Source: Agapetus fuscipes
Lineage: Eukaryota; Arthropoda; Insecta; Trichoptera; Glossosomatidae
DNA length: 64,000 nucleotides
NCBI GenBank assembly: GCA_951799405.1
Contig: OX637337.1
Span: 2,170,001-2,234,000, forward strand
Reading direction: 5' to 3'
The translations under genes and the position numbers were made by a program. The number at the start of each line of letters is the position of its first letter. Position 1 is the first letter of the stretch. The notes beneath the pieces are model-generated. The model saw nothing but the letters and a program-made list of their open reading frames with translations, ran no database searches and was not told the origin of the DNA. Positions 1-64,000 of this stretch are shown piece by piece.

Positions 1-728
1 TGACAGAACGACATAGTGACATGACGACTCATAACAGAACGACACAGTGACAAAACGACACTCACAAAAAACATCACAAACAACAAAAACAATTATTTCA
101 CAAGAGCATCACTTGATAAACATCACTATGACAAAACAATAGAGAAAATAAATCACTATGACAAAACAACACAAAGAAAAAAGATAACATACTGTAAACA
201 GAACATACCATGAACGGCACATAAAAAAAACATCACATGACATAACGCCTTTCTTGTGATTTTTTGTCATAGTGATGTTTTGTCATGTGGTGCTAACATT
301 GTGGTGTTCTCTTTTGTCACTGTGCCATTCTGTTATGTGTCGTTCTGTCATGAAAACTTGCGTGAGGTATCTTGAAAGTAAAACTTATTGCATATGCCTA
401 ACCTGTACAAATTAATGCATACCAGCCCCCTCGGGAGCTGGGAAACTCCCACTTCAAAAGATGTTGTTGACGTAAGGCCGGCTCTCTTACCTTAGGTATG
501 TGTTGATTTGTCGTGTGATGTTTTTTCTTGTAATGCTTTGTCATTGTGATGTACTTTCCTGTGATGTTTTGTCATATAATGTACAAGTACTATCATGTGT
601 CGTTCTGTCATGTGTCGGTTTTGTCACTGTGTCGCTCTGACATGTGTTGTTCTGTCACTGTGTCGTTCTGTCATGTGTCGTTTGGTCACTGTGTCGTTTT
701 GTCACTGTGTTCTTCTAACATTAAACCA
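1..728. repeat. Fold-back minisatellite, tgtcgttctgtcatg type
   Basis: Degenerate 14-17-bp units read as TGACAGAACGACAC from 1 to about 240 and as the reverse complement (TCATGTGTCGTTCTG) from about 250 to 360 and 500 to 712, so the array is palindromic. It contains a tGAACGGCACATAAA-like segment that recurs at the other arrays near 47.4 kb and 52.9 kb. Frames open through it are low-complexity artefacts. A SINE fragment interrupts it at about 405-496. Confidence 0.8.
405..496 (+). repeat. SINE-C 3' fragment
   Basis: The stretch carries the SINE-C marker segment ACCAGCCCCCTCGGGAGCTG and the later GGCCGGC...CTTACC motif, matching the better copy near 49.6 kb. The tRNA-like head is absent. It lies inside the minisatellite. 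Confidence 0.75.
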
Positions 729-806
729 TAAGGTACGAGATGGCACATATAAGGTAGTAGTGAAAAGAGCATGCAAGAGCGCACTGCCTTTTTAAGCTGT
801 CTGTAA

Positions 807-2459
807 AGGCTGGTTCGGACAAGGCGAGTAATTTAGTCAAGTAACGAGTAATTTAGTGGCTAAACGTGTGCGAACCCCAACAATTTAGTCCAGTAGTTAA
901 GTCAATGGTTTAGTCAAGCCGATCCATTTCATTCTATTTTTTCGGGCAAGTAGCGGCCCCGCCCACCGTCCGTGGGCGAGTGTTGCCGAGAAGCCACGGA
1001 AAAGTCCGAGTCCGAAGAGCCACGGAAAAGCACGAGTCCGAGTCGAGTTTATTAGCGGCCGCGCCATTGGCCGCTCACTCTTGGCGGGGAAACGGAAATG
1101 CAAGAATGGCGGCAATTTAAATTGGCTGCAGTTTGAAAAGATAATGCCCGTTTTCAGCAAGAATATTTAAAGATAAAGTGCTGTTTAAAAATATTTAAGT
1201 ACTTAAGAACTTCTTATATTTGCGAGCCCGATGTTCCGCTCCCTAAACTTAGCGACCTGTCAGTGAGGTTATGTCATGTTTAAACTGTAAATAAGTGGAT
1301 ATGCACACCGATATCCTTGGTTTTTTAGAAACTCTTGAGAATTTAGAAGTTGCTAGGACTTATCTACGTCCAAAAAGTTTTGAGAAAGGTAATTTTTTTT
1401 CGATAAGAATAGTATGACATCGATTTTTGGTGCGGATATCAGCTGTCAAAAATACAATCATGTAGCTCCTTGCTGACAATAGAGCTGTACAAATATAGTT
1501 TTGGTAAAGATGTTGTGGAAATAACTATTATCGTCCATGAATTTATTACGTATTTAAAAACATCGATCTTTTACATTGATCGATGTTTATAGGTACCTAC
1601 CATAAATTTGTCATATCACAGGCCTTATGATATCCTTCAGATGGATTGTTACTTATTGTTTTGTACAGAAACAATTCAGTGACACACGGGGATAACTAAT
1701 TAGAGGCATTACAATTTTATGCCACTGTAAGCCATCAGCTGGTATCTGTGACAGACGTGAGAGGCGTATGTAGCAGGATTGAACAAGTTTCTCGCGGTCA
1801 GCCTCTGAAAAGTTGAACCATGTTTCTTCTTTAAGTTGATAATTGATTGGTGACCGCCGTGTATTTGAAAATGCCGATTTTACATGTCGAATATTGATGT
1901 TAATTGTCAACAACGAAAAACGCAACAGAGAAATGCAATCTGAATGCAGCTGCAGACTAGAGCCGTATTATAGTGTGTGCATACAAAATATACTTTGTAC
2001 ACATCATTGAAAAGATAAAAATTCAATTAAAAAATAATGTTTGCAGCGTAAATGGTAGATATTATTATAAACATCAAATAGTCATGTGTTGTTTTTATTT
2101 AAAATGTGTATATTATTTTATAAACCATAAAATACATTTCGAATTTACAAAAGTCGAGTTTCGAAGTTGTTTGCTAAACAGGCTCCTAGCTAGGTGGCCG
2201 GGCATAAATCAGTTAATATTACCAAACCATAGCCAATTTAAAGGGCTTTATAATAACATGATTTTAATACTCAATTAATATTTTCAAACTGCAGCCAATT
2301 CAAATTTTCCGCCATTATAGAAAGGGCTTTCTGCAGCCAACTTCGCACTTGTGTACTGTACTGGACCGTAATGCGAACGCTTCACGGGCGAGTAGCGCCC
2401 CGCCCACTACTAAATTACTCGCTACTTGACTAAATCAGTGGCCTCGTGCGAACTAGCCT
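807..2459. mobile_element. DNA transposon with PIF/Harbinger-like ends
   Basis: Imperfect terminal inverted repeats of about 55 bp begin AGGCTGGTTCGGACAAGGC on the left and, reverse-complemented, AGGCTAGTTCGCACGAGGCC on the right. Both continue through a shared TTTAGTCAAGTA..CGAGTAATTTAGT. The element is flanked by TAA at 804-806 and 2460-2462, a 3-bp duplication of the TWA kind used by PIF/Harbinger elements. The ends are GC-richer than the core. The only longer frames inside (minus 1653-1925, plus 1973-2278) match no family I recognise, so the copy is probably non-autonomous. The superfamily is inferred from the duplication only. Confidence 0.65.
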
Positions 2460-2589
2460 TAAGCCTTAAAACGAACGTATTTTCATGTCATTTAGCGTTG
2501 CAATCAAATACATAAAATGGAAATTGCTGTAACAAGTATTCTTACATTTCTGTTTAGTTTTTTTAATGGCTGTTTTAATAGCTGTTGAC

Positions 2590-2800
2590 AATCTATAATC
2601 TAAGTTGTACGTATGTATGTATTGACAATAAAACTCATATTTAATGCATGTTCTGAGACAGGCACATTTAATTTCGCGTTTATACGCGCTGCATGTGTAC
2701 ATAAAAAATATCACAACAATGTAAACTATGCAACTCCTGTCACCTTTTCCTGAAACCGGGAGGGCATTGTTAAACTGAACCAAGTTTTTACAGTCAGTCA
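2590..2800 (-). repeat. LINE-A 3' end, degenerate copy
   Basis: Diverged copy of the window's commonest repeat. It keeps the (ATAATCT) tail start, the palindromic GC..GCATGTG core and the 'cctgaaac.ggg..ggcattg' block. On the minus strand it reads as LINE 3' UTR followed by a TAGATTA-type tail. Confidence 0.6.
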
Positions 2801-2959
2801 AAATCATTCAAAATAAAAATATTAATGTACTTTGATGGTTGTTAACCAACGCCCTCAGAAAATACTCTTCATCAATATTAGTGTCTGTTTTTGATCATTG
2901 TACAAAAAGAGTGTCTCCTGAGAATGTTAGCTACGATACCAATGGTTGCTTAGCTAGAC

Positions 2960-3330
2960 AAATAGGGTTACTCCCTACCGCGTTTTTCCCGAAAGGATCG
3001 CACAAGGAATCGTTAAGGCGCCAGGCCTAACGCCAATCACTTCAGTTGAAATTTCGTAGCTCCCCAGGTTATTGGTACTCATTTCTTGTGAAGGCTGAGT
3101 AAACCTTGACGGTAAGGATCGCATAAGAAATTGTGAAGGCACCCGGCCTTACGCCAATCACTTCAGTTGAAATTGCGTATCTCCCCAGGGTATTGGTACT
3201 CATTTCTTGTGAAGGCTGAGTACCTAAACCTTGCCGGTATATTTGAAAATGGGATCTAAACCCGAGTTCTCGGCATTGAATGCAAGCACTCTGCCAACTG
3301 AACTATCGACTGGGAATCGAGAAAAATGTA
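2960..3330 (-). repeat. SINE-C copy with internal tandem duplication
   Basis: The tRNA-like head is at the right end (reverse complement of a GATAGTTCAGTTGGCAGAGTG-type A box near 3290-3315). The middle is duplicated: segments of about 120 bp at 2995-3115 and 3117-3235 both run from GGATCGCA..AA through TTGTGAAGGCTGAGTA. This duplication is not seen in the other SINE-C copies. Confidence 0.75.
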
Positions 3331-3344
3331 AGTTTTCTAATAAC

Positions 3345-3440
3345 TACTAATTAAATAAACAAAGTTTTAATTCACTTTTATAATTTTATTTCTGTCTAGC
3401 ACTTTCGCCTACAAGGCATCTTCAGGACAATGACAATTCA
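3345..3440. repeat. Transposon-end relic (CATCTTCAGG type)
   Basis: Contains GTTTTAATTCACTTTTA followed by GGCATCTTCAGGACAATGAC. The same pair of segments recurs near 43.65 kb and 62.36 kb, so this is an old repeat end. No coding content. Confidence 0.45.
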
Positions 3441-3461
3441 AATTTCTATATTTTTATATAT

Positions 3462-3934
3462 TGTTATGTAAATATAAATATTGAAATAAGTATGGGTAGT
3501 TATAGTTATAAGAGTCCTCATAGGTATAGGTAGGTAGGATCGATAATTGTGTATAGGTGTAGAATTCTCTAGGCTAAGTAGGTACTTGTTATAATTATAG
3601 GAATTCTGTATTACATTTGTAGGTAGGATTTTGGTTGTATCTCTAGGTAGTACGTGAAGCGTCGAGAAGTAATAATTACTCTGGAACCGTCTGGCGACTT
3701 TAGTTCTGGATCATACTGCTCTGAAGAGTATAAAGGTGCGAATGGCCTGCAGAGCGGGCCAGTATCATAGCGACTAACAAACACATCGAAGCCATCTGAT
3801 CAGTGAACCGAAACCAATGGAATAATCGAGAAAGTAGTGTGAAAATAAATTTTGTAACTGTGTAAAATAAATAACTATTGAAGAAGACCTGTGTATTTTT
3901 AATTTGAAGACAATTGAACCCTAATTTCGTAACA
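3462..3934 (+). repeat. 5' LTR of the gypsy element
   Basis: The 473-bp LTR starts TGTTATGTAAATATAAATA and ends CTAATTTCGTAACA. It is repeated at 10828-11300. It has a GAGTATAAAGG TATA-like box around 3727 and an AATAAATAAC polyadenylation-like signal near 3866, as expected for promoter and 3' processing signals in an LTR. Confidence 0.95.
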
Positions 3935-3936
3935 AT

Positions 3937-3951
3937 TGGTGTCAGGTGCGG
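3937..3951 (+). other. Primer-binding site
   Basis: TGGTGTCAGGTGCGG lies two bases after the 5' LTR. It starts with TGG, complementary to a tRNA CCA end, as in LTR elements primed by a tRNA 3' end. I did not assign the tRNA species. Confidence 0.75.
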
Positions 3952-4590
3952 AATTGTCAAGAAAAATTAAGATCTTCTGTCTAAAAATAAATAAAATAAA
4001 TTAAATAGTGTTAAAATGAACTTTATTCAAATTGAACTTTGTGTGAACTGACTTTTGTGAAAACAAGTGTTTAAATAAATTTTTGTTAAAAGAAAAGACG
4101 CAAAAGCAAGTTGCTTATAAATTCTGGAACATCATATGGAACATAATTCTGGACATAACATAATGACTATTTTACCGCATTGAGAAAGTCATCAAATTGG
4201 ACCATAGTTTTTTTATTATTGTGTGTGATTAAAAAAATAAAATAAATAAAAATCTTGAAAAATATTACAAAAAAACGTTCCAGATTCATCGAGAAAAGTT
4301 TTTGAATAACTATCCTTTGTTTACAAGTGTGTGAATGTACATTAAGTACCTACCTGTGTGTTTGAAAGACTTGAGACGAAATAAATAATTATGTACTATC
4401 AGACATTATTATGTTAAAAATATTGGTGATTTAAAAATAAATATTAAAAGACAGTACCTACCAATCAGTGTAATCAGATAAATTATTATTTTGCTAAAGT
4501 ACGTATTCAAAACAGCTATATATATAAAACTCAAAACTTGTATTAAATAAATTTAAAAATATTTTTGTTTTGAAGTAAATTTTGAAAAAA

Positions 4591-5976
4591 ATGGCAACCA
4601 AAGTGAACATCAAGGACCTCAAAGTCACTGAGCTTAAAAATGAGCTTCTGGAGAGGGACCTGGAGACCTCAGGAGGGAAGGCGGCCTTACAGGCACGCCT
4701 CATGGAGGCCTTAGAACAGTCAGGCGAAGACCCGGCATATTTTGTCATGGCGTCTGGAGGGGACCGCGCCTTGGACGAGCTAAACCTCAGCATCACCGGA
4801 AACTTCACTTCCATGGAGGAAAAGCTGAAAGGGGAGATGGCTGACAACGCCAAGACCCTGAAAGTGGAGATGGCTGACAACGCCAAGACCCTGAAGGAGG
4901 ACCTGACCGGGCTGGAGGAGAAGATGGCTGACAACGCCAGGACCCTGGAGGAGAAAATGGCTGACAATTCCAAGACCCTGAGGGAAGACCTGAAGGCGGA
5001 GATGGCTGACAACGCCAGGACCCTGAAGGCGGAGATAGCGGATAGTCTCACAACCCTGAAAGGAGAAATAGAGGAGAAGATGACAACCAACCTCTCGGCC
5101 CTGAAGGGGGAAATGGAGACTCGGATGTCAAACCTGGAAGACCGTCTGCGTGCCGAGCTGGCTGACAAGTGCCAGATGGAGTCCACCAGAATCTCCCCCA
5201 AAGGCGGCCTTCACGACGAGACCGACCAGGGATGCTCAACTCCAACCAGGATCACAAGAGGGGATGATGACCCTTTCCTAGCCAAGCACAACTTCCCAAC
5301 CTTCGACGGGAAGACGTCGTGGGAGGAATACTTGACCCTCTTTGAGACGGCTGCCATGATGGGAGCCTGGAGCCAGCAGAAGAAGGCTTCGGTTCTCAGC
5401 CTGTCGCTCCGAGGAGACGCTCTCAGGGTTCTGCAGGCCATACCCCTGGACAACCGTGGTGACTTTGGGCAGCTGAAGCAGCGCTTGGATATGCGCTATG
5501 GCCACAAGTGCCTGGAGCAGCTGTACAAGTCGCAGCTGAACACAAGGGTGCAGAAGCCCAACGAGAGCCTCCAGGAGTTTGAAATGGACATCGCCCGCCT
5601 GGTACGAGACGCTTACCCGACAGCCTCCGACGACATCTGTGAGAGCTTGGCAGTGGACAAGTTCCTAAATGGATTGCGGGAATGGGAGACGCAACAAGCC
5701 GTAAAACTGGCCCATCCCAAGGCTTTGAACGAGGCGCTCAGCCAAGCTCTCGAGTTTGAGGCTGTCAAACAGTCCATCAGGGGCCACGCCAGGGTTCGTG
5801 CAGTCGAGGCAGAGGAGGTCAAGCTACCTACAACCGAGGAGCTAATTGAAAAAGTGCTGGAACGTCTGAGACCTCGAAGACGAGACCCACGCTGCTGGAA
5901 CTGCGGACAGCTGGGCCACCTTAGCACCAAGTGTCCCAAGCCTCAGAAACCCAGAAAACAGGCTGCGGAAAACTAG
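4591..5976 (+). CDS. gag: Gag polyprotein with SAP domain and coiled coil
   Basis: 461 residues from the ATG at 4591; an in-frame TTG lies three codons upstream, but the ATG is the natural start. Residues about 6-42 ([20 protein letters not shown]...) fit a SAP motif, a small helix-hairpin module known for DNA/RNA binding. Residues about 72-195 are a Glu/Lys/Ala-rich coiled coil built on an 11-residue repeat ([14 protein letters not shown]) copied several times. A retrotransposon capsid domain follows ([18 protein letters not shown] onward), then one CCHC knuckle, [14 protein letters not shown], at nt 5893-5934. The frame is intact. The stop is preceded by GAAAAC, a plausible site for slippage into pol, which lies in the -1 frame. 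An N-terminal SAP domain is unusual for Gag. Confidence 0.93.
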
Positions 5977-7135
5977 AAAGGGTTAATGGGAAGGGGCAAC
6001 CGTTGACCCACGCTGGAGAGGCCCTGAAATCTGCTGCTACTGTCGCAACCGTGAGAGGAAAAGCCAGCAGCATTTTTATCAATGGCATAATAGATGGAGT
6101 AACTCGTGAACTACTGGTGGACACGGGAGCAACCAGGACAATTCTGAGACGCGACATAGTGGCACGAGGCAAGCAGATTGCACCAACAAAGTGGTCTCTG
6201 CACACCGCCACGGGAGAGTCAGCACAGGTGTATGGGGAGACGATTGCCACCTTCCAAATTGGCAGCACCACTTTTGATCATCGGACGTTGGTGGCCAACA
6301 TTGAAGAAGACGTTATATTGGGAATGGACATACTGGACAGATTTGGGTGCAGTTTAAATTTAAAGAAAGGGTCCATTAAAATTGGAAATGAAGAAGTCAT
6401 CCTGCAAAGACGGAAAGAACTGGCTGCACGTGTTATCCTAGCTAAGAATACCGAAGTGAAGGGGCGATCCGAGATGATAGTGAGTGCCCGCCTGGATTCC
6501 AGTAGTACAAATGACCAAATCTGTATGATAGAACCGGAGAACATGGACAATGTTAACAAAGGAGTCATGGTGGCAAGAACAGTGATTCGCGCAAAGGAGA
6601 CCATTCCTGTCAAGATCATGAATGTGAACAGCTACCCAGTTAAAATGAACGAAGGTTTTGTTTTGGGCAGATGTGAGAGGATAACTTCCATTGTGCAACA
6701 GATGACAAACATGTCATGCGGAGGAAACAAATTGTCAACACAATTGGAAGCCCTGGTCCACGACGCTTCCCAAGGTCTAACCGAGGAAGACAAACGGAGA
6801 GTGAGGAGTTTGATCTGCCGCTACCAGAACATTTTCGAGGACTCTAATGGCCGTCTGGGAAGAACCAAGGTAGTGCGACATAGCATAGACACCGGAGAAG
6901 CGAGACCAATAAAACAGGCTCCAAGAAGACTCCCCTTTGCAAAGCGGGAAGAAGCTGACAAGATCATCAAAGACATGAGCAAGGATGGCATCATAGAACC
7001 ATCAAGTAGCCCTTGGACATCCCCGGTGGTACTGGTGAAAAAGAAGGATGGTACCACGAGATTTTGTGTGGACTACAGACTGCTCAACGATGTTACGAAA
7101 AAGGATAGTTACCCTCTGCCAAGGATTGACGACAC
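5931..7135 (+). CDS. pol: Pol part 1: protease and N-terminal reverse transcriptase
   Basis: Open in the -1 frame relative to gag and overlapping its last 46 bases, as in gag-pol frameshift elements. The retroviral-type aspartic protease is shown by [12 protein letters not shown] (DTG at 6120-6128) and [11 protein letters not shown] near 6320. The reverse transcriptase begins around 6940 with [19 protein letters not shown] and the FCVDYRLLN block, and stops at the conserved PLPRIDD motif. A foreign solo LTR (7136-7765) interrupts it here inside a codon. Reading on gives a stop at 7149-7151 within the insertion, so this copy can make only a truncated product. Confidence 0.92.
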
Positions 7136-7765
7136 TGTTATGTTATTTTAAATAACATATTATAAAAAAACAATCCCGAAGTGTGCAGTGTATGTTTGTG
7201 AGCCGAACGGAGCCGAACGGTCACGGAAGCGGCCGAACTGCACCGTATGAACTAATCAGGCCGTCGTTCGTTAGTTCCCGGCGAGATGTGAAGTGAGTCA
7301 GACGTTAGCGACCAAGCACCAAGCGGTGCAAGAGGGGGCACTACAATGGAGCTCCCTCCCCCCCCATCTACTTGGATTTCCTGCCAGCAAGGCACCCGCC
7401 TTGTGGACCAGAGACATAGGAGCGCCCACCCAGGGGCTCCCACGTGTGGAGGACGTGTGAACCACCGCTAGCCTGGGGCGCTGCCCCAGGCCTTCCGTTT
7501 AGAACTCCAGCCAACGGAATAGGGAGTGTTCTGGTGACAACCTGTAGGTCTGGCCAATTCCTTATTTCCCCTTTCCCCCCCCCCCATATTAGTACAGTAA
7601 TAAACCCTTATTTGTTCATGTTAACTTTATCTTTTCATTATAAAACCCTTCCCAAGATACAAGTAAGCAATGCCAAAGAAAGAACCCCACGCCCTGAGAG
7701 TGATGCTGATGAGAGCTAGCCGGAAGTAAGTATCCTGGAAGATACCTTTCAATCTAAACATAACA
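7136..7765. mobile_element. Nested solo LTR (family 2) inside gypsy pol
   Basis: The 630-bp insert starts TGTTATGTTATTTT, ends CTAAACATAACA, and is flanked by ACAC at 7132-7135 and 7766-7769, a 4-bp target duplication. It has no internal coding region, so it is best read as a solo LTR of another LTR family. A second copy of about the same length lies at 21620-22243. AATAAACCCTTATTTG near 7600 is a polyadenylation-like signal. It must be younger than the host gypsy copy. Confidence 0.88.
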
Positions 7766-8763
7766 ACACCTTGGACACATTGGCAGGATGCACCATTTTT
7801 TCCACATTGGACCTGAAAAGTGGCTACTGGCAAGTTGAATTGGATGCCAAAGATAAGGAGAAAACTGCATTCTCGACTGGATCTGGACTTTGGCAGTTCA
7901 CCGTGATGCCATTTGGCTTATGCAATGCCCCCGCCACGTTTGAAAGGCTGATGGAGAATGTGCTGCGAGGACTGTCATGGGAAACCTGCCTGGTATACTT
8001 GGATGACATAATCATCCTGGGAAAGGACTTCAACCATCAGTTGAGAAATCTGGAGCAAGTTTTCGGGCGACTACAAGACGCTGGACTGAAGCTCAACCCG
8101 AAAAAGTGTAACCTGTTCAAGAAACAAGTAAATTACCTGGGACACATAGTTTCTCAACGTGGAGTTGAAGTTGACCCTGCCAAAATCAAGGCAGTAAGAG
8201 ACTGGCCCGTGCTGAAGGACAAACATGAAACTAGGAGTTTCCTGGGGCTGTGCACTTATTACAGGAGGTTTGTGCCAAGATTTGCGGACATTGCAAAACC
8301 GCTCACCAAGCTTACGGAAGAAAACACTCGCTTCCATTGGAGTGATTCCTGCGCACAAGCATTTGAAGAGCTTAAGGGAAGATTAACAAGTGCCCCCATC
8401 TTGAGCTACCCACGAAAAGATGGAAAGTTCATCCTGGATACCGACGCTAGTAATGTGGGGATAGGAGGCGTCCTTTCCCAAATACAGGATGGGCATGAGA
8501 CTGTTCTGGGTTACTTCAGTAAAGTGCTTTCCAAGCCAGAACGAAATTATTGCGTGACCAGACGAGAGCTTCTTGCCGTGATAAAATCAGTGGAACACTT
8601 CCGCAAATACTTGTACGGGAGAAAATTCACACTACGGACTGATCATGCTGCACTGGTTTGGCTTCTGAAATTCAAAAACCCAGAAGGGCAAGTGGCTAGA
8701 TGGATTGAAAGGCTCCAGGAGTATGATTATGACTCCGAACATAGACCTGGCACGCTTCATTGA
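7766..8763 (+). CDS. pol: Pol part 2: rest of reverse transcriptase and RNase H
   Basis: Resumes the reverse transcriptase directly after the nested LTR. Motifs are FSTLDLKSGYWQVELD, the MPFGLCNAPATFERLM block, the catalytic YLDD at 7996-8007, and the thumb/connection LNPKKCNLF and GHIVS. RNase H runs from about 8420 with LDTDASNVGIGGVLSQ and RELLAVIKSVEHFRKYLYGR. It is cut by an in-frame TGA at 8761-8763 just after HRPGTLH. The usual NADALSRR continuation follows in the same frame, so a point mutation is the likely cause. Confidence 0.92.
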
Positions 8764-10827
8764 AATGCGGATGCATTATCCAGACGACCATGCGCCAGTG
8801 ACTGCAAACATTGCAGCAAGATGGAGGACAAGGTAGCAATTGTCCAAAGGACGACCACCGAAGATGAGGACTGGCAAGATGAAAAATTGGCGCAAGACCA
8901 ACTGAATGATCCGGACTTGAAGTATGTGATGGAATGGGCGCGAGAAGGAGAAAGGCCAACCTGGGAAAAACTCGCCCCCTTATCACCAACTGTCAAGGCT
9001 TATTGGGCTCAATGGGGATCCATAGTGATAGAAGGAGGGTTTCTGAAACGAAAGATCGAGAAGGAAGACGGCACACTTAGAAGAAAGCAAACCCTCGTTC
9101 CGAGGAGCCGAGTACCGGAAATCCTTGGACTGCTGCATGGAGGAACTTCTGGAGGACATCTAGGCGTTAAGAAGACGCTGGAGAAAGTGAAAGAGCGATT
9201 TTACTGGATCAACTGCAGCGAAGACGTCAAAGATTGGTGTCGAAAATGTGTAACCTGTGCAACGGCCAATGGACCGCAAAGGAAAAGGCGAGCACCAATG
9301 CGTCAGTACAATGTTGGCAGCCCCTTTGAAAGAATTGCCATCGACATAGCTGGCCCATTTCCTACAACTGAGAAGGGTAACAAGTACATCATGGTGGTGA
9401 TGGATTACTTCAGCAAGTGGGTGGAAGCTTACTCAATCCCTAACCAAGAGGCCGTAACCGTGACTGAAGTTCTATTTACCGAATTTATCAGCAGGTTTGG
9501 CGTACCCCTGGAATTACATTCTGATCAGGGAAGGAACTTTGAAGCTGCTATCTTCCAGCAAATGTGTGAGCGGCTAGGGATCTACAAGACCAGGACCACT
9601 GCGCTACATCCACAGTCTGATGGAATGGTGGAAAGGATGAACCGTACCGTGGGGAGGTACTTAGCCAAAGTAGTGTCCAGCCGTCAGCGGGACTGGGACC
9701 GACATCTGCCTTTGTTCTTATTGGCTTACCGGTCGGCTGTTCAGGAAACGACGAAGAAGACTCCCAGCAGCATACTGTTTGGGCGAGAAATGCGACTTCC
9801 TTGTGATCTTAAATTTGGCTGCAAACCAGGTGAAGACCTAGCCGGAGAAGACTATGTGACAGACCTTCGCAGGAGGCTGGATGACATCCATGATCAGGTC
9901 CGCATGAACATCGGGGAAGCCAGCGATCAAATGAAGGAGCGCTATGACACCAGAGCTGACAGCATGGGGTACAAAGCTGGTGACTGGGTGTGGCTTTTTG
10001 ACCCCAAGAGGCGCCAAGGATACTGTCCGAAACTTCAGCGTTCCTGGGACGGGCCGTACGAGATCTTGGAGCGCATCAACGATGTGGTCTACCGCATAAA
10101 AAAGAGACCAAACGGAAAACCAAGGGTCGTGCACTACAATCGCCTCTCACCATACCTAGGCGATAATGATGACCAACCAGCCCAAAAAGTACGACAGTGC
10201 GTCGCATCCGAAAGATCACCAGCCTTTGAGACGTTTTGGGAGAACGCGAAGGCAGGGCAGAAGTTTCGCCATGGAGTGACCACAGAAGTCCACAAGGACT
10301 TATTTGAGGTCACTAGGGACCACACACTGGCATGCAGTGTACCGGAAGATCTAGATATGTCTAGAGGAATTGCACGGGTCTTCCGATACAAATTCGGAGA
10401 ACCGCAACCCTCGAGCAGCCCGCAAGGAAGAGCTCTGAGACTACCGAAGGGGCGTCAACAAGCATACTGCCTGGTTGTCCCGGATTCCAGCAACCTGGAA
10501 GAGGACTACAAGGCATTGTGGGACGGCCTTGTTGAGCTGCGTGACTACATGTTGGAGGATCAGCAGGCGCGTCTGGCAATACCGAAGATGGGTGGCGGCC
10601 GCGCTAATCGAGACTGGCGGATAATCCGGAGTATGATTGAAGCAGTGTTCTCGGGAGTCGGCATCAGCGTCATGGTGTGCTGCGAGCAAGCGCAGCCGAG
10701 AGCCAGTGGGGAGAAATCCGTGGACTGCCACTTCTTCCTGACCACAGGGTGTCGACGTGGATCAGCATGCCCCTACCTACACAGAGTCAAGACTGTTCCG
10801 GGACGAAACAGTCTAGGTGGGGGGTAG
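8764..10827 (+). CDS. pol: Pol part 3: integrase, macro domain and CCCH finger
   Basis: Same frame as part 2 after the nonsense codon; the first ATG is at 8821 (668 codons from there). The integrase has a zinc-binding H106-x6-H113-x26-C140-x2-C143 and a DD35E core at D175 (RIAIDIAGPF), D235 (HSDQGRNF) and E271 (GMVERMNR), then a GPYEIL/VHYNRLSPY C-terminal module ending near residue 450. Where gypsy Pol usually ends, this one continues about 200 residues. It has a macro domain (about 489-620) that resembles TARG1/OARD1 and a CCCH zinc finger (636-654). No chromodomain is visible. The macro domain is intact in frame, so it was maintained until recently. Confidence 0.92.
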   Translation, partial: NADALSRRPCASDCKHCSKMEDKVAIVQRTTTEDEDWQDEKLAQDQLNDPDLKYVMEWAREGERPTWEKLAPLSPTVKAYWAQWGSIVIEGGFLKRKIEKEDGTLRRKQTLVPRSRVPEILGLLHGGTSGGHLGVKKTLEKVKERFYWINCSEDVKDWCRKCVTCATANGPQRKRRAPMRQYNVGSPFERIAIDIAGPFPTTEKGNKYIMVVMDYFSKWVEAYSIPNQEAVTVTEVLFTEFISRFGVPLELHSDQGRNFEAAIFQQMCERLGIYKTRTTALHPQSDGMVERMNRTVGRYLAKVVSSRQRDWDRHLPLFLLAYRSAVQETTKKTPSSILFGREMRLPCDLKFGCKPGEDLAGEDYVTDLRRRLDDIHDQVRMNIGEASDQMKERYDTRADSMGYKAGDWVWLFDPKRRQGYCPKLQRSWDGPYEILERINDVVYRIKKRPNGKPRVVHYNRLSPYLGDNDDQPAQKVRQCVASERSPAFETFWENAKAGQKFRHGVTTEVHKDLFEVTRDHTLACSVPEDLDMSRGIARVFRYKFGEPQPSSSPQGRALRLPKGRQQAYCLVVPDSSNLEEDYKALWDGLVELRDYMLEDQQARLAIPKMGGGRANRDWRIIRSMIEAVFSGVGISVMVCCEQAQPRASGEKSVDCHFFLTTGCRRGSACPYLHRVKTVPGRNSLGGG
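10285..10683 (+). other. Macro (ADP-ribose-binding) domain within Pol
   Basis: Three blocks line up in order with TARG1/OARD1-type macro domains: VHKDLFEVTRDHTLACSVPE (family GDLF...SLAH), then LDMSRGIARVFRYKFG (family RMGAGIA..F..KFG), then RLAIPKMGGGRANRDWRII (family PRIGCGLD..W), ending MIEAVFSGVGISVMVC (family MIEEVF...I.ITV). At the two residues used for catalysis in human TARG1 (Lys84 and Asp125, from memory of that family) I align Pro and Ala. The domain may therefore bind ADP-ribose without TARG1-type hydrolysis. That is inference; the homology itself is strong by pattern. Confidence 0.85.
10726..10782 (+). other. CCCH zinc finger at Pol C-terminus
   Basis: CHFFLTTGCRRGSACPYLH has the spacing C-x7-C-x5-C-x3-H, the usual form of CCCH fingers that bind RNA. 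It sits 24 codons from the start of the terminal stop region and just upstream of the polypurine tract. Its role in the element is unknown; RNA or capsid binding is a guess from the family. Confidence 0.8.
10814..10827 (+). other. Polypurine tract
   Basis: AGGTGGGGGGTAG directly abuts the 3' LTR, the normal place for the plus-strand primer. It also encodes the last Gly residues and the stop codon of pol. Confidence 0.75.
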
Positions 10828-11300
10828 TGTTATGTAAATATAAATATTGAAATAAGTATGGGTAGTTATAGTTATAAGAGTCCTCATAGGTATAGGTAGG
10901 TAGGATCGATAATTGTGTATAGGTGTAGAATTCTCTAGGCTAAGTAGGTACTTGTTATAATTATAGGAATTCTGTATTACATTTGTAGGTAGGATTTTGG
11001 TTGTATCTCTAGGTAGTACGTGAAGCGTCGAGAAGTAATAATTACTCTGGAACCGTCTGGCGACTTTAGTTCTGGATCATACGGCTCTGAAGAGTATAAA
11101 GGTGCGAATGGCCTGCAGAGCGGGCCAGTATCATAGCGACTAACAAACACATCGAAGCCATCTGATCAGTGAACCGAAACCAATGGAATAATCGAGAAAG
11201 TAGTGTGAAAATAAATTTTGTAACTGTGTAAAATAAATAACTATTGAAGAAGACCTGTGTATTTTTAATTTGAAGACAATTGAACCCTAATTTCGTAACA
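10828..11300 (+). repeat. 3' LTR of the gypsy element
   Basis: 473 bp, same length as the 5' LTR, with one difference found by reading (G at about 11083). It is followed by ATATATAATA, which repeats the ATAT left flank. Confidence 0.95.
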
Positions 11301-12315
11301 ATATATAATAACTGTTCATCGAACATTCGAATAAGCCTAATTAATTTTAATATTTAAGCTTGTCAAACAACCTTTGTTTTGAATTTGCACTCAATCATTT
11401 CAAAACAAAATTCCAGCTACGTTTTTAATTCCACAATGGGGCACTTAAAATTTCAGCACTTGTTTTTGAGATCGTGCATATTAAAATTTCACCAATTCAC
11501 TCTTCATTTTGTTTCCCGCACTTTCTGTTTCTCTAAAACGAAAAACTCACACCGCCTGGTAGAGATGACCGACCGAGAAAAGTTACCGAGTAACTCAAAA
11601 CCGCGCAATACCTTCTCATTTTAATAAAATATGAAATTATGTGTTTCCCCTGGTTCCAGAACTGACAGGTCTATGACTCGAGTATAGTATCTCACGTATA
11701 AAACCAACCGCAGAACCAAAAAAATGTATTCAAACTAAGACAGCGCTTACTGTGAACGTTTTAGTTTCTGTATATTTATGGTAAAACATTATGGTTGAAT
11801 CTACCGTAAGATACATTATTCTGAGTATAAAACATTGCGTATACTCGCTTCGATTGAGTAAATCGAAAAATTGTGTGAAAACCACGTCACTCGGTAGAGC
11901 TTCCATCGTATATTCCATACATTTTTCATTTACGAAATCGTTGGAAAAATCTACGTAAGTTTTTTGTACTATGGGTTCTGTTATTTTCGTTTTGCAAAAA
12001 TCATCCCCTCTTTCTTTTACGGGGAGTACTCCAAAAAGTTCCATTTTGCATAATATGGTAATGACACGGCGTTAAATACTTAAATTGTGGAGAAAATATG
12101 AGTCAGACTCGGCAGTAACTGCGAGTAAATAATCGTAGAGAGCTTATTATAAAACGTGGTAGAAGGGAAAGACAATATTCTACAGTGTACTAGTGCTTGT
12201 TTATCGTATCTCCAACAGAGGTTATGTCACATGAGCAATGTTTGCATGTGTACTGGACAAATGTGCTTATGAAAACTGGAAATTGATTATAAAAAAATTA
12301 TGTTAAAATTTTCTC
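11301..12315. other. No recognised feature
   Basis: AT-rich sequence. A minus-strand frame at 11730-12044 (104 codons) matches no family I know and has no splice or composition support. The phrase around 11845 (CGATTGAGTAAATCG) recurs loosely near 33240 and 50850, so part of this may be old repeat. Confidence 0.5.
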
Positions 12316-12490
12316 TTAGCTGGGTTGAAAAATTAATAAACCTTTACAAAAGACCGGTCATCAAAACGTTCATCAAGCCTTACAGCAACTGGGTCTTGCT
12401 TGAGAAATTGACGCTTTTTACAGCGACGACCAAGCTCGCAGGTGTGATACATACTAAAACAGCGCTCACCAAATAAATCAGCCTAATTTT
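12316..12490 (+). repeat. SINE-B copy, 5' truncated, L2-type tail
   Basis: Matches the SINE-B body from TTAGCTGGGTTGAAAAATT through AAGACCGGTCATC, GGTCTTGCTTGAG, GACCAAGCTCGCAG, then GTGTGATACATACT...AACAGCGCTCACCAAATAAATC. The tRNA-like head is missing. Confidence 0.8.
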
Positions 12491-12496
12491 ATTTTT

Positions 12497-13027
12497 TTAA
12501 GAATTACCGTGGTGATGAGACATCCAGCCCTGCTGTTCTGTTTTGTATCCTGCCGCCGTTCCACTAGGGGTGGCCGGTACCTCCGCAGATGCGCCTCCAC
12601 TTTTTCTGTCCTGACAAACCACTTTCATTTCCTTAATATTCATCACCTTTTTCATACATACTCTTCTCTTATTCTCACTCTGCAGATTCCAGTCTTTCGC
12701 AATCTCACCTATTAGGTCTAACCATTCTTTCCTCGGCCTTCCCCTTCCGCGCTTTCCTCTGACATTTCCTTTGTACATTTTCATCGTTAGTCGTGCATCA
12801 TCCATTCTTTCGAGATGTCCGAACCATCTCATCGTACTTTTTTGTACTTTCATTCTCATATTCTCTTTTATACCACACTCGTTCATCACCCAATCATTAC
12901 GTACTCTATCATTCAGTGTCTTTCCAGCCATTGCTCTCAGGTAAGCCATTTCAACCGTACACACTTTACTCAGCTCACATTCATTAACTGTCCACGCCTC
13001 ACTTCCATACATCAATTTCGGAACCAA
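12497..13027 (-). pseudogene. LINE-A reverse-transcriptase C-terminal fragment
   Basis: The 176-codon frame reads KLMYGSEAWTVNECELSKV, an LRAMAGKTLNDRVRN block, MRWFGHLERMDD and RGKRGRGRPRKEWLDLI. These blocks are typical of the C-terminal tail of ORF2 in non-LTR retrotransposons widespread in insects. The catalytic reverse-transcriptase core is absent, so it is a 5'-truncated copy. It abuts SINE-B at 12490. It is the longest and best-kept copy of this tail in the window. Confidence 0.85.
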
Positions 13028-13462
13028 TATGCCATTGTGGACCGCCCTGCAAACCGTACATTAACATTTGCTTCGGATTGCGAGTGAATTTCAGCAACAT
13101 TTGAGGTGCACTGTATTCCGGATTTCAGGGTTTCAGGATCTTGACTCCACTCCCATCGACAAACAGCAGAACCTTCCTGGAAAGTAGCACAATTATTAAG
13201 TCTGCTTTATCCTTATCTGCTATCATCCTTTGTTCTCCCGCTCAGATTGCCGGCGCTCTCACCTTCTAAAATATACACACATTATTACAAGGCAGGCGTG
13301 CCAAACCCAGATGATATTGCGGGTCAAATGATCCACTTTGTATTAAGTTGACAGGGTGGTTGCAGTGGTAGGGAAAACGGTTGAAAATAATATGGTTCTG
13401 TAGAGTACATTTCAAGGATCACAACCATATATTTTTTGTGTAGTAAAAATAAAAATATCATT

Positions 13463-14180
13463 GATCTATAATCTATAATCTATAATCTAAGTTGCAAGGA
13501 TATATTCATTTAAAGCTCTCAGATGTATGCCCACAAACAAACACGTGTAGTTCGCGCTTACAAATGCTGATTGTGTACTTACAAATAAAATCCATACTCA
13601 AATGAACATAAGCCCTGCAACTCCTGCCGACATTCCCTGAAACAGGGGTGACATTGGCAAAGTGAACCATTTTTTACATTATGGGTGGTCAGCCTCATAC
13701 CAACCTATAAGTCAAGGAATATGAATAATAAATTACATTTAAATATAAAAAAGAACAAAACCTTACAAAGAAGTCTATACAAAAAAAGTCAAAAATTTCC
13801 TATGCAAAAAATGTAGCAAATGAATACACCAACATTAGAAATCAACATTGCAGATTAGCCGCCACTTCTTCCTGTCCTTGCAAACTTCTTTCATTTCATC
13901 CAGAGTCATAACCTTTTTCATACAAGTCCTCCTTTTATTATGACTCTGGATATCCCATTCATTCGCTATTTCAGAGATTTGATCCTTCCATACTTTTCTC
14001 GGCCTTCCTCTACCACGACATCCGTCTATTCTAGCAACATATACTTTCTTCGTCAATCTTTCATCACTCATTCTCTCCAAATGCCCGAACCATCTTAACA
14101 TACTTCTTTTAATCTTCACTTTCACACTTTCCCTTACACCACATTCTTCTCTTACAAAATCATTCCTCACCCGGTCACTT
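13463..14180 (-). pseudogene. LINE-A copy: RT C-terminus, 3' UTR and tail
   Basis: On the minus strand the order is a frame (14170-13835) with MLRWFGHLERMSDERLTKKV and GCRGRGRPRKVWKDQI, then about 120 bases of AT-rich UTR. The common repeat follows (from TTCCTTGACTTATAGGTTGG to the GCTTGCAACTTAGATTATAG tail), ending in TAGATTA repeats near 13463. This copy shows that the short repeats scattered over the window are the 3' end of this LINE. Confidence 0.85.
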
Positions 14181-14266
14181 CGTTTTTATGTTGTTAATTT
14201 TTATTGATAATTTTCAAAAATATAATGCGGAGAATTTGAGTCACGCCAAAACGCAGCGCGTTCGAC

Positions 14267-14565
14267 TTGGCGAACCTTGACGTCAAAATGACGTCAAGGT
14301 TCGCCACTGGGCCCGTCGATACCTACACTCAGAAGCTGCATCGACGTCATATTTGCCTAAATAAACAAAATGACCTTTTTCCGGAAATCGAGAATACGCT
14401 AATTTTAAAGAGCTTTAGTTTAAAAACTAAGCAAGATATTTTTTTTTTGTAAAAACGCAGATGTATTTTTAAAAATGTATTCTACCATTTTATACAATGA
14501 AAAAAATATGCGATATTACCCTTGAAGGTTCAAGATCCAAATAATATAATCGATAGAAACGCCAT
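14267..14565. other. No gene; short palindrome at left edge
   Basis: CTTGGCGAACCTTGACGTCA and its reverse complement (TGACGTCAAGGTTCGCCA) form a near-perfect palindrome of about 40 bp around 14266-14305. Nothing else recognised. Confidence 0.45.
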
Positions 14566-14790
14566 CTAATCTAATCTAAGTTGTAAAAATATGTAACATC
14601 GAGGAGTCACATTACCTGCATTCTCACAAGCTGACACGTACAAGTTTGCGCTTACGCATGCCGCATGTGAAACTACAACATAAAAACCAAATCTCAATGG
14701 GCATACACCCATCAACTCCTGCCGACCTTCCCTGAAACAGGGGTGACATTGATTGGCAAAGTGAACCATTTTCAACAGCATGGGTGGTCA
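14566..14790 (-). repeat. LINE-A 3' end
   Basis: Full-length form of the short repeat: (TAATC) tail start, CTAAGTTGTAAAAATATG, the ACGCATGCCGCATGTG palindromic core, CCTTCCCTGAAACAGGGGTG and AAAGTGAACCATT. Confidence 0.85.
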
Positions 14791-14894
14791 GCCGCATCAG
14801 TTAAAAAAAATTACAAGTAAGAAATAGGAAGTAAAACCGCACTGTTAATCTTCAAAATGACTAACGGAGTTAACACTTTTTCATCAGTGGAGGA

Positions 14895-15056
14895 AGTCTC
14901 GACAAGTTTGCGCTTACAAATGCTGCATATGTACTTACAAATTAAAATCCAAACCTCAAATGAACGTAAGCCCTGCAACTTTTACCGTCCTTCCCTGAAA
15001 CAGGAGTGACATTGGCAAAGTGAACTATTTTTTACAGGATGGTCAGCCTTATAACA
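14895..15056 (-). repeat. LINE-A 3' end, partial
   Basis: Starts at ACAAGTTTGCGCTTACAAATG and ends with TGAACTATTTTTTACAGGATGG; the tail portion is missing. Confidence 0.75.
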
Positions 15057-15548
15057 AGTATAATAAAAAGCCGTTAGCTGTCGTAGGTCGGATGAATATT
15101 ATAATTTATCAATGTGAGTAAATAAATTTTATTTTTAAGTTTCCTACTTTATTTTGGCGGGCCGCGTGTTTGGCATGCCTGCGTCGGCGCATTATCGTTT
15201 TATTGTGCTCATTGAAATAATGTAGTCGCTGCTAAGCAAATTTACGTTGCAATTATCGCCGTATACATTTACTTTAAGTACGAAGCACTCCAAGCAGAAC
15301 AAAACATGATAAGTGCCAGCCAGACGGGGGAGACTGAATTACATGAGATATGCTTTCTGTCGAAAAAAATAGGCCAAGAATAAAGTACACCATTTTTACT
15401 GTATCGCCACCTTAAAGGTAAAACTAAATCATTGATACAATATGAAGTAAACATGGGTTTTTCAGATAATTGCGTCTTTTTCTCTATTTTCTACCAGCTA
15501 AAAGACAATTAAAGTAACAAATAACACTAAAAAACGTGTGAATACCTT
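15057..15548. other. No recognised feature
   Basis: AT-rich sequence. The frame at 15269-15454 (minus) shows no recognisable domain. Confidence 0.5.
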
Positions 15549-15841
15549 GGGGCCGTCCATAAATTACGTCATTGATTTTGGCTGATTTTCGACCCCCCCC
15601 CCCTTAAAATCATCATATAGTCATTATCTAATGACCACCCCCCCCCCTTCTTGCTGTAATAATGAATGAGCTTAATAATTAATAATGTTGTATTACTTAG
15701 ATACATAATATTTTGTATATTTTGTAGAAATTGGTATTTACAAGAACGACGTCACTTTTGGTACTCGTGCATCATTTGCCATCATCCACAGACCAGACTC
15801 CCCTCCCCTTAATGCGAATGACGTAATATATGGGCCGCCCC
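15549..15841. mobile_element. MITE-1 copy (GGGGCCGTCCAT ends)
   Basis: Inverted ends GGGGCCGTCCATAAATTACG and, on the right, GACGTAATATATGGGCCG. It contains a C-run and a mirror-like GGT/ACC interior. CTT on each side is a possible 3-bp target duplication. A shorter copy is at 58182-58418. Confidence 0.75.
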
Positions 15842-15874
15842 CTTGTAGTTAGTAAATTTTTTTTTTCATGAGCA

Positions 15875-15990
15875 TTGCCGCCGTGAGCTCGGGGTTGAAT
15901 CCCACCGAGGGTGTCAGAAATGATTTCCCGTTTCGGTGTTGATTTCAAAACCCAAAATAAAATAGCGGCAAGGTGCACTAAGCCTATGAG
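15875..15990 (+). repeat. SINE-C fragment
   Basis: Starts in the B box (GGGGTTGAATCCCACCGAG) and continues into GTGTCAGAAATGATTTCC and GCGGCAAGGTGCACTAAGCC. Confidence 0.75.
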
Positions 15991-16084
15991 CCTACTGAAT
16001 ACAATTGGATAAATAATATGCTAATTTATAATATGGCTTGGTTAATACTTGGATAATGGCAACTGGCAAGGTATACTTAACTGA

Positions 16085-16330
16085 AACCAAATCTAAATCT
16101 AAACTGCAAAGACATATATCATTTAAGATTCATATGAAACGCATTCCCACAAGCAGACATGTATAATTTCGCACTAACACATGCCGCATGTGGATCTACA
16201 ATATAAAAACTCTATCTCAAATGAACATAAGCCCTGAAACTCCCTGACACAGGGTTGACATTGGCAAAGTGAACCATTTTTTACAGTATGAGTGGTCAGC
16301 CTCATACCAACCTATAAGTCAAGGAACCTT
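16085..16330 (-). repeat. LINE-A 3' end
   Basis: AAATCTAAATCTAAACTGCA tail start, ACACATGCCGCATGTGG core, truncated CTGACACAGGGTTGACATTGG block and TATAAGTCAAGGAA end. Confidence 0.85.
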
Positions 16331-17207
16331 TACAACCTTTACAAGAAATGAGTTCTAGCCTTCTCGGGAGCTGTGCTGTGGCGGTTGATGTCCTTATCCT
16401 TCGTGGCAGGGGTGTTAGCTGCGTAGTGCTGTTTTGCTTTGTATTGAGACACTGAAAAAAAAGTGGTAATTGATGTTGGTTTTGAACAGAACAGGATTTA
16501 ATTGGACTGGAAACACAGCTATCGGTAACTCTTTCCATAAACGGACGATTTAACAAAATAATGAGTCATGAAAACACCAAGTTCTCATAGTTTTTATGTC
16601 AACTAACAAGGGATGAATTCGAGTCGTTCTATGAATGTGACTTCTAGCTTGGTTTTAAGCTCAACAGGCGTACTCTATGTCATTCTGTTATTATCGAGTG
16701 TGTACTTACTTGAGCTTTGATTTTCCTTCCTTTGATTTTAGTAAGGACCCATTCCCTGCTGGGAGAAATTTGGAAAATCCATGAATTAAACATATTCAAG
16801 GTCTCAAAAAATACGAAAGTCTTATTAAAAAATCGATACAATTTAAATTTTCTTACAGTACCTAATACTCATTCCCATTACCAAATCAAATGACTTCTTA
16901 AATATAGGGATTAGCCAAATTACATTTCTATAAAAAAATATTTTCTCTACCGCAGTACTTAAATCCAATTAATTACAAATAATATACGAACAGAATTATC
17001 ACGAAAGTACGCAAGTTATGAAAAAAAATTAAAGAAAAAAATTATATAGGAAATGAGAACACCGAGTAATTATATTTATTTTCAAATACATCCAAGAAAT
17101 TTATTTATATATATTTGTTTATTTATTAATATAGTACACTTTTTAACTTATTTCTATTACGTAACAAATTAATAGTTTAATAATAATAATATAATAATAA
17201 TAATATT
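16331..17207. other. No recognised feature
   Basis: AT-rich, ending in TAA/TAT-rich simple sequence near 17170-17207. The short minus frame 16302-16556 matches nothing I know. Confidence 0.5.
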
Positions 17208-17495
17208 AGGATGATTTATTTGGTGAGCGCTGTTTTTGTGTGTATCACACCTCAAGAGCCCTCTGCGAGCTTGGTCGTCGCTGTAGAAAGCGCCAATTCT
17301 CAAGCAAGACCCAGTTGTTGTAAGGTTGGATGGACCTTTCAGTGATCGGTCTTTGGTAAAGGTTTATGAATTTTTCAACTCAGCGAAGAGCACATTCGAA
17401 ATATTAATGGTATATTTTTGTGCTCCGCCGGGATCCGAATCCACAACCTTCCATTTACGAGTCCGAAGTGTTGCCACTACGGACTACGGACCGTT
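17208..17495 (-). repeat. SINE-B, complete, L2-type tail
   Basis: On the minus strand: tRNA-like head with GTCCGTAGTCC.TAGTGGC and B box GGATTCGGATCCCGG, body, then GAGGGCTCTTGAGGTGTGAT and AAACAGCGCTCACCAAATAA tail running into a (TAATAAT) end. It forms an inverted pair with the copy at 17645. Confidence 0.88.
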
Positions 17496-17644
17496 CAAGT
17501 ATAAGCCAATATATTAATAAGCTGTACCTCAAATTCATGCTTGTTTCTTTTACTTTCTGCGGCTCACAAGCCTTGAAGACTCAGGGCCTCCCAAACCACA
17601 ATCCTCGAGGACTCTCTGTTTTTATTTATTTAGTTATTTATTAT

Positions 17645-17960
17645 TACCGGTAGTAGTCCAGTGGCAACACTTCGGACTTAAAAATGGAAGGTTGTGGATT
17701 CGGATCCCGGCGGAGCACAAAAAATATACCATTCATATTTCCAAATATGCTCTTCGCTGGGTTGAAAAAAATCATAAAAACCTTTACCAAAGACCGGTCA
17801 CTAAAAGGTCCATCCAGCCTTACAGCAACTGGGTCTTGCTTGAGTATTGGCGCTTTGTAGCAACGACCAAGCTCGTACACCTCTGCGGCACTACAACAAG
17901 TGGCATAGACCCCTAGAGTCTTTAGAACCAAGGGAGTCTTCCGCACAGGATTTCTTAAAA
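17645..17960 (+). repeat. SINE-B with third tail module
   Basis: Same tRNA-like head and body up to GACCAAGCTCG. It then switches to TACACCTCTGCGGCACTACA, CCCCTAGAGTCTTTAGAACC and a CGCACAGGATTTCTT end. The same tail is found at 50155-50255. Confidence 0.85.
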
Positions 17961-18235
17961 AAAATACAAAAAGTGAAACATTTTTTAAACTATGGGTGAT
18001 CCGCCCCACACAAACCTATAAGTCAAAAAAGCACAAGTGATATAAAAACCCTTATGAATATGAATTGATACTTCATTCTTTCTCACCTCTGTTTCACTAT
18101 TCTTTTTCACCTCTCTCTCCATTGTTCTGACACCCAGTTCCAGCACAAATGGATATCATTCCAATACCCAGTTCATGAGAAGTGGCTTCGAAGTTAAGAC
18201 CTGAAGCTGGGAGCTGTGTAAAAAAGTGACGTCAC

Positions 18236-19135
18236 GATGAAATGTCCATGGACAGAATGTCCCCCGACACAATGTCCATTCACAAAGTGTCCCTGGACAA
18301 AATGTCCACGCGACATAATTTCAACGCGACACAATGTCCAACAACAAAATGTCCACTGACACAATGCCCACAGGACATGATGTCCACGCGACAGAATGTC
18401 CCAGCGACAAAATTTCCACGCGACATAATTTTAACACGACAAAATGTCCACCGACAAAATGTCCACTGACACAATGCCCACAGGACATGATTTCCACGCG
18501 ACAGAATGTCCCAGCGACAAAATGTCCGCGTGAAATAATTTCCACGCGACAAAATGTCCGCGTGAAATAATTTCCACGCGACAAAATGTCCACGTGACAA
18601 AATGTCCACTGACACAATGCCCACAGGACATAATTTCCAAATGACAGAATGTCCAAGTGACAAAATGGCCCTGTAAAAGAATTTCCACGCGACAAAATGT
18701 CCACGCGGAAAAATTTCCACCGACAAAACTTCCATTGAGAAAATATCCTCCCGACAAAATGTCCACACGACAAAATGTCCACCGACAAAATGTTCCCGCG
18801 ACATAATTTCAACGCGACAAAATGTCCACCGACAAAATGTACACTGACACAATGCCCACAGGACATAATTTCCACGCGACAAAATGTCCACGCGGAAAAA
18901 TTTCCACCGACAAAACTTCCATCGAGAAAATATCCAACCGACAAAATTTCCACGCGACAAGATGTCCACCGACAAAATGTTCACCAATATTACGTTAAAT
19001 GAGAACAAGCATATAATGCCGACATTTTGTCGTTGGACATTTTATTGGTGGATATTATGTCGCGTAGATATTTTGTCTGTGGACATTGCGTCGTTGGACA
19101 TTCTGTCTATGGACATCTTATCGTGGAACCATAAA
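18236..19135. repeat. Palindromic minisatellite, CGACAAAATGTCCACG type
   Basis: About 45 degenerate 17-bp units (CGACAAAATGTCCACGC and variants with AATTTCC). A higher-order block starting CACTGACACAATGCCCACAG recurs at about 18355, 18468, 18606 and 18847. From about 19012 the array flips to the reverse complement (ACATTTTGTCGTTGGACATT), making a fold-back end. Long frames through it on both strands are artefacts of the repeat. Confidence 0.88.
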
Positions 19136-19725
19136 ATGTAAAGGAAATAATGATCTCAGACAATCGACTTGTAGAAGCGGAAAGACAGCAATTTCTTAGA
19201 AAGGATTGCACTGCTCTGCTATGGTGTGTACACTACCTTTATTTTCAAACTCTACGTAAAAACTCCATCAACGCGTTTACCGAAAAATTTATCGAAACTA
19301 AGACATCCAGTTGAGGCGCTCTTTCAGTTTGCATACCTTTTTTGGTTAGGTTTTAAAGTATTTGTTTATACTTGGAATACAGAGCCAATGTCTAGCTAGT
19401 CCATTTGCAGAGCTGACAAACTAATTCTCTTACATTTTTTTCAATCATTTCTTCTTCAGTCTCCCCGTTTTCTTTCTTTTACAGTTTTATAACTATAAAA
19501 AAAATGTATTTTTTTTTATGATTTGTTTCTAAGTTTTTGTTGGCTTTATTTGTAAAAAAGATTTAAAAATTGGCGATTAATCTGTAATGCTGACGTCTTT
19601 TTCAAGAGGACATTCTTAATTTGTGAAAGTAAAATCCGTGATTTAAAAAAAACCTTTTCATAAAAATGAATTTTCACTGTGTGGCGGTTGATTTGTCCTG
19701 ATGCTTTTAAAAAAATGTTTTTCAC
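19136..19725. other. No recognised feature
   Basis: AT-rich sequence with homopolymer runs. Confidence 0.5.
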
Positions 19726-19727
19726 AT

Positions 19728-19830
19728 GCGGCATGTGTTAGCGCGAAATTAAACATGTCTGCTTGTGGGAATGCGTTTAATATGAATCTTAAATGATATA
19801 TATTTGCAGCTTAGATTGAGATTTAGAAAT
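19728..19830 (+). repeat. LINE-A 3' end, partial, plus orientation
   Basis: CACATGCGGCATGTGTTAGC through GCTTGTGGGAATGCGTTTAA to TTTGCAGCTTAGATTGAGAT. This is one of the few copies in this orientation. Confidence 0.8.
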
Positions 19831-20221
19831 TCACAAACTCTAAAAAATTAACTAAATAATCTATCGTTTTTGTGCCTTGATTCGATTGTACAATATTTAT
19901 TAAAACAAACAGATAATTTGATAAATCGATAGGTACCTATGATAGACTAAACAACTTCATTGAAAAAGCCTTTTACCACCCACATTACAGATCAAGCGCC
20001 ATTGTTTTCGTTTATTGCATACTTACAAGTATATATTTATAGCACAAATTGTAACTCAGTGTATTTTCAAGCTACTCAGGAAAACGTCACACTTGTAGGT
20101 ACAGAACTGACAGAACCTCAACAACCAATAACAAGTACTTGTATGGCTTTTCCCTAGCAACACGGTCGTGCAACATCATATTTCGAATGATGTGTAGACC
20201 TCATTATTGTGTATCATGAAA

Positions 20222-20545
20222 ATCATTTCTGACGCCGTCGGTGGGGATCGAACCCTTGCTCTCGGCATGGAATGCAAGCATTCTGGATTCATCGAAAGAC
20301 TTTTTACGAGCTTGGTCATTTCTACAAAACACCAATTCTCAAGCAACACCCAGAGTCTGTAAATCTGGAATATGGACCTTTTGTGACCGGTCTTTGGTAA
20401 GGCAACGAATTTTCCAACGTAGCGAAGATATTTTCTTGAAAATATATGAAAGTATAATTTTTATGCTCCCCTTAAATTCGAACACATGACCTTCCCTTTA
20501 CGAGTCCGAAGCGTTACTACTAGACTACGGACCGGTCTTTCTCCT
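20222..20545 (-). repeat. Composite SINE (SINE-B head joined to SINE-C)
   Basis: On the minus strand a SINE-B head and body (tRNA-like head at the right end near 20545) run into a SINE-C tRNA-like unit. The junction is GACCAAGCTCGTAAAAAGT. SINE-C is cut soon after its B box. Confidence 0.8.
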
Positions 20546-20604
20546 CTTCTACCATAGAAGTTAGAAAGAAAATAGAGTACTAACTATTAGCAAAAAAAAT
20601 CTAA

Positions 20605-20830
20605 ATAAATCTAATCTAAATCTAAGTTGCAAAGATATGTATCATTTGAGATTCATATTTAAAGCATTCCCACAAGCAGACACGCATAATTTTGCGCTCA
20701 CACATGCCGCATGTGGACCTACAATATAAAAAACCCAATCTCAAATGAACATTAGCCCTGCAACTCTTGCCGACCTTCCCTGAAACAGGGGTGACATTGG
20801 CAAAGTAAACAATTTTATACAATATTTTTT
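20605..20830 (-). repeat. LINE-A 3' end
   Basis: (AATCTAA) tail start, CACACATGCCGCATGTGGAC core and CCCTGAAACAGGGGTGACAT block; it ends soon after. Confidence 0.85.
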
Positions 20831-21034
20831 ACAAATACAACGTAAATAACATTCACAAACAGATAGTAAATATAATATGTTGTACATATCGACGGTTAAG
20901 GTTAAAAGGATACAGGGCATAAGCGATAAAAACTAAATTGTTCAGGAGAGCAGTTTAAAGTTTGAGATTGCAGAAAAATGGCATAGCTTTTTTATTTTTT
21001 ATCACATCGTTAAAATCAAAACAGCTCTACAATC

Positions 21035-21619
21035 TATTTATAATCTAAGTTGCAAGGATAAATTCATTTAAAGCTCTCAGATGTATGCCCACAAACCAAC
21101 ACGTGTATTTTGCGCTCACAAATTCTGAATGTGTACCTACTTACAAATTGACACAGGGGTGACATTGGCAAAGTGAACCATTTTTTACAGTATGGGTGGT
21201 CAGCCTCATACCAACTTGTAAGTCAAGGAATACGAATAATAAATAACAATTAAATATAAAAAAAGAACAAAACCTTAAAAAGAAATCTATACAAAAAAAA
21301 GTCAAATATTTCCTATGTAACAAAAAATGTAGCAAATTAATAAACCAACATTAGAAATCAACATTGCAGATTAGCCGCCACTTCTTCCTGCCTTTGCATA
21401 CTTCTTCCATTTCATCCAGAGTCATTACTATTTTTATACAAGTCCTCCTTTTATTATGACTCTGGATATCCCATTCATTCGCTATTTCAGAGATTTGATC
21501 CATCTATACTTTTCTCGGTCTTCCTCTACCACGACATCCATCTATTCTAGCAAAATATACTTTCTTCGTCAATCTTTCATCACTCATTCTCTCCATGTGC
21601 CCGAACCATCTTAACATAC
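21035..21619 (-). pseudogene. LINE-A copy with RT C-terminus, part 1
   Basis: Same arrangement as 13463-14180: tail, 3' UTR (to GTCAAGGAA), AT-rich spacer, then the reverse-transcriptase C-terminal region on the minus strand. Its coding part carries extra stops. It is split by the solo LTR at 21620-22243 and resumes with ACACTTCTTTTAATCTTCAC at 22244-22290. Confidence 0.82.
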
Positions 21620-22243
21620 TGTTATGTTATTTTACCAAATAACATATAAAAAAACATTCTCGAAGTGTGCAGTGTGTGTTTGTGGGCCGAACGGTCACGG
21701 AAGCGGCCGAACTGCGCCGTGTGAACTAATCGAGCCGTCGGTCATCAGTTCCCGGCAAGATGTCAACCGATTAAGACGTCAGCGACCAAGCACCAAGCGG
21801 TGCAAGAGGGGGCACTACAATGGAGCTCCCTCCTCCCCATCTACTTGGATTTCCTGCCAGCAAGGCACCCGCCTTGTGGACCAGAGGAATAGGAGCGCCC
21901 ACCCAGGGGCTCCAACGTGTGGAGGCGTCCGCCTTGTGAGTCGCCGCTAGCCTGGGGCGCTGCCCCAGGCCTTCCGTTTAGAACTCCAGCCAACGGAATA
22001 GGGAGTGTTCTGGTGACAACCTGCAGGTCGTGCCATTCCCTTATTTCCCCTTTTTCCCCCATTTAAGTAAAGTAAATAAACCCTTATTTGTTCATGTTAA
22101 ACTTATCTTTTAATTATAAAACCCTTCCCAGAGTAGGTACAAGTGAGCAACCGAAAGAAAGAACCCCACGCCCTGAGAGTGATGCTGATGAGAGCTAGCC
22201 GGATGTAAGTATCCTGGAGATACCTTTGAATTTTAACATAACA
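21620..22243. mobile_element. Solo LTR (family 2), second copy
   Basis: 624 bp starting TGTTATGTTATTTTACC and ending TTTTAACATAACA, closely similar to the copy nested in the gypsy element at 7136-7765. Flanks are ATAC (21616-21619) and ACAC (22244-22247), a 4-bp duplication with one mismatch. It sits inside LINE-A. Confidence 0.88.
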
Positions 22244-22290
22244 ACACTTCTTTTAATCTTCACTTTCACACTTTCCCTTACACCACATTT

Positions 22291-22951
22291 TTCTTTAATT
22301 AAAAAAAAATAAAGGCATTTATTGGCATATCTGTGAATATGATTTTACGTTGTTTTATGAGGTTTAATGTCACAAACGCTTTCAGGACAAAAAAAGCCAA
22401 AAATATCACAAAAATTACACCAAAACAATACTTCGGAAACGCAGTTATTTGCTTGGGCATAAATGACAAAAAAAAAAAACATCGTAGAGCCATGGGAGTG
22501 AGCGCCTTAGAAAGAGCGGAAAATTTTCATTCAGCATTCATAGCTCATTTTCGACCAAAACGTCGCTTATGCCCTATTTCCTTTTAATCGACGATTTGTA
22601 TATAATACAAGGAAGAGAGATTAGATAAAGGAGTAGACGGGTGCGGGGGGATCGTGAAAGACGCCCGGAGACATTATCTGCATTAGACAGCACACGCTGA
22701 TTGCCAATCTATAGCAAATTATTCCCTCTCCATACACAGGATCCCAGCTGAACTTCGACAGGTTTCAATTCGCGAGAAACACATTTGTAAAGGCAAAAAT
22801 ACACGCTGAAAAGACGCAACTAAGCTGCACACACAGGGGAATATCTTACCGTTTTGTTTCATATTTATTTTTACAAGTCAAGGAGTAGCCAGTTTCTGAG
22901 ACACAAGTCTTGGGCTCGAGTCCCTCCCTGGGTCCCAGAAAGGAAATCGTT
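22291..22951. other. No gene; possible tRNA-like relic at right edge
   Basis: Mostly unrecognised. Around 22900-22950, GGGCTCGAGTCCCTCCCTGG resembles a B box, and the matching A-box side (GGCTCAGTTGGAATAA on the minus strand) is at about 25360. The DNA transposon at 22960 therefore appears to have landed in or beside a tRNA-like SINE. Confidence 0.45.
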
Positions 22952-22959
22952 TTGTACAC

Positions 22960-25303
22960 TAAGGTGGATCGAAATCGTTTTTTTGGGAATTTCGATTTTG
23001 CGTTTTTGCCAAAAGCTGCTCTATATCAATACAAACAATAAATTATACTACCATTAGGTCGAAATATTTGATCTTATACTGCCCCAAAGACTCGAAAACT
23101 TAATAAAAATCATAAAAACTGCTATATACTAAACATTTTTTTTTATTTATTAAGAAAAATATAATAGTAGTATATTGAAGTTCAAATTTAAGTACACAGC
23201 ATGATTTTCTATAAATGATAGAAAAAATACCCTTATATGGCAAAAAAAAATAAAAAATGGCTACCAACAGAAGTCTAGAAAAAAGTGATTTTAAGAGAAT
23301 TGGTAATCTTTCTTTAAATTGAAAAAATGCATTATTTGTCGTGATTCCAGGTTTGTTTTAATGAATCTATCTCTTCTGATAAGACCGCAAACAGCAGCTG
23401 AAGTTTTTGTTACAATTTTTACTAATCTTTCAGTGGCTAACGTGTAGCAAGAAAAATGGAAATGGCTTGAGATTAGTTCGTCAACAAGCGGTGGATTTTC
23501 TTAACAACGTGCTGTTAATTAACTGTTCATCTATTTGGTAACAGGCGCCTTGGTCACATTATTTTCGTGCCAGTTTATAAAGTTTTTTATAATTGTTTCC
23601 ATCAAAATCAAGTTTTGGCCGATCGTAGTTCGAATTGTCAAAATTGTTTCCTGTCGCGTTTCAATATTCTTCACAAGGCTAGAACTCATAGAAAGGCTAA
23701 GCGAGTAAGATGTTTGTTGGATAATTGAAATATCCATTTTTCTGTATAACAGGATGTAGTATCTGCTTTAAATTATCTGTCAAATATCGCGACAGCTACA
23801 TTGTCTTGTGTAAGTGCCTAGCACCATTAATACAATGTGGTTAGTTTTGATGTAAGACCACATAAGAGCATCCGCTTTTATCATATAATTGATAATATTA
23901 ACTGCTTGTCAGAAGGCTAAAAAAAAACATAAAGCCGTAGTATTTATTCTGTGAGCCATCTTGAATGCACTAGTTTTCCAGGGTTTCTTTTTAATAAGCT
24001 TTGAGAACAATATCCAGACTTTATAGTTATTCTCCGTCTAATAGGAACATCACATTGGGTAGTTAGAAACGAGACTATTGGAAGCTCTTCACAACTTTTT
24101 AATACCTTTTCTATGGGTCCAGAGTAACTTTTTTGTCCACTTGTACAACCATCAATATATTCAAATAATTGGCGCGGCAGTTCGTTGGCATGGAGTTGAC
24201 AAATACACCACTGCAGCGGTTTTACTAGATATTTTATGTACTGTGACCTTGCATCCTTAATTAAACTAATATGCTCCTGTACAATTATATTTCTCTTATG
24301 ATCCACCATATTAAAGGTTTTATTTTTACGCCCATCAAAGTATAAACCCAAATCTTAGTAATCAGAATCAGTTGTGACACCGCTGAACTTAGTTCTCTGC
24401 TTTTCACGGGCTCTTCTAATTTTATTTTGATCGAAAACTTTGGATGAATTGTTGCCAAAACAAGAGCAGCTTCAGTTTTATTGGAAATGCCAAATTTATT
24501 CACAGGGTTTTCCAGTAGGCCAAAATCAATAGTTTTTAATGAATATGAATACGAAGTTTGAAGTAGCGGTCTCTGAAGTGCTAGTTTTTCTATTACTGTT
24601 GAGACTGGTTGTTGAGAGACATCAGTTGATAGGTCAGACAGATTTGGCAATAAACTTGTAGCTTTTTCTTCGTATGTTTCATATTTCTGTTTCCGGTTTA
24701 GTTTTTATTTAATTTCTCGCAGCAGTTTTCAAATCAACACTCCTTATGATCATTTATCTTTTGGTTTTTTGATCAATCAGAATAGTTTTCAGTTATCGGT
24801 ACTTTAAGATGTTTTGCATAGTTAAATGAAGCCAATCTGTTGCATTAACACGCTGATATATCAAAAATACACTTAAAAGATCTCTCGCAAATTTGTATGC
24901 GCAAAAAATATGAGTAGCGTACAACTATAGTCACATCTCTGAGAGCACCGAATGGGTGACGCGCGTCTGCGCGGAGTAACAAAGTTAGGGGGTGCCTTCA
25001 TCCACCCCTCTCAAATTACAAGATACCAAACACGTAATAATAACTATTTCATTCATTTTAAAGAAACAAAATTATATTTCGTTTGATTTTATCCAATAAT
25101 TAATTCTTAAACACAGGGGTAAAAATGAGTAGTTTTATGTATTTTTGTAATTTTTCTGATGACTTGGGGCAGTATAATTAATTAATATTTTGATAAGGTT
25201 TTTTTTTATATCAGATACTCACCCCATAGAGCAACTTTTCTGCATAACGCAATTACGAAAAAATGATATTTATTTTTTTCCATACATACAGCGATCCACC
25301 TTA
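22960..25303. mobile_element. Unassigned DNA transposon with 8-bp target duplication
   Basis: Ends are perfect 12-bp inverted repeats TAAGGTGGATCG and CGATCCACCTTA. TTGTACAC flanks them at 22952-22959 and 25304-25311. The inverted similarity extends inward loosely: AAAAGCTGCTCTAT near 23020 against AAAAGTTGCTCTAT on the other strand near 25230, and ATACTGCCCCAA on both sides. A broken transposase-like gene lies inside on the minus strand. Eight-base duplications occur in hAT, P and Merlin elements, but the ends do not let me choose. Confidence 0.8.
23944..24650 (-). pseudogene. Degenerate transposase-like protein of unassigned family
   Basis: Two overlapping minus frames (24650-24285 and 24351-23944) together read as one protein with a frameshift near 24300-24350. 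Blocks include GLYFDGRKNKTFNMVDHK, EEHISLIKDARS-like sequence, PLQWCICQLHANELPRQLFE, YIDGCTSGQKSYSGPIEKVL and KSCEELPIVSF. I recall this block pattern from uncharacterised arthropod and cnidarian repeat proteins but cannot name the family. Position between the inverted ends supports a transposase role. The start and end of the protein are not defined. Confidence 0.6.
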
Positions 25304-25399
25304 TTGTACACCCTTAGTGGGGATTGAACCCTAGATCTCTCATATGGATAGCAAGCATTATTCCAACTGAGCCACGGGCACCTTAGTGCTTGTTTGACT

Positions 25400-25760
25400 T
25401 ATATCTAAAAAAAACGCAACTAAGCTACACATATAGTGTAACTTCTTGCCTGCGTTTCCCCGAAGGGGTCGCATGTGGCACTTCGGAACCTATTTATTTT
25501 TACAGGTTAGGGGGATGGCCTCACACCAACCACTTTCAGTTGAAGTGGGGGTTCCCCAGCTCCCGGGGGGGCTGGTTCTAATTTCTTGTGAAGGCTGAGT
25601 AAGCCTTTGAGATCGAACCCTTGCTCTCGGCATGGAATGCAAGCATTCTACCAATTGAGCTATCGACCTTTTTACGCTTGATCGTCGTGGCTACAAAGCG
25701 CCAATTCTCTGGCTGGCCAAGGCTGGATGGACCTTTGGTGACCGGTCATCGGTATCCAAC
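25400..25760 (-). repeat. Composite SINE (B+C)
   Basis: SINE-C occupies most of it: tail TAGCTTAGTTGCG reversed at the left, CCCCGAAGGGGTCGCATGTG, CCAGCTCCCGGGGGGGCTGG, and tRNA-like A/B boxes near 25615-25668. It then meets a shortened SINE-B body (GACCTTTGGTGACCGGTCAT). Confidence 0.8.
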
Positions 25761-27405
25761 AGAGGTTATTTCACATGAGCGGGTGTTTTTTATGTGTACC
25801 TACTGAACCAATGTGTCTCATGAAAACTGTAAATTAATTTTTAAGATATTGAAAACAACTCTCACATTAATGTGTTTTTCTTGGCTCAGATTGTGTAGAC
25901 TGTGATAGAGGTCATCCTTTATAAAAAAAACCATGGTAGATAAGAAAAACCAGTACTGAAGTATGAACTGCTTGATCTCTCAAGGAAGTCCGAAATACCA
26001 GTCAATCTGTTGAGCTTACATGGCGATTTGTCTTTGAAACTTTAATTATTATTGACAGATGAATTACGTTTTACTTTTGTTCAAGGCTTACTTCCTGACA
26101 AAACTACAAGCGGTGGCTGCACACAAGTCATCGGTGAGTTATGATCATCATTGTTCACTCCTCATTCTCCATTCCTTCATTCTCCATTCCTCGCAGCCGA
26201 TATTCCTGGAATTCTCATTAAGGCCAATGTTTCATCCCAGCTGTCTAAACGTCCCACTATATTATTCCTATTATTATTATTGTCAACGTAAGCCATGTTG
26301 CTAGGCAACGACAATTCAAGCCTCCAAGTTTGTGTGACCTTTCCACGTCAAAGGATCGTACCTACCAACCTACTTTAGAAAGACAGAGGCTGTGGGCTGA
26401 AATCCATTTGAGGAAATACTTCAATCATTTTGATTAAAAAACAAGAGTTACTTAAAAAAAAAACTGTGGATAGGTACGTTTGAAATACATTTATCTTTGT
26501 GGTTTTATTTGAATCGTAGAATTTTTTAAATACAGTTTCTGAAAAATGTACAAAAGAAAATAAGAACAAAAAAATAAACATTGACATCTGTGGGTGAAGG
26601 CGTAAAGCTTTGTATAACTTTTAAAATAACCTAATAAAGGGCATGCAGATATATCATGGACGCAAACCATTTTTCTTAGCTTGTTGTTAAGTTAGGACAA
26701 AATTGTCCTGGATGAAAACCTTTCAGCATTAAAAGTTACAACGAATTTCGTGAGATGGCAATATTTAATATTTTCTTTTATAATATTTACGATAGGGAAA
26801 AAATTCTTAGCGAGAAGAGATTCAAGGAACGAAGAATAACCAACCTTTTTCACATTTTAATATGCTCAATTCGATAGAAAAACGCTAGATGTCGTACATT
26901 TTCACAACAACCCGTATTAAGAAAATTAATCATTGAAGAAAATATGATTAAGTAGGTACTTTTGAATCTATGGTATTTTATGATAGATGATGATTTAAAA
27001 AATATTATGACAATTGTAATCAATACTCTTAATGTACCTTTTAATGATTCACACAATCTTATCAACAATTTTATCAAATTGATAAACAAATGAAATTTAA
27101 AATCCATCTTCCGTTTATCAATTTTCGTAGATAAGTTAGGAATTTTCAATGTGCATAAATGTTCTGTAATTTTTATTTGTTTTAAAATATTTATTAAAGC
27201 AAACAAATTGTGAATTCTTTCCAAATAAAAGTGATTGTAAAATATAATTGTGGATTGGAGTGTATTATGGAATAAAATGACATGATTTATTTTGTACGCC
27301 ATTGTTGTTTCCTGTGAAAAAACATTAAATTGTAAGTAGGTACATATTTATTACTATTTATATCCGTTTTTTTTTTCATTTTGTTTATATCAAATCTAAG
27401 AAATT
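25761..27405. other. No recognised feature
   Basis: AT-rich sequence. Frames at 26059-26304 (+), 26375-26587 (-) and 26850-27302 (-) have low-complexity, Phe/Ile/Lys-rich products typical of chance frames in AT-rich DNA. Confidence 0.5.
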
Positions 27406-27411
27406 GTAATT

Positions 27412-27660
27412 GGTCTGTAGTCTAGTGGTTAACGCCATGGTCGTGGGTTCGATACCCAGGAGAGCACAAAAAAAAAAACAAAATATACACTTTGCTGGGT
27501 TGTAAAACAAATATGAGTCACCAACGATTGAACATCAAAGGTCCATCCAGTTGTAGGTACGGCAACTGTGTAATTGGTGCGATCTGTAGCAACGACCAAG
27601 CTTGTAGAGGGCTCTTCAATTGTGCTTCACACAAAAACAGTGCTCAACAAGTAAATCCCC
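27412..27660 (+). repeat. SINE-B variant with well-kept tRNA-like head
   Basis: TGGTCTGTAGTCTAGTGGTT (A box) and GTGGGTTCGATACCCAGG (B box) are spaced as in a tRNA. An A-run, the SINE-B body and an L2-type AACAGTGCTCAACAAGTAAA tail follow. No cloverleaf acceptor stem is evident, so it is not called as a tRNA gene. Confidence 0.75.
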
Positions 27661-27879
27661 TTTTTTGTTCACATTTACCTATGTCAACCCCATTTAATCG
27701 GAAACTCGACAGCTGTTGTTGCGTAATATACCTACACGTAAAATGATAATAATATTAATTGACCAATTTTGTAAAGTGCCGTTCAGTGGCACTAGCCACC
27801 CCAAGGGCACTTTTTTTACGTAATTTTGAATACTTAGTCATTTACGGTTTGGATTTGTCTATGAAACTGACCAGCAAAA

Positions 27880-28362
27880 AACGCAACTAAGCTACACACA
27901 CATTACATAAGCCATACTGTATTTTTACAGCAACCACTTCAGTTGAAGTGGGGGTTTCCTAGCTCCCGAGGGGGCTGGTTCTCATTTCTTGTAAAAGCTG
28001 AGTAAACCTTGCCGGTATTTTGGGCTTGAAATAAACACCGAAACGGGAAATTATTTCTGACACCCTCGGTGGGGATCGAACCCTTGCTCTCAGTATAGAA
28101 TGCAAGCATTCTACCAACTGAGCTATCGACCGAACTTTTTACGAGCTTGGTCGTCGCTGCAAAGCGCCAATTCTCAAGCAAGACCCATTTGATGTAAGGC
28201 TAGATGGACCTTTGGTGACCGGTCATTGGTAAAGGTTTTTTCAACCCAGCGAAGAGCAAATTTGAAAATATAAATGGTATATTTTTTGTGCTCCGCCGGG
28301 ATTCGAAGCAACAACCTTCCATTCAGAGTCCGAAGTGTCACCACTGGATTACGGACTGGTGC
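27880..28362 (-). repeat. Composite SINE (B+C), nearly complete
   Basis: SINE-C tRNA-like unit at about 28065-28130 joins SINE-B at GACCGAACTTTTTACGAGC. The SINE-B head ends near 28362 with the reversed GTCCGTAATCCAGTGGTGAC. This is one of the best examples of the fixed B-C junction. Confidence 0.85.
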
Positions 28363-28437
28363 AATGTTTATTTTCACTACTTTTTATTAAAAAAAAATTC
28401 AAACGTTTTCCCTTCTTATACCATCGTCAGGTTTTAT

Positions 28438-28910
28438 TTGGTAAATAATGGAACTAAGTGAAGTTAGCAATTTGTAATCGAAAGTAAGGTAAAATATATT
28501 TTTGAAAATGGAACATATTTTCCGACGTGAAGTTGGTTCTGGTTCATTTAGGTACCTCTACAAGTTTGAAAACAGAACATTAATCGATTATGTGAAGTTT
28601 GCGATGTAAATGCCTTGATAGGTTTTTATTTTGAAAATGGAACAATACGAAGTTAGTCGCTTGTAATAGTAAAAGAGAAGGTAGGTAAAATATTTTTGAA
28701 AATGGAACATATTTTCCGACGTGAAGTTGGTTCTCGTTCATTTAGGAATACAAATTTGAAAATGGAACATTATTTGATTGGTGTGAAGTTTGTGTTGTAA
28801 TTAATAAGTACATTGATAGGTTTTTATTTTGAAAATGGAATAGTATGAAGTTAGTCATTTGTTATGACAAGATAGGTATTTTGTTTTCGAAAATGGAACA
28901 TTTTTCATTG
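28438..28910 (+). repeat. Tandem repeat of about 192-bp period
   Basis: TTTTTGAAAATGGAACATAT starts at about 28500 and again at about 28692. Both are followed by TTCCGACGTGAAGTTGGTTC and GATAGGTTTTTATTTTGAAA. About 2.3 copies, with an inner GAAAATGGAACA motif repeated many times. Confidence 0.75.
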
Positions 28911-30689
28911 AACTAGAAACGGAGACCATTATTATAATGCATTTCTTGCACATCAGTTAGAAAAATAATATTGTAGTCATAGAGAAGGGATCATAGGTGA
29001 AATAAATTATGCTAATAGGAATTTTTAAATGAAAATAAACACTGTTACAAGTCGACTGCTCCAAGGAAGACAGCACTAAGTAAAAAAAAAACAGTTTTGC
29101 AGGAGAGCCAATTGAATGTTATTTATTCCATGGAGAACAATGCATAAACTATATTTTACATTAATTTATTAACGAATTTAAAAGAGATAGAGACACGGCT
29201 GTCATCTTGGAATGAAGATAATGATTTGTTACCTTCAGAAATGGAAATAAGTAAAACACGAGGGCGCCTTCCAAATATGCCTTTGAGTTTTGACCTCTAA
29301 TTGCTTCGGTTCCCGCGCGCTGCGGCGCGCGCATCGACTCTACCGCTCCGTGCACGCGCGATCACTCAAACTCAGATAAATCATAACATAAATGGAAGTG
29401 TTCATTTTTGATAATCATTATGGCTTATATTTTGCATTTTTATATACCTCATACATTTGAGGAATATGGATGTAGAATATAAGGTTAAAGGTGTACATAC
29501 TGCGTGTGATGCCTGCATACATTTTTTTACAGAGATAAATTTCATTTTTGTAAACTGTTACATACCTATTGTAAAAATTAAAGTTGGATTATGGGTATCG
29601 CCGTCGAAATTTGTACCTTTTGTCTTGTGCGTGTGTCCCCTAATGATTTTCAGCTTTTTCATAAAAACTGGTGATCTCTACTGAATTCTAAAATTATCAG
29701 AGTAAAGTAAATAAAAAGCGTATCGAAATACAAAAAAAAACTGCAAAAAGCATTAAGTGGCGATGTAATTAAAAAATAAAACAAAAACGCCTTTTTTCCA
29801 TTCCCATACAAATTTTACATGTCCGCAACCCGTTTTTGACCCTTTGATGGCATGATACGATCAAAATAGTCAAACGTTTTTAAAGTTGAGTATTTTTGCA
29901 TATACCTTAGTAACGTATCTTTCATTTTCTGTACTAGCCACAATAATATTTACTTATTTAAACACGAAATTTTGATTGCTAAGGTTTGTCTCCATTTTTG
30001 GCTCCGAAATTTTTCTTGTAGTATGTTACCAATTCCATTGGAACTGACAAAAATCTTGCAATCTTAAGTATTTTTTCACGTATGGTAACTCTTTGGTTCA
30101 GTGTGGACAACACAAAAAAACTCATTCGATACCTTCATTTTCTTCTGAGAACGTTTACATCAGACTCGGGAATTTGTCGTGTGTGTTTTGAGTGGAAGTT
30201 AGCTTGGCATTATTAAGGTATGTATTCGAATAAGTTATCAGTTGTATATTTTTTACTTAGATCCATTAATCCTTCTAATGATTGTATGTTTGTATCATTG
30301 CTGACAGCATTATTTTTCAAATGGCACAAGTTTAAGGTAATGTCGGGCGGTTTTTTATTTACAATCTTTAACGTATGTTACCATATTAAGGTGTATTCAC
30401 GTAGGTTTAAAAAAATACACCTACTTACCGTTAATTTATGGTTGACTAACAAATAACATTTACGTACCTAATTGAAACATAAAACTATCTAATCAACCTT
30501 ACTACATGCTATTAATATTTTAAATGCACCGTTTGATGTTTGTTATTCAAAATAGCAAAAAGGTTTATTCCGTGATCTGTGGGCTAAGCGGATTAAATGA
30601 AATTTGGACCACAGAGGTACCTAATTTTTATATCGGTGCTGGATATTGTGAAAAATGTACGCAAAAAAAACCATTGCCTATCTATCTAA
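28911..30689. other. No gene called; CpG-rich patch at 29270-29365
   Basis: Mostly AT-rich. The patch around 29310 (CCCGCGCGCTGCGGCGCGCG) is sharply GC- and CpG-rich. To its left on the minus strand a frame ending with TAA at 29156 reads GIFGRRPRVLLISISEGN; it could be the end of an exon or a repeat protein, and I do not recognise it. Confidence 0.4.
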
Positions 30690-30912
30690 ATCTATGATAA
30701 TCTATAATCTAAGTTACAAAAATATATTGCATTTAAGACTTTAAGTTCGTACTTAAACATGCTGCATGTGAACCTACAATATAAAACCAAATCTCAAATG
30801 AACATAAACCCTGCAACTCTTGTCGACCTTACCTGACACAATGGTAACATTGGTAAAGTGAACCATTTTTTACAGTATGGGTGGTCAGCTTTATACTAAC
30901 CTATAAGTCAAG
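30690..30912 (-). repeat. LINE-A 3' end
   Basis: ATAATCTAAGTTACAAAAAT start, AACATGCTGCATGTGAACC core and TATAAGTCAAGGAA end. It forms the left arm of a larger inverted repeat. Confidence 0.8.
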
Positions 30913-31205
30913 GAAACTTATTGAAATACAATAAACGATCGATTTTAGGTAGTTATTAAATGAGATTTTGAATCTAGCAGCTGTGCCGTGACCTAGATTG
31001 GGCCGTGACGCACTAGGCAGCCAGGCCTAGTGCGTCACGGGCCTAACGGCACAGCTGCTTAGAAACGCCATCTCGCGGGCATATTTGGACGATGTACTCT
31101 GTAATAAAATGAATACGCACATTTAAAACTACCTAAAATCGCTCGTTTATTGTATTTCAATAAGTTTCCTTGACTTATAGGTTGGTATGAAGCTGACCAC
31201 CCATA
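30880..31205. repeat. Large imperfect inverted repeat with GC-rich inner hairpin
   Basis: The outer arms (30880-30960 and 31129-31205) both contain the LINE-A edge plus AAACTTATTGAAATACAATAA. Inside, CAGCTGTGCCGT...GACGCACTAGGC pairs with GCCTAGTGCGTC...ACGGCACAGCTG around 30978-31061, with a 6-base loop. Confidence 0.8.
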
Positions 31206-32811
31206 CCGGTAAAATACATACATGCATACATACGAACGAACGGATGTACAGACGGACAGGTTCGAAAAATTAGGTTTTGTTACATTTCTATATCTCATTT
31301 CTTTTTTCGACGACGAATACAAGATTTTATAGCAGTTCGTAAACACTGTTCAGTAAAAATTAGAGCACCATTTTGAATGTCATTTTGAATAGACCTTAAT
31401 TGAATTCGCGATGTTTACGTTTTCTTGAATCTTGCCGGTCGGCAGTTATGGTACAAATTTAAACGGCGATACCCTTATACCAGTGGCATTTCAGTTCGGG
31501 CCATTGAGATGTGAATTACATGCAAACAGTAAACTCAACGTGATAAAATATATACTGTACGGCTGTATAACCAAATAATATTTCCATTTTTATTTATAAT
31601 AAATTTACAGAATGATTTATTCGGTAAGCATTGTTTTTGTTTCTATCATAGCTCAAGTGTTCTATCAGTAGACAGGCCGTTCAATTTATTAGAATATAGG
31701 GCAATATCTAAATAAGAATCTAAGTTGCATAGATATAGTACATTTAGGAACTTATATAACATGCATTTGTACAAGTAGACACGTATAAGTTCGTGCTTAC
31801 ACATGCCGCAAATGGACCTACCTAGTAGTTAACAAAAGCACCAAATCCTTATTTAGACCTGTAGCATACATAGTAAAAATATCCATGATCATCGCCGATA
31901 TTTGTTAAAAATGGTACCTACTGAAAGAAGAAGAAGAATTCCTTGTTACGTTTTGCAAAAGTTTTATTATCGAAACAACGATCGCATGCGAGAACGAATT
32001 TACTCTTATCTATTATATTTTTCTTCTCTTCAGAGAAGTACCTTTTAAGTAAAAAAAAACATACGTGTAAACTAAACAACAACGTTTAAAAAAACAAGGA
32101 AACTGGAACGCTAACTAGGAACGCTATTTAAGTTTTCATGCATTTGCGGGTAAAGGTACGTCAAAAGTATATATTATAAAGTAAATACTTGGCGCACGTG
32201 GCAAATCTATTCGAATCGAATATGTTTGTCTCTTTTCAACTCGAAGCGCTACCCGGCGCAAAATGTCAAGCGGTGCCGTGCGATATAAACGGCAAACATG
32301 TTTGCCTAACCAAATTACATTTTTCGGAAAGTAAAGGATCCAAATCAATGAAAATTTTAACACTATTATTCATACACATCAGACTTTTTTACTGCCATTA
32401 TAATAAAGAGTTGCAATCGCTTGACAGCACGATTCTGAAAAGTTTGCTCGATAAAAAAAACACGAAAAACTCTAATTTTTCACTTTTTACTTGATTTTTT
32501 TCTTGTTTTCTGACATTTTAAAGCATAACATTACTTTTTTTCACGGGACACACGAAGAGCTAAATGCAATAGGTAAAATAAATGTGATAATAAAGACTTC
32601 GACAAAACAAAACATCTCAAGTTTGGAATAAAAAAGGGTGAATGCTTTAGTAATGTGGCATTCCACAATTTTTAAATAAAAAAACCCTGAATGTATTTTC
32701 AATTGTTTTGTCTTAATATCTGCACAAATGGTTTTTTATATTTGTTATTAGTACTATCTTTCAGACGGGCAAATACAATGTAAGGCGTTAATCAAATTTC
32801 ATCCAAATTTG
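31206..32811. other. No gene; SINE-B tail and LINE-A fragments
   Basis: A SINE-B tail remnant is at about 31610-31675 (minus; GATTTATTCGGTAAGCA). A LINE-A remnant is at about 31712-31830 (ACACATGCCGCAAATGGACC). The rest is AT-rich, with no recognised coding region. Confidence 0.5.
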
Positions 32812-33020
32812 AATCTTAGTTGCAAAGATATTATTTTACATTTGAAAACTCCTATAACATGCATTTCCACAAGCAGACATGTATAAGGACAACATAAAAA
32901 CCCAATCTCAAAATAACATAAGCTCTGCAACTCTTGCCGACCTTCCCTAGAACAGGGGTGACATTCGTAAAGTGAACTATTATTTACAGTATGGGTGGTC
33001 AGCCTCATACCAACCTTTTA
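32812..33020 (-). repeat. LINE-A 3' end, core deleted
   Basis: GAATCTTAGTTGCAAAGATA start and CCTTCCCTAGAACAGGGGTG block; the GCCGCATGTG core is missing between about 32885 and 32895. Confidence 0.8.
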
Positions 33021-33420
33021 TACAAATTAAAATATTTTTGAGAATAAAGCCTACGTTGCACGGTATGCTACGAGCCGTACCTGATTGTCATAATATTATA
33101 CTCGTATCATTGAACTGACTGCTTGACATCAGCAATAATAATAATTCCGTTGTCCGTAGCGTAGGGCTTGCGTGAATTATAATATGTATCTCACTGGAGC
33201 AGCCTCGACCTCGAGTATATAATAATTATAAACTCCCTTCGATTGCGTAAATCGAAAATGAATGAAATATACGACGGCACGTCTTGATTTTGTTTTATTT
33301 TTTTTTCGATTTAGACAATCGAGATAAGTTTACACAAGTTACACTCGGGGTACTGCTGCCATGATCTATGGTAACTGAAGCTTCAAGAGTTGGGAAGTTT
33401 TGACCGTGATCTGCGTGATA
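33021..33420. other. No recognised feature
   Basis: AT-rich, with some similarity to 11.84 kb (TCGATTGCGTAAATCGAAAA). No gene. Confidence 0.45.
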
Positions 33421-33576
33421 CACACAAAAACAGCGCTCACCAAATAAATCATCCTATTATTATATCTGCTATGAGCATTTTCAGCGCCATTATGTAAATA
33501 CATTTTTGTATTTTAAAAAAGTAATCACGTTCATTTATGCATCCGTGTATAGTTCAATAATGCAAAAAAAAACATG

Positions 33577-33650
33577 GGAATGATCAAGCAACATTGGGCG
33601 CGGACAGTACTTGGATGGGTGACCGCTCACGTACACCGCGCGTCGTTGGC
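33577..33650 (+). repeat. 5S rRNA-like segment (SINE3-type head)
   Basis: GATCAAGCAACATTGGGCGC, GGACAGTACTTGGATGGGTG and ACCGC...ACACCGCGCGTCGTTGGC follow the 3' half of animal 5S rRNA, including the internal promoter region. The 5' half is missing and a GGGAA-type segment is altered, so it is not a working 5S gene. Confidence 0.8.
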
Positions 33651-33955
33651 ATCTTGGACCGGTCCGTAGTCCGTAGTGGAAACACTTCGAACTCGTAAAT
33701 GGAAGGTTGTGGATTCGGATCTCGGCGGAGCACAAAAATATACCATTTATATTTCGAATGTGCTCTCGCTGAGTTGAAAAATTCATAAACCTTTACCAAA
33801 GACCGGTCACTGAAAGGTCCATCCAACCTTACAACAACTGGGTCTTGCTTGAGAATTGGCGCTTTCTACAGCGACGACCAAGCTCGCAGAGGGCTCTTGA
33901 GGTGTGATACACACAAAAACAGCGCTCACTAAATAAATCATCCTAATATTATTAT
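33577..33955 (+). repeat. 5S rRNA-tRNA dimeric SINE
   Basis: A 5S rRNA-like segment (33577-33650) is followed directly by a SINE-B tRNA-like head (GGTCCGTAGTCC), the SINE-B body and the L2-type tail (GAGGGCTCTTGAGGTGTGAT, AACAGCGCTCACTAAATAA), ending in TAT repeats. A loose copy of the same tail lies just upstream at 33421-33470. Confidence 0.8.
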
Positions 33956-34741
33956 ATTATATTATTATTATCATATGGAAGTAGAAAAATTTACCTTTTT
34001 TTTTCTAAACAATCTTCGATTACTTTTTTTATTATAGTATTTTTGTTTTCGTACTCCCATATTTTCTAAAAAAAAAAACGAAAGACATTTTTGATTAATT
34101 GACACACATTTATTTACAAATAATATTTTACGTGAAGAAAATATTTTTATATACTAATCGGGTTTTTTTATTTGAAGCCTGTATTCTTTTTTCTGCGCGC
34201 TAGAATTCATGCGGAGCGAACAGACGTCCTCTCGCCTTCACAGTTTGCTCCAGACTGGCGGGAACGCCGAGCAAACCACTGCGTTTTTCTGTCAAATTGT
34301 TTCCCTACAAAATTAGTATGGGATTTTTGAAGCTGTTTTGTTTATTTTATTTTGTACAATTTACATGCATTATTACGAAAAAAAAATGCGATCAATTTTG
34401 AGTTTGATTAATAAACTTACCATTTATACATATTTTTTGTATCCTTCCATTCAAAAAATTCAAGTTATTCATTGAACCCAGATAGCATTATTTCGTAATA
34501 TTTCATTAGTTTGTGTTCATTTTGACAGAATTCAAATAACTTCTATCATTTTTGGAAACGGTCAATCTGTAGTTTATACATTTCTTTATTGTATTCTGAC
34601 AGTAAAAGATTTAAAAAAAAAAGTAAACATTATGGACATTTAAAACCCGGAACACCGTTTTGGACGTATTCGCTCTATGGGGAGTTACTTCCTTCTTCCT
34701 TGGAGCAGTTGAAGTGTACAATAACTTTTTTTTTATGGAAA
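33956..34741. other. No recognised feature
   Basis: AT-rich with a GC-richer patch near 34190-34290 (GCGCGCTAGAATTCATGCGG). No gene called. Confidence 0.45.
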
Positions 34742-34995
34742 AGTTCCTTGACTGATAGGTTCGTACGGGGCTGACCCCTATGCTGTAAAAACTAGGTTCA
34801 CTTTTGCCAATGCCCCCCCGATTTCAGAAAAAAAAACGGCGGAAGTTGCAAAGTTAATGGTCATGTCAGGATTGGTTTATTTTGTATCTACACATGTGTA
34901 TGTAAACGCGAAATTGCATGCTCCTGCTTGTGGGTATGCATTAAATATGAGCCTTAAATGTCTTGAAATATTTGATATTTGCAACTTAGATTAAA
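34742..34995 (+). repeat. LINE-A 3' end, plus orientation, diverged
   Basis: CCTTGACTGATAGGTTCGTA, CTGTAAAAACTAGGTTCACT, GCTTGTGGGTATGCATTAAA and GATATTTGCAACTTAGATTA in order. Confidence 0.75.
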
Positions 34996-35935
34996 GAAAA
35001 CATCGCATTCCCAATCAGTTTACACCAACGCGCGTCCGCGAAGACAACGAAAACCGCCACGGCGCTTTGAAAACTCGCCTTGAAGATGCTTTTTGATCGT
35101 GAAAGCGAAACGTCGGCAGATGTGGGAGCTGCAAGTGGAACATGGTCAAATCCGAAAGAACACAAAAGTGATTTATTTATTAATACACAAACTGTTAAAA
35201 AATATTGTTGCCATATTATTACCGATATTAGAAAAACTTTGATATATCTGGTACTTATTTAATTACATCTTGTTAGAAAATCAAATATTGTTTGGGGATC
35301 GCTTCAGGGCAAATCCCATTTTTCATTTAATTCCACTTTCTTCTACAAAAAATAAATAATAATCAAATAAAAAAAATATATACGATGCGATGTCAATTTT
35401 ATTATGAAGATAAAGTACATGAATAATATTATATTTCATTATAAAAGTCTTTTTTTCCATTTTTTTGTTATTTTATTTCTATTGTTAGATTGTAAAATAT
35501 TTTATAAATTAAATTGCCAAATTTAAAAATCTGTTTTTATACCTAAATTTGGCTTCATTTTAGAAGAGAGAGAAATCTTATTGTTTTTTTTATTGTATAA
35601 ATAGAAATCCCAACAATTATTATATTTGTATTTTTTGGTAACAAAGTGTAGATTCCCATTTTTGTTCTGTTTTCTATACTCGTAACCACGGATTTATAAG
35701 AACTCCATGCTCGTAACCATGTTTTGTCATTTGATGTTCAGTAAAAGGCGGTAAAAGAAGCAGGACATATCTTCTCCTTAGTGCTTATTTGTCTCATCTC
35801 CATCAGAGGTAATTTGTCTGATGGAAACTGGAAATTGAGTTTTAAAATATTGAAAACAACTCTCACACGTGTTGTGCGTTTTTTTCTTAGCTAAGATTGT
35901 GTAGATATAATGTGATTCTTAATAATAAATAGGTA
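34996..35935. other. No gene; transposon-end-like phrase at 35085
   Basis: Contains GATCGTGAAAGCGAAACGTC near 35095, a phrase common in repeat ends. Otherwise AT-rich and unrecognised. Confidence 0.4.
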
Positions 35936-36222
35936 TTAATAATAATATTAGGATGATTTATTTGGTGAGCGCTGTTTTTGTGTGTATCACACCTCAAGAG
36001 CCCTCTGCGAGCTTGGTCGTCGCTGTAGAAAGCGCCAATTCTCAAGCAAGACCCAGTTGTTGTAAGGTTGGATGGACCTTTCAGTGACCGGTCTTTGGTA
36101 AAGGTTTATGAATATTTCAACCCAGCGAAGAGCATATTTGGAAATATAAATGGTATATTTTTGTGCTCCGCCGGGATTCGAATCCACAACTTTCTATTTA
36201 CGAGTCCAAAGTGTTGCCACTG
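35936..36222 (-). repeat. SINE-B with L2-type tail
   Basis: Reverse of the complete SINE-B: tail TTTATTTGGTGAGCGCTG at left, body, and head AGTCCAAAGTGTTGCCACTGG at right. Confidence 0.85.
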
Positions 36223-36347
36223 GAATACTTCATTAAGACTGTTTCATTGAAATGCCATCTTTGAATCAAATAGTAGATAAGCGAAACAAGCACTGGGGGA
36301 ACGATATGTTAATTTTCGGTTTGGATTTTCTTTTCAGCGCGAATATA

Positions 36348-37300
36348 TAGGGTGTTTTTTTTAGAGGTATAGAACTTTGAAATGGAATAAAACAAGGATG
36401 AATTTTTTAAATTGACATGAATTTAACTTTATTCGAAAGATAATCTTTTGGCATTATAATTTAAATATGATTTCTGGCATATGACCGCCACGGCTGGCTC
36501 GGACGTATTCTAATCTGGAGGTCCAATTTTCAATAACTTTTTCCAACATTTGTGGCCGTATATCGGCAATAACGCGGCGAATGTTGTCCTCCAAGTGGTC
36601 AATCGTTTCGGGCTTATCGGCGTAGACTAGCGACTTCACATATCCCCACAGAAAATAATCTAGCGGTGTTAAATCACACGATCTTGGAGGCAAATTCACG
36701 GGTCCGGAACGTGAAATTATGCGGTTACCAAACGTTTCCTTCAGTAAATCAATTGTGGCACGAGCTGTGTGACATGTTGCGCCGTCTTGTTGAAACCACA
36801 GCTTCGGCACATCATGGTTGTTCAATTGAGGAACGAAAAAGTCAGTAATCATGGCTCTATAGCGGTCTCCATTGACTGTAACGTTCTGGCCAGCATTTTT
36901 TTAAAGAAGTGCGGACCAATGATTCCACCAGCCCATAAAGCACACCAAACAGTCAGTTTTTTTGGATGTAAGGGTGTCTCAACATACACTTGAGGATTAT
37001 CTTCACTCCAAATACGACAGTTATGTTTATTGACGTAGCCATTCAACCAAAAGTGAGCTTCATCGCTAAACAAAATTCTCTTATGAAAATCGGGATCAAC
37101 GGCAATCTTGTTTTGGACCCATTCACCGAATCTACGCCTTGCTAGGTGATCGTGTGGCTTCAATTGTTGCACGAGTTGTCTATTCATGTTGAAATGCCAA
37201 ACTAAACTAAACACAAATCACTTGACAGCTGACAAAATGGCCGCCAGTTAAAAAAGTGTTGCCAACTTAAAGTTCTATACCTCTAAAAAAAACACCCTAT
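36348..37300. mobile_element. Mariner-like DNA transposon, internally deleted
   Basis: About 31-bp inverted ends: TAGGGTGTTTTTTTTAGAGG with GTATAGAACTTT on the left, and the exact reverse complement (AAAGTTCTATACCTC...CACCCTA) on the right. TA is on both sides, the Tc1/mariner target duplication. It holds a frameshifted transposase lacking the N-terminal DNA-binding part, so the copy is dead. Confidence 0.92.
36454..37214 (-). pseudogene. Mariner-family transposase, truncated and frameshifted
   Basis: Frame 37214-36849 carries HDHLARRRFGEWVQNKI and ILFSDEAHFWLNGYVNKHNC (first Asp). Frame 36852-36454 carries LWFQQDGATCHTARATIDLL (second Asp) and PPRSCDLTPLDYFLWGYVKS (third Asp). I count 36 residues between the second and third Asp, unlike the 34 of classical mariners. 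The frames are joined by a one-base slip, probably in the A-run near 36900. The helix-turn-helix N-terminus expected before residue 1 is absent. Confidence 0.9.
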
Positions 37301-37302
37301 AC

Positions 37303-37792
37303 TTACACATGTTTGCTTGTGAACATGCATTGAATGTGAATTTCTCTTAGCAACTTTGTTTATAGATTTTACTTATTTTACCAAAGCCAAAATCATAGAA
37401 CCCTTTATTATCTCTTTAATATCGATTAGATGACGGTGCAAATTTTGCCAAGAAAATTCACTTTCATGATATTGGAAAGCTTCTACCAGTTATTGATTTA
37501 AGACCGGAAGTGAAAAGGATGACATTGCTAGGGAAATGACATTAATATTATTTAAGATCTGTTATATTATCTTTGGTCTTTGTCCCAAAATTTTATCACA
37601 CTTTTTTTTTTACACAACAAAACAATATAATATAATATTATAATCGTAGTATTTAAGCAATCCTTTTTTTTTCTCGTCGATCGTATTTTGTTTTTTTTTC
37701 TATTCCACATTCAAATTTTCCTATGCTCTTTATTTTCCCTACATACCTATTTAAATCATTTTGTTTCATACCTTTATTGCTCAGTACACCAA
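37303..37792. other. No gene; LINE-A fragment at left edge
   Basis: A short plus-oriented LINE-A piece (GCTTGTGAACATGCATTGAA) lies at 37303-37355, next to the mariner end. The rest is AT-rich. Confidence 0.5.
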
Positions 37793-38296
37793 CGGAGCTA
37801 TTCTTATACATTTTAGTCGTCGGTTGAGCCCACGCTTTGACAAACTAATGATGCATTTGTATGAAGACGGTGTTATGGCCGAGGGGGCCAAGTGGCCGAT
37901 CTTTCTAGCGTATTTGGAATAGAATAACGTTGGTTCGATCCCCACTTGGGTCACTTGACCATAACTTTGACCCTGGTTCAACAGATGTTATTGGGTAATT
38001 ATTAATTTATAATTCATCATTATAAACAACAATGGATTATTAATTGATCATATTAATACCTGTTTCTGGCCAGGCAGAATAGGTTGGTGAATTGCATTCG
38101 TCTTCACAAATCTATTTAAAAAAAAAAAAAAAAACCTGTCAATCCAAGATGGCCGCAAGTGAACAGATGATTTGTTTTCATACAAATTTTAAAAAATTCG
38201 GTAGGTGAGAATGACCGTGCTGATTTAACTTTCAGCGCAGGCACCATTAGTTTGTCAAAGCGTGGGCTCAACCGACGACTAAAATGTCTAAGAATA
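37793..38296. mobile_element. MITE-2 carrying an inserted SINE-D
   Basis: Inverted ends CTATTCTTATACATTTTAGT / reverse of ACTAAAATGTCTAAGAATAG extend about 60 bp through GTCGTCGGTTGAGCCCACGC and GACAAACTAATGATGCA. A SINE-D copy (about 37865-38115) sits between the arms. A version without this SINE is at 53571-53793. Confidence 0.85.
37865..38115 (+). repeat. SINE-D (tRNA-like)
   Basis: A-box-like GGCCGAGGGGGCCAAGTGGC and B box TTGGTTCGATCCCCACTTGG, then ATTATTAATTTATAATTCAT and the tail GTTTCTGGCCAGGCAGAATA followed by an A-run. It is unrelated to SINE-B/C. Other copies are at 45.95 and 46.4 kb. Confidence 0.75.
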
Positions 38297-38349
38297 GCCC
38301 CGCAAGAGTTTTATAACCAGCTATAACATCAAAGACATTTTATTTTCAG

Positions 38350-38434
38350 GACAACATGCTGAAGCACGTTGGTGAAGAAGAAGGAGCTCCTCCTCGACCC
38401 GAGTCTCCAAGTTTCTACGATGAAATTGCAAAAC
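38350..38434 (+). CDS. GH31-like gene, first coding exon
   Basis: Begins after the acceptor TTTTATTTTCAG with GACAAC before the ATG at 38356. It encodes 26 residues (acidic and proline-rich cytosolic tail) plus one base, and ends at AAAC|GTAAGT. The acceptor implies at least one upstream noncoding exon, which I could not locate. Confidence 0.82.
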
Positions 38435-41400
38435 GTAAGTTCAGTAAATGGATTAAGAAGTTTTTTTTTTTTTTTTTTTTATTAACAAAATATAAATACA
38501 ATTTTTTTTTTTTAAAACAAGTAATATTTCTAAATAATAATAAAAACTTAATTGTTATTTCCTCACCAATTGAAGAGCCAAGCTCTTGTGCTTGTTGAGG
38601 GAATCGCAGCTATCTTAAATAAATTATGTTCTTAAATTATATTCTATATAATATAATGAGATAAAAACTTAATATAATACTTAAAGGAAAAAAATATAGG
38701 TAATACACAAGAATAAATCAAAAAATAAATTAACAATATAAAAATGAAAAAAAAACAAAAATTAGAAACAACCAATCAATAAGTAGAACTATGAATATAT
38801 ATATTTTTTTATTTTAAACTTAATTTTTTTAACATCCTTAATTATTTTGATTTCATTTGGCAATATGTTATAGTATTTTATTCCCCTACAGATAAAATTA
38901 TTCTCGAATTGTTTTGTTTTAAATTTAGGAATTGTTATAAAATTTTGTCTTCTCCTTGATATAGCTCTTTCAAATTGTTTTGCTTTGTCAATTTTTATTA
39001 TTTCCAGAATAGAGTACAGTTTGAAAATTTGTTCTATAGTTGGTACCTTAAAATTTTTGAATAAAGATTCTGTTGAAAATGTTGGTGGCTTTTTTAGAAT
39101 TACTTCTGTATATAATTAATAATTACTAGTAATAATTAATCTCTGAGCTATTTTAATTGAATTTAAAATATTATCATATGATCCCCCCCATCCAATTATG
39201 CCATATTGCAACATTGATTGTACAATTGAGTAGTATACCATTTTTAATTGTTCGATTTTAAGAATGTTTCTGAGTCTTATGAATATGTATATGCATTTTC
39301 GTATTCGTTTGACCAGTTCCATTATGTGATTTTTCCACTTCATATTTTGATCTATAATAATGCCTAGGTATTTTATATTTTTAGTTGAAGTTAGTGTTGA
39401 ACATGTGTTTTCACAGTTTTTAGTTTCATTGCAATTCTGACTGTGTATGATGATTTTAATTGGCGGCTCTGAATTAAATTTATTTATTGCGAAAGAAATG
39501 AATTGAGTTTTTTTAATATTTAGTGATAATATATTACTATCGAACCACCCCTTGAGTATATTCATGTCAAGATTTGCTCGTTCATTAATAGAGCGCCAAT
39601 CTTGTCCCTCCAATATAATGGCAGTATCATCTGCATAAGATATTATTTTTCCATTGAGTTTTAGAGTGAAAATATCATTTGTGTATAAGATGAATAGTAA
39701 TGGACCCAGTACAGTACCTTGTGGGATACCAAATTCACCGGTTGATGGTTGACTATAAGAACTATTAATTTTAACTATTTGAGATCTCTGATATAAGTAA
39801 CTTTTTATCCATTGTAACGCTTTTAATTTTATCCCAATTGAATTCAGTTTTACAATTAGTTTTTCGTGAGAGATGCTATCAAATGCTTTTTTTAAATCAA
39901 TGAAAATTCCGATACATTTAAAAGATTGGTCAAGTGAGCTATGAATTAAGTTCGTTATTTTCGCGATGGCATCTTGAGTACTTCTATTTTCCATGAATCC
40001 GAATTGGTTATCGTGTATTATATTGTTGGCTTTTATAAATTTAATTAACCTAATTTTTGCTAATTTTTCAAAAATTTTTGCTATGTTAGATATAACAGAA
40101 ATGGGTCGGTAATTGTTTACTTTTTCCCGATTTCCTGTCTTAAATATGGGTGTTATTATTGTTTTTTTGTAATTTGAAGGAAACGTTCCACTTTCAAAAC
40201 TCAAATTAATTATATGTTGTAGTGGTTTCGATATTTGTTCTTTAATATGTTTTAAAGTTTCAGCAGAAAGAGCATCATATCCAGGCGCCGTGCCGTTTTT
40301 CAGATTGCTAATTACTGTCTCTATTTCTTCCCTTGTTGTGGGTTGAAATATATATAATATCATGTGTTTCTCTTCTATATTGCACTTTAATTCGGGAGAA
40401 GTACTTTTACCAGGTATTTGCTGAGCTAAATTTTTTCCAACACTTGAAAAGAAATTGTTGAAAATATTAGCAGCTTTTGAGGGATTTTCTCTACAGCACG
40501 TGGTTTCGTTTTCATGATTAATGGCTATTATTTCATTTTTCATGTTTTTGTTTTTTTCAAGAAAATCGTTTATAACAGACCATACATTTTTAGGGTTATT
40601 TTTGGTTTGTTCTAATTTATGTTTGTAATAATTTTCTTTTGTGGATTTTATTAAATATGTAAGCTTTTTTTTAAATTTTTCAAAATATTTGAGCAATTTT
40701 AGATTGTTCGGTTGTTGACGGGTTTGTTTATAAACAGAGTTTCTTTATGTCGGATTGATACTACTAGCCCATGTGTGATCCATGGTTTAATCGGCTTATA
40801 TTTGTGTTTTATGTTATGTTGCACACTTGTTGATTCTTCAACAAGTTTTTTCATTGTATTTTCAAACATTATACAACATTCATTTACATTATTCATTAGA
40901 TAAAAATCGGACCAGTTCACAACATTTAATTTATCTTTTAAACTATCTAGGTTTATTTTATTATATTTTGATACTTTATTTGTTTTTTTTGTCTCTATCT
41001 GTGGAGTATTATATTTATAGTTAAATATACATGAGAAGTGATCTGTTATAGATGTGTGAATGACTGCGGAAGTAATATTATGAAAGTCGGGGATGTTTGT
41101 AAATATATGATCCAAACATGATGGCTGTTGTCCTCTAATATTTCTTGTAAATGAATTAATGCAGGAGAAATAATTCAATTCTGCCAGCATATTTAGGTAG
41201 ATATCTTTATCGTTTGTGTAATTATTATCAGCAATATTTAAATTCATGTCACCAACCAAAATGTTTTTTTTACTTGTGCAAGTTACGAGTATATTTTTTA
41301 ATCCTTCTTTAAATTGTGATATAATTGATGTATGAGTACGATAGATTGCAAATATATTATAATTTTTATTGTTATTATTAATTTCAAGATTTAATATATT

Positions 41401-44400
41401 TACGTAAGGTACAGTGTTAATTTCATTTACGTTTATCATAATATTACGATCCGAAATAAATATAGCTACACCGCTATTCTTGTTAATTTTGGTACTTGCA
41501 GCTAAATAAGTGAACCCAGGAATATTATACTCTATTTGTCCGGCAGAGTGGGTTTCAGTTAACACAATAATGTCCGGTAAATAATTTAATAATTTAATAA
41601 TTTTATTGAAATAACAAATTCATCAAAATTTTTTTGTATACTCCGTATGTTATTATGTAGGATTGTTAAACTGTTTTCACACTTCACTAATATTTGATTT
41701 GCTTCATAGAATGAGTCAAATATTAGTTCATTTATATTTAGTTTAGAATCTATGTAGCTTATGTTTATGTCAGTCATAAATATGTAAATTTAGTCGTAGT
41801 CAATTCGATCTATGGCAATTTTATACATTTTTTGTCTGTAAATACATTGAGGGCTAGTTGTCTTGTGGGTAGTGTCGTTTTTTGTTTTGTATTTAATATT
41901 TAAAAAGTGACAGTTACTGCAAATCGCATCTTTTTCTAAGTTGTTACATTTCGCGTAGGTATGTTCTTGAGCGCAGTGTGGACAATTTGGTGGTTGTGTT
42001 CTTCCTAGGCATCTTTGTGCTGTATGTCCATATTTTAAGCAGTGATAGCACTGTACTAATGGGTTGCAGTCTTCTACGTATGCTCTATTATATTTTATAT
42101 TAATTTTGCCTTTTTCTAAAAGAATTTTTCGAAGTCTCCCTGTTGTTTGTATGATATAGTTGGTAGTTTCTCTTGGGTTAATACTTTTCAGTTCTTTTAT
42201 AAGTTTTATGTTCTCTTTTTCTTTTTCTTCAATACCCTCATTTTGGTTTACGATGCCCATGATGATTTCTTTTTCTGTGAGGTTTTTTTCTAGTCCCTTT
42301 AGTATGATGTAAGGTTTTTTCTTTTTCATTTCTTCTGTCGTCAGTTCCTTTCCAAGTGTATTGGAAATTTCTTTTTTCAATTTTTCTGCGCTTGTTTTCT
42401 CAGTACATGTAATTGTTATCTTTTTTTCACCAGTCTTTTTTATACCCGATATACCAATTTTTAGTTCAGTAGGGTTGATTTCTTTTTGGATCTTTTTTTT
42501 TATTTCTTCGGCACTTAATGTGTTTTTTGATTCTACCATGATTGCGTAATTTGTCACTGCGTTTTTGTTCTTTTTAACATTTTTATCTTCCCCAGCCACC
42601 GCCGCGTAGGTTTTGTGGCCAGATTCGATAAACTCTTCCAACTTTTTAGTGTAATGCTTGCTGTTTGTTATTACCGTTTCTTGGAGTTCTATGATCTTTT
42701 TCTGAAGGGAGTCCCTTTCAGCATGCATCTCTTCTTCTAGTAGCATGATCTTCTGCTCCAGTTGAAGCTTTATTTTAGTCTCCTTCACTGATCCCGTCAT
42801 TTTACTAATACACTCCTTTATATCACTTAGTATTGAATCCATTTTTTTTTTCAAAAATATCTCGCCCTGCTGGGCGCGACTCTTTTTAGTTTCACAATAC
42901 AAACAAACACAAATGTGCACTTCGTCCGCGTGAACACGTCCGCCTTGTGCAACGTTCGGCTAGCGAAATGATAATATATACATATATAATAATGCTAACA
43001 ATAAGCTGCCGGCGAAAACATGGACTTTGTTTGACGACAAGCTGCAAAATGAAAATTTCTGTCGTCAAACTAATCTCCAAGATTAATTTAAAATAGTTTG
43101 TGATGAAGGAGTTTGCTTTTAAGTTTTTGTAATTAATATAAAATTAATTCTAAGAAAAGTGCGTGTCAAATAGTATTATTTAAACAAGAAATTGATTTAG
43201 TATCAGGTTTTTAGTTCACTTTTCAGTACCGAAAATAAGATCCAAGTCTTGATTTTGTTTAAAACCTAATCTAAAATATAGTTTAAATTTTTTTGAGGAA
43301 TTCAAAAACACTGTTTATTTTCACATGAATATATTTAAAAAGATTACAATCTTTAGAGTAAGTTACTAACGTTTTCGACCTAGAAGGTCATCATCAGGTA
43401 TATATTTATACCTTCTAGGTCGAAAACGTTAGTAACTTACTCTAAAGATTGTAATCTTTTTAAATATATTCATGTGAAAATAAACAGTGTTTTTGAATTC
43501 CTCAAAAAAAAAATTTTAAACTATAACAGTATGAATTTTCACAGTGTTAATACACAAACAATACAAAATATAATCTAAAATACTTTAATCTGCTTTTCTT
43601 ATGAATCATATTTATTTTAATTATTTAAAAATTAAATTGGATAAAAACAGAGTTTTAATTCACTTTTTTTTTTTTTTTGATCAAACATTTTCGTCTAATT
43701 AGGCATCTTCAGGAACAGAATGAAATCTGTTTTTATCCAATTTTATTTTTAAATAATTAAAAATAGACTTTCATTGTGTAAATAGATTTACTCTTACAAA
43801 TATATTTATTTTATATTTTGTAGGTATTGTTTGTGTATTGACATATATTCCGTGATCTGTGGTATTAACACTGTGAAAATTTAGATTCAATAATTATTTA
43901 GTGTAAGGGTTTAAATCAAACACTGTTTTATATTTTCACTTTAACTATTATTTATTTTTTAATTTTACTACTCTTTCTTCTTTCTTCTTTCTTTCTTTGA
44001 TCTTTGATCATCGTCAGGTATAAATATTTATTTTATGTTAACTTTAATTTAACTTTATAAAAATGTTGAATTAAATAATCATAATACATTAGTACTGATT
44101 TTTTTACAAAGCCGTTGCTTTCGATGTAAAATATAAATAAAAAGATTTATATTTTCCAATAGCAAGCTATGATTGTAAGATACATCTTTAAACTTAAATA
44201 AGGAGAAATATTAGCATTTTAAAGTCGTAGTTTTTGCTCATACTTACAAAAACAAACTCCAATTTTTTCAAACTAAGCTCACAGAAGAAAATCTAAGATT
44301 TTGTGTTTTTTTTTTCAAACAGGAGTGGCATTACCAAAAGCTAGCAAAAACTATACCATTTGTATTTCGAATACGCTCTTCGCCGGATTGAAAAATTCAT

Positions 44401-47400
44401 ACACCTTTACCAAAAACTGGTCACCAAAGATTCATCCAGACTAACAGCAACTAGGTCTTGCTTGAGAATTGGCGCTAAATTGTTGGACGACCAAGCTCGT
44501 AAAAAGTTTGGTTGATAGCTTAGTTGGTAGAATGCTTGCATTCCATGCTGGGAGCAAGGGTTAGATTCCTACTGAAGGTGTCGAAAAGGATTATTTTTTG
44601 CCGTTTTGGTGTATATTTCAAACCCAAATAAATACCGGCTAGGTGTACTCAGCCTTCACAAGAAAAGAAAACCAGCCCCTCCGGGAGCTGGGATACCCCT
44701 CTTCAATTGAAAGTGGTTGGTCTGAGGCCGGCCCCCTTACCCGTAAAAATAAATAGGTCCCGAGTCACCATATGCGACACCTTCGGGATTAACGCAGGCA
44801 TGAAGTTACACTATGTATGTAGCTTAGTTGCGTTGCTTTATTTTCAGTAAATGCAGATGTCTGAAATGTTACCTAATATTTTAATTTAAACTGATTTTCA
44901 TGTTTTATTTTCAGATGTCCCCTGGTACCACAAAGTCCTTCTCAGCAACCCTCTAAAAGTCGCTATTGCTCTGTCAATTTTCGCCATCTTGGCACCAACT
45001 CTAGTCTTTTTCTTCTTCTACCAAAACGTCTACGAAAAAAATTCAGTCACAGATGGGTTCTCGTCTGGCTCATGCGCACACAACACCTCTCACAGACTAG
45101 AATGCGGTTTGGATTTAGACACTAGAAAAGACTGCCCGAAAAACTGTTGCTTTGACGAAGACAAACTATTCTGCTATCATTATCTGCCATCTCGATTCTC
45201 ATATTTTGTTTCAAGTAATGTCACACAAAATGAACTAACTTTAAAACCAAGACAAGTGAATACACCGTACAAATCAACAGACAATATGAAACAGCTTGGA
45301 CTGAAATTAAACGAAGTCAACGAAAGGCACTTCAATTTTATTATATTTGACAAAACCAAAGAGAAATTCAACGAAACTGACAGAAACATAACAAACAAAA
45401 TGTATAAAAGTAAAGTTTACAGACCTGAAATGTTTATTGAAATATTTGCTACGGAATTGGGGAATGATTCAAAGCCTCTTTTATCCACATCTAGAGGTCC
45501 TTTGATTGTATCGAAAAATATCTGGGAGTGGACGTTTCATCTGTCTGATGAAATGATTTACGGATTGGGAGAGTTGATTCTTGAACCTGGGATGACAAGA
45601 ATTATATACAACTCGGATGGCAACAGCCAAACGATTCCTTTTCTCATGTCCCAGAGGGAGGGGATCTTCTATGGGGTGTTTTTTGAGAGTCAAGGTCCGA
45701 TGGAAATAAAGATTATCGGTTCGCGAGCTGTGAATATCCGATGCTTATCCGGGGACAGATTCAGTGTACATTTTCTCTACGGACCGAAGCCTCCGGATGT
45801 TATAAATATGTTGGTTGATTTGATCGGAAAACCGGATTTGCCGCCGTATTGGGCGCTAGGAGCTCATTTTTGCAGGTATGTATTTGTACTATTTTTTTTC
45901 AAAAAAGTCGTGAAGAAGAATGCAATTCACTAAACAATTTTGTCTAGCCAAAAAGCAGATTTTAACATTGTAAATTATTAATTCATCATTTAATATTTTT
46001 AATGAATTATTCATAATTAATTACCCAATGATATAGATCTGTTGAACCGGGTCGAAGTATTGTCGATATGACACGACCCAGACGGTGTTCGAACTTGCGA
46101 TTTAAATAACGCAAATTCCAGCGCCAATTTCTCATACCCTTGACCATCCCAGCGACAATACGTATTTTTAAATAAATTCGTGAAACCGAATGAAATTCAC
46201 GAATCTATTTTTGCCTTCCTATAGACATGTATTTACATTATGAATTAAATAATCCATCGTTTTATTTAATTTAATTTAAGTTTTTATTTGAAATTATACA
46301 ATGACATCTGTTGAACTAGGGGCAAAGATATGATTAAGGGGTCCGACGCAAATAATATAAGAATAATAAAAACTACAACAAATAGGTTTTTTTTACATTT
46401 CATTAAAATAAATGTGACTGGGATAGTCAAAGGGATAAAGGCGTCGTCGCTCGAATTTGCGTTATTGACACTAACGCTGGTTCGAACCCCGCCTGCGTCA
46501 GATCCTATCGATAAAAACTTCGACCCTGGATCAACAGATGTCATCGGGTAGCTATGAATTTATAATTCATTAAAAAATTAGATAATGAATTATAGTTTCT
46601 GGCCAGGCAAAATAGGTTGGTCAAAAAACCAGTGAGTGTTTTATTTTTGGATACCCAAATTCAGGCTTTTTTTCATTAACAAAAGCCTCTTACACATTTA
46701 ACAGCTACCTTACTCCGGGTCTCTTTATATTGTTCTTAGTATAAATATTATGAAATACAACGCAATGTACTAATTCAAATCTACCCACTTAAGAAACCCC
46801 GTAGTATAAACATCGCGTAAACATAAATACGTATGAAAAATAAACCACTCACTAGGGTTGCTGTTGTATTTTTTAAACATTTTTCTTTGTACTCGATTGC
46901 ATAGAAATCACGTGATATTTCGAGCCAGGGGCAAGGAACTTCTCAAATATCAAAAATAATCTATTAAATTTGTGGGCAGAACGTTCACTTTTTCATTACA
47001 TTAAAAAAAACAAGATCACAACGAAATATATCTCTGTAATAACATGTGCCCTTAGTATAAAAAAATGCGTAAGTAAGTACTTAATATTTGCGTAAATACA
47101 TATTAAAGGAATAATGTATTAAAGTTCAGCGCGCTGTAGAATTTTAACTTGGTTATTGCATTTACGCGTCTGCTGAGTATTTACGCAAACTCGGCGTCAG
47201 CAAAGCAAAAAAATAATGTATTTTTTTTGTTCCATCTTAAAACGACACAGAGACAAAACGACAGATGACATAACGACACATGACGAAACAAAACATGACA
47301 GAACATCGCAATTACAGTAAATCACATGTCAAAGCATCACTATGACAACTGTGATGTTTTGTCATGTGATGTTTTTTCAAGTGCCGTTTATGGTATGTTC

Positions 47401-50400
47401 TGTTTTAGGTATTTGATGTTTTATCATGTGATGCTTTGCCCTTGTGTTATCTTGTCATAGTGATGTTTTGTCATGTGATGTACTGTCAATGTGATGTTCT
47501 ATCATATGTTATTCCCTCCTATTGTGCTGTTCTATCATATTGTGTTGTTCACGTGTCGTTTCGTCGTGTGTCGCAATGTTATGAGTCGCTTTGTAATGTG
47601 TTGTTCTATCATGTGCTGTTATATCATGTGTCGTTCTGTCGTGTGTGGTTTTGTCATGTGTCATTAAGTCATGTGCCGTTATGTCACATGTCGTTTTCTC
47701 ATGTGTCATTAAGTCATGTGCCGTTATGTCACGTGTCGTTTTCTCATGTGTCATTAAGTCATGTGCCGTTATGTCACATGTCGTTTTGTCATATGTCATT
47801 AAGTCATGTGCCGTTATGTCATATGTCGTTTTGTCATGTGTCATTAAGTCATGTGCCGTTATGTCACGTGTCGTTTTCTCATGTGTCATTAAAAGTTATG
47901 TGCCGTTATGTCACATGTCGTTTTGTCATATGTCATTAAGTCATGTGCCGTTATGTCACATGTCGTTTTGTCATATGTCATTTAATCATGTGCCGTTATG
48001 TCACATGTCGTTTTGTCATATGTCATTAAAAGTCATGTGTCTTGATGTCACTATCGTTTTGTAATATATTATATATATGAGGATAATTTATTTAATTAAA
48101 ATTAATACATGTCAAAAGAGCGCCGTTTTTGTGTATGTCACACCTCAAGGGCCCTCCTAATCATGAATGAGATATTTTAAAAAGGTGCTGTTTGAGTGCT
48201 TTCTTAAAAATGCCAACAGATTCCGAAACCCTCACTCCGGGTGGCAGTCTGTTCCACTCCACTGGTCCCGCAAACCGGAAAGCGCGATCCCCAAAATTAG
48301 TGCATATTTGACGGCGAGGCTGCACCAACCTGACAGCTCGACACCCCGCTGACCTAAGTGTCCGCCCCCTCACACTCACCTCAACGGGGGAAAACATGTC
48401 TGCCAGATATGATGGAGCCAAACCATTTAGGGCTTTAAATACCATCAAACACACACGGTAGACCACCCTCTCAGGAAAACGAAGCCAATGTAGTTCTTTC
48501 AACAGCGGAGTGATGTGAGAGAATTTGGACATCCCGAAGATCAGTCTTGCGGCCGCATTCAAAACAGACTGAAATCTGTTCAGTTGCTTCTTTGACTGGC
48601 CGATATAAAGTGTGGAACAATAATCAATTCGGGACATCACAAAAGCACTCACCAATGTTTTAACCACACCCGGCGGTAGACACCTCATGTGTCGTTATAT
48701 CATGTGCCGTTATGTCACGCGTCGTTATATCACGTGTCGTTTTGTCAGTGTACTGTTCTATTCTGTCACCATGTTTTTAATATTTGAAAACAGACGAATC
48801 TCATTTTATTTTTCGGGTAAATAATAAGTACGCCCTTGTTGTTTATTAACATTCTTAGTACTTGATAACGAGTGGGGAAAATGCTGGCACACACTCGAAG
48901 TACTCATCCCCAGTAAGGGGCTTACAGAAAAAAAATGCCATTGAATAAAATTTCAATAGAAATATGATATGTATGTTTCTCAAATATTCTTGACTGTGTC
49001 TTGTTTGTTCCCCCAGTATATAAAATTGAGTATTCACTCAACTAAAATCTAAATCTAAATCTAAGCTGCAAAGGCATGTATCATTTGAGATTCATATTAA
49101 ATGCATCACAAGCAGACATGCATAATTTCGCGCTTACACATGCCGCATGTGGACCTACAAAATAAAAAACCCAATCTCAAATGAACATAAGCCCTGCAAC
49201 TCTTGCCGACCTTCCCTGAAGCAGGGGTGACATTGGCAAAGTGAACCATTTTTTACAGTATGGGTGGTCAGCCGCATACCAACCTATCAGTCAACCATGT
49301 CGTAAAGCTCAAAAAAGTATGTAGAAGATACAACGAGGCCTATTGTAGGTTTATAACATTGCAACTAAGCTACACATGTAGTGTATTTTCCTGGATGCGA
49401 AATCCCCGAAGGATTCGCATACAGCGATTTAATATACCTAGTCCTACTTGTCCGGTCGATAGCTCAGTTGGTAGAGTGCTTGCATTCTAACCCGTGAGCT
49501 CGGGTTCGAATCCCACCGAGGAGTGTGTCAGAAATGATTTCCTATTTCGGTGTTTATTTCAAACCCCATAATAAAAATACCGGCAAGGTTTACTCAGCCT
49601 TCACAAGAAATGAGTACCAGCCCCCTCGGGAGCTGGGAAACCCCCACTTCAACTGAAGTGGTTGGCGTAAGGCCGGCCCCCTTACCTGGAAAAATAAATA
49701 GGTTCAACTCGCCACATGCGACCCCTTCGGGGATAACGCGGCAAGAAGTTACACTATATGTGTAGCTTAGTTGCGTTTTTTGCGAGTTGCGTAGTTATTT
49801 TTACGGGTATGGAGGCCAGCCTCACGCCAAACACTTCAGTTGAAAAAGGGTTTTCCAGTTACCGAAGAGGATAGTTCTCATTTCTTGTGAAGGCTGAGTA
49901 AATCTTGCCGGTATTTATTTTAGGTGTGTAAGAAACACCAAATCGGGAAATCATTTTTGACACCCTCGGTGGGGATCAAACCTTTGCTCTCGGGATGGGA
50001 TACAAGCATTCTACCTAGTGAGCTATCGACTGGACTTTTTACGAGCTTGGTCATCGCTACATAGCAAGAATTCTCAAGCAAGATCCAATGAACCATGAGT
50101 GATCGGTCTTTGGTAAAGGTTTATAAATTTTAAAACCCAGCAAAGAGCATATTTTTTATTTTTTTTCAAGAAATCCTCTGCGGGAGACTCCCTAGATTCT
50201 AAAGACTCTAGGGGTCTATGACACTTGTTGTAGTGCCGCAGAGGTGTACGAGCTTGGTCGTCGCTACAAAGCGCCAATACTCAAGCAAGACCCAGTTGCT
50301 GTAAGGCTGGCTGGACCTTTGGTGACCGGTCATTGGTAAAGGTTTATGAATTTTTCAACCCAGCGAAGAGCACATTCGAAATATAAATGGTATATTTTTG

Positions 50401-53400
50401 TGCTCCGCCGGGATCCGAATCCACAACCTTCCATTTACGAGTCCGAAGTGTTGCCACTGGACTACGGACCGGTAAAAAATTGAAAATGTAAATGGTATTT
50501 GCTCTACCGGGATTCAAACCCACAATGTTCCATCTAAGAGTCCGAAGCGTTACCTGTACTCTTAGTACGAGTTGCAAAACTTGAGTAATGTAAAGTTTAC
50601 GGCAATTATTAAAGAGTGATTTCCCCCAAAATCTGCCGTTTTTGTTTGTTTGAACTTGATTTTCTTCATCACTGTAACTCTTTTGCTAAGGTCATAAAGT
50701 GTAAGAAACAATAACGGCAGATTTTGGGAGAAATCACTCTTTAACATTTTCCGTAAACTTTACTTTTCTCAAGTTTTGCAACTCGGAATAAGGGTACAGA
50801 AGACTACGGACCGGCCCGCGGGTTGATTTTGTTTTTATTCATTTTTCGATTTACGCAATACTTGAGTATATTTTACTCAATGGTTTATACTTGGTGTAAA
50901 GATCAAAAATATATTCTCGGAAAACTTGACGAGCTCGTGTGATTTTGTTTTTCATTTATGATATTAACTTGATTCATGTTTTCGTCAAGCACATTAAGTT
51001 AGCTTTTTTTCAGTTTTCATTTTGGTATAATATTGTTACGAAATTAGGGTTCAAAAGTCTTTCAAATTAAAATACACAGGTCTTCTTATACAGTTGTTTA
51101 TTTTACACTTATAAATAATTTATTTTCAGAAAGCTTTCTCGACTATTCCACTTGGTTTCTGTTCACTGATCAAGTTAGTTCTATGTGTTTGTAAATCTTG
51201 TATGATACTCTGGCCCTGCAAGCCACTCGCACCCTTCTTATACTCTTTAAAAGAGTACAATCTAGACCTATATTTGCTAGACAGTTCCAGAAAGGCATAG
51301 TAATTATTATTTCTCGATGCTTCACGAATTTTATTCAATGATTCCTACCCACACAATACAATACATAATTCCTATAACTATAACAAATACCTACTTATTT
51401 TAAATATTTATATTTCATATTTACATAACAATATGTAATCATATTATTTAGTTTTGTATTCATCGGTGATATGATAGACCAGCACAGTGACAAAACAACG
51501 CACGACAAAACCTCACATTACATTGCATAACACTTACAGTACATAAGACATATCATAAAGAGCAATAACTCAAAAAATAAGAATGTTGGTAAATCACGTT
51601 TGAAGTTCAGACAACCAGTACAACTTGTATGGGATGAAAAAGACGACCGATGTTTTATCTCGGTCATATTCGTCCAAATTGAACGGCTGTCGCATTCTAC
51701 CTATTCTTCTCGCATTGTTCTGGCGTTTTATTACAAAATCTCAATTTTCCCAATTTTCGAGTTATTTATCTTTATTATTAAGCGTAGGTTCAGAATCACT
51801 TTGCATTTTTGTTTGTAAATTTACAATCCTCGAGCCCTAAACCCTCACGGCTATAATCTTTCAGTGATTTCTGAGCCTCCTTTGCTTTGTGTAAACACTT
51901 AGGAAAGTGTAGCTTCACGGGAGGGCCTTCTGCCACTCGCATCTCACATAATTTTTGCATGCGAGTCCTGTGACACATCCCCGGATGGGATGGATATACA
52001 GGGCGTGGGTCAGTGGAGGGAAGACTGACCCTGAGTACAACTATCTATAATCTAAAGTTTCAAGGATATATTAACATTTAAAGCTCTCAAATGCATGCCC
52101 ACAAACAAACACGTGCAATTAGCGCTTACAAATGCTGAATGTGTACGTACAATTCTGTAACTGTAACTCTGTCGCCATTCCGCTAGGGGTGGCCAGAGCC
52201 TCTGCAGAGTTGCCTCCATTTTTTCCTATCCTGACATACCTTTTTCAATTCCTTCATATCCATCACCTTTTTCATGCATTTTCTTCTTTTACGCTCACTT
52301 TGTATATCCCATTCTTTCACAATCTCCACAATCTGATCACTCCATACTTTTCTCGGTCGTCCCTTCCCTCGTTTTCCTTTCACACTTTCTTCGTATACAT
52401 ACTTTGTCAGTCTATCATTATTCATTCTTTTCACATGTCCAATGTCCATTCTTTTGTACTTTTGTACTTTCACATCCTCTTTCAAATTACATTCTTTTTT
52501 TACCCATTCATTCCAACTCTATCCCTCAACGTTTTTCCTGTCACACTTCTCAAATGCTTCATTTCCACCGTACATACTTTACTCATTTCACTATCATTCA
52601 CTGTCCATGCTTCACTTCCATACATCAAAGTCGGTAACAATAAAATCCAAACCTCAAATGAACATAAGAAGAACACAGGGGTGACATTGGCAAAGTGAAC
52701 CATTTTTTACAGTATGGGTGGTCAGCCTCATACTAACCTATAAGTCAAGACATCACATGACAAAACGTCACAATGATAAAACAATTCAGAAAAACATCAT
52801 TATGACAAAACATTTGTGGTTAATTTTTTTTAAAAGATTAACCAGATAATGTATACCTACATGAGTTCCATTTTCCCATGTCTAACTTTTTTGTTACACC
52901 GTTTATGGTGTTTTCTATTTTGTGATGTTTTGCCATCCTACCTAGCACTCAAGCAATCTCGAACAAATTATTATCTTTATAATTACCCAACGCCTATTTA
53001 TTTCTCGAGAGACTTCACAGACTGTTTAATTAACTCACACAGGCAAACCGTCCCCCAGTGCTTGTTTCGCTTACCCACTATTTGAATCAAATATGACCTT
53101 TTCATGAAATTGTCTCACGAATCATATTTTACACAATGTGAGTTAAGAAAAAAGCATAAAACACGATAATGTCATGGGGCTTCCACACGCTTGCCAACCC
53201 ATCACAAGTCAAGCGCACAGTGTGTCGTCTAGAACATGCTAACTGGACAAAATTTTGTCTAATGGACTAATTTTGTCCAGCTAGCATGTTCTAGACGACA
53301 CACTGCACACTTGGCTTGTAGCTAAGCGCACAGTGTGTCGTCTAGAACATGCTAGCTGGACAAAATTAGTCCATTAGACAAAATTTTGTCCAGCTAGCAT

Positions 53401-56400
53401 GTTCTAGACGACACACTGTGCGCTAATTAGTCCATTAGACAAAATTTTGTCCAGCTAGCATGTTCTAGACGACACACTGTGCGCTTGACTTGTGATGGGT
53501 TGGCAAGCGTGTGGAAGCCCCATCAGAGTTGTTTTAAAAAAAAATTAAAAAAAATTAAAGCTATTCTTAGACATTTTGGTCGTCCGTTGAGCCTTAGCTT
53601 TGACAAACTTATGATGCCTGGGCTGGAAGTCTCATCTCCACGGTCATTCTTACCTACCGAATTTTGGTAATATTTGTATGAAGACTAATCAGCTTTTCCC
53701 TTGCGGTCATCTTGGATTGATAGGTCTTCATACGAATGCATCATTAGTTTGTCAAAGCGTGGGCTCAACGCACGACTAAAATGTCTAAGAATCTAATCTA
53801 ACCTAATCTAATCTAAGTTGCAAAGATATGTTACATTGGAAATTCACATTACATGCATTTTCACCAGACACGTACAACATAAAAACCAAATTTCAAATGG
53901 ACATACACCCTGCAACTCTTGCCGTCCTTCCCTGAGACAGCGGTGACATTGGCAAAGTGAATCATTTGTACAGCATGGGTTGTCAGCCGCATACAAACCT
54001 ATAAGTCAAGAAACATACACGAGAAATTACATTTTTTAAATCAATAAATAATCATATCTATGGACATCCAAACTAAAACAAAAAACAAATTCGAATTTAA
54101 ATAACCCTAGCTGCCAACATTACAGATCAACCACCATTTCTTTCTGTCCTTACTACTTCTTCCATTTCCTCTAGAGTCATAATATTTTTCACACAGGCTC
54201 TTCTTTTATTATGACTCCGGATATTCCATTCATTCGCAATTTCGGATATTTGGTCCACCCATACCTTTCTCGGTCTTCCTCTACCATGACATCCATCTTT
54301 TCTACCAACATATACTTTCTTCGTCAGTCTTTCCTCATTCATTCTCTCCATCTGCCAAACCATCTTAACAAACTTCTTTTAATCTTCACTATCACACTTT
54401 CTCTTGCACCACATTCTTCTCTTACAAAATCATTCCTCACCCTATCACTCCGTTTTTTCCAATCATACTTCTTAGAAAGTCCATTTCAACATAATAATAG
54501 CACCGTATATTTCCAATTCAGATGATAAAACCTTATTTTTCAGGAGACACGCACTTGCTCATGAGGATGTGACTTTAGCATTCGAAGCCTTCAACAATTT
54601 CACGGAAACAGCGTCGACAGAAAAGCTACCATACGATTCTGACTGCATAAGCGATGACGTATACCAGTTTCTGAACTCAAAGCTCAACGACACAGAGGGA
54701 GCTTTGTTCGAAGCTGCAGTTTCCCGACTCGCTGGACTTTCTAAAAGCTTCCTGTCGGTGCTGAGACCACACGTAAGTTACCACAATAAACAACCTCAAT
54801 AACTGTTTATGACTCCACCGTTGCAAGTGCTACATTGTCTTCGTTTTCATGAAAGGGTCGTCTACCCTACTCCATGTGTTTGATGGTATTTAAAGCCCTA
54901 CATGGTATGGCTCCGTCATATCTGGCAGACATGTTTTCCCCCGTTGAGGTGAGTGTGAGGGGGCGGACACTGAGGTTAGCGGGAAGTGGTGCTGTCAGGT
55001 TGACGCTGCTTCCCGTCAAATACGCACTAATTTTGGGGTTAGCACTTTGCTTTTCATTTTTTTTATAAGACTGCAATGATCTTTAAGATTTAAATTGATC
55101 TAAAGATGGCCTTGTCAGATTCATTATTTATTATTTCAACACAAATAAATAAAATAGAATAAAATACTATTTTGTGTTCATTTGTCAAGCAGAAAAAAAT
55201 AGAGTTTTAAAAAGCCACCCTTGAAACATTTTTTAAAAAATGTTCATTTTTATTAATTTTAAAATTAATTACAATTTTTGTACAATGGAATTTCTCGAAA
55301 AACATGATAAACTTAAATATTTTTATTCATACACAACAAATCTGTGACTCATCTGCTTTCTAAGAAGATAAAATTAAAATAAAACGATGAACCATGAACC
55401 CATACTGTAAAAAATGGTTCACTTTGCCAATGTCACCCCTGTTTCAGGGAAGGTCGGCAAAAGTTGTGGGGCTTATGTTCATTTGAGGTTTGGATTTTAT
55501 TTGTAAGTACACATTCAGCATTAATTGTAAGCGCGAACTACACTTGTTGGTTTATGGGCATACATCTGAGAGCTTTAAATGAATATATCCTTGCAACTTA
55601 GATTATAGATTATAGATAGATTATAGAACCATGGATTTTATGTATGTAAATAATATGGAAAGTTTGAATTACAAAGTCTGAAATTTATGGGTGAAACATT
55701 TTTACAGATAATATATCCAACCCTCCAAAATTCTACTCGCTAGTTTGGTGGCGAGTGTGCTTTTCTTTATCTGAAAGTATCATTTTGCCAGTTGATAATA
55801 CCATTGATAATATTCCCAGCGAAAATAAAACTGAGAAGTTTTGAAAATTGTATGTCGTAAATCTAAATCCCCTTTCACATGTTTAAAGGCGTTAAAAAAT
55901 ATAAACAGGAACAGTTCACGGGAGTTTTTTTTTTACACATGCGAGTTACAATTACGAGTTGGTCAGTGGGTGATTTTTGGAGGGTTGAATTTGAAGTTGA
56001 AAAAACTGAATAAATGACATATTAGGCTAACATGGGTTCCTCAGATAAGTGCACCTTTTTAACAATTTTAACGAGAAAAAACAACAAACGTGATTATAAA
56101 ATCCTGTAGGATAGAAGTTTTTCATGAGTTTTTCCTTACAATTAGATCACTTACTATGAGAACAAGAGCCCAATAGAAGGTTTAATCCATGATTTCTCAA
56201 ATCAGTGAGTCAGTACTTTTCCAGTTTTACCTTTAAGGTGGCGATATATTAATTGCTTTCAACTATTTTACAGATAAGGCTCGACAACTCTAGCGAAATC
56301 TACAACGAAGCTGTGAAGAGAAAGATTTTGATAATGGACCCTTATGATGAGATTCCTTTCGAGGGTTGGCTGGACGAGAATCCAGTGGTGTATCCAGATT

Positions 56401-59400
56401 ATTCCATGCAAAAAACAAAGGACTGGCTGAAGGAATTCTGGCCTTTCGACAATATAACTACTTCGTTCGTATTGAAAGACAACTGGCCCAAAAACGATGA
56501 CACAATAGAGGGTTGCTCTGTAAATTTACCCTATGTGACGGATGTAAGTACATACTTTACAATTATTGTATTTATTAACAGGGTGATGGCTCAGTTAATA
56601 GAGTGCATTAATCAAAAGAGTAAACACAGTGTTTGGAGAGCGTGCATTTGCAGTTGCTGGTCCTTTGGCCTGGAACCATCTGCCTCATCATGTGAAAGAG
56701 CTAGAGGACCACGGAAAGTTCCGAAATGCACTGAAGACACGCAAATTTCTGGCATCACATGCACAAGCGCCCTTGGAGTGACAACATCACGAAACGGCGC
56801 TATAAAATCACACATCATCATCATGATGCCTCATACCTAATGTGAGGAAGGCAAAGACTGTTGGTGTCTTTAAAGGAGCACTAAAGACACATCTTTACAA
56901 GAAATCTTATCCGTGATTTGAGAGGGCCCTTGAGGTGTGACACACACAAAAACGGCGCTCTTCAATTATGTGTACATTAAAATAAATTATCCTTTTATAT
57001 ATATATCATCCTCTTGCATTACATGCAGTGAGCTTGTTTTCAAGTCAACCGACGGTGTCAGATGTGATTTCTCCCTTTCCGTGATTATTTCAAACTTAAA
57101 ATAAAGTACCGGCAAGGTTTACTCAGCCTTCAAAAGAAATGAATACCAGCCCCATCGAGAACTGGGAAACCTCCATTTCAACTGAAGTGATTTGCATTGA
57201 AAAAGCGAAAGATTTGCATTCAATTTTTATATTTTCTTCATAATTAATTTTCCAGACATATTGCAGGAGAAAAAATCTAGATAATGAATAAAGCAAGACT
57301 ATCAATATTATTTAATAAAGTAAATTTCACTAATAAGCTTAAAAAAACATCTATATTTAAAACGCGTAGTTTTTTAAGAAAATCTTTTTAATAAACTTAA
57401 AATTGAATTCTGTTTTTAGAAAATATAATATTTCAACGAAACGAGAAGTTGTTCTCTTTCTTTTATCAAATTTTCACTTAATGCAGACAGTTTCATGCAT
57501 TTTAATACGATATATTAAAGTCTTTTTTTTGTAATATTATTAAAACGTCTTTATTTAATAAAATTTCATTTAAAATTTTTGATTCTAGACGAAATGTTAT
57601 TGAAGAAGAACTCATTTTATTCTCGACGTTTTTTTAAAAGAAACACCGTTTTTGTGTAGTGAGTAAGGATGAACTAATAAAAATGTTTGGCGTTTTATAT
57701 CAACAAAACTCAAGCGTATATATATCTAGAATATTTAATCTTAGTTGCATAGATATATTCGTTCATTCATATTACGTGTATTTCCATAAACAGACACGTA
57801 TAAGATCACGCTCACACATGCCGCATGTGAACTTTGAACATAAAAACCCAATCTCAAATAAACATAATCCCTGTAACTTTCGCCGACCTTCCCTGAAACA
57901 GGGTTAACATTGCCAGAGAGAAACATTTTTTATAATATAGGTTGTCAGCCTCATACAGATACATACATTAGTCAAGCAATAGATAGTAATTATTTTTTCT
58001 GTTTTAAATATTTTTCTTTGCGGTGGTCGATAAAGAACTTAAAAAACAAAAATTCATATAATTTTTTTTAAAGAAAAAGCGATATTTTATTTAATAAATT
58101 ATGTATTTATAAATAAGAAACAATCAAAGACTCCCACGACCTTTATAACATTTAATCTTTTGTTTATATTTATTTTGCATAGGGGCCGTCCATAAATTAC
58201 GTCATCGATTTTGGCCGATTTTCGACCCCTCCCCCCTTACAATCATCCTAAGTCATTATCTAATGACACCCCCCCCCCTCTTGCTGTAATAATGGATGAG
58301 CTTAATAATGAAGAATTACAAGAACGACGTCACTTTTGGTACTCGTACATCATTTGCCGTCATCCGCAGACCAGACTCCCCCTCCTTAATGCGAATGACG
58401 TAATATATGGACAGCCCCATAGTCTATCTATTTTTATGTCCAATGTCGTTTCAATGGCCGGTATAAATAAATCAATCCCGAAATATCTCGCCGTCAAAAC
58501 TAACACTAACTATTATTCTATTTCAGTTAATCAATCAGACGTTGTGTGGTTCGATTCCCTGGAATGCGAGAGAGAACAAACCCAACACAAAAATACTCCA
58601 TTTCAACACACACAACGTGTACGGCAATCTCCATTCAATGGCTATTTCAAACACCCTACTCAATCAAAAGCAAAACCAAGACTCCTTCATGATGACAAGC
58701 AGTAAAAGTTTTGGCATTCCAGCAGCATCGCACATCCAAAACGTAAACGCAACTTGGGGCAGTTTCAAACAGGCGTTCCAACAATCCGTCGCAAGTTCCA
58801 TATCCGGTTCTTTCATCACAAGTGTTCCAATTTGTGGAGACTCTGACATCTTTGACTCTAAAACCCTCGAACACTTGTGTATCAAATGGTATTTGGCATC
58901 GGTATATTTACCAGTTTTTACTGTGACTTCAATCAACGAGGCAAGGGATCCCTTTGTGTTTTCTGGGTTCGCTAAAAACGCTATGATCAGAGCGATACAA
59001 ACAAGGTACAAACTTTTACCTTATTTCAATACGGTTTTGAATGGTGGAGAACCCTTGCTGAGACCGATGTTTTACGATTATTATTGGGACAATGGGACTT
59101 GGAATCTTGATGAGCAATTTATGGTTGGCAGTGCTATATTGGTAGCTCCAAACTTTCTGCCTTCGCAGTCCAGCGTCAGTGTTTACTTGCCTGAAGGAGA
59201 GGAGTTCTACGATTTGTGGGGTGGTAGTCCCATCAAGAGGGGTGACACTGGCAATGTCGATATACCTACTAGTGAAACCCAAACTGCCACCCTGATTAGA
59301 GCTGGGAATATAATTGCTGTTCAAGAGGTAAATGTAACATTTTGAAACACTATTTTTAGTACTAAATTGTTAATTTTAATCGGATAGAACCAAACTGGTA

Positions 59401-62260
59401 ATCAAGATCACGTTGCAGGTGATCGTGCATCATACATGCATATTGAATATGTTTAAGTATATTACAAGTTTTACAACGTATTATTGTGTATTTAGGGTTC
59501 AAATAGTCTTCAAATTAAAAAAAAACTGGTCTTCTTATAGGAAATTTATTATACATTTATTTAACAATTTATTTTAACAATTCACATTTATGGTTTAGCA
59601 ACTTACATTTATTTCACAATTGGTGTTCACTTACACTGTATTTCTTGTTCAAAAGCAGATCGTCGTATATAGACTGACTCCTACAAGCTGCTTGAAGTTT
59701 TTTATACTCCAAAGATAGGTGTTACTAGAATCCAATTTTGCTGGAACCTTTCAGAACATAAAGCTTCATGTACATAAATTTTAATATCTCTTTACCCTAG
59801 GTACTTAAAATAATTAATCCTACTTATATACACTCTTATCAGATATAAGTGTTATATCTACCTACCTAAATATTTATATTTATTTGCTATTTACAAAACA
59901 GTATATTATTGATTCTGAATCTGTAATATAAGTTTCTTGTGTTTGATCTACCTAGTAAGATTTAAGATTCATATTAAATGCACACGTAAATAGTTTCAAA
60001 CTGTGATTACAAAAGCTGCTTACTAAACACCAAAATCTCAAATGAATATAAAAAACTGCCACTTAAACCGACCTCCCAGGAAACAGGGGTGACATTTGCA
60101 AAGCTTGAAACAGACTTATATAATATTACACACTTTATTTCAGTTTAAGTTTTAATCTGGAAAAAAATCTGAAAAAAAAAAGCATTTTTATTTTGTGGTT
60201 GATAATTTCCCAGCTCCCGACCCCTCAGGGCTGGTATCCATTTCTTGTGAAGGCTTCTAAGTTAACATTACCGGTATTTAATATTGGGTATGAAATAAAC
60301 AGTGACACAAGAAATAATTTCTGACACACTCGGTGGAATTCGAAACCTAGTTGTTGGCGAGAAATGCAAGCATTCTATCAAGTGAGCTATCGACCGGACT
60401 ATAATCTATAATCTAAGTTGCAAGGGTATATTCATTTGAAGTTCTCAAATTCATGCCCACAAACAAACACGTGTAGTTCGTGCTTACAAATGCTGAATGT
60501 TTACTTACAAATAAAATCCAAACTTCAAATGAACATAAGACCTACAACTTTTGCCGCCCTTCCCTGACACAGGGGTGACATTGGCAAAGTGAACCATTTT
60601 TTACAGTATGGGTGGTCAGCCTCATACCAACCTATAAGTCAAGGAACTAAATTAAAATTAAATTAATTAAAATTGGTACTAAATCACATTCATAGCACCT
60701 ACATTCATTGAATATCCCTCCATGCCTTCAGAGCCTGGAACAGATATCTGTTATGTCGGACCCAGAGAGGCGCAGGACAGTGGGAAGACCCAGATTTGGA
60801 TGGATTGTTCATGGAAATGGATGGAAAATTCAGTTCGTTCGTGGAAGTCACTGGACAAAATTTATGTTTTCTTGTGCAGGCGAGAAACTCAAAACCAATG
60901 AGTTGCTAAAGGAAAAACAAAAAAAAATAAAGAAAAACAAACACAAAAAAAATCATGTAGTACTTAAAAATCGCTTGCGGGCTTAAATTAAAAATTCTGA
61001 AATTTCTGAAAATTCTTGTAAATTTTTTGGGCAATTTACATGAATATAATTTATTATTTGTTTTGGAATTCGATACTCATTCAAGTCAATAAAACTTTAT
61101 TGGAAATTCCATCGATGGGGCTGTTGTGTATTTTCAATGAATTTTATTTCAGTTCCCACTGAAAAAATCATACCCTTTAAATAGCATCTCTACAGAGAAT
61201 TTGAGCACCCCTAGCGAATGGGCTAAAGAATTACAAAGTCCACAATCACAAGATAAATAAATATAAATTTCTACAAATCCATTTTATTCCATTCGCTGAG
61301 AATTTCCCTTGCGTCTTAAATCTTAATCTAAATCTAAGCTGCAAAGATGTGTATCATTTTAAGATTTATATTAAATGCATTCCCACAAGCAGGCACGCAT
61401 AATTTCGCGCTCACAGATGCCGCATGTGGACCTACAGTATAAAAACCCAATCTCTAATACACATAAGCCCTGCAACTCTTGCCGACCTTCCCTGAAACAG
61501 GGGTGTGATTGCTTGTGAGAAACAAGTTAGATTAGAATTAGATGAGTGGATTGTACGACGTTTAACATGCATCCACGCAACTTTTTAAATTCACTCCCGG
61601 AGGAGAACAAAAAAATACCATTTATATTTTCAAATTTGCTCTTAGCTTGGTTGAAAAATTCATAAACCTTTACCAAAGACCGGTCATCAAAAGGTCTATC
61701 CAGCCATGCAACAACTGGGTCATGCTTGAGAATTCGCGCTTTCTACAGCGACGACCTAGCTCGCAGAGGGCTCTTGAGGTGTGATACACACAAAAACAGC
61801 GCTCACCAAATAAATCAGCCTAATATTTTTTTTTTCCCTCACAATTTTCCCTCTCTTACTCACACATTTTTCATTTCAATTTCAGACCACCTTTACGACC
61901 GCTCAGCAAACTCGTTTGAGGTCCAACTACACTCTGATCGTAGCACTCGACTGCGCGAGTAGAGAGCAACAAAACTACGCGTGCTACGCCGAAGGATCCA
62001 TGTTCGTAGCGAACCACACATCCTGGGAATTCCAATCATCCGAGCACTCGCTTCTCATCAGCGCTGCAATCGAAAACACTAGACCGTATTTGTGCGGCGC
62101 AAACAACGAGAAAATTAGTTCCAGCTTAGTCGATAGAATCAAAATCTACGGACTTAACCAGACTCTGAATAACTTTGGTGATTACTTGTTGATTGGAAGC
62201 CTGGGCATTGATTTCTGCGATTCGGAGAATGGTGATATTATATCAGTGGATTATTTTTGA
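38356..62260 (+). CDS. Trefoil/GH31 alpha-glucosidase-like type II membrane protein, probable pseudoenzyme
   Basis: Six coding exons: 38356-38434, 44915-45875, 54544-54772, 56274-56543, 58527-59327, 61886-62260. All have GT-AG borders and matching phases; 2715 nt, 904 residues. Residues 1-41 are cytosolic and 42-62 form the membrane anchor. A six-cysteine trefoil domain is at 79-115 (GSCAHNTSHRLECGLD..., NCCFDEDKLFCYH). The GH31 region follows, with MIYGLGELILEPG, PPYWALGAHFCR, HFNTHNVYGNLHSMAIS, ICIKWYLAS-like and RYKLLPYFNTV blocks and a C-terminal beta region. The WIDMNE nucleophile signature is replaced by SFVLKDNWP (487-495). The GHWxGDN acid/base stretch is replaced by SHIQNVNATW (581-590). 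Active relatives cleave alpha-glucosides; this one probably binds or scaffolds. No 5' noncoding exon was identified beyond the acceptor at 38349. Confidence 0.88.
38789..41777 (-). pseudogene. LINE ORF2: endonuclease and reverse transcriptase, broken
   Basis: The endonuclease starts at 41777 and is shifted near 41590 by a small ATTAA-repeat expansion. It continues at 41565-40699 with LTETHSAGQIEYNIPG, GVAIFISDRN, NILVGDMNLNIAD and SITDHFSCIF. A second shift falls near 40700. The reverse transcriptase (40696-39119) has NNYRPISVISNIAKIFEKL, FIDLKKAFDSISHEKLI, GIPQGTVLGPLLFILY and catalytic YADD at 39626-39637. A TAA at 39116-39118 interrupts it, but the same frame stays readable to about 38789 (KNFKVPTIEQIFKLYSILEI...), so the ORF2 tail is present. 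Confidence 0.9.
41790..42842 (-). CDS. LINE ORF1 protein (zinc-knuckle, coiled coil)
   Basis: The ATG at 42842 gives 350 residues (an earlier in-frame ATG at 42920 is possible). The N-terminal half is a Lys/Glu-rich coiled coil. The middle has an RNA-recognition-like region with repeated KKKP/EEIKKKIQKEI segments. The C-terminus has zinc knuckles CYHCLKYGHTAQRC and CPHCAQEHTYAKC and a further Cys pair. This is the usual Jockey-group ORF1, a nucleic-acid chaperone that coats the element RNA. The frame is intact. Confidence 0.85.
   Translation of the reverse strand: MDSILSDIKECISKMTGSVKETKIKLQLEQKIMLLEEEMHAERDSLQKKIIELQETVITNSKHYTKKLEEFIESGHKTYAAVAGEDKNVKKNKNAVTNYAIMVESKNTLSAEEIKKKIQKEINPTELKIGISGIKKTGEKKITITCTEKTSAEKLKKEISNTLGKELTTEEMKKKKPYIILKGLEKNLTEKEIIMGIVNQNEGIEEKEKENIKLIKELKSINPRETTNYIIQTTGRLRKILLEKGKINIKYNRAYVEDCNPLVQCYHCLKYGHTAQRCLGRTQPPNCPHCAQEHTYAKCNNLEKDAICSNCHFLNIKYKTKNDTTHKTTSPQCIYRQKMYKIAIDRIDYD
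43277..43525. repeat. Near-perfect hairpin, 112-bp arms, 21-base loop
   Basis: The left arm (43277-43388) starts TATAGTTTAAATTTTTTTGAGG and ends GACCTAGAAGGT. The right arm (43410-43525) is its reverse complement with small T-run length differences. The loop contains CATCATCAGGTATATATTTA. The inner TTTATTTTCAC and CATCATCAGG phrases recur as single ends at 28.4 and 44.0 kb. It sits in intron 1 and would be transcribed with the gene. Confidence 0.92.
43531..44337. repeat. AT-rich intron with a small fold-back and repeat ends
   Basis: At 43633-43742 AATTGGATAAAAACAG pairs with CTGTTTTTATCCAATT around a TTTTAATTCAC...CATCTTCAGG core. A further CATCGTCAGGTATAAATATT end is at about 44010. No coding sequence. 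Confidence 0.65.
44338..44850 (+). repeat. Composite SINE (B+C), plus orientation
   Basis: A headless SINE-B body (GAATACGCTCTTCGCCGGATTG) runs to GACCAAGCTCGTAAAAAGTT. It then joins the SINE-C tRNA-like unit (GATAGCTTAGTTGGTAGAATG, B box GGGTTAGATTCCTACTGAAG), the CCCTCCGGGAGCTGGG segment and the TAGCTTAGTTGCG end. Confidence 0.85.
44915..45875 (+). CDS. GH31-like gene, exon with membrane anchor, trefoil and N-terminal GH31 region
   Basis: Acceptor TTTTATTTTCAG|ATGTCC; the first two bases complete His27. It encodes KVAIALSIFAILAPTLVFFF (membrane anchor), the trefoil domain, a beta-rich N-terminal domain with several N-glycosylation sequons, and the GH31 entry motif PPYWALGAHFC. Donor TTTGCAG|GTATGT, phase 2. 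Confidence 0.9.
45945..46175 (-). repeat. SINE-D copy
   Basis: Tail at left (TTTGTCTAGCCAAAAAGCAG, reversed), ATTACCCAATGATATAGATC, and tRNA-like B box near 46085 (GACGGTGTTCGAACTTGCG). Confidence 0.7.
46405..46630 (+). repeat. SINE-D copy
   Basis: CTGGTTCGAACCCCGCCTGC B box, CCCTGGATCAACAGATGTCA, and tail AGTTTCTGGCCAGGCAAAAT. Confidence 0.75.
46631..47229. other. Intron sequence, nothing recognised
   Basis: AT-rich; no repeat or exon identified. Confidence 0.5.
47230..48061. repeat. Fold-back minisatellite, main array
   Basis: ACGACACAGAGACAAAACGA orientation up to about 47345, then the inverse orientation. From 47640 it becomes a regular 45-46-bp higher-order unit (TCATGTGTCATTAAGTCATG + TGCCGTTATGTCACATGTCG + TTTTG) repeated about nine times. 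It belongs to the same family as 1-728. Long frames on both strands are artefacts. The array is interrupted by an L2-like LINE fragment and resumes at 48690-48775. Confidence 0.9.
48062..48688 (-). pseudogene. L2/CR1-like LINE 3' end (RT C-terminus + 3' tail)
   Basis: The minus frame 48688-48161 (175 codons) reads SRIDYCSTLYIGQSKKQLNR, NAAARLIFGMSKFSHITPLL, LHWLRFPERVVYRVCLMVFK, LNGLAPSYLADMFSP and FRFAGPVEWNRLPPGVRVSE, the typical ORF2 C-terminus of L2/CR1-group LINEs. Downstream (48160-48062) is GGGCCCTTGAGGTGTGACAT and ACACAAAAACGGCGCTC, ending in AT repeats. It is inserted in the minisatellite. Its tail matches SINE-B tails. Confidence 0.88.
48690..48775. repeat. Fold-back minisatellite, remainder after LINE insertion
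   Basis: TCATGTGTCGTTATATCATG and TCACGTGTCGTTTTGTCAGT continue the array interrupted at 48061. Confidence 0.8.
49040..49295 (-). repeat. LINE-A 3' end
   Basis: (AAATCTA) tail start, CTAAGCTGCAAAGGCATG, ACACATGCCGCATGTGGACC core and CCTGAAGCAGGGGTGACATT, then ATACCAACCTATCAGTCAA. Confidence 0.88.
49452..49790 (+). repeat. SINE-C, best full copy
   Basis: tRNA-like unit with A box GATAGCTCAGTTGGTAGAGTG (49456 on) and B box GGGTTCGAATCCCACCGAGG. It continues with GTCAGAAATGATTTCC, CTCAGCCTTCACAAGAAATG, GCCCCCTCGGGAGCTGGG, GCGACCCCTTCGGGGATAAC, and ends TAGCTTAGTTGCGTTTTTTG. No tRNA 3' stem follows, so it is a SINE, not a tRNA gene. Confidence 0.88.
49791..50150 (-). repeat. Composite SINE (B+C), tail to tail with the previous copy
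   Basis: SINE-C in reverse (GTTATTTTTACGGGTATGGA to GAGCTATCGACTGGAC) joins SINE-B at CTTTTTACGAGCTTGGTCAT. SINE-B is truncated near GCAAAGAGCATATTTTT. Confidence 0.82.
50155..50475 (-). repeat. SINE-B with third tail module
   Basis: Left end TCAAGAAATCCTCTGCGGG, CTAAAGACTCTAGGGGTCTA and GTAGTGCCGCAGAGGTGTAC, then the normal body and head (CCGAAGTGTTGCCACTGGAC, TACGGACCGG). Same architecture as 17645-17960. Confidence 0.85.
50476..50815 (-). repeat. SINE-B head fragment split by a fold-back element (50568-50785)
   Basis: A diverged SINE-B head begins at 50476 (GGTATTTGCTCTACCGGGAT), is interrupted after CTTAGTA, and resumes at 50786 with AATAAGGGTACAGAAGACTA. The insert has arms CGAGTTGCAAAACTTGAG...AAAGTTTACGG...GTGATTTCCCCCAAAATCTG and their reverse complement. 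A central spacer contains CTTTTGCTAAGGTCATAAAG. Confidence 0.82.
51034..51430 (-). mobile_element. Solo LTR related to the gypsy element, older
   Basis: The minus strand starts TGTTATGTAAATATGAAATA and ends ACCCTAATTTCGTAACA, about 397 bp. It shares AATAATTACT, ACAAACACAT, GATCAGTGAAC.GAAACCAA and AAGAAGACCTGTGTATTTT with the LTRs at 3462 and 10828 but is clearly diverged. ATAT flanks both ends. Confidence 0.88.
51431..52039. other. Intron with a short minisatellite remnant
   Basis: 51470-51545 has CAGTGACAAAACAACGCACG and similar units of the fold-back family. The rest contains nothing recognised. Confidence 0.5.
52040..52750 (-). pseudogene. LINE-A copy with RT C-terminus inside the repeat ends
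   Basis: The outer parts are LINE-A 3' end (52040-52140 tail side; 52645-52750 AGGGGTGACATTGGCAAAGT side). Between them the minus frames 52703-52500 (LMYGSEAWTVNDSEMSKVCT) and 52485-52183 (KVQKYKRMDIGHVKRMNNDR, GKRGKGRPRKVWSDQIVEIV) give the reverse-transcriptase C-terminus with a frameshift. The order differs from 13463-14180, where the UTR follows the coding part uninterrupted. Confidence 0.78.
52755..52935. repeat. Fold-back minisatellite fragment
   Basis: ATCACATGACAAAACGTCAC on the left and, inverted, CGTTTATGGTGTTTTCTATT and TGTGATGTTTTGCC on the right. Confidence 0.7.
52936..53171. other. Intron sequence, nothing recognised
   Basis: No repeat or exon identified. Confidence 0.45.
53175..53522. 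mobile_element. Fold-back MITE with 66-bp perfect ends
   Basis: Starts TGGGGCTTCCACACGCTTGC and continues ...ACAGTGTGTCGTCTAGAACATGC; the right end is the exact reverse complement for about 66 bp. TCA flanks both sides (53172-53174, 53523-53525). Inside, the TCTAGAACATGCTAGCTGG / CAAAATTTTGTCTAATGGAC segment is repeated five times in alternating orientation. Confidence 0.9.
53571..53793. mobile_element. MITE-2 copy without SINE
   Basis: Inverted ends TTCTTAGACATTTTGGTCGT and the reverse of ACGACTAAAATGTCTAAGAA, extending through AGCTTTGACAAACTTATGATG. The centre includes GGTCATCTTGGATTGATAGG, as in the copy at 37793-38296. Confidence 0.85.
53795..54480 (-). pseudogene. LINE-A copy: RT C-terminus, 3' UTR and tail
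   Basis: (CTAAT) tail start at 53795, LINE-A 3' end to about 54015, then minus-strand coding 54475-54127 with ERLTKKVYVGRKDGCHGRG and RPRKVWVDQISEIANEWNIR. Same arrangement as 13463-14180. It ends about 60 bp before the 54544 exon. Confidence 0.85.
54544..54772 (+). CDS. GH31-like gene, exon 4 of the reading
   Basis: Acceptor ATTTTTCAG|GAGACA (phase 2) and donor CCACAC|GTAAGT (phase 0). It encodes HALAHEDVTLAFEAFNNFTE and PYDSDCISDDVYQFLNSKLN, the barrel strand region where active GH31 enzymes have a QWNDIDYM-like motif. Here the Trp is Cys and the pattern is weak. Confidence 0.85.
54866..55070 (+). pseudogene. L2-like LINE fragment, plus orientation
   Basis: CLMVFKALHGMAPSYLADMF, then FSPVEVSVRGRTLRLAGSGA, nearly the same as the 48.1-kb copy. 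It breaks off at about 55030. Confidence 0.8.
55390..55625 (+). repeat. LINE-A 3' end, plus orientation
   Basis: CATACTGTAAAAAATGGTTC, CCTGTTTCAGGGAAGGTCGG, CTGAGAGCTTTAAATGAATA and CTTGCAACTTAGATTATAGA with repeated TAGATTA tail. Confidence 0.88.
55626..56273. other. Intron sequence, nothing recognised
   Basis: AT-rich; ends in the acceptor AACTATTTTACAG for the next exon. Confidence 0.5.
56274..56543 (+). CDS. GH31-like gene, exon with altered nucleophile region
   Basis: Acceptor ACTATTTTACAG|ATAAGG and donor ACGGAT|GTAAGT, both phase 0. KRKILIMDPYDEIPFEGWLD and VYPDYSMQKTKDWLKEFW follow the GH31 pattern (FLDP..., FPDFTNP...WW). The next segment, FDNITTSFVLKDNWPKND, lacks the W-x-D-M-N-E nucleophile signature. 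Confidence 0.88.
56580..57000 (+). pseudogene. L2-like LINE 3' end relic
   Basis: FGERAFAVAGPLAWNHLP-like coding (about 56630-56685) and KTVGVFKGALKTHLYKKSYP-like coding (about 56850-56910), with stops between. Then comes the shared tail GGCCCTTGAGGTGTGACACA, AACGGCGCTCTTC and AATAAATTATCC. Confidence 0.78.
57010..57190 (+). repeat. SINE-C fragment
   Basis: GACGGTGTCAGATGTGATTT, GTACCGGCAAGGTTTACTCA, ACCAGCCCCATCGAGAACTG; the head is missing. Confidence 0.78.
57191..57734. other. Intron sequence, nothing recognised
   Basis: AT-rich; no exon or repeat identified. Confidence 0.5.
57735..57975 (-). repeat. LINE-A 3' end
   Basis: TTAATCTTAGTTGCATAGAT start, CACACATGCCGCATGTGAAC core, CCTTCCCTGAAACAGGGTTA block. 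Confidence 0.85.
58182..58418. mobile_element. MITE-1 copy next to a coding exon
   Basis: Ends GGGGCCGTCCATAAATTACG and GACGTAATATATGGACAGCCCC reversed; ATA on both sides may be a 3-bp target duplication. About 110 bp upstream of the 58527 exon. Interior lacks the extra 60 bp of the 15.5-kb copy. Confidence 0.82.
58527..59327 (+). CDS. GH31-like gene, largest C-terminal exon
   Basis: Acceptor TATTCTATTTCAG|TTAATC and donor CAAGAG|GTAAAT, both phase 0. Blocks: TLCGSIPWNARENKPNTKIL, HFNTHNVYGNLHSMAIS, SSKSFGIPAASHIQNVNATW (no acid/base Asp), SVPICGDSDIF, LCIKWYLASVYLPVF, FAKNAMIRAIQTRYKLLPYF, RPMFYDYYWDNGTW, FMVGSAILVAPNF and YLPEGEEFYDLW. These follow GH31 order throughout. Confidence 0.92.
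59485..59900 (-). mobile_element. Old solo LTR related to the gypsy element
   Basis: TTTAGGGTTCAAATAGTCTT and GGTCTTCTTATAGGAAAT on the left and TAAATATTTATATTTATTTG with TTTACAAAACA on the right follow the same order as 51034-51430 but are more diverged. No clear target duplication. Confidence 0.7.
59945..60105 (-). repeat. LINE-A 3' end, heavily decayed
   Basis: AAGATTCATATTAAATGCAC and GGAAACAGGGGTGACATTTG mark the two sides. Confidence 0.6.
60195..60400 (-). repeat. SINE-C copy
   Basis: CCAGCTCCCGACCCCTCAGG, CATTTCTTGTGAAGGCTTCT, TTCTGACACACTCGGTGG and GAGCTATCGACCGGACT in reverse SINE-C order. Confidence 0.8.
60401..60645 (-). repeat. LINE-A 3' end
   Basis: TATAATCTAAGTTGCAAGGG, TCTCAAATTCATGCCCACAA, CTTCCCTGACACAGGGGTGA and CCTATAAGTCAAGGAAC. 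Confidence 0.88.
60700..60985 (+). pseudogene. Repeat-protein relic with RRRTVGRPR motif
   Basis: The 92-codon frame contains DPERRRTVGRPRFGWIVHGN, reminiscent of the arginine/GRPR-rich segment of insect retroelement tails. It ends in an A-rich stretch (AAAAACAAAAAAAAATAAAG). Only this short block is recognisable. Confidence 0.4.
61153..61260 (+). CDS. GH31-like gene, possible alternative last exon
   Basis: Acceptor TTTTATTTCAG|TTCCCA in phase 0, compatible with the donor at 59327. It reads 35 codons (FPLKKSYPLNSISTENLSTP...) to TAA at 61258-61260, which overlaps AATAAATATAAA, a polyadenylation-like signal. Use of this exon would replace the last C-terminal beta region (124 residues) and give an 815-residue protein. 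No motif supports it independently. Confidence 0.5.
   Translation, partial: FPLKKSYPLNSISTENLSTPSEWAKELQSPQSQDK
61318..61510 (-). repeat. LINE-A 3' end
   Basis: (AATCTAA) start, GCAAAGATGTGTATCATTTT, ACAGATGCCGCATGTGGACC, CCTTCCCTGAAACAGGGGTG. Confidence 0.85.
61585..61830 (+). repeat. SINE-B with L2-type tail
   Basis: Head truncated (GGAGGAGAACAAAAAAATACC), full body, and GAGGGCTCTTGAGGTGTGAT / AACAGCGCTCACCAAATAAA tail ending in a T-run, 55 bp before the last exon. Confidence 0.85.
61886..62260 (+). CDS. GH31-like gene, last exon
   Basis: Acceptor TTTCAATTTCAG|ACCACC in phase 0. It encodes TTFTTAQQTRLRSNYTLIVA, matching the GH31 C-terminal beta domain (family EPALTT..SR..PF.L.VAL), and continues through SSLVDRIKIYGL to TGA at 62258-62260. 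Confidence 0.88.
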   Translation, partial: TTFTTAQQTRLRSNYTLIVALDCASREQQNYACYAEGSMFVANHTSWEFQSSEHSLLISAAIENTRPYLCGANNEKISSSLVDRIKIYGLNQTLNNFGDYLLIGSLGIDFCDSENGDIISVDYF

Positions 62261-62900
62261 AAGTGAATAGTTTATGTACCTACACAAAACAGAATGATTA
62301 TTTTTAAGTGTAAATGTTATTACACAATGAAAGTCCATTGTATTCTTTATAAATTCAATAGGATAAAACAGAGTTTTAATTCACATTTGTTTAATTTTTT
62401 TGCTTTGTTTAATCTTCAGGAGCATAATTGTTAGAAATATTTTTATATTATTTCTCAGAAACTATTGGAGCTACTGAAATCATATTGGTTTATATTAATT
62501 TTAAAAATTAATAGTTCAAATATAAAAAGAACCGCTCGTTGTTCTTTCGATAATGGTGTGATAGCACCTGAAGCGCTCGAGAAAATAAATCAACTTGTGA
62601 AGAAATATGTTGTTTTTACTTTTAAATCATTTATTTATAATTTTACAGATTAGTTTTACATATCTTTGCAGCTTAGATTTAAATTTAGAATTTAAAATGA
62701 ATTTTGACAATGTCAGTACACAAGCCCTTAAACCTTTTTTTTTAATGTAGGTACTAACTTGCTGATCCAATAACAGTATTATATGAAGGCATTAAATCAA
62801 TGGATCATCCAATTGTTGTACATATTTTATTTAAATATTAATTAATAAAATTATCCACAATTAAAAAAAAAATACAATAAAAACTTTTTTTATAACCAAG
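62261..62900 (+). other. Probable 3' UTR and downstream sequence
   Basis: AATAAA-type signals occur at about 62583, 62843 and 62876; I cannot tell which is used. A CATCTTCAGG-type relic (TTTAATCTTCAGGAGCATAA) is at about 62405 and a LINE-A tail scrap (ATCTTTGCAGCTTAGATTTA) at 62659. Confidence 0.45.
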
Positions 62901-63113
62901 TGTTTTTTTCTCATCCTTCAGGTTTTGATTTTTCAATATTTTTTAGAAGTTCAAATAATAAAATTTAATAGACTAAGATTGTCGTGTGAAACCTACCTAT
63001 TTTTTTCACAGATGAGGATTACAGCGAAATCGAGTTATTAATTTATGCTGCAAAGGCTTTTAAATTTTCAAACATCTTAAAATCTATAAGATGAAAAAAT
63101 TTATTCTGCCCTC

Positions 63114-63372
63114 TAATCTCATCTAATCTAAATTGCAAAGATAATTATGTTACATTGGAGACTCACATTACATACATTTTCACAAGCAGACACGTACAAG
63201 TTCGCGCCTGCACATGCCGCATGTGAATCTACAACATAAACACCAAATCTCAAATGGACATACACCCTGCAACTCTTGCCATCCTTCCCTGAACAGGGGT
63301 GACATTGGCAAAGTGAACCATTTTTACAGCATGGGTGGTCAGTCGCATACCAACCTATAAGTCAAGGAACCT
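63114..63372 (-). repeat. LINE-A 3' end
   Basis: TAATCTCATCTAATCTAAAT start, GCACATGCCGCATGTGAATC core, CCCTGAACAGGGGTGACATT and TAAGTCAAGGAAC end. Confidence 0.88.
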
Positions 63373-63419
63373 CCAGGATAATATATAATATGGATTATCA
63401 ACATTTACAGAAAGGATGT

Positions 63420-63625
63420 ATAACGATAAGGATTAATATTAAATGCATGCCCACAAACCGACACGCATGACATACATGCCGCATTTGAACTTACAAAATA
63501 TAAAGAAAAATCTCAAATTAACATAAGCCCTACAACTCTTTGCAACCTTCTCTGAAGCAAGGCTTACATTGGCAAAGTGAACCGTTTTTTACAGTATGTG
63601 TGGTCAGACACATACCAACCTACCA
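63420..63625 (-). repeat. LINE-A 3' end, second of a tandem pair
   Basis: AAATGCATGCCCACAAACCG, ACATACATGCCGCATTTGAA and CATTGGCAAAGTGAACCGTT; more diverged than its neighbour. Confidence 0.82.
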
Positions 63626-64000
63626 GTGGCGAAGGGTGCCGTACAAGCCGGTTTCCATCGGTTTTTCGTTTAAAGTGAGGCAGAAATGATAATAAAGTAG
63701 ACTGCATGGTTTCAATGGGGAAAAAATACGTATTGTTTCTTTGGTTGTAAATGTATATTTTCACTTTGTGCCTATATTTTTTAAGTACTTTGTTACATCA
63801 TTTTGAAAGGAAAGCCGATGGGAACCGGCTTGTATGGCACGCCACTACAACCTAAAAGTAAACGAATACTGTCATTATGAGATCATAAGGTTGCCCTATC
63901 AACTTCCGGATATTAAATAAAAATTATTTTTACGAAGATTTTTATGTAACCAAAAGAAATAATAAAAATTCTAAGAAGCCAATACTTTCCTTTTCAGAAA
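63626..64000. other. No recognised feature to window end
   Basis: GTGCCGTACAAGCCGGTTTC near 63638 and, inverted, AACCGGCTTGTATGGCACGC near 63825 form the arms of a possible fold-back of about 200 bp. No gene. Confidence 0.5.

What the first reader, a model, noticed from the sequence alone, without database searches (positions are those of the whole stretch)
10285..10683. A gypsy retrotransposon Pol that carries a TARG1/OARD1-like macro domain
After the integrase's GPY/F-like module the reading frame runs on through all the ordered blocks of an ADP-ribose-binding macro domain: KDLF..., a SRGIA..F..KFG block, LAIPKMGGG, and MIEAVF. Macro domains are known in some RNA viruses and in host ADP-ribosylation control, but not as a standard part of Ty3/gypsy Pol. 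A captured macro domain could read or counter host PARP activity at integration sites. Catalytic-position residues of TARG1 seem to be replaced (Pro, Ala), hinting at binding rather than hydrolysis. It lies in a copy with nearly identical LTRs, so it is recent and was probably functional.
Basis: partly seen in the sequence, partly recalled or inferred. Interest (0 to 1): 0.92.

Follow-up and report, generated by a model that had tools for sequence, protein, structure and literature searches.

The report
Macro-domain tail on retrotransposon integrase polyprotein
A young, abundant Ty3/gypsy-type retrotransposon in an animal genome carries, after its integrase, a copy of a cell domain of the ADP-ribose-binding kind (without its catalytic residues) plus an RNA-type zinc finger, so the element may read or dodge a host chemical mark.

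Summary

All 150 genomic places scored, of 1405 candidates, carry macro plus finger, protein 100% identical, no stop; by my count 110 sit in a frame of 1422 aa. Of 21 LTR pairs read (30 sampled), 17 are identical. The module thus belongs to a young family; the window copy itself is broken in RT.

Likely a non-hydrolysing ADP-ribose reader that tethers or shields the integration complex: inferred, binding untested, and only 30 of 79 positions conserved in TARG1s remain. Macro domains are reported in fish retroviruses; I saw none for gypsy in my searches. Host TARG1, diverged copies and copies without the module could not be searched.

The parts
3462..3934 (+). 5' LTR (TGTTATG...CGTAACA), preceded by ATAT
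   Evidence: one mismatch to the 3' LTR
3937..3951 (+). primer binding site, TGGTGTCAG..., fits a tRNA-Leu 3' end (tRNA assignment recalled)
4582..5976 (+). Gag: SAP domain (about 4609-4716), repeated stretch (4778-5060), Retrotrans_gag (5395-5682), CCHC knuckle (5890-5940)
5931..7151 (+). Pol first piece: aspartic protease (6078-6341) and start of RT; overlaps Gag in another frame; runs into the insert
7136..7765 (+). 630-bp foreign insert with TG...CA ends and ACAC on both sides, probably a solo LTR of another element (87% copy at 21620-22243); breaks RT in this copy
7771..8763 (+). Pol second piece: rest of RT and RNase H, ending at a TGA stop ahead of the integrase frame
8821..10197 (+). 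integrase: H2C2 (9097-9270), rve core (9322-9597), GPY/F-type C-terminal domain (10051-10152); best solved relative is Ty3 Gag-Pol
   Evidence: (7q5b, E 1.4e-32)
10282..10677 (+). TARG1/OARD1-like macro domain; K84 position Pro (codon 10480-10482), D125 position Ala (codon 10603-10605)
10714..10782 (+). CCCH zinc finger (C-x7-C-x5-C-x3-H), CPSF4/CPSF30-like
   Evidence: PF00642, 21.6 bits on the 208-aa tail, cut-off 20.5; 18.7 on the 668-aa frame; E 1.1e-7 summed over CPSF4's fingers
10812..10827 (+). G-rich polypurine-like tract and Pol stop codon, abutting the 3' LTR; no room for env
10828..11300 (+). 3' LTR, followed by ATAT

Best explanation
An env-less Ty3/gypsy-type LTR retrotransposon whose Pol ends in an added module: a TARG1-type macro domain that kept the predicted fold and the glycines of the ADP-ribose loops but lost both catalytic residues, then one CPSF4-like CCCH zinc finger. 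Shown: the order IN - GPY/F - macro - CCCH - stop - LTR, its presence in at least 150 places of a young family, the replaced catalytic residues. Inferred: the domain binds ADP-ribose without cleaving it, and because it sits at the integrase C-terminus, where chromoviruses carry a chromodomain, it works as a reader that holds the integration complex on ADP-ribosylated chromatin or shields ADP-ribosylated ends or proteins; the finger would add RNA or DNA binding.
For: Macro identity: E 6.6e-11, profile 59 bits versus 4.9 for the best of 2000 shuffles, TARG1 top by fold. Kept: D20-L21-F22, M40, G43-I44-A45, P118, G121, G123, W129; lost: K84 to Pro, D125 to Ala, against 52 of 52 relatives. K84A TARG1 cannot rescue DarT toxicity (PMC8501950, passages). 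Family-wide: 150 of 150 scored places (the window copy among them, 1405 candidates) 100% identical over all 208 residues, no stops. Young: 17 of 21 LTR pairs identical, 7 mismatches in 10394 sites. Fusion to integrase in one frame.
Against: No binding was tested. Of 79 positions conserved in at least 80% of the relatives only 30 are kept, and of 30 invariant ones 14; G19, H32, C33, S35, C122 and Y150 are among the changed ones, so affinity may be gone. Sites taken follow a short sequence, RTAT in 21 of 26 flanks read, which needs no tether. A protease cut could free the module from the integrase. The 150 places were found with the module as query, so copies without it were not counted, and identity in so young a burst does not show selection.
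Confidence: 0.42

Rival explanations
1. Counter-defence by binding: the catalytically dead macro domain, with the CCCH finger on RNA, covers ADP-ribose that host enzymes place on element RNA, cDNA ends or proteins, or acts as a decoy, during replication rather than at the integration site.
For: CCCH finger next to the macro domain. Reviews state that RNA and DNA ends are ADP-ribosylated and that TARG1 acts on them (PMC11088682, passages), and that SIRT6 ADP-ribosylation of KAP1 silences L1 (PMC4695847, passages). BFVD's top match by fold is Kadipiro virus VP8 (E 4.1e-10, 27% identity), a dsRNA virus from mosquitoes (recalled).
Against: Viral macro domains known to counter ADP-ribosylation mostly hydrolyse it (recalled); this one lacks the catalytic pair. 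No element part is known to be ADP-ribosylated.
Confidence: 0.28
2. Passenger: a captured host fragment that no longer does anything with ADP-ribose and stays as a spacer or structural tail of the integrase.
For: Catalytic residues and 49 of 79 well conserved positions are gone. The burst is so young that identity across copies is no proof of selection.
Against: The core still folds with fair to high confidence on an alignment; 59 bits remain to a TARG1 profile; it is open in 150 of 150 scored places (found with the module as query).
Confidence: 0.22
3. An active hydrolase using other residues.
For: Macro families use several catalytic arrangements (recalled; PMC8501950 says TARG1's is suggested to differ from PARG and MacroD1, passage).
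Against: In TARG1 and DarG the lysine is needed; it is Pro here, and the Asp125 position is Ala.
Confidence: 0.06

Closest known systems
TARG1/OARD1 (C6orf130), cellular ADP-ribose glycohydrolase
   Same: predicted fold, length, block order, 27% identity over 130 residues
   Different: single-domain enzyme with K84/D125; here both replaced and the domain fused to a retrotransposon integrase
Ty3 (Ty3-G) Gag-Pol
   Same: protease, RT, RNase H, integrase order; Ty3 integrase is the best solved relative
   Different: macro domain and CCCH finger added after the integrase
Chromodomain-bearing gypsy elements (chromoviruses)
   Same: reader-type domain added at the integrase C-terminus, the same place (recalled; a chromovirus paper, PMC2864245, seen only in the listing)
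   Different: chromodomain reads methylated histone (recalled); here an ADP-ribose-type fold plus CCCH finger
Fish epsilon-like endogenous retroviruses with macro domain ORFs (Basta et al. 2009 as cited in PMC4977317)
   Same: macro domain captured by a reverse-transcribing element (passage read)
   Different: retroviruses of fish with additional ORFs, not described there as a gypsy Pol fusion; Basta et al. itself not held
DarG antitoxin macro domain
   Different: bacterial, catalytic lysine; far below the cut-off
CPSF4/CPSF30 CCCH fingers
   Same: finger and the preceding SGEK stretch align, E 1.1e-7 summed over fingers
   Different: one finger here, five matched in CPSF4; the best single finger of that chain alone reaches only 0.054

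Membership tests
Ty3/gypsy LTR retrotransposon | LTRs with TG..CA ends, short target duplication | tested here: met
   TGTTATG..CGTAACA; 4-bp duplication in 19 of 21 copies (one of the other two had its 5' flank outside the piece, one did not match)
Ty3/gypsy LTR retrotransposon | Gag; then PR, RT, RNase H, integrase in that order with GPY/F-type end | tested here: met
   (order by coordinates)
Ty3/gypsy LTR retrotransposon | RT phylogeny within Ty3/gypsy | not tested
   no tree was built; integrase best matches Ty3
Errantivirus (insect endogenous retrovirus) | env gene between integrase and 3' LTR | tested here: not met
   Pol stop abuts the LTR; the other five frames of 10201-10824 hold 5 to 8 stops each
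Macro domain, TARG1 type | sequence and fold of the TARG1 family | tested here: met
Macro domain, TARG1 type | match to Pfam Macro PF01661 | tested here: not met
   no match at E up to 10; human TARG1 matches
TARG1 hydrolase (enzyme) | catalytic Lys84 and Asp125 | tested here: not met
   Pro and Ala; Asp125 as catalytic partner is recalled
ADP-ribose reader | binds ADP-ribose | not testable with these tools
   needs a binding assay
CCCH zinc finger | C-x7/8-C-x5-C-x3-H and PF00642 above cut-off | tested here: met
   C-x7-C-x5-C-x3-H; 21.6 bits on the 208-aa tail, cut-off 20.5; 18.7 bits, below cut-off, on the whole 668-aa frame

The most novel reading that the evidence does not exclude
A retrotransposon integrase with a built-in ADP-ribose reader: the lost catalytic pair turned a TARG1 hydrolase into a docking domain that steers or protects integration at PARP-marked chromatin, a counterpart of the chromodomain of chromoviruses, and this helped one lineage burst to at least 150 near-identical copies.
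Probability: 0.3. Interest if true: 0.92.

Novelty: new variant of a known kind. Interest (0 to 1): 0.77.

Why it matters
Integrase tails that read chromatin marks help explain where retrotransposons land. A tail built on an ADP-ribose fold would link retrotransposition to PARP signalling and DNA damage, and the family is young and abundant enough to test that on natural insertions. It also gives a natural TARG1 relative without the catalytic pair to compare with the enzyme.

Tried and rejected
Chance or artefact: rejected by the shuffle control and the fold search (the alignment-free model agrees only weakly). Module private to this copy: rejected, 150 of 150 scored places carry it, and so does P0001, a database protein from a 996-bp ENA contig (species not shown; 2 differences in the shared part, same Pro and Ala). 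Decay of this copy as the cause of the catalytic losses: rejected for the same reason.

Led nowhere: protein search for longer Pol relatives with the module, none of 650 candidates at E 1; protein search with the tail, 1 of 262 candidates at E 10, P0001; viral-contig scans with the 668-aa frame and with the macro alignment, none confirmed of 1 and 31 stretches; genome-contig scan, none of 31. BFVD's match to Kadipiro virus VP8 was not followed. The protein search lists only its best 120 of 2507 (by name, where given, nearly all vertebrate), so the donor lineage is unresolved; of those 120 I aligned 53 (P0001 among them) with the window tail. Paper searches, ten in all. 'macro domain' with 'gypsy' gave 1 paper (PMC4977317); 'macrodomain' with 'gypsy' gave 2, off topic by listing and not opened; the two papers (an endogenous shrimp nimavirus, viral histones) and three of the five were not opened; one search was badly framed (2214 papers, 40 listed) and says nothing here; Troyka paper PMC12440569 has no word beginning with 'macro'. 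Absence from this library is not absence from print. A scan of the Gag-Pol overlap with a strict slippery pattern gave no site.

Not done because the genome search did not complete: host TARG1 gene, host PF01661 genes, diverged family members (dN/dS), copies without the module.

Full report
What is there. At 3462-11300 is an LTR retrotransposon with LTRs of 473 bp that differ at one site, a primer site that fits tRNA-Leu (assignment recalled), Gag with a SAP domain and CCHC knuckle, and Pol with protease, RT, RNase H and integrase. The best solved relative of the integrase is Ty3 (7q5b, E 1.4e-32). Pol's stop codon abuts the 3' LTR, so there is no env.

Catalysis and binding. In 52 of 52 relatives K84 and D125 are present; the element has Pro and Ala. 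The 52 are a part of the best 120 of 2507 and mostly vertebrate. PMC8501950 (passages) names K84 as the catalytic lysine and shows K84A failing to rescue; D125 as its partner is recalled. Kept are D20-L21-F22, M40, G43-I44-A45, P118, G121, G123 and W129. Changed positions include G19, H32, C33, S35, C122 (Gly) and Y150. Over all positions conserved in at least 80% of the relatives 30 of 79 are kept, over invariant ones 14 of 30. So binding is plausible but not assured, hydrolysis unlikely.

The zinc finger. At 10714-10782 a CCCH finger passes Pfam's cut-off on the 208-residue tail (21.6 against 20.5) but not on the 668-residue frame (18.7). The tail from 10687 matches CPSF4 at E 1.1e-7, a score summed over several fingers of CPSF4; the best single finger of that chain reaches 0.054, with the preceding SGEK stretch shared.

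The family. Searching the assembly with the 208-residue tail gave 1405 candidates, of which 150 were scored; all 150, the window copy among them, are 100% identical over the whole tail without stops. By my own count of that table, 110 lie in a frame of exactly 1422 aa and 119 in one of at least that length. In L001-L008 the tail DNA differs from the window at 0 or 1 of 624 bases. From the 150 I picked 30 by hand across the list for LTRs: in 4 the 3' LTR end was not found in the piece, in 5 the 5' LTR was not found whole, and 21 pairs remain (one read over 455 of 476 bases): 17 identical, 7 mismatches in 10394 sites, 4-bp duplications matching in 19. With a recalled butterfly rate near 3e-9 per site per generation this is about 1e5 generations on average. 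Choosing copies with identical protein favours young ones. LTRs come in lengths of about 429-438, 472-476 and 516-519 bp. The 26 of 30 3' flanks read give ATAT 13, GTAT 8, TTAT 2, ATAC 2, ATAG 1: a short target preference; whether the module adds to it is unknown.

This copy. RT is interrupted by a 630-bp insert with TG..CA ends and ACAC on both sides, 87% alike to a stretch at 21620-22243, and a stop lies between RNase H and integrase. Copies with the frame open exist.

Mechanism. Shown: identity, position, replaced catalytic residues, presence throughout the copies scored. Inferred: ADP-ribose reading. The position matches that of chromodomains in chromoviruses (recalled), hence the tethering hypothesis; the CCCH finger, the ADP-ribosylation of RNA and DNA ends (PMC11088682, passages) and host use of ADP-ribosylation against L1 (PMC4695847, passages) keep shielding or decoy open. 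A passenger cannot be excluded, as selection could not be measured.

Novelty. Macro domains occur in fish epsilon-like retroviruses (PMC4977317 citing Basta et al. 2009, passage read; Basta not held). In what I saw of my ten paper searches (listed under Tried and rejected, several listed papers unopened) there is no macro domain in a gypsy element. The protein search with the region found no longer Pol with it and one near-identical database protein. Hence a new variant of a known kind.

Noticed in passing
4609-5060: Gag starts with a SAP domain (E 2.9e-8) followed by a repeated stretch (MADNAKTLK type; repeats at 4778-5060).
   Followed up: no
7136-7765 and 21620-22243: Two 87% alike stretches of about 630 bp, the first inside RT with TG..CA ends and ACAC on both sides: probably solo LTRs of another family.
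   Followed up: partly
51033-51397 and 59492-59579 (minus): Stretches 77% and 80% alike to this element's LTR: probably older related LTRs.
   Followed up: no
L031, L035, L040, L016, L020 (long), L014 (short) and others: LTR lengths of about 429-438, 472-476 and 516-519 bp among copies with the same module; the longer class seems to carry a 44-bp duplication near its start.
   Followed up: partly
3' flanks of 26 of 30 sampled copies: Target duplication ATAT in 13 and GTAT in 8 of 26.
   Followed up: yes
BFVD: Closest viral predicted structure is Kadipiro virus VP8 (27% identity, E 4.1e-10): a TARG1-type macro domain may also have been taken up by that dsRNA virus.
   Followed up: no
44989-45933 and 58542-59345: Likely exons of a glycosyl hydrolase family 31 gene (PF01055 E 6.4e-22 for the second; the first below cut-off).
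   Followed up: no
39116-40696 (minus): Reverse transcriptase frame, probably of a non-LTR element (RVT_1 E 1.7e-37).
   Followed up: no
18280-19011: Repeats open in two overlapping frames on the minus strand.
   Followed up: no
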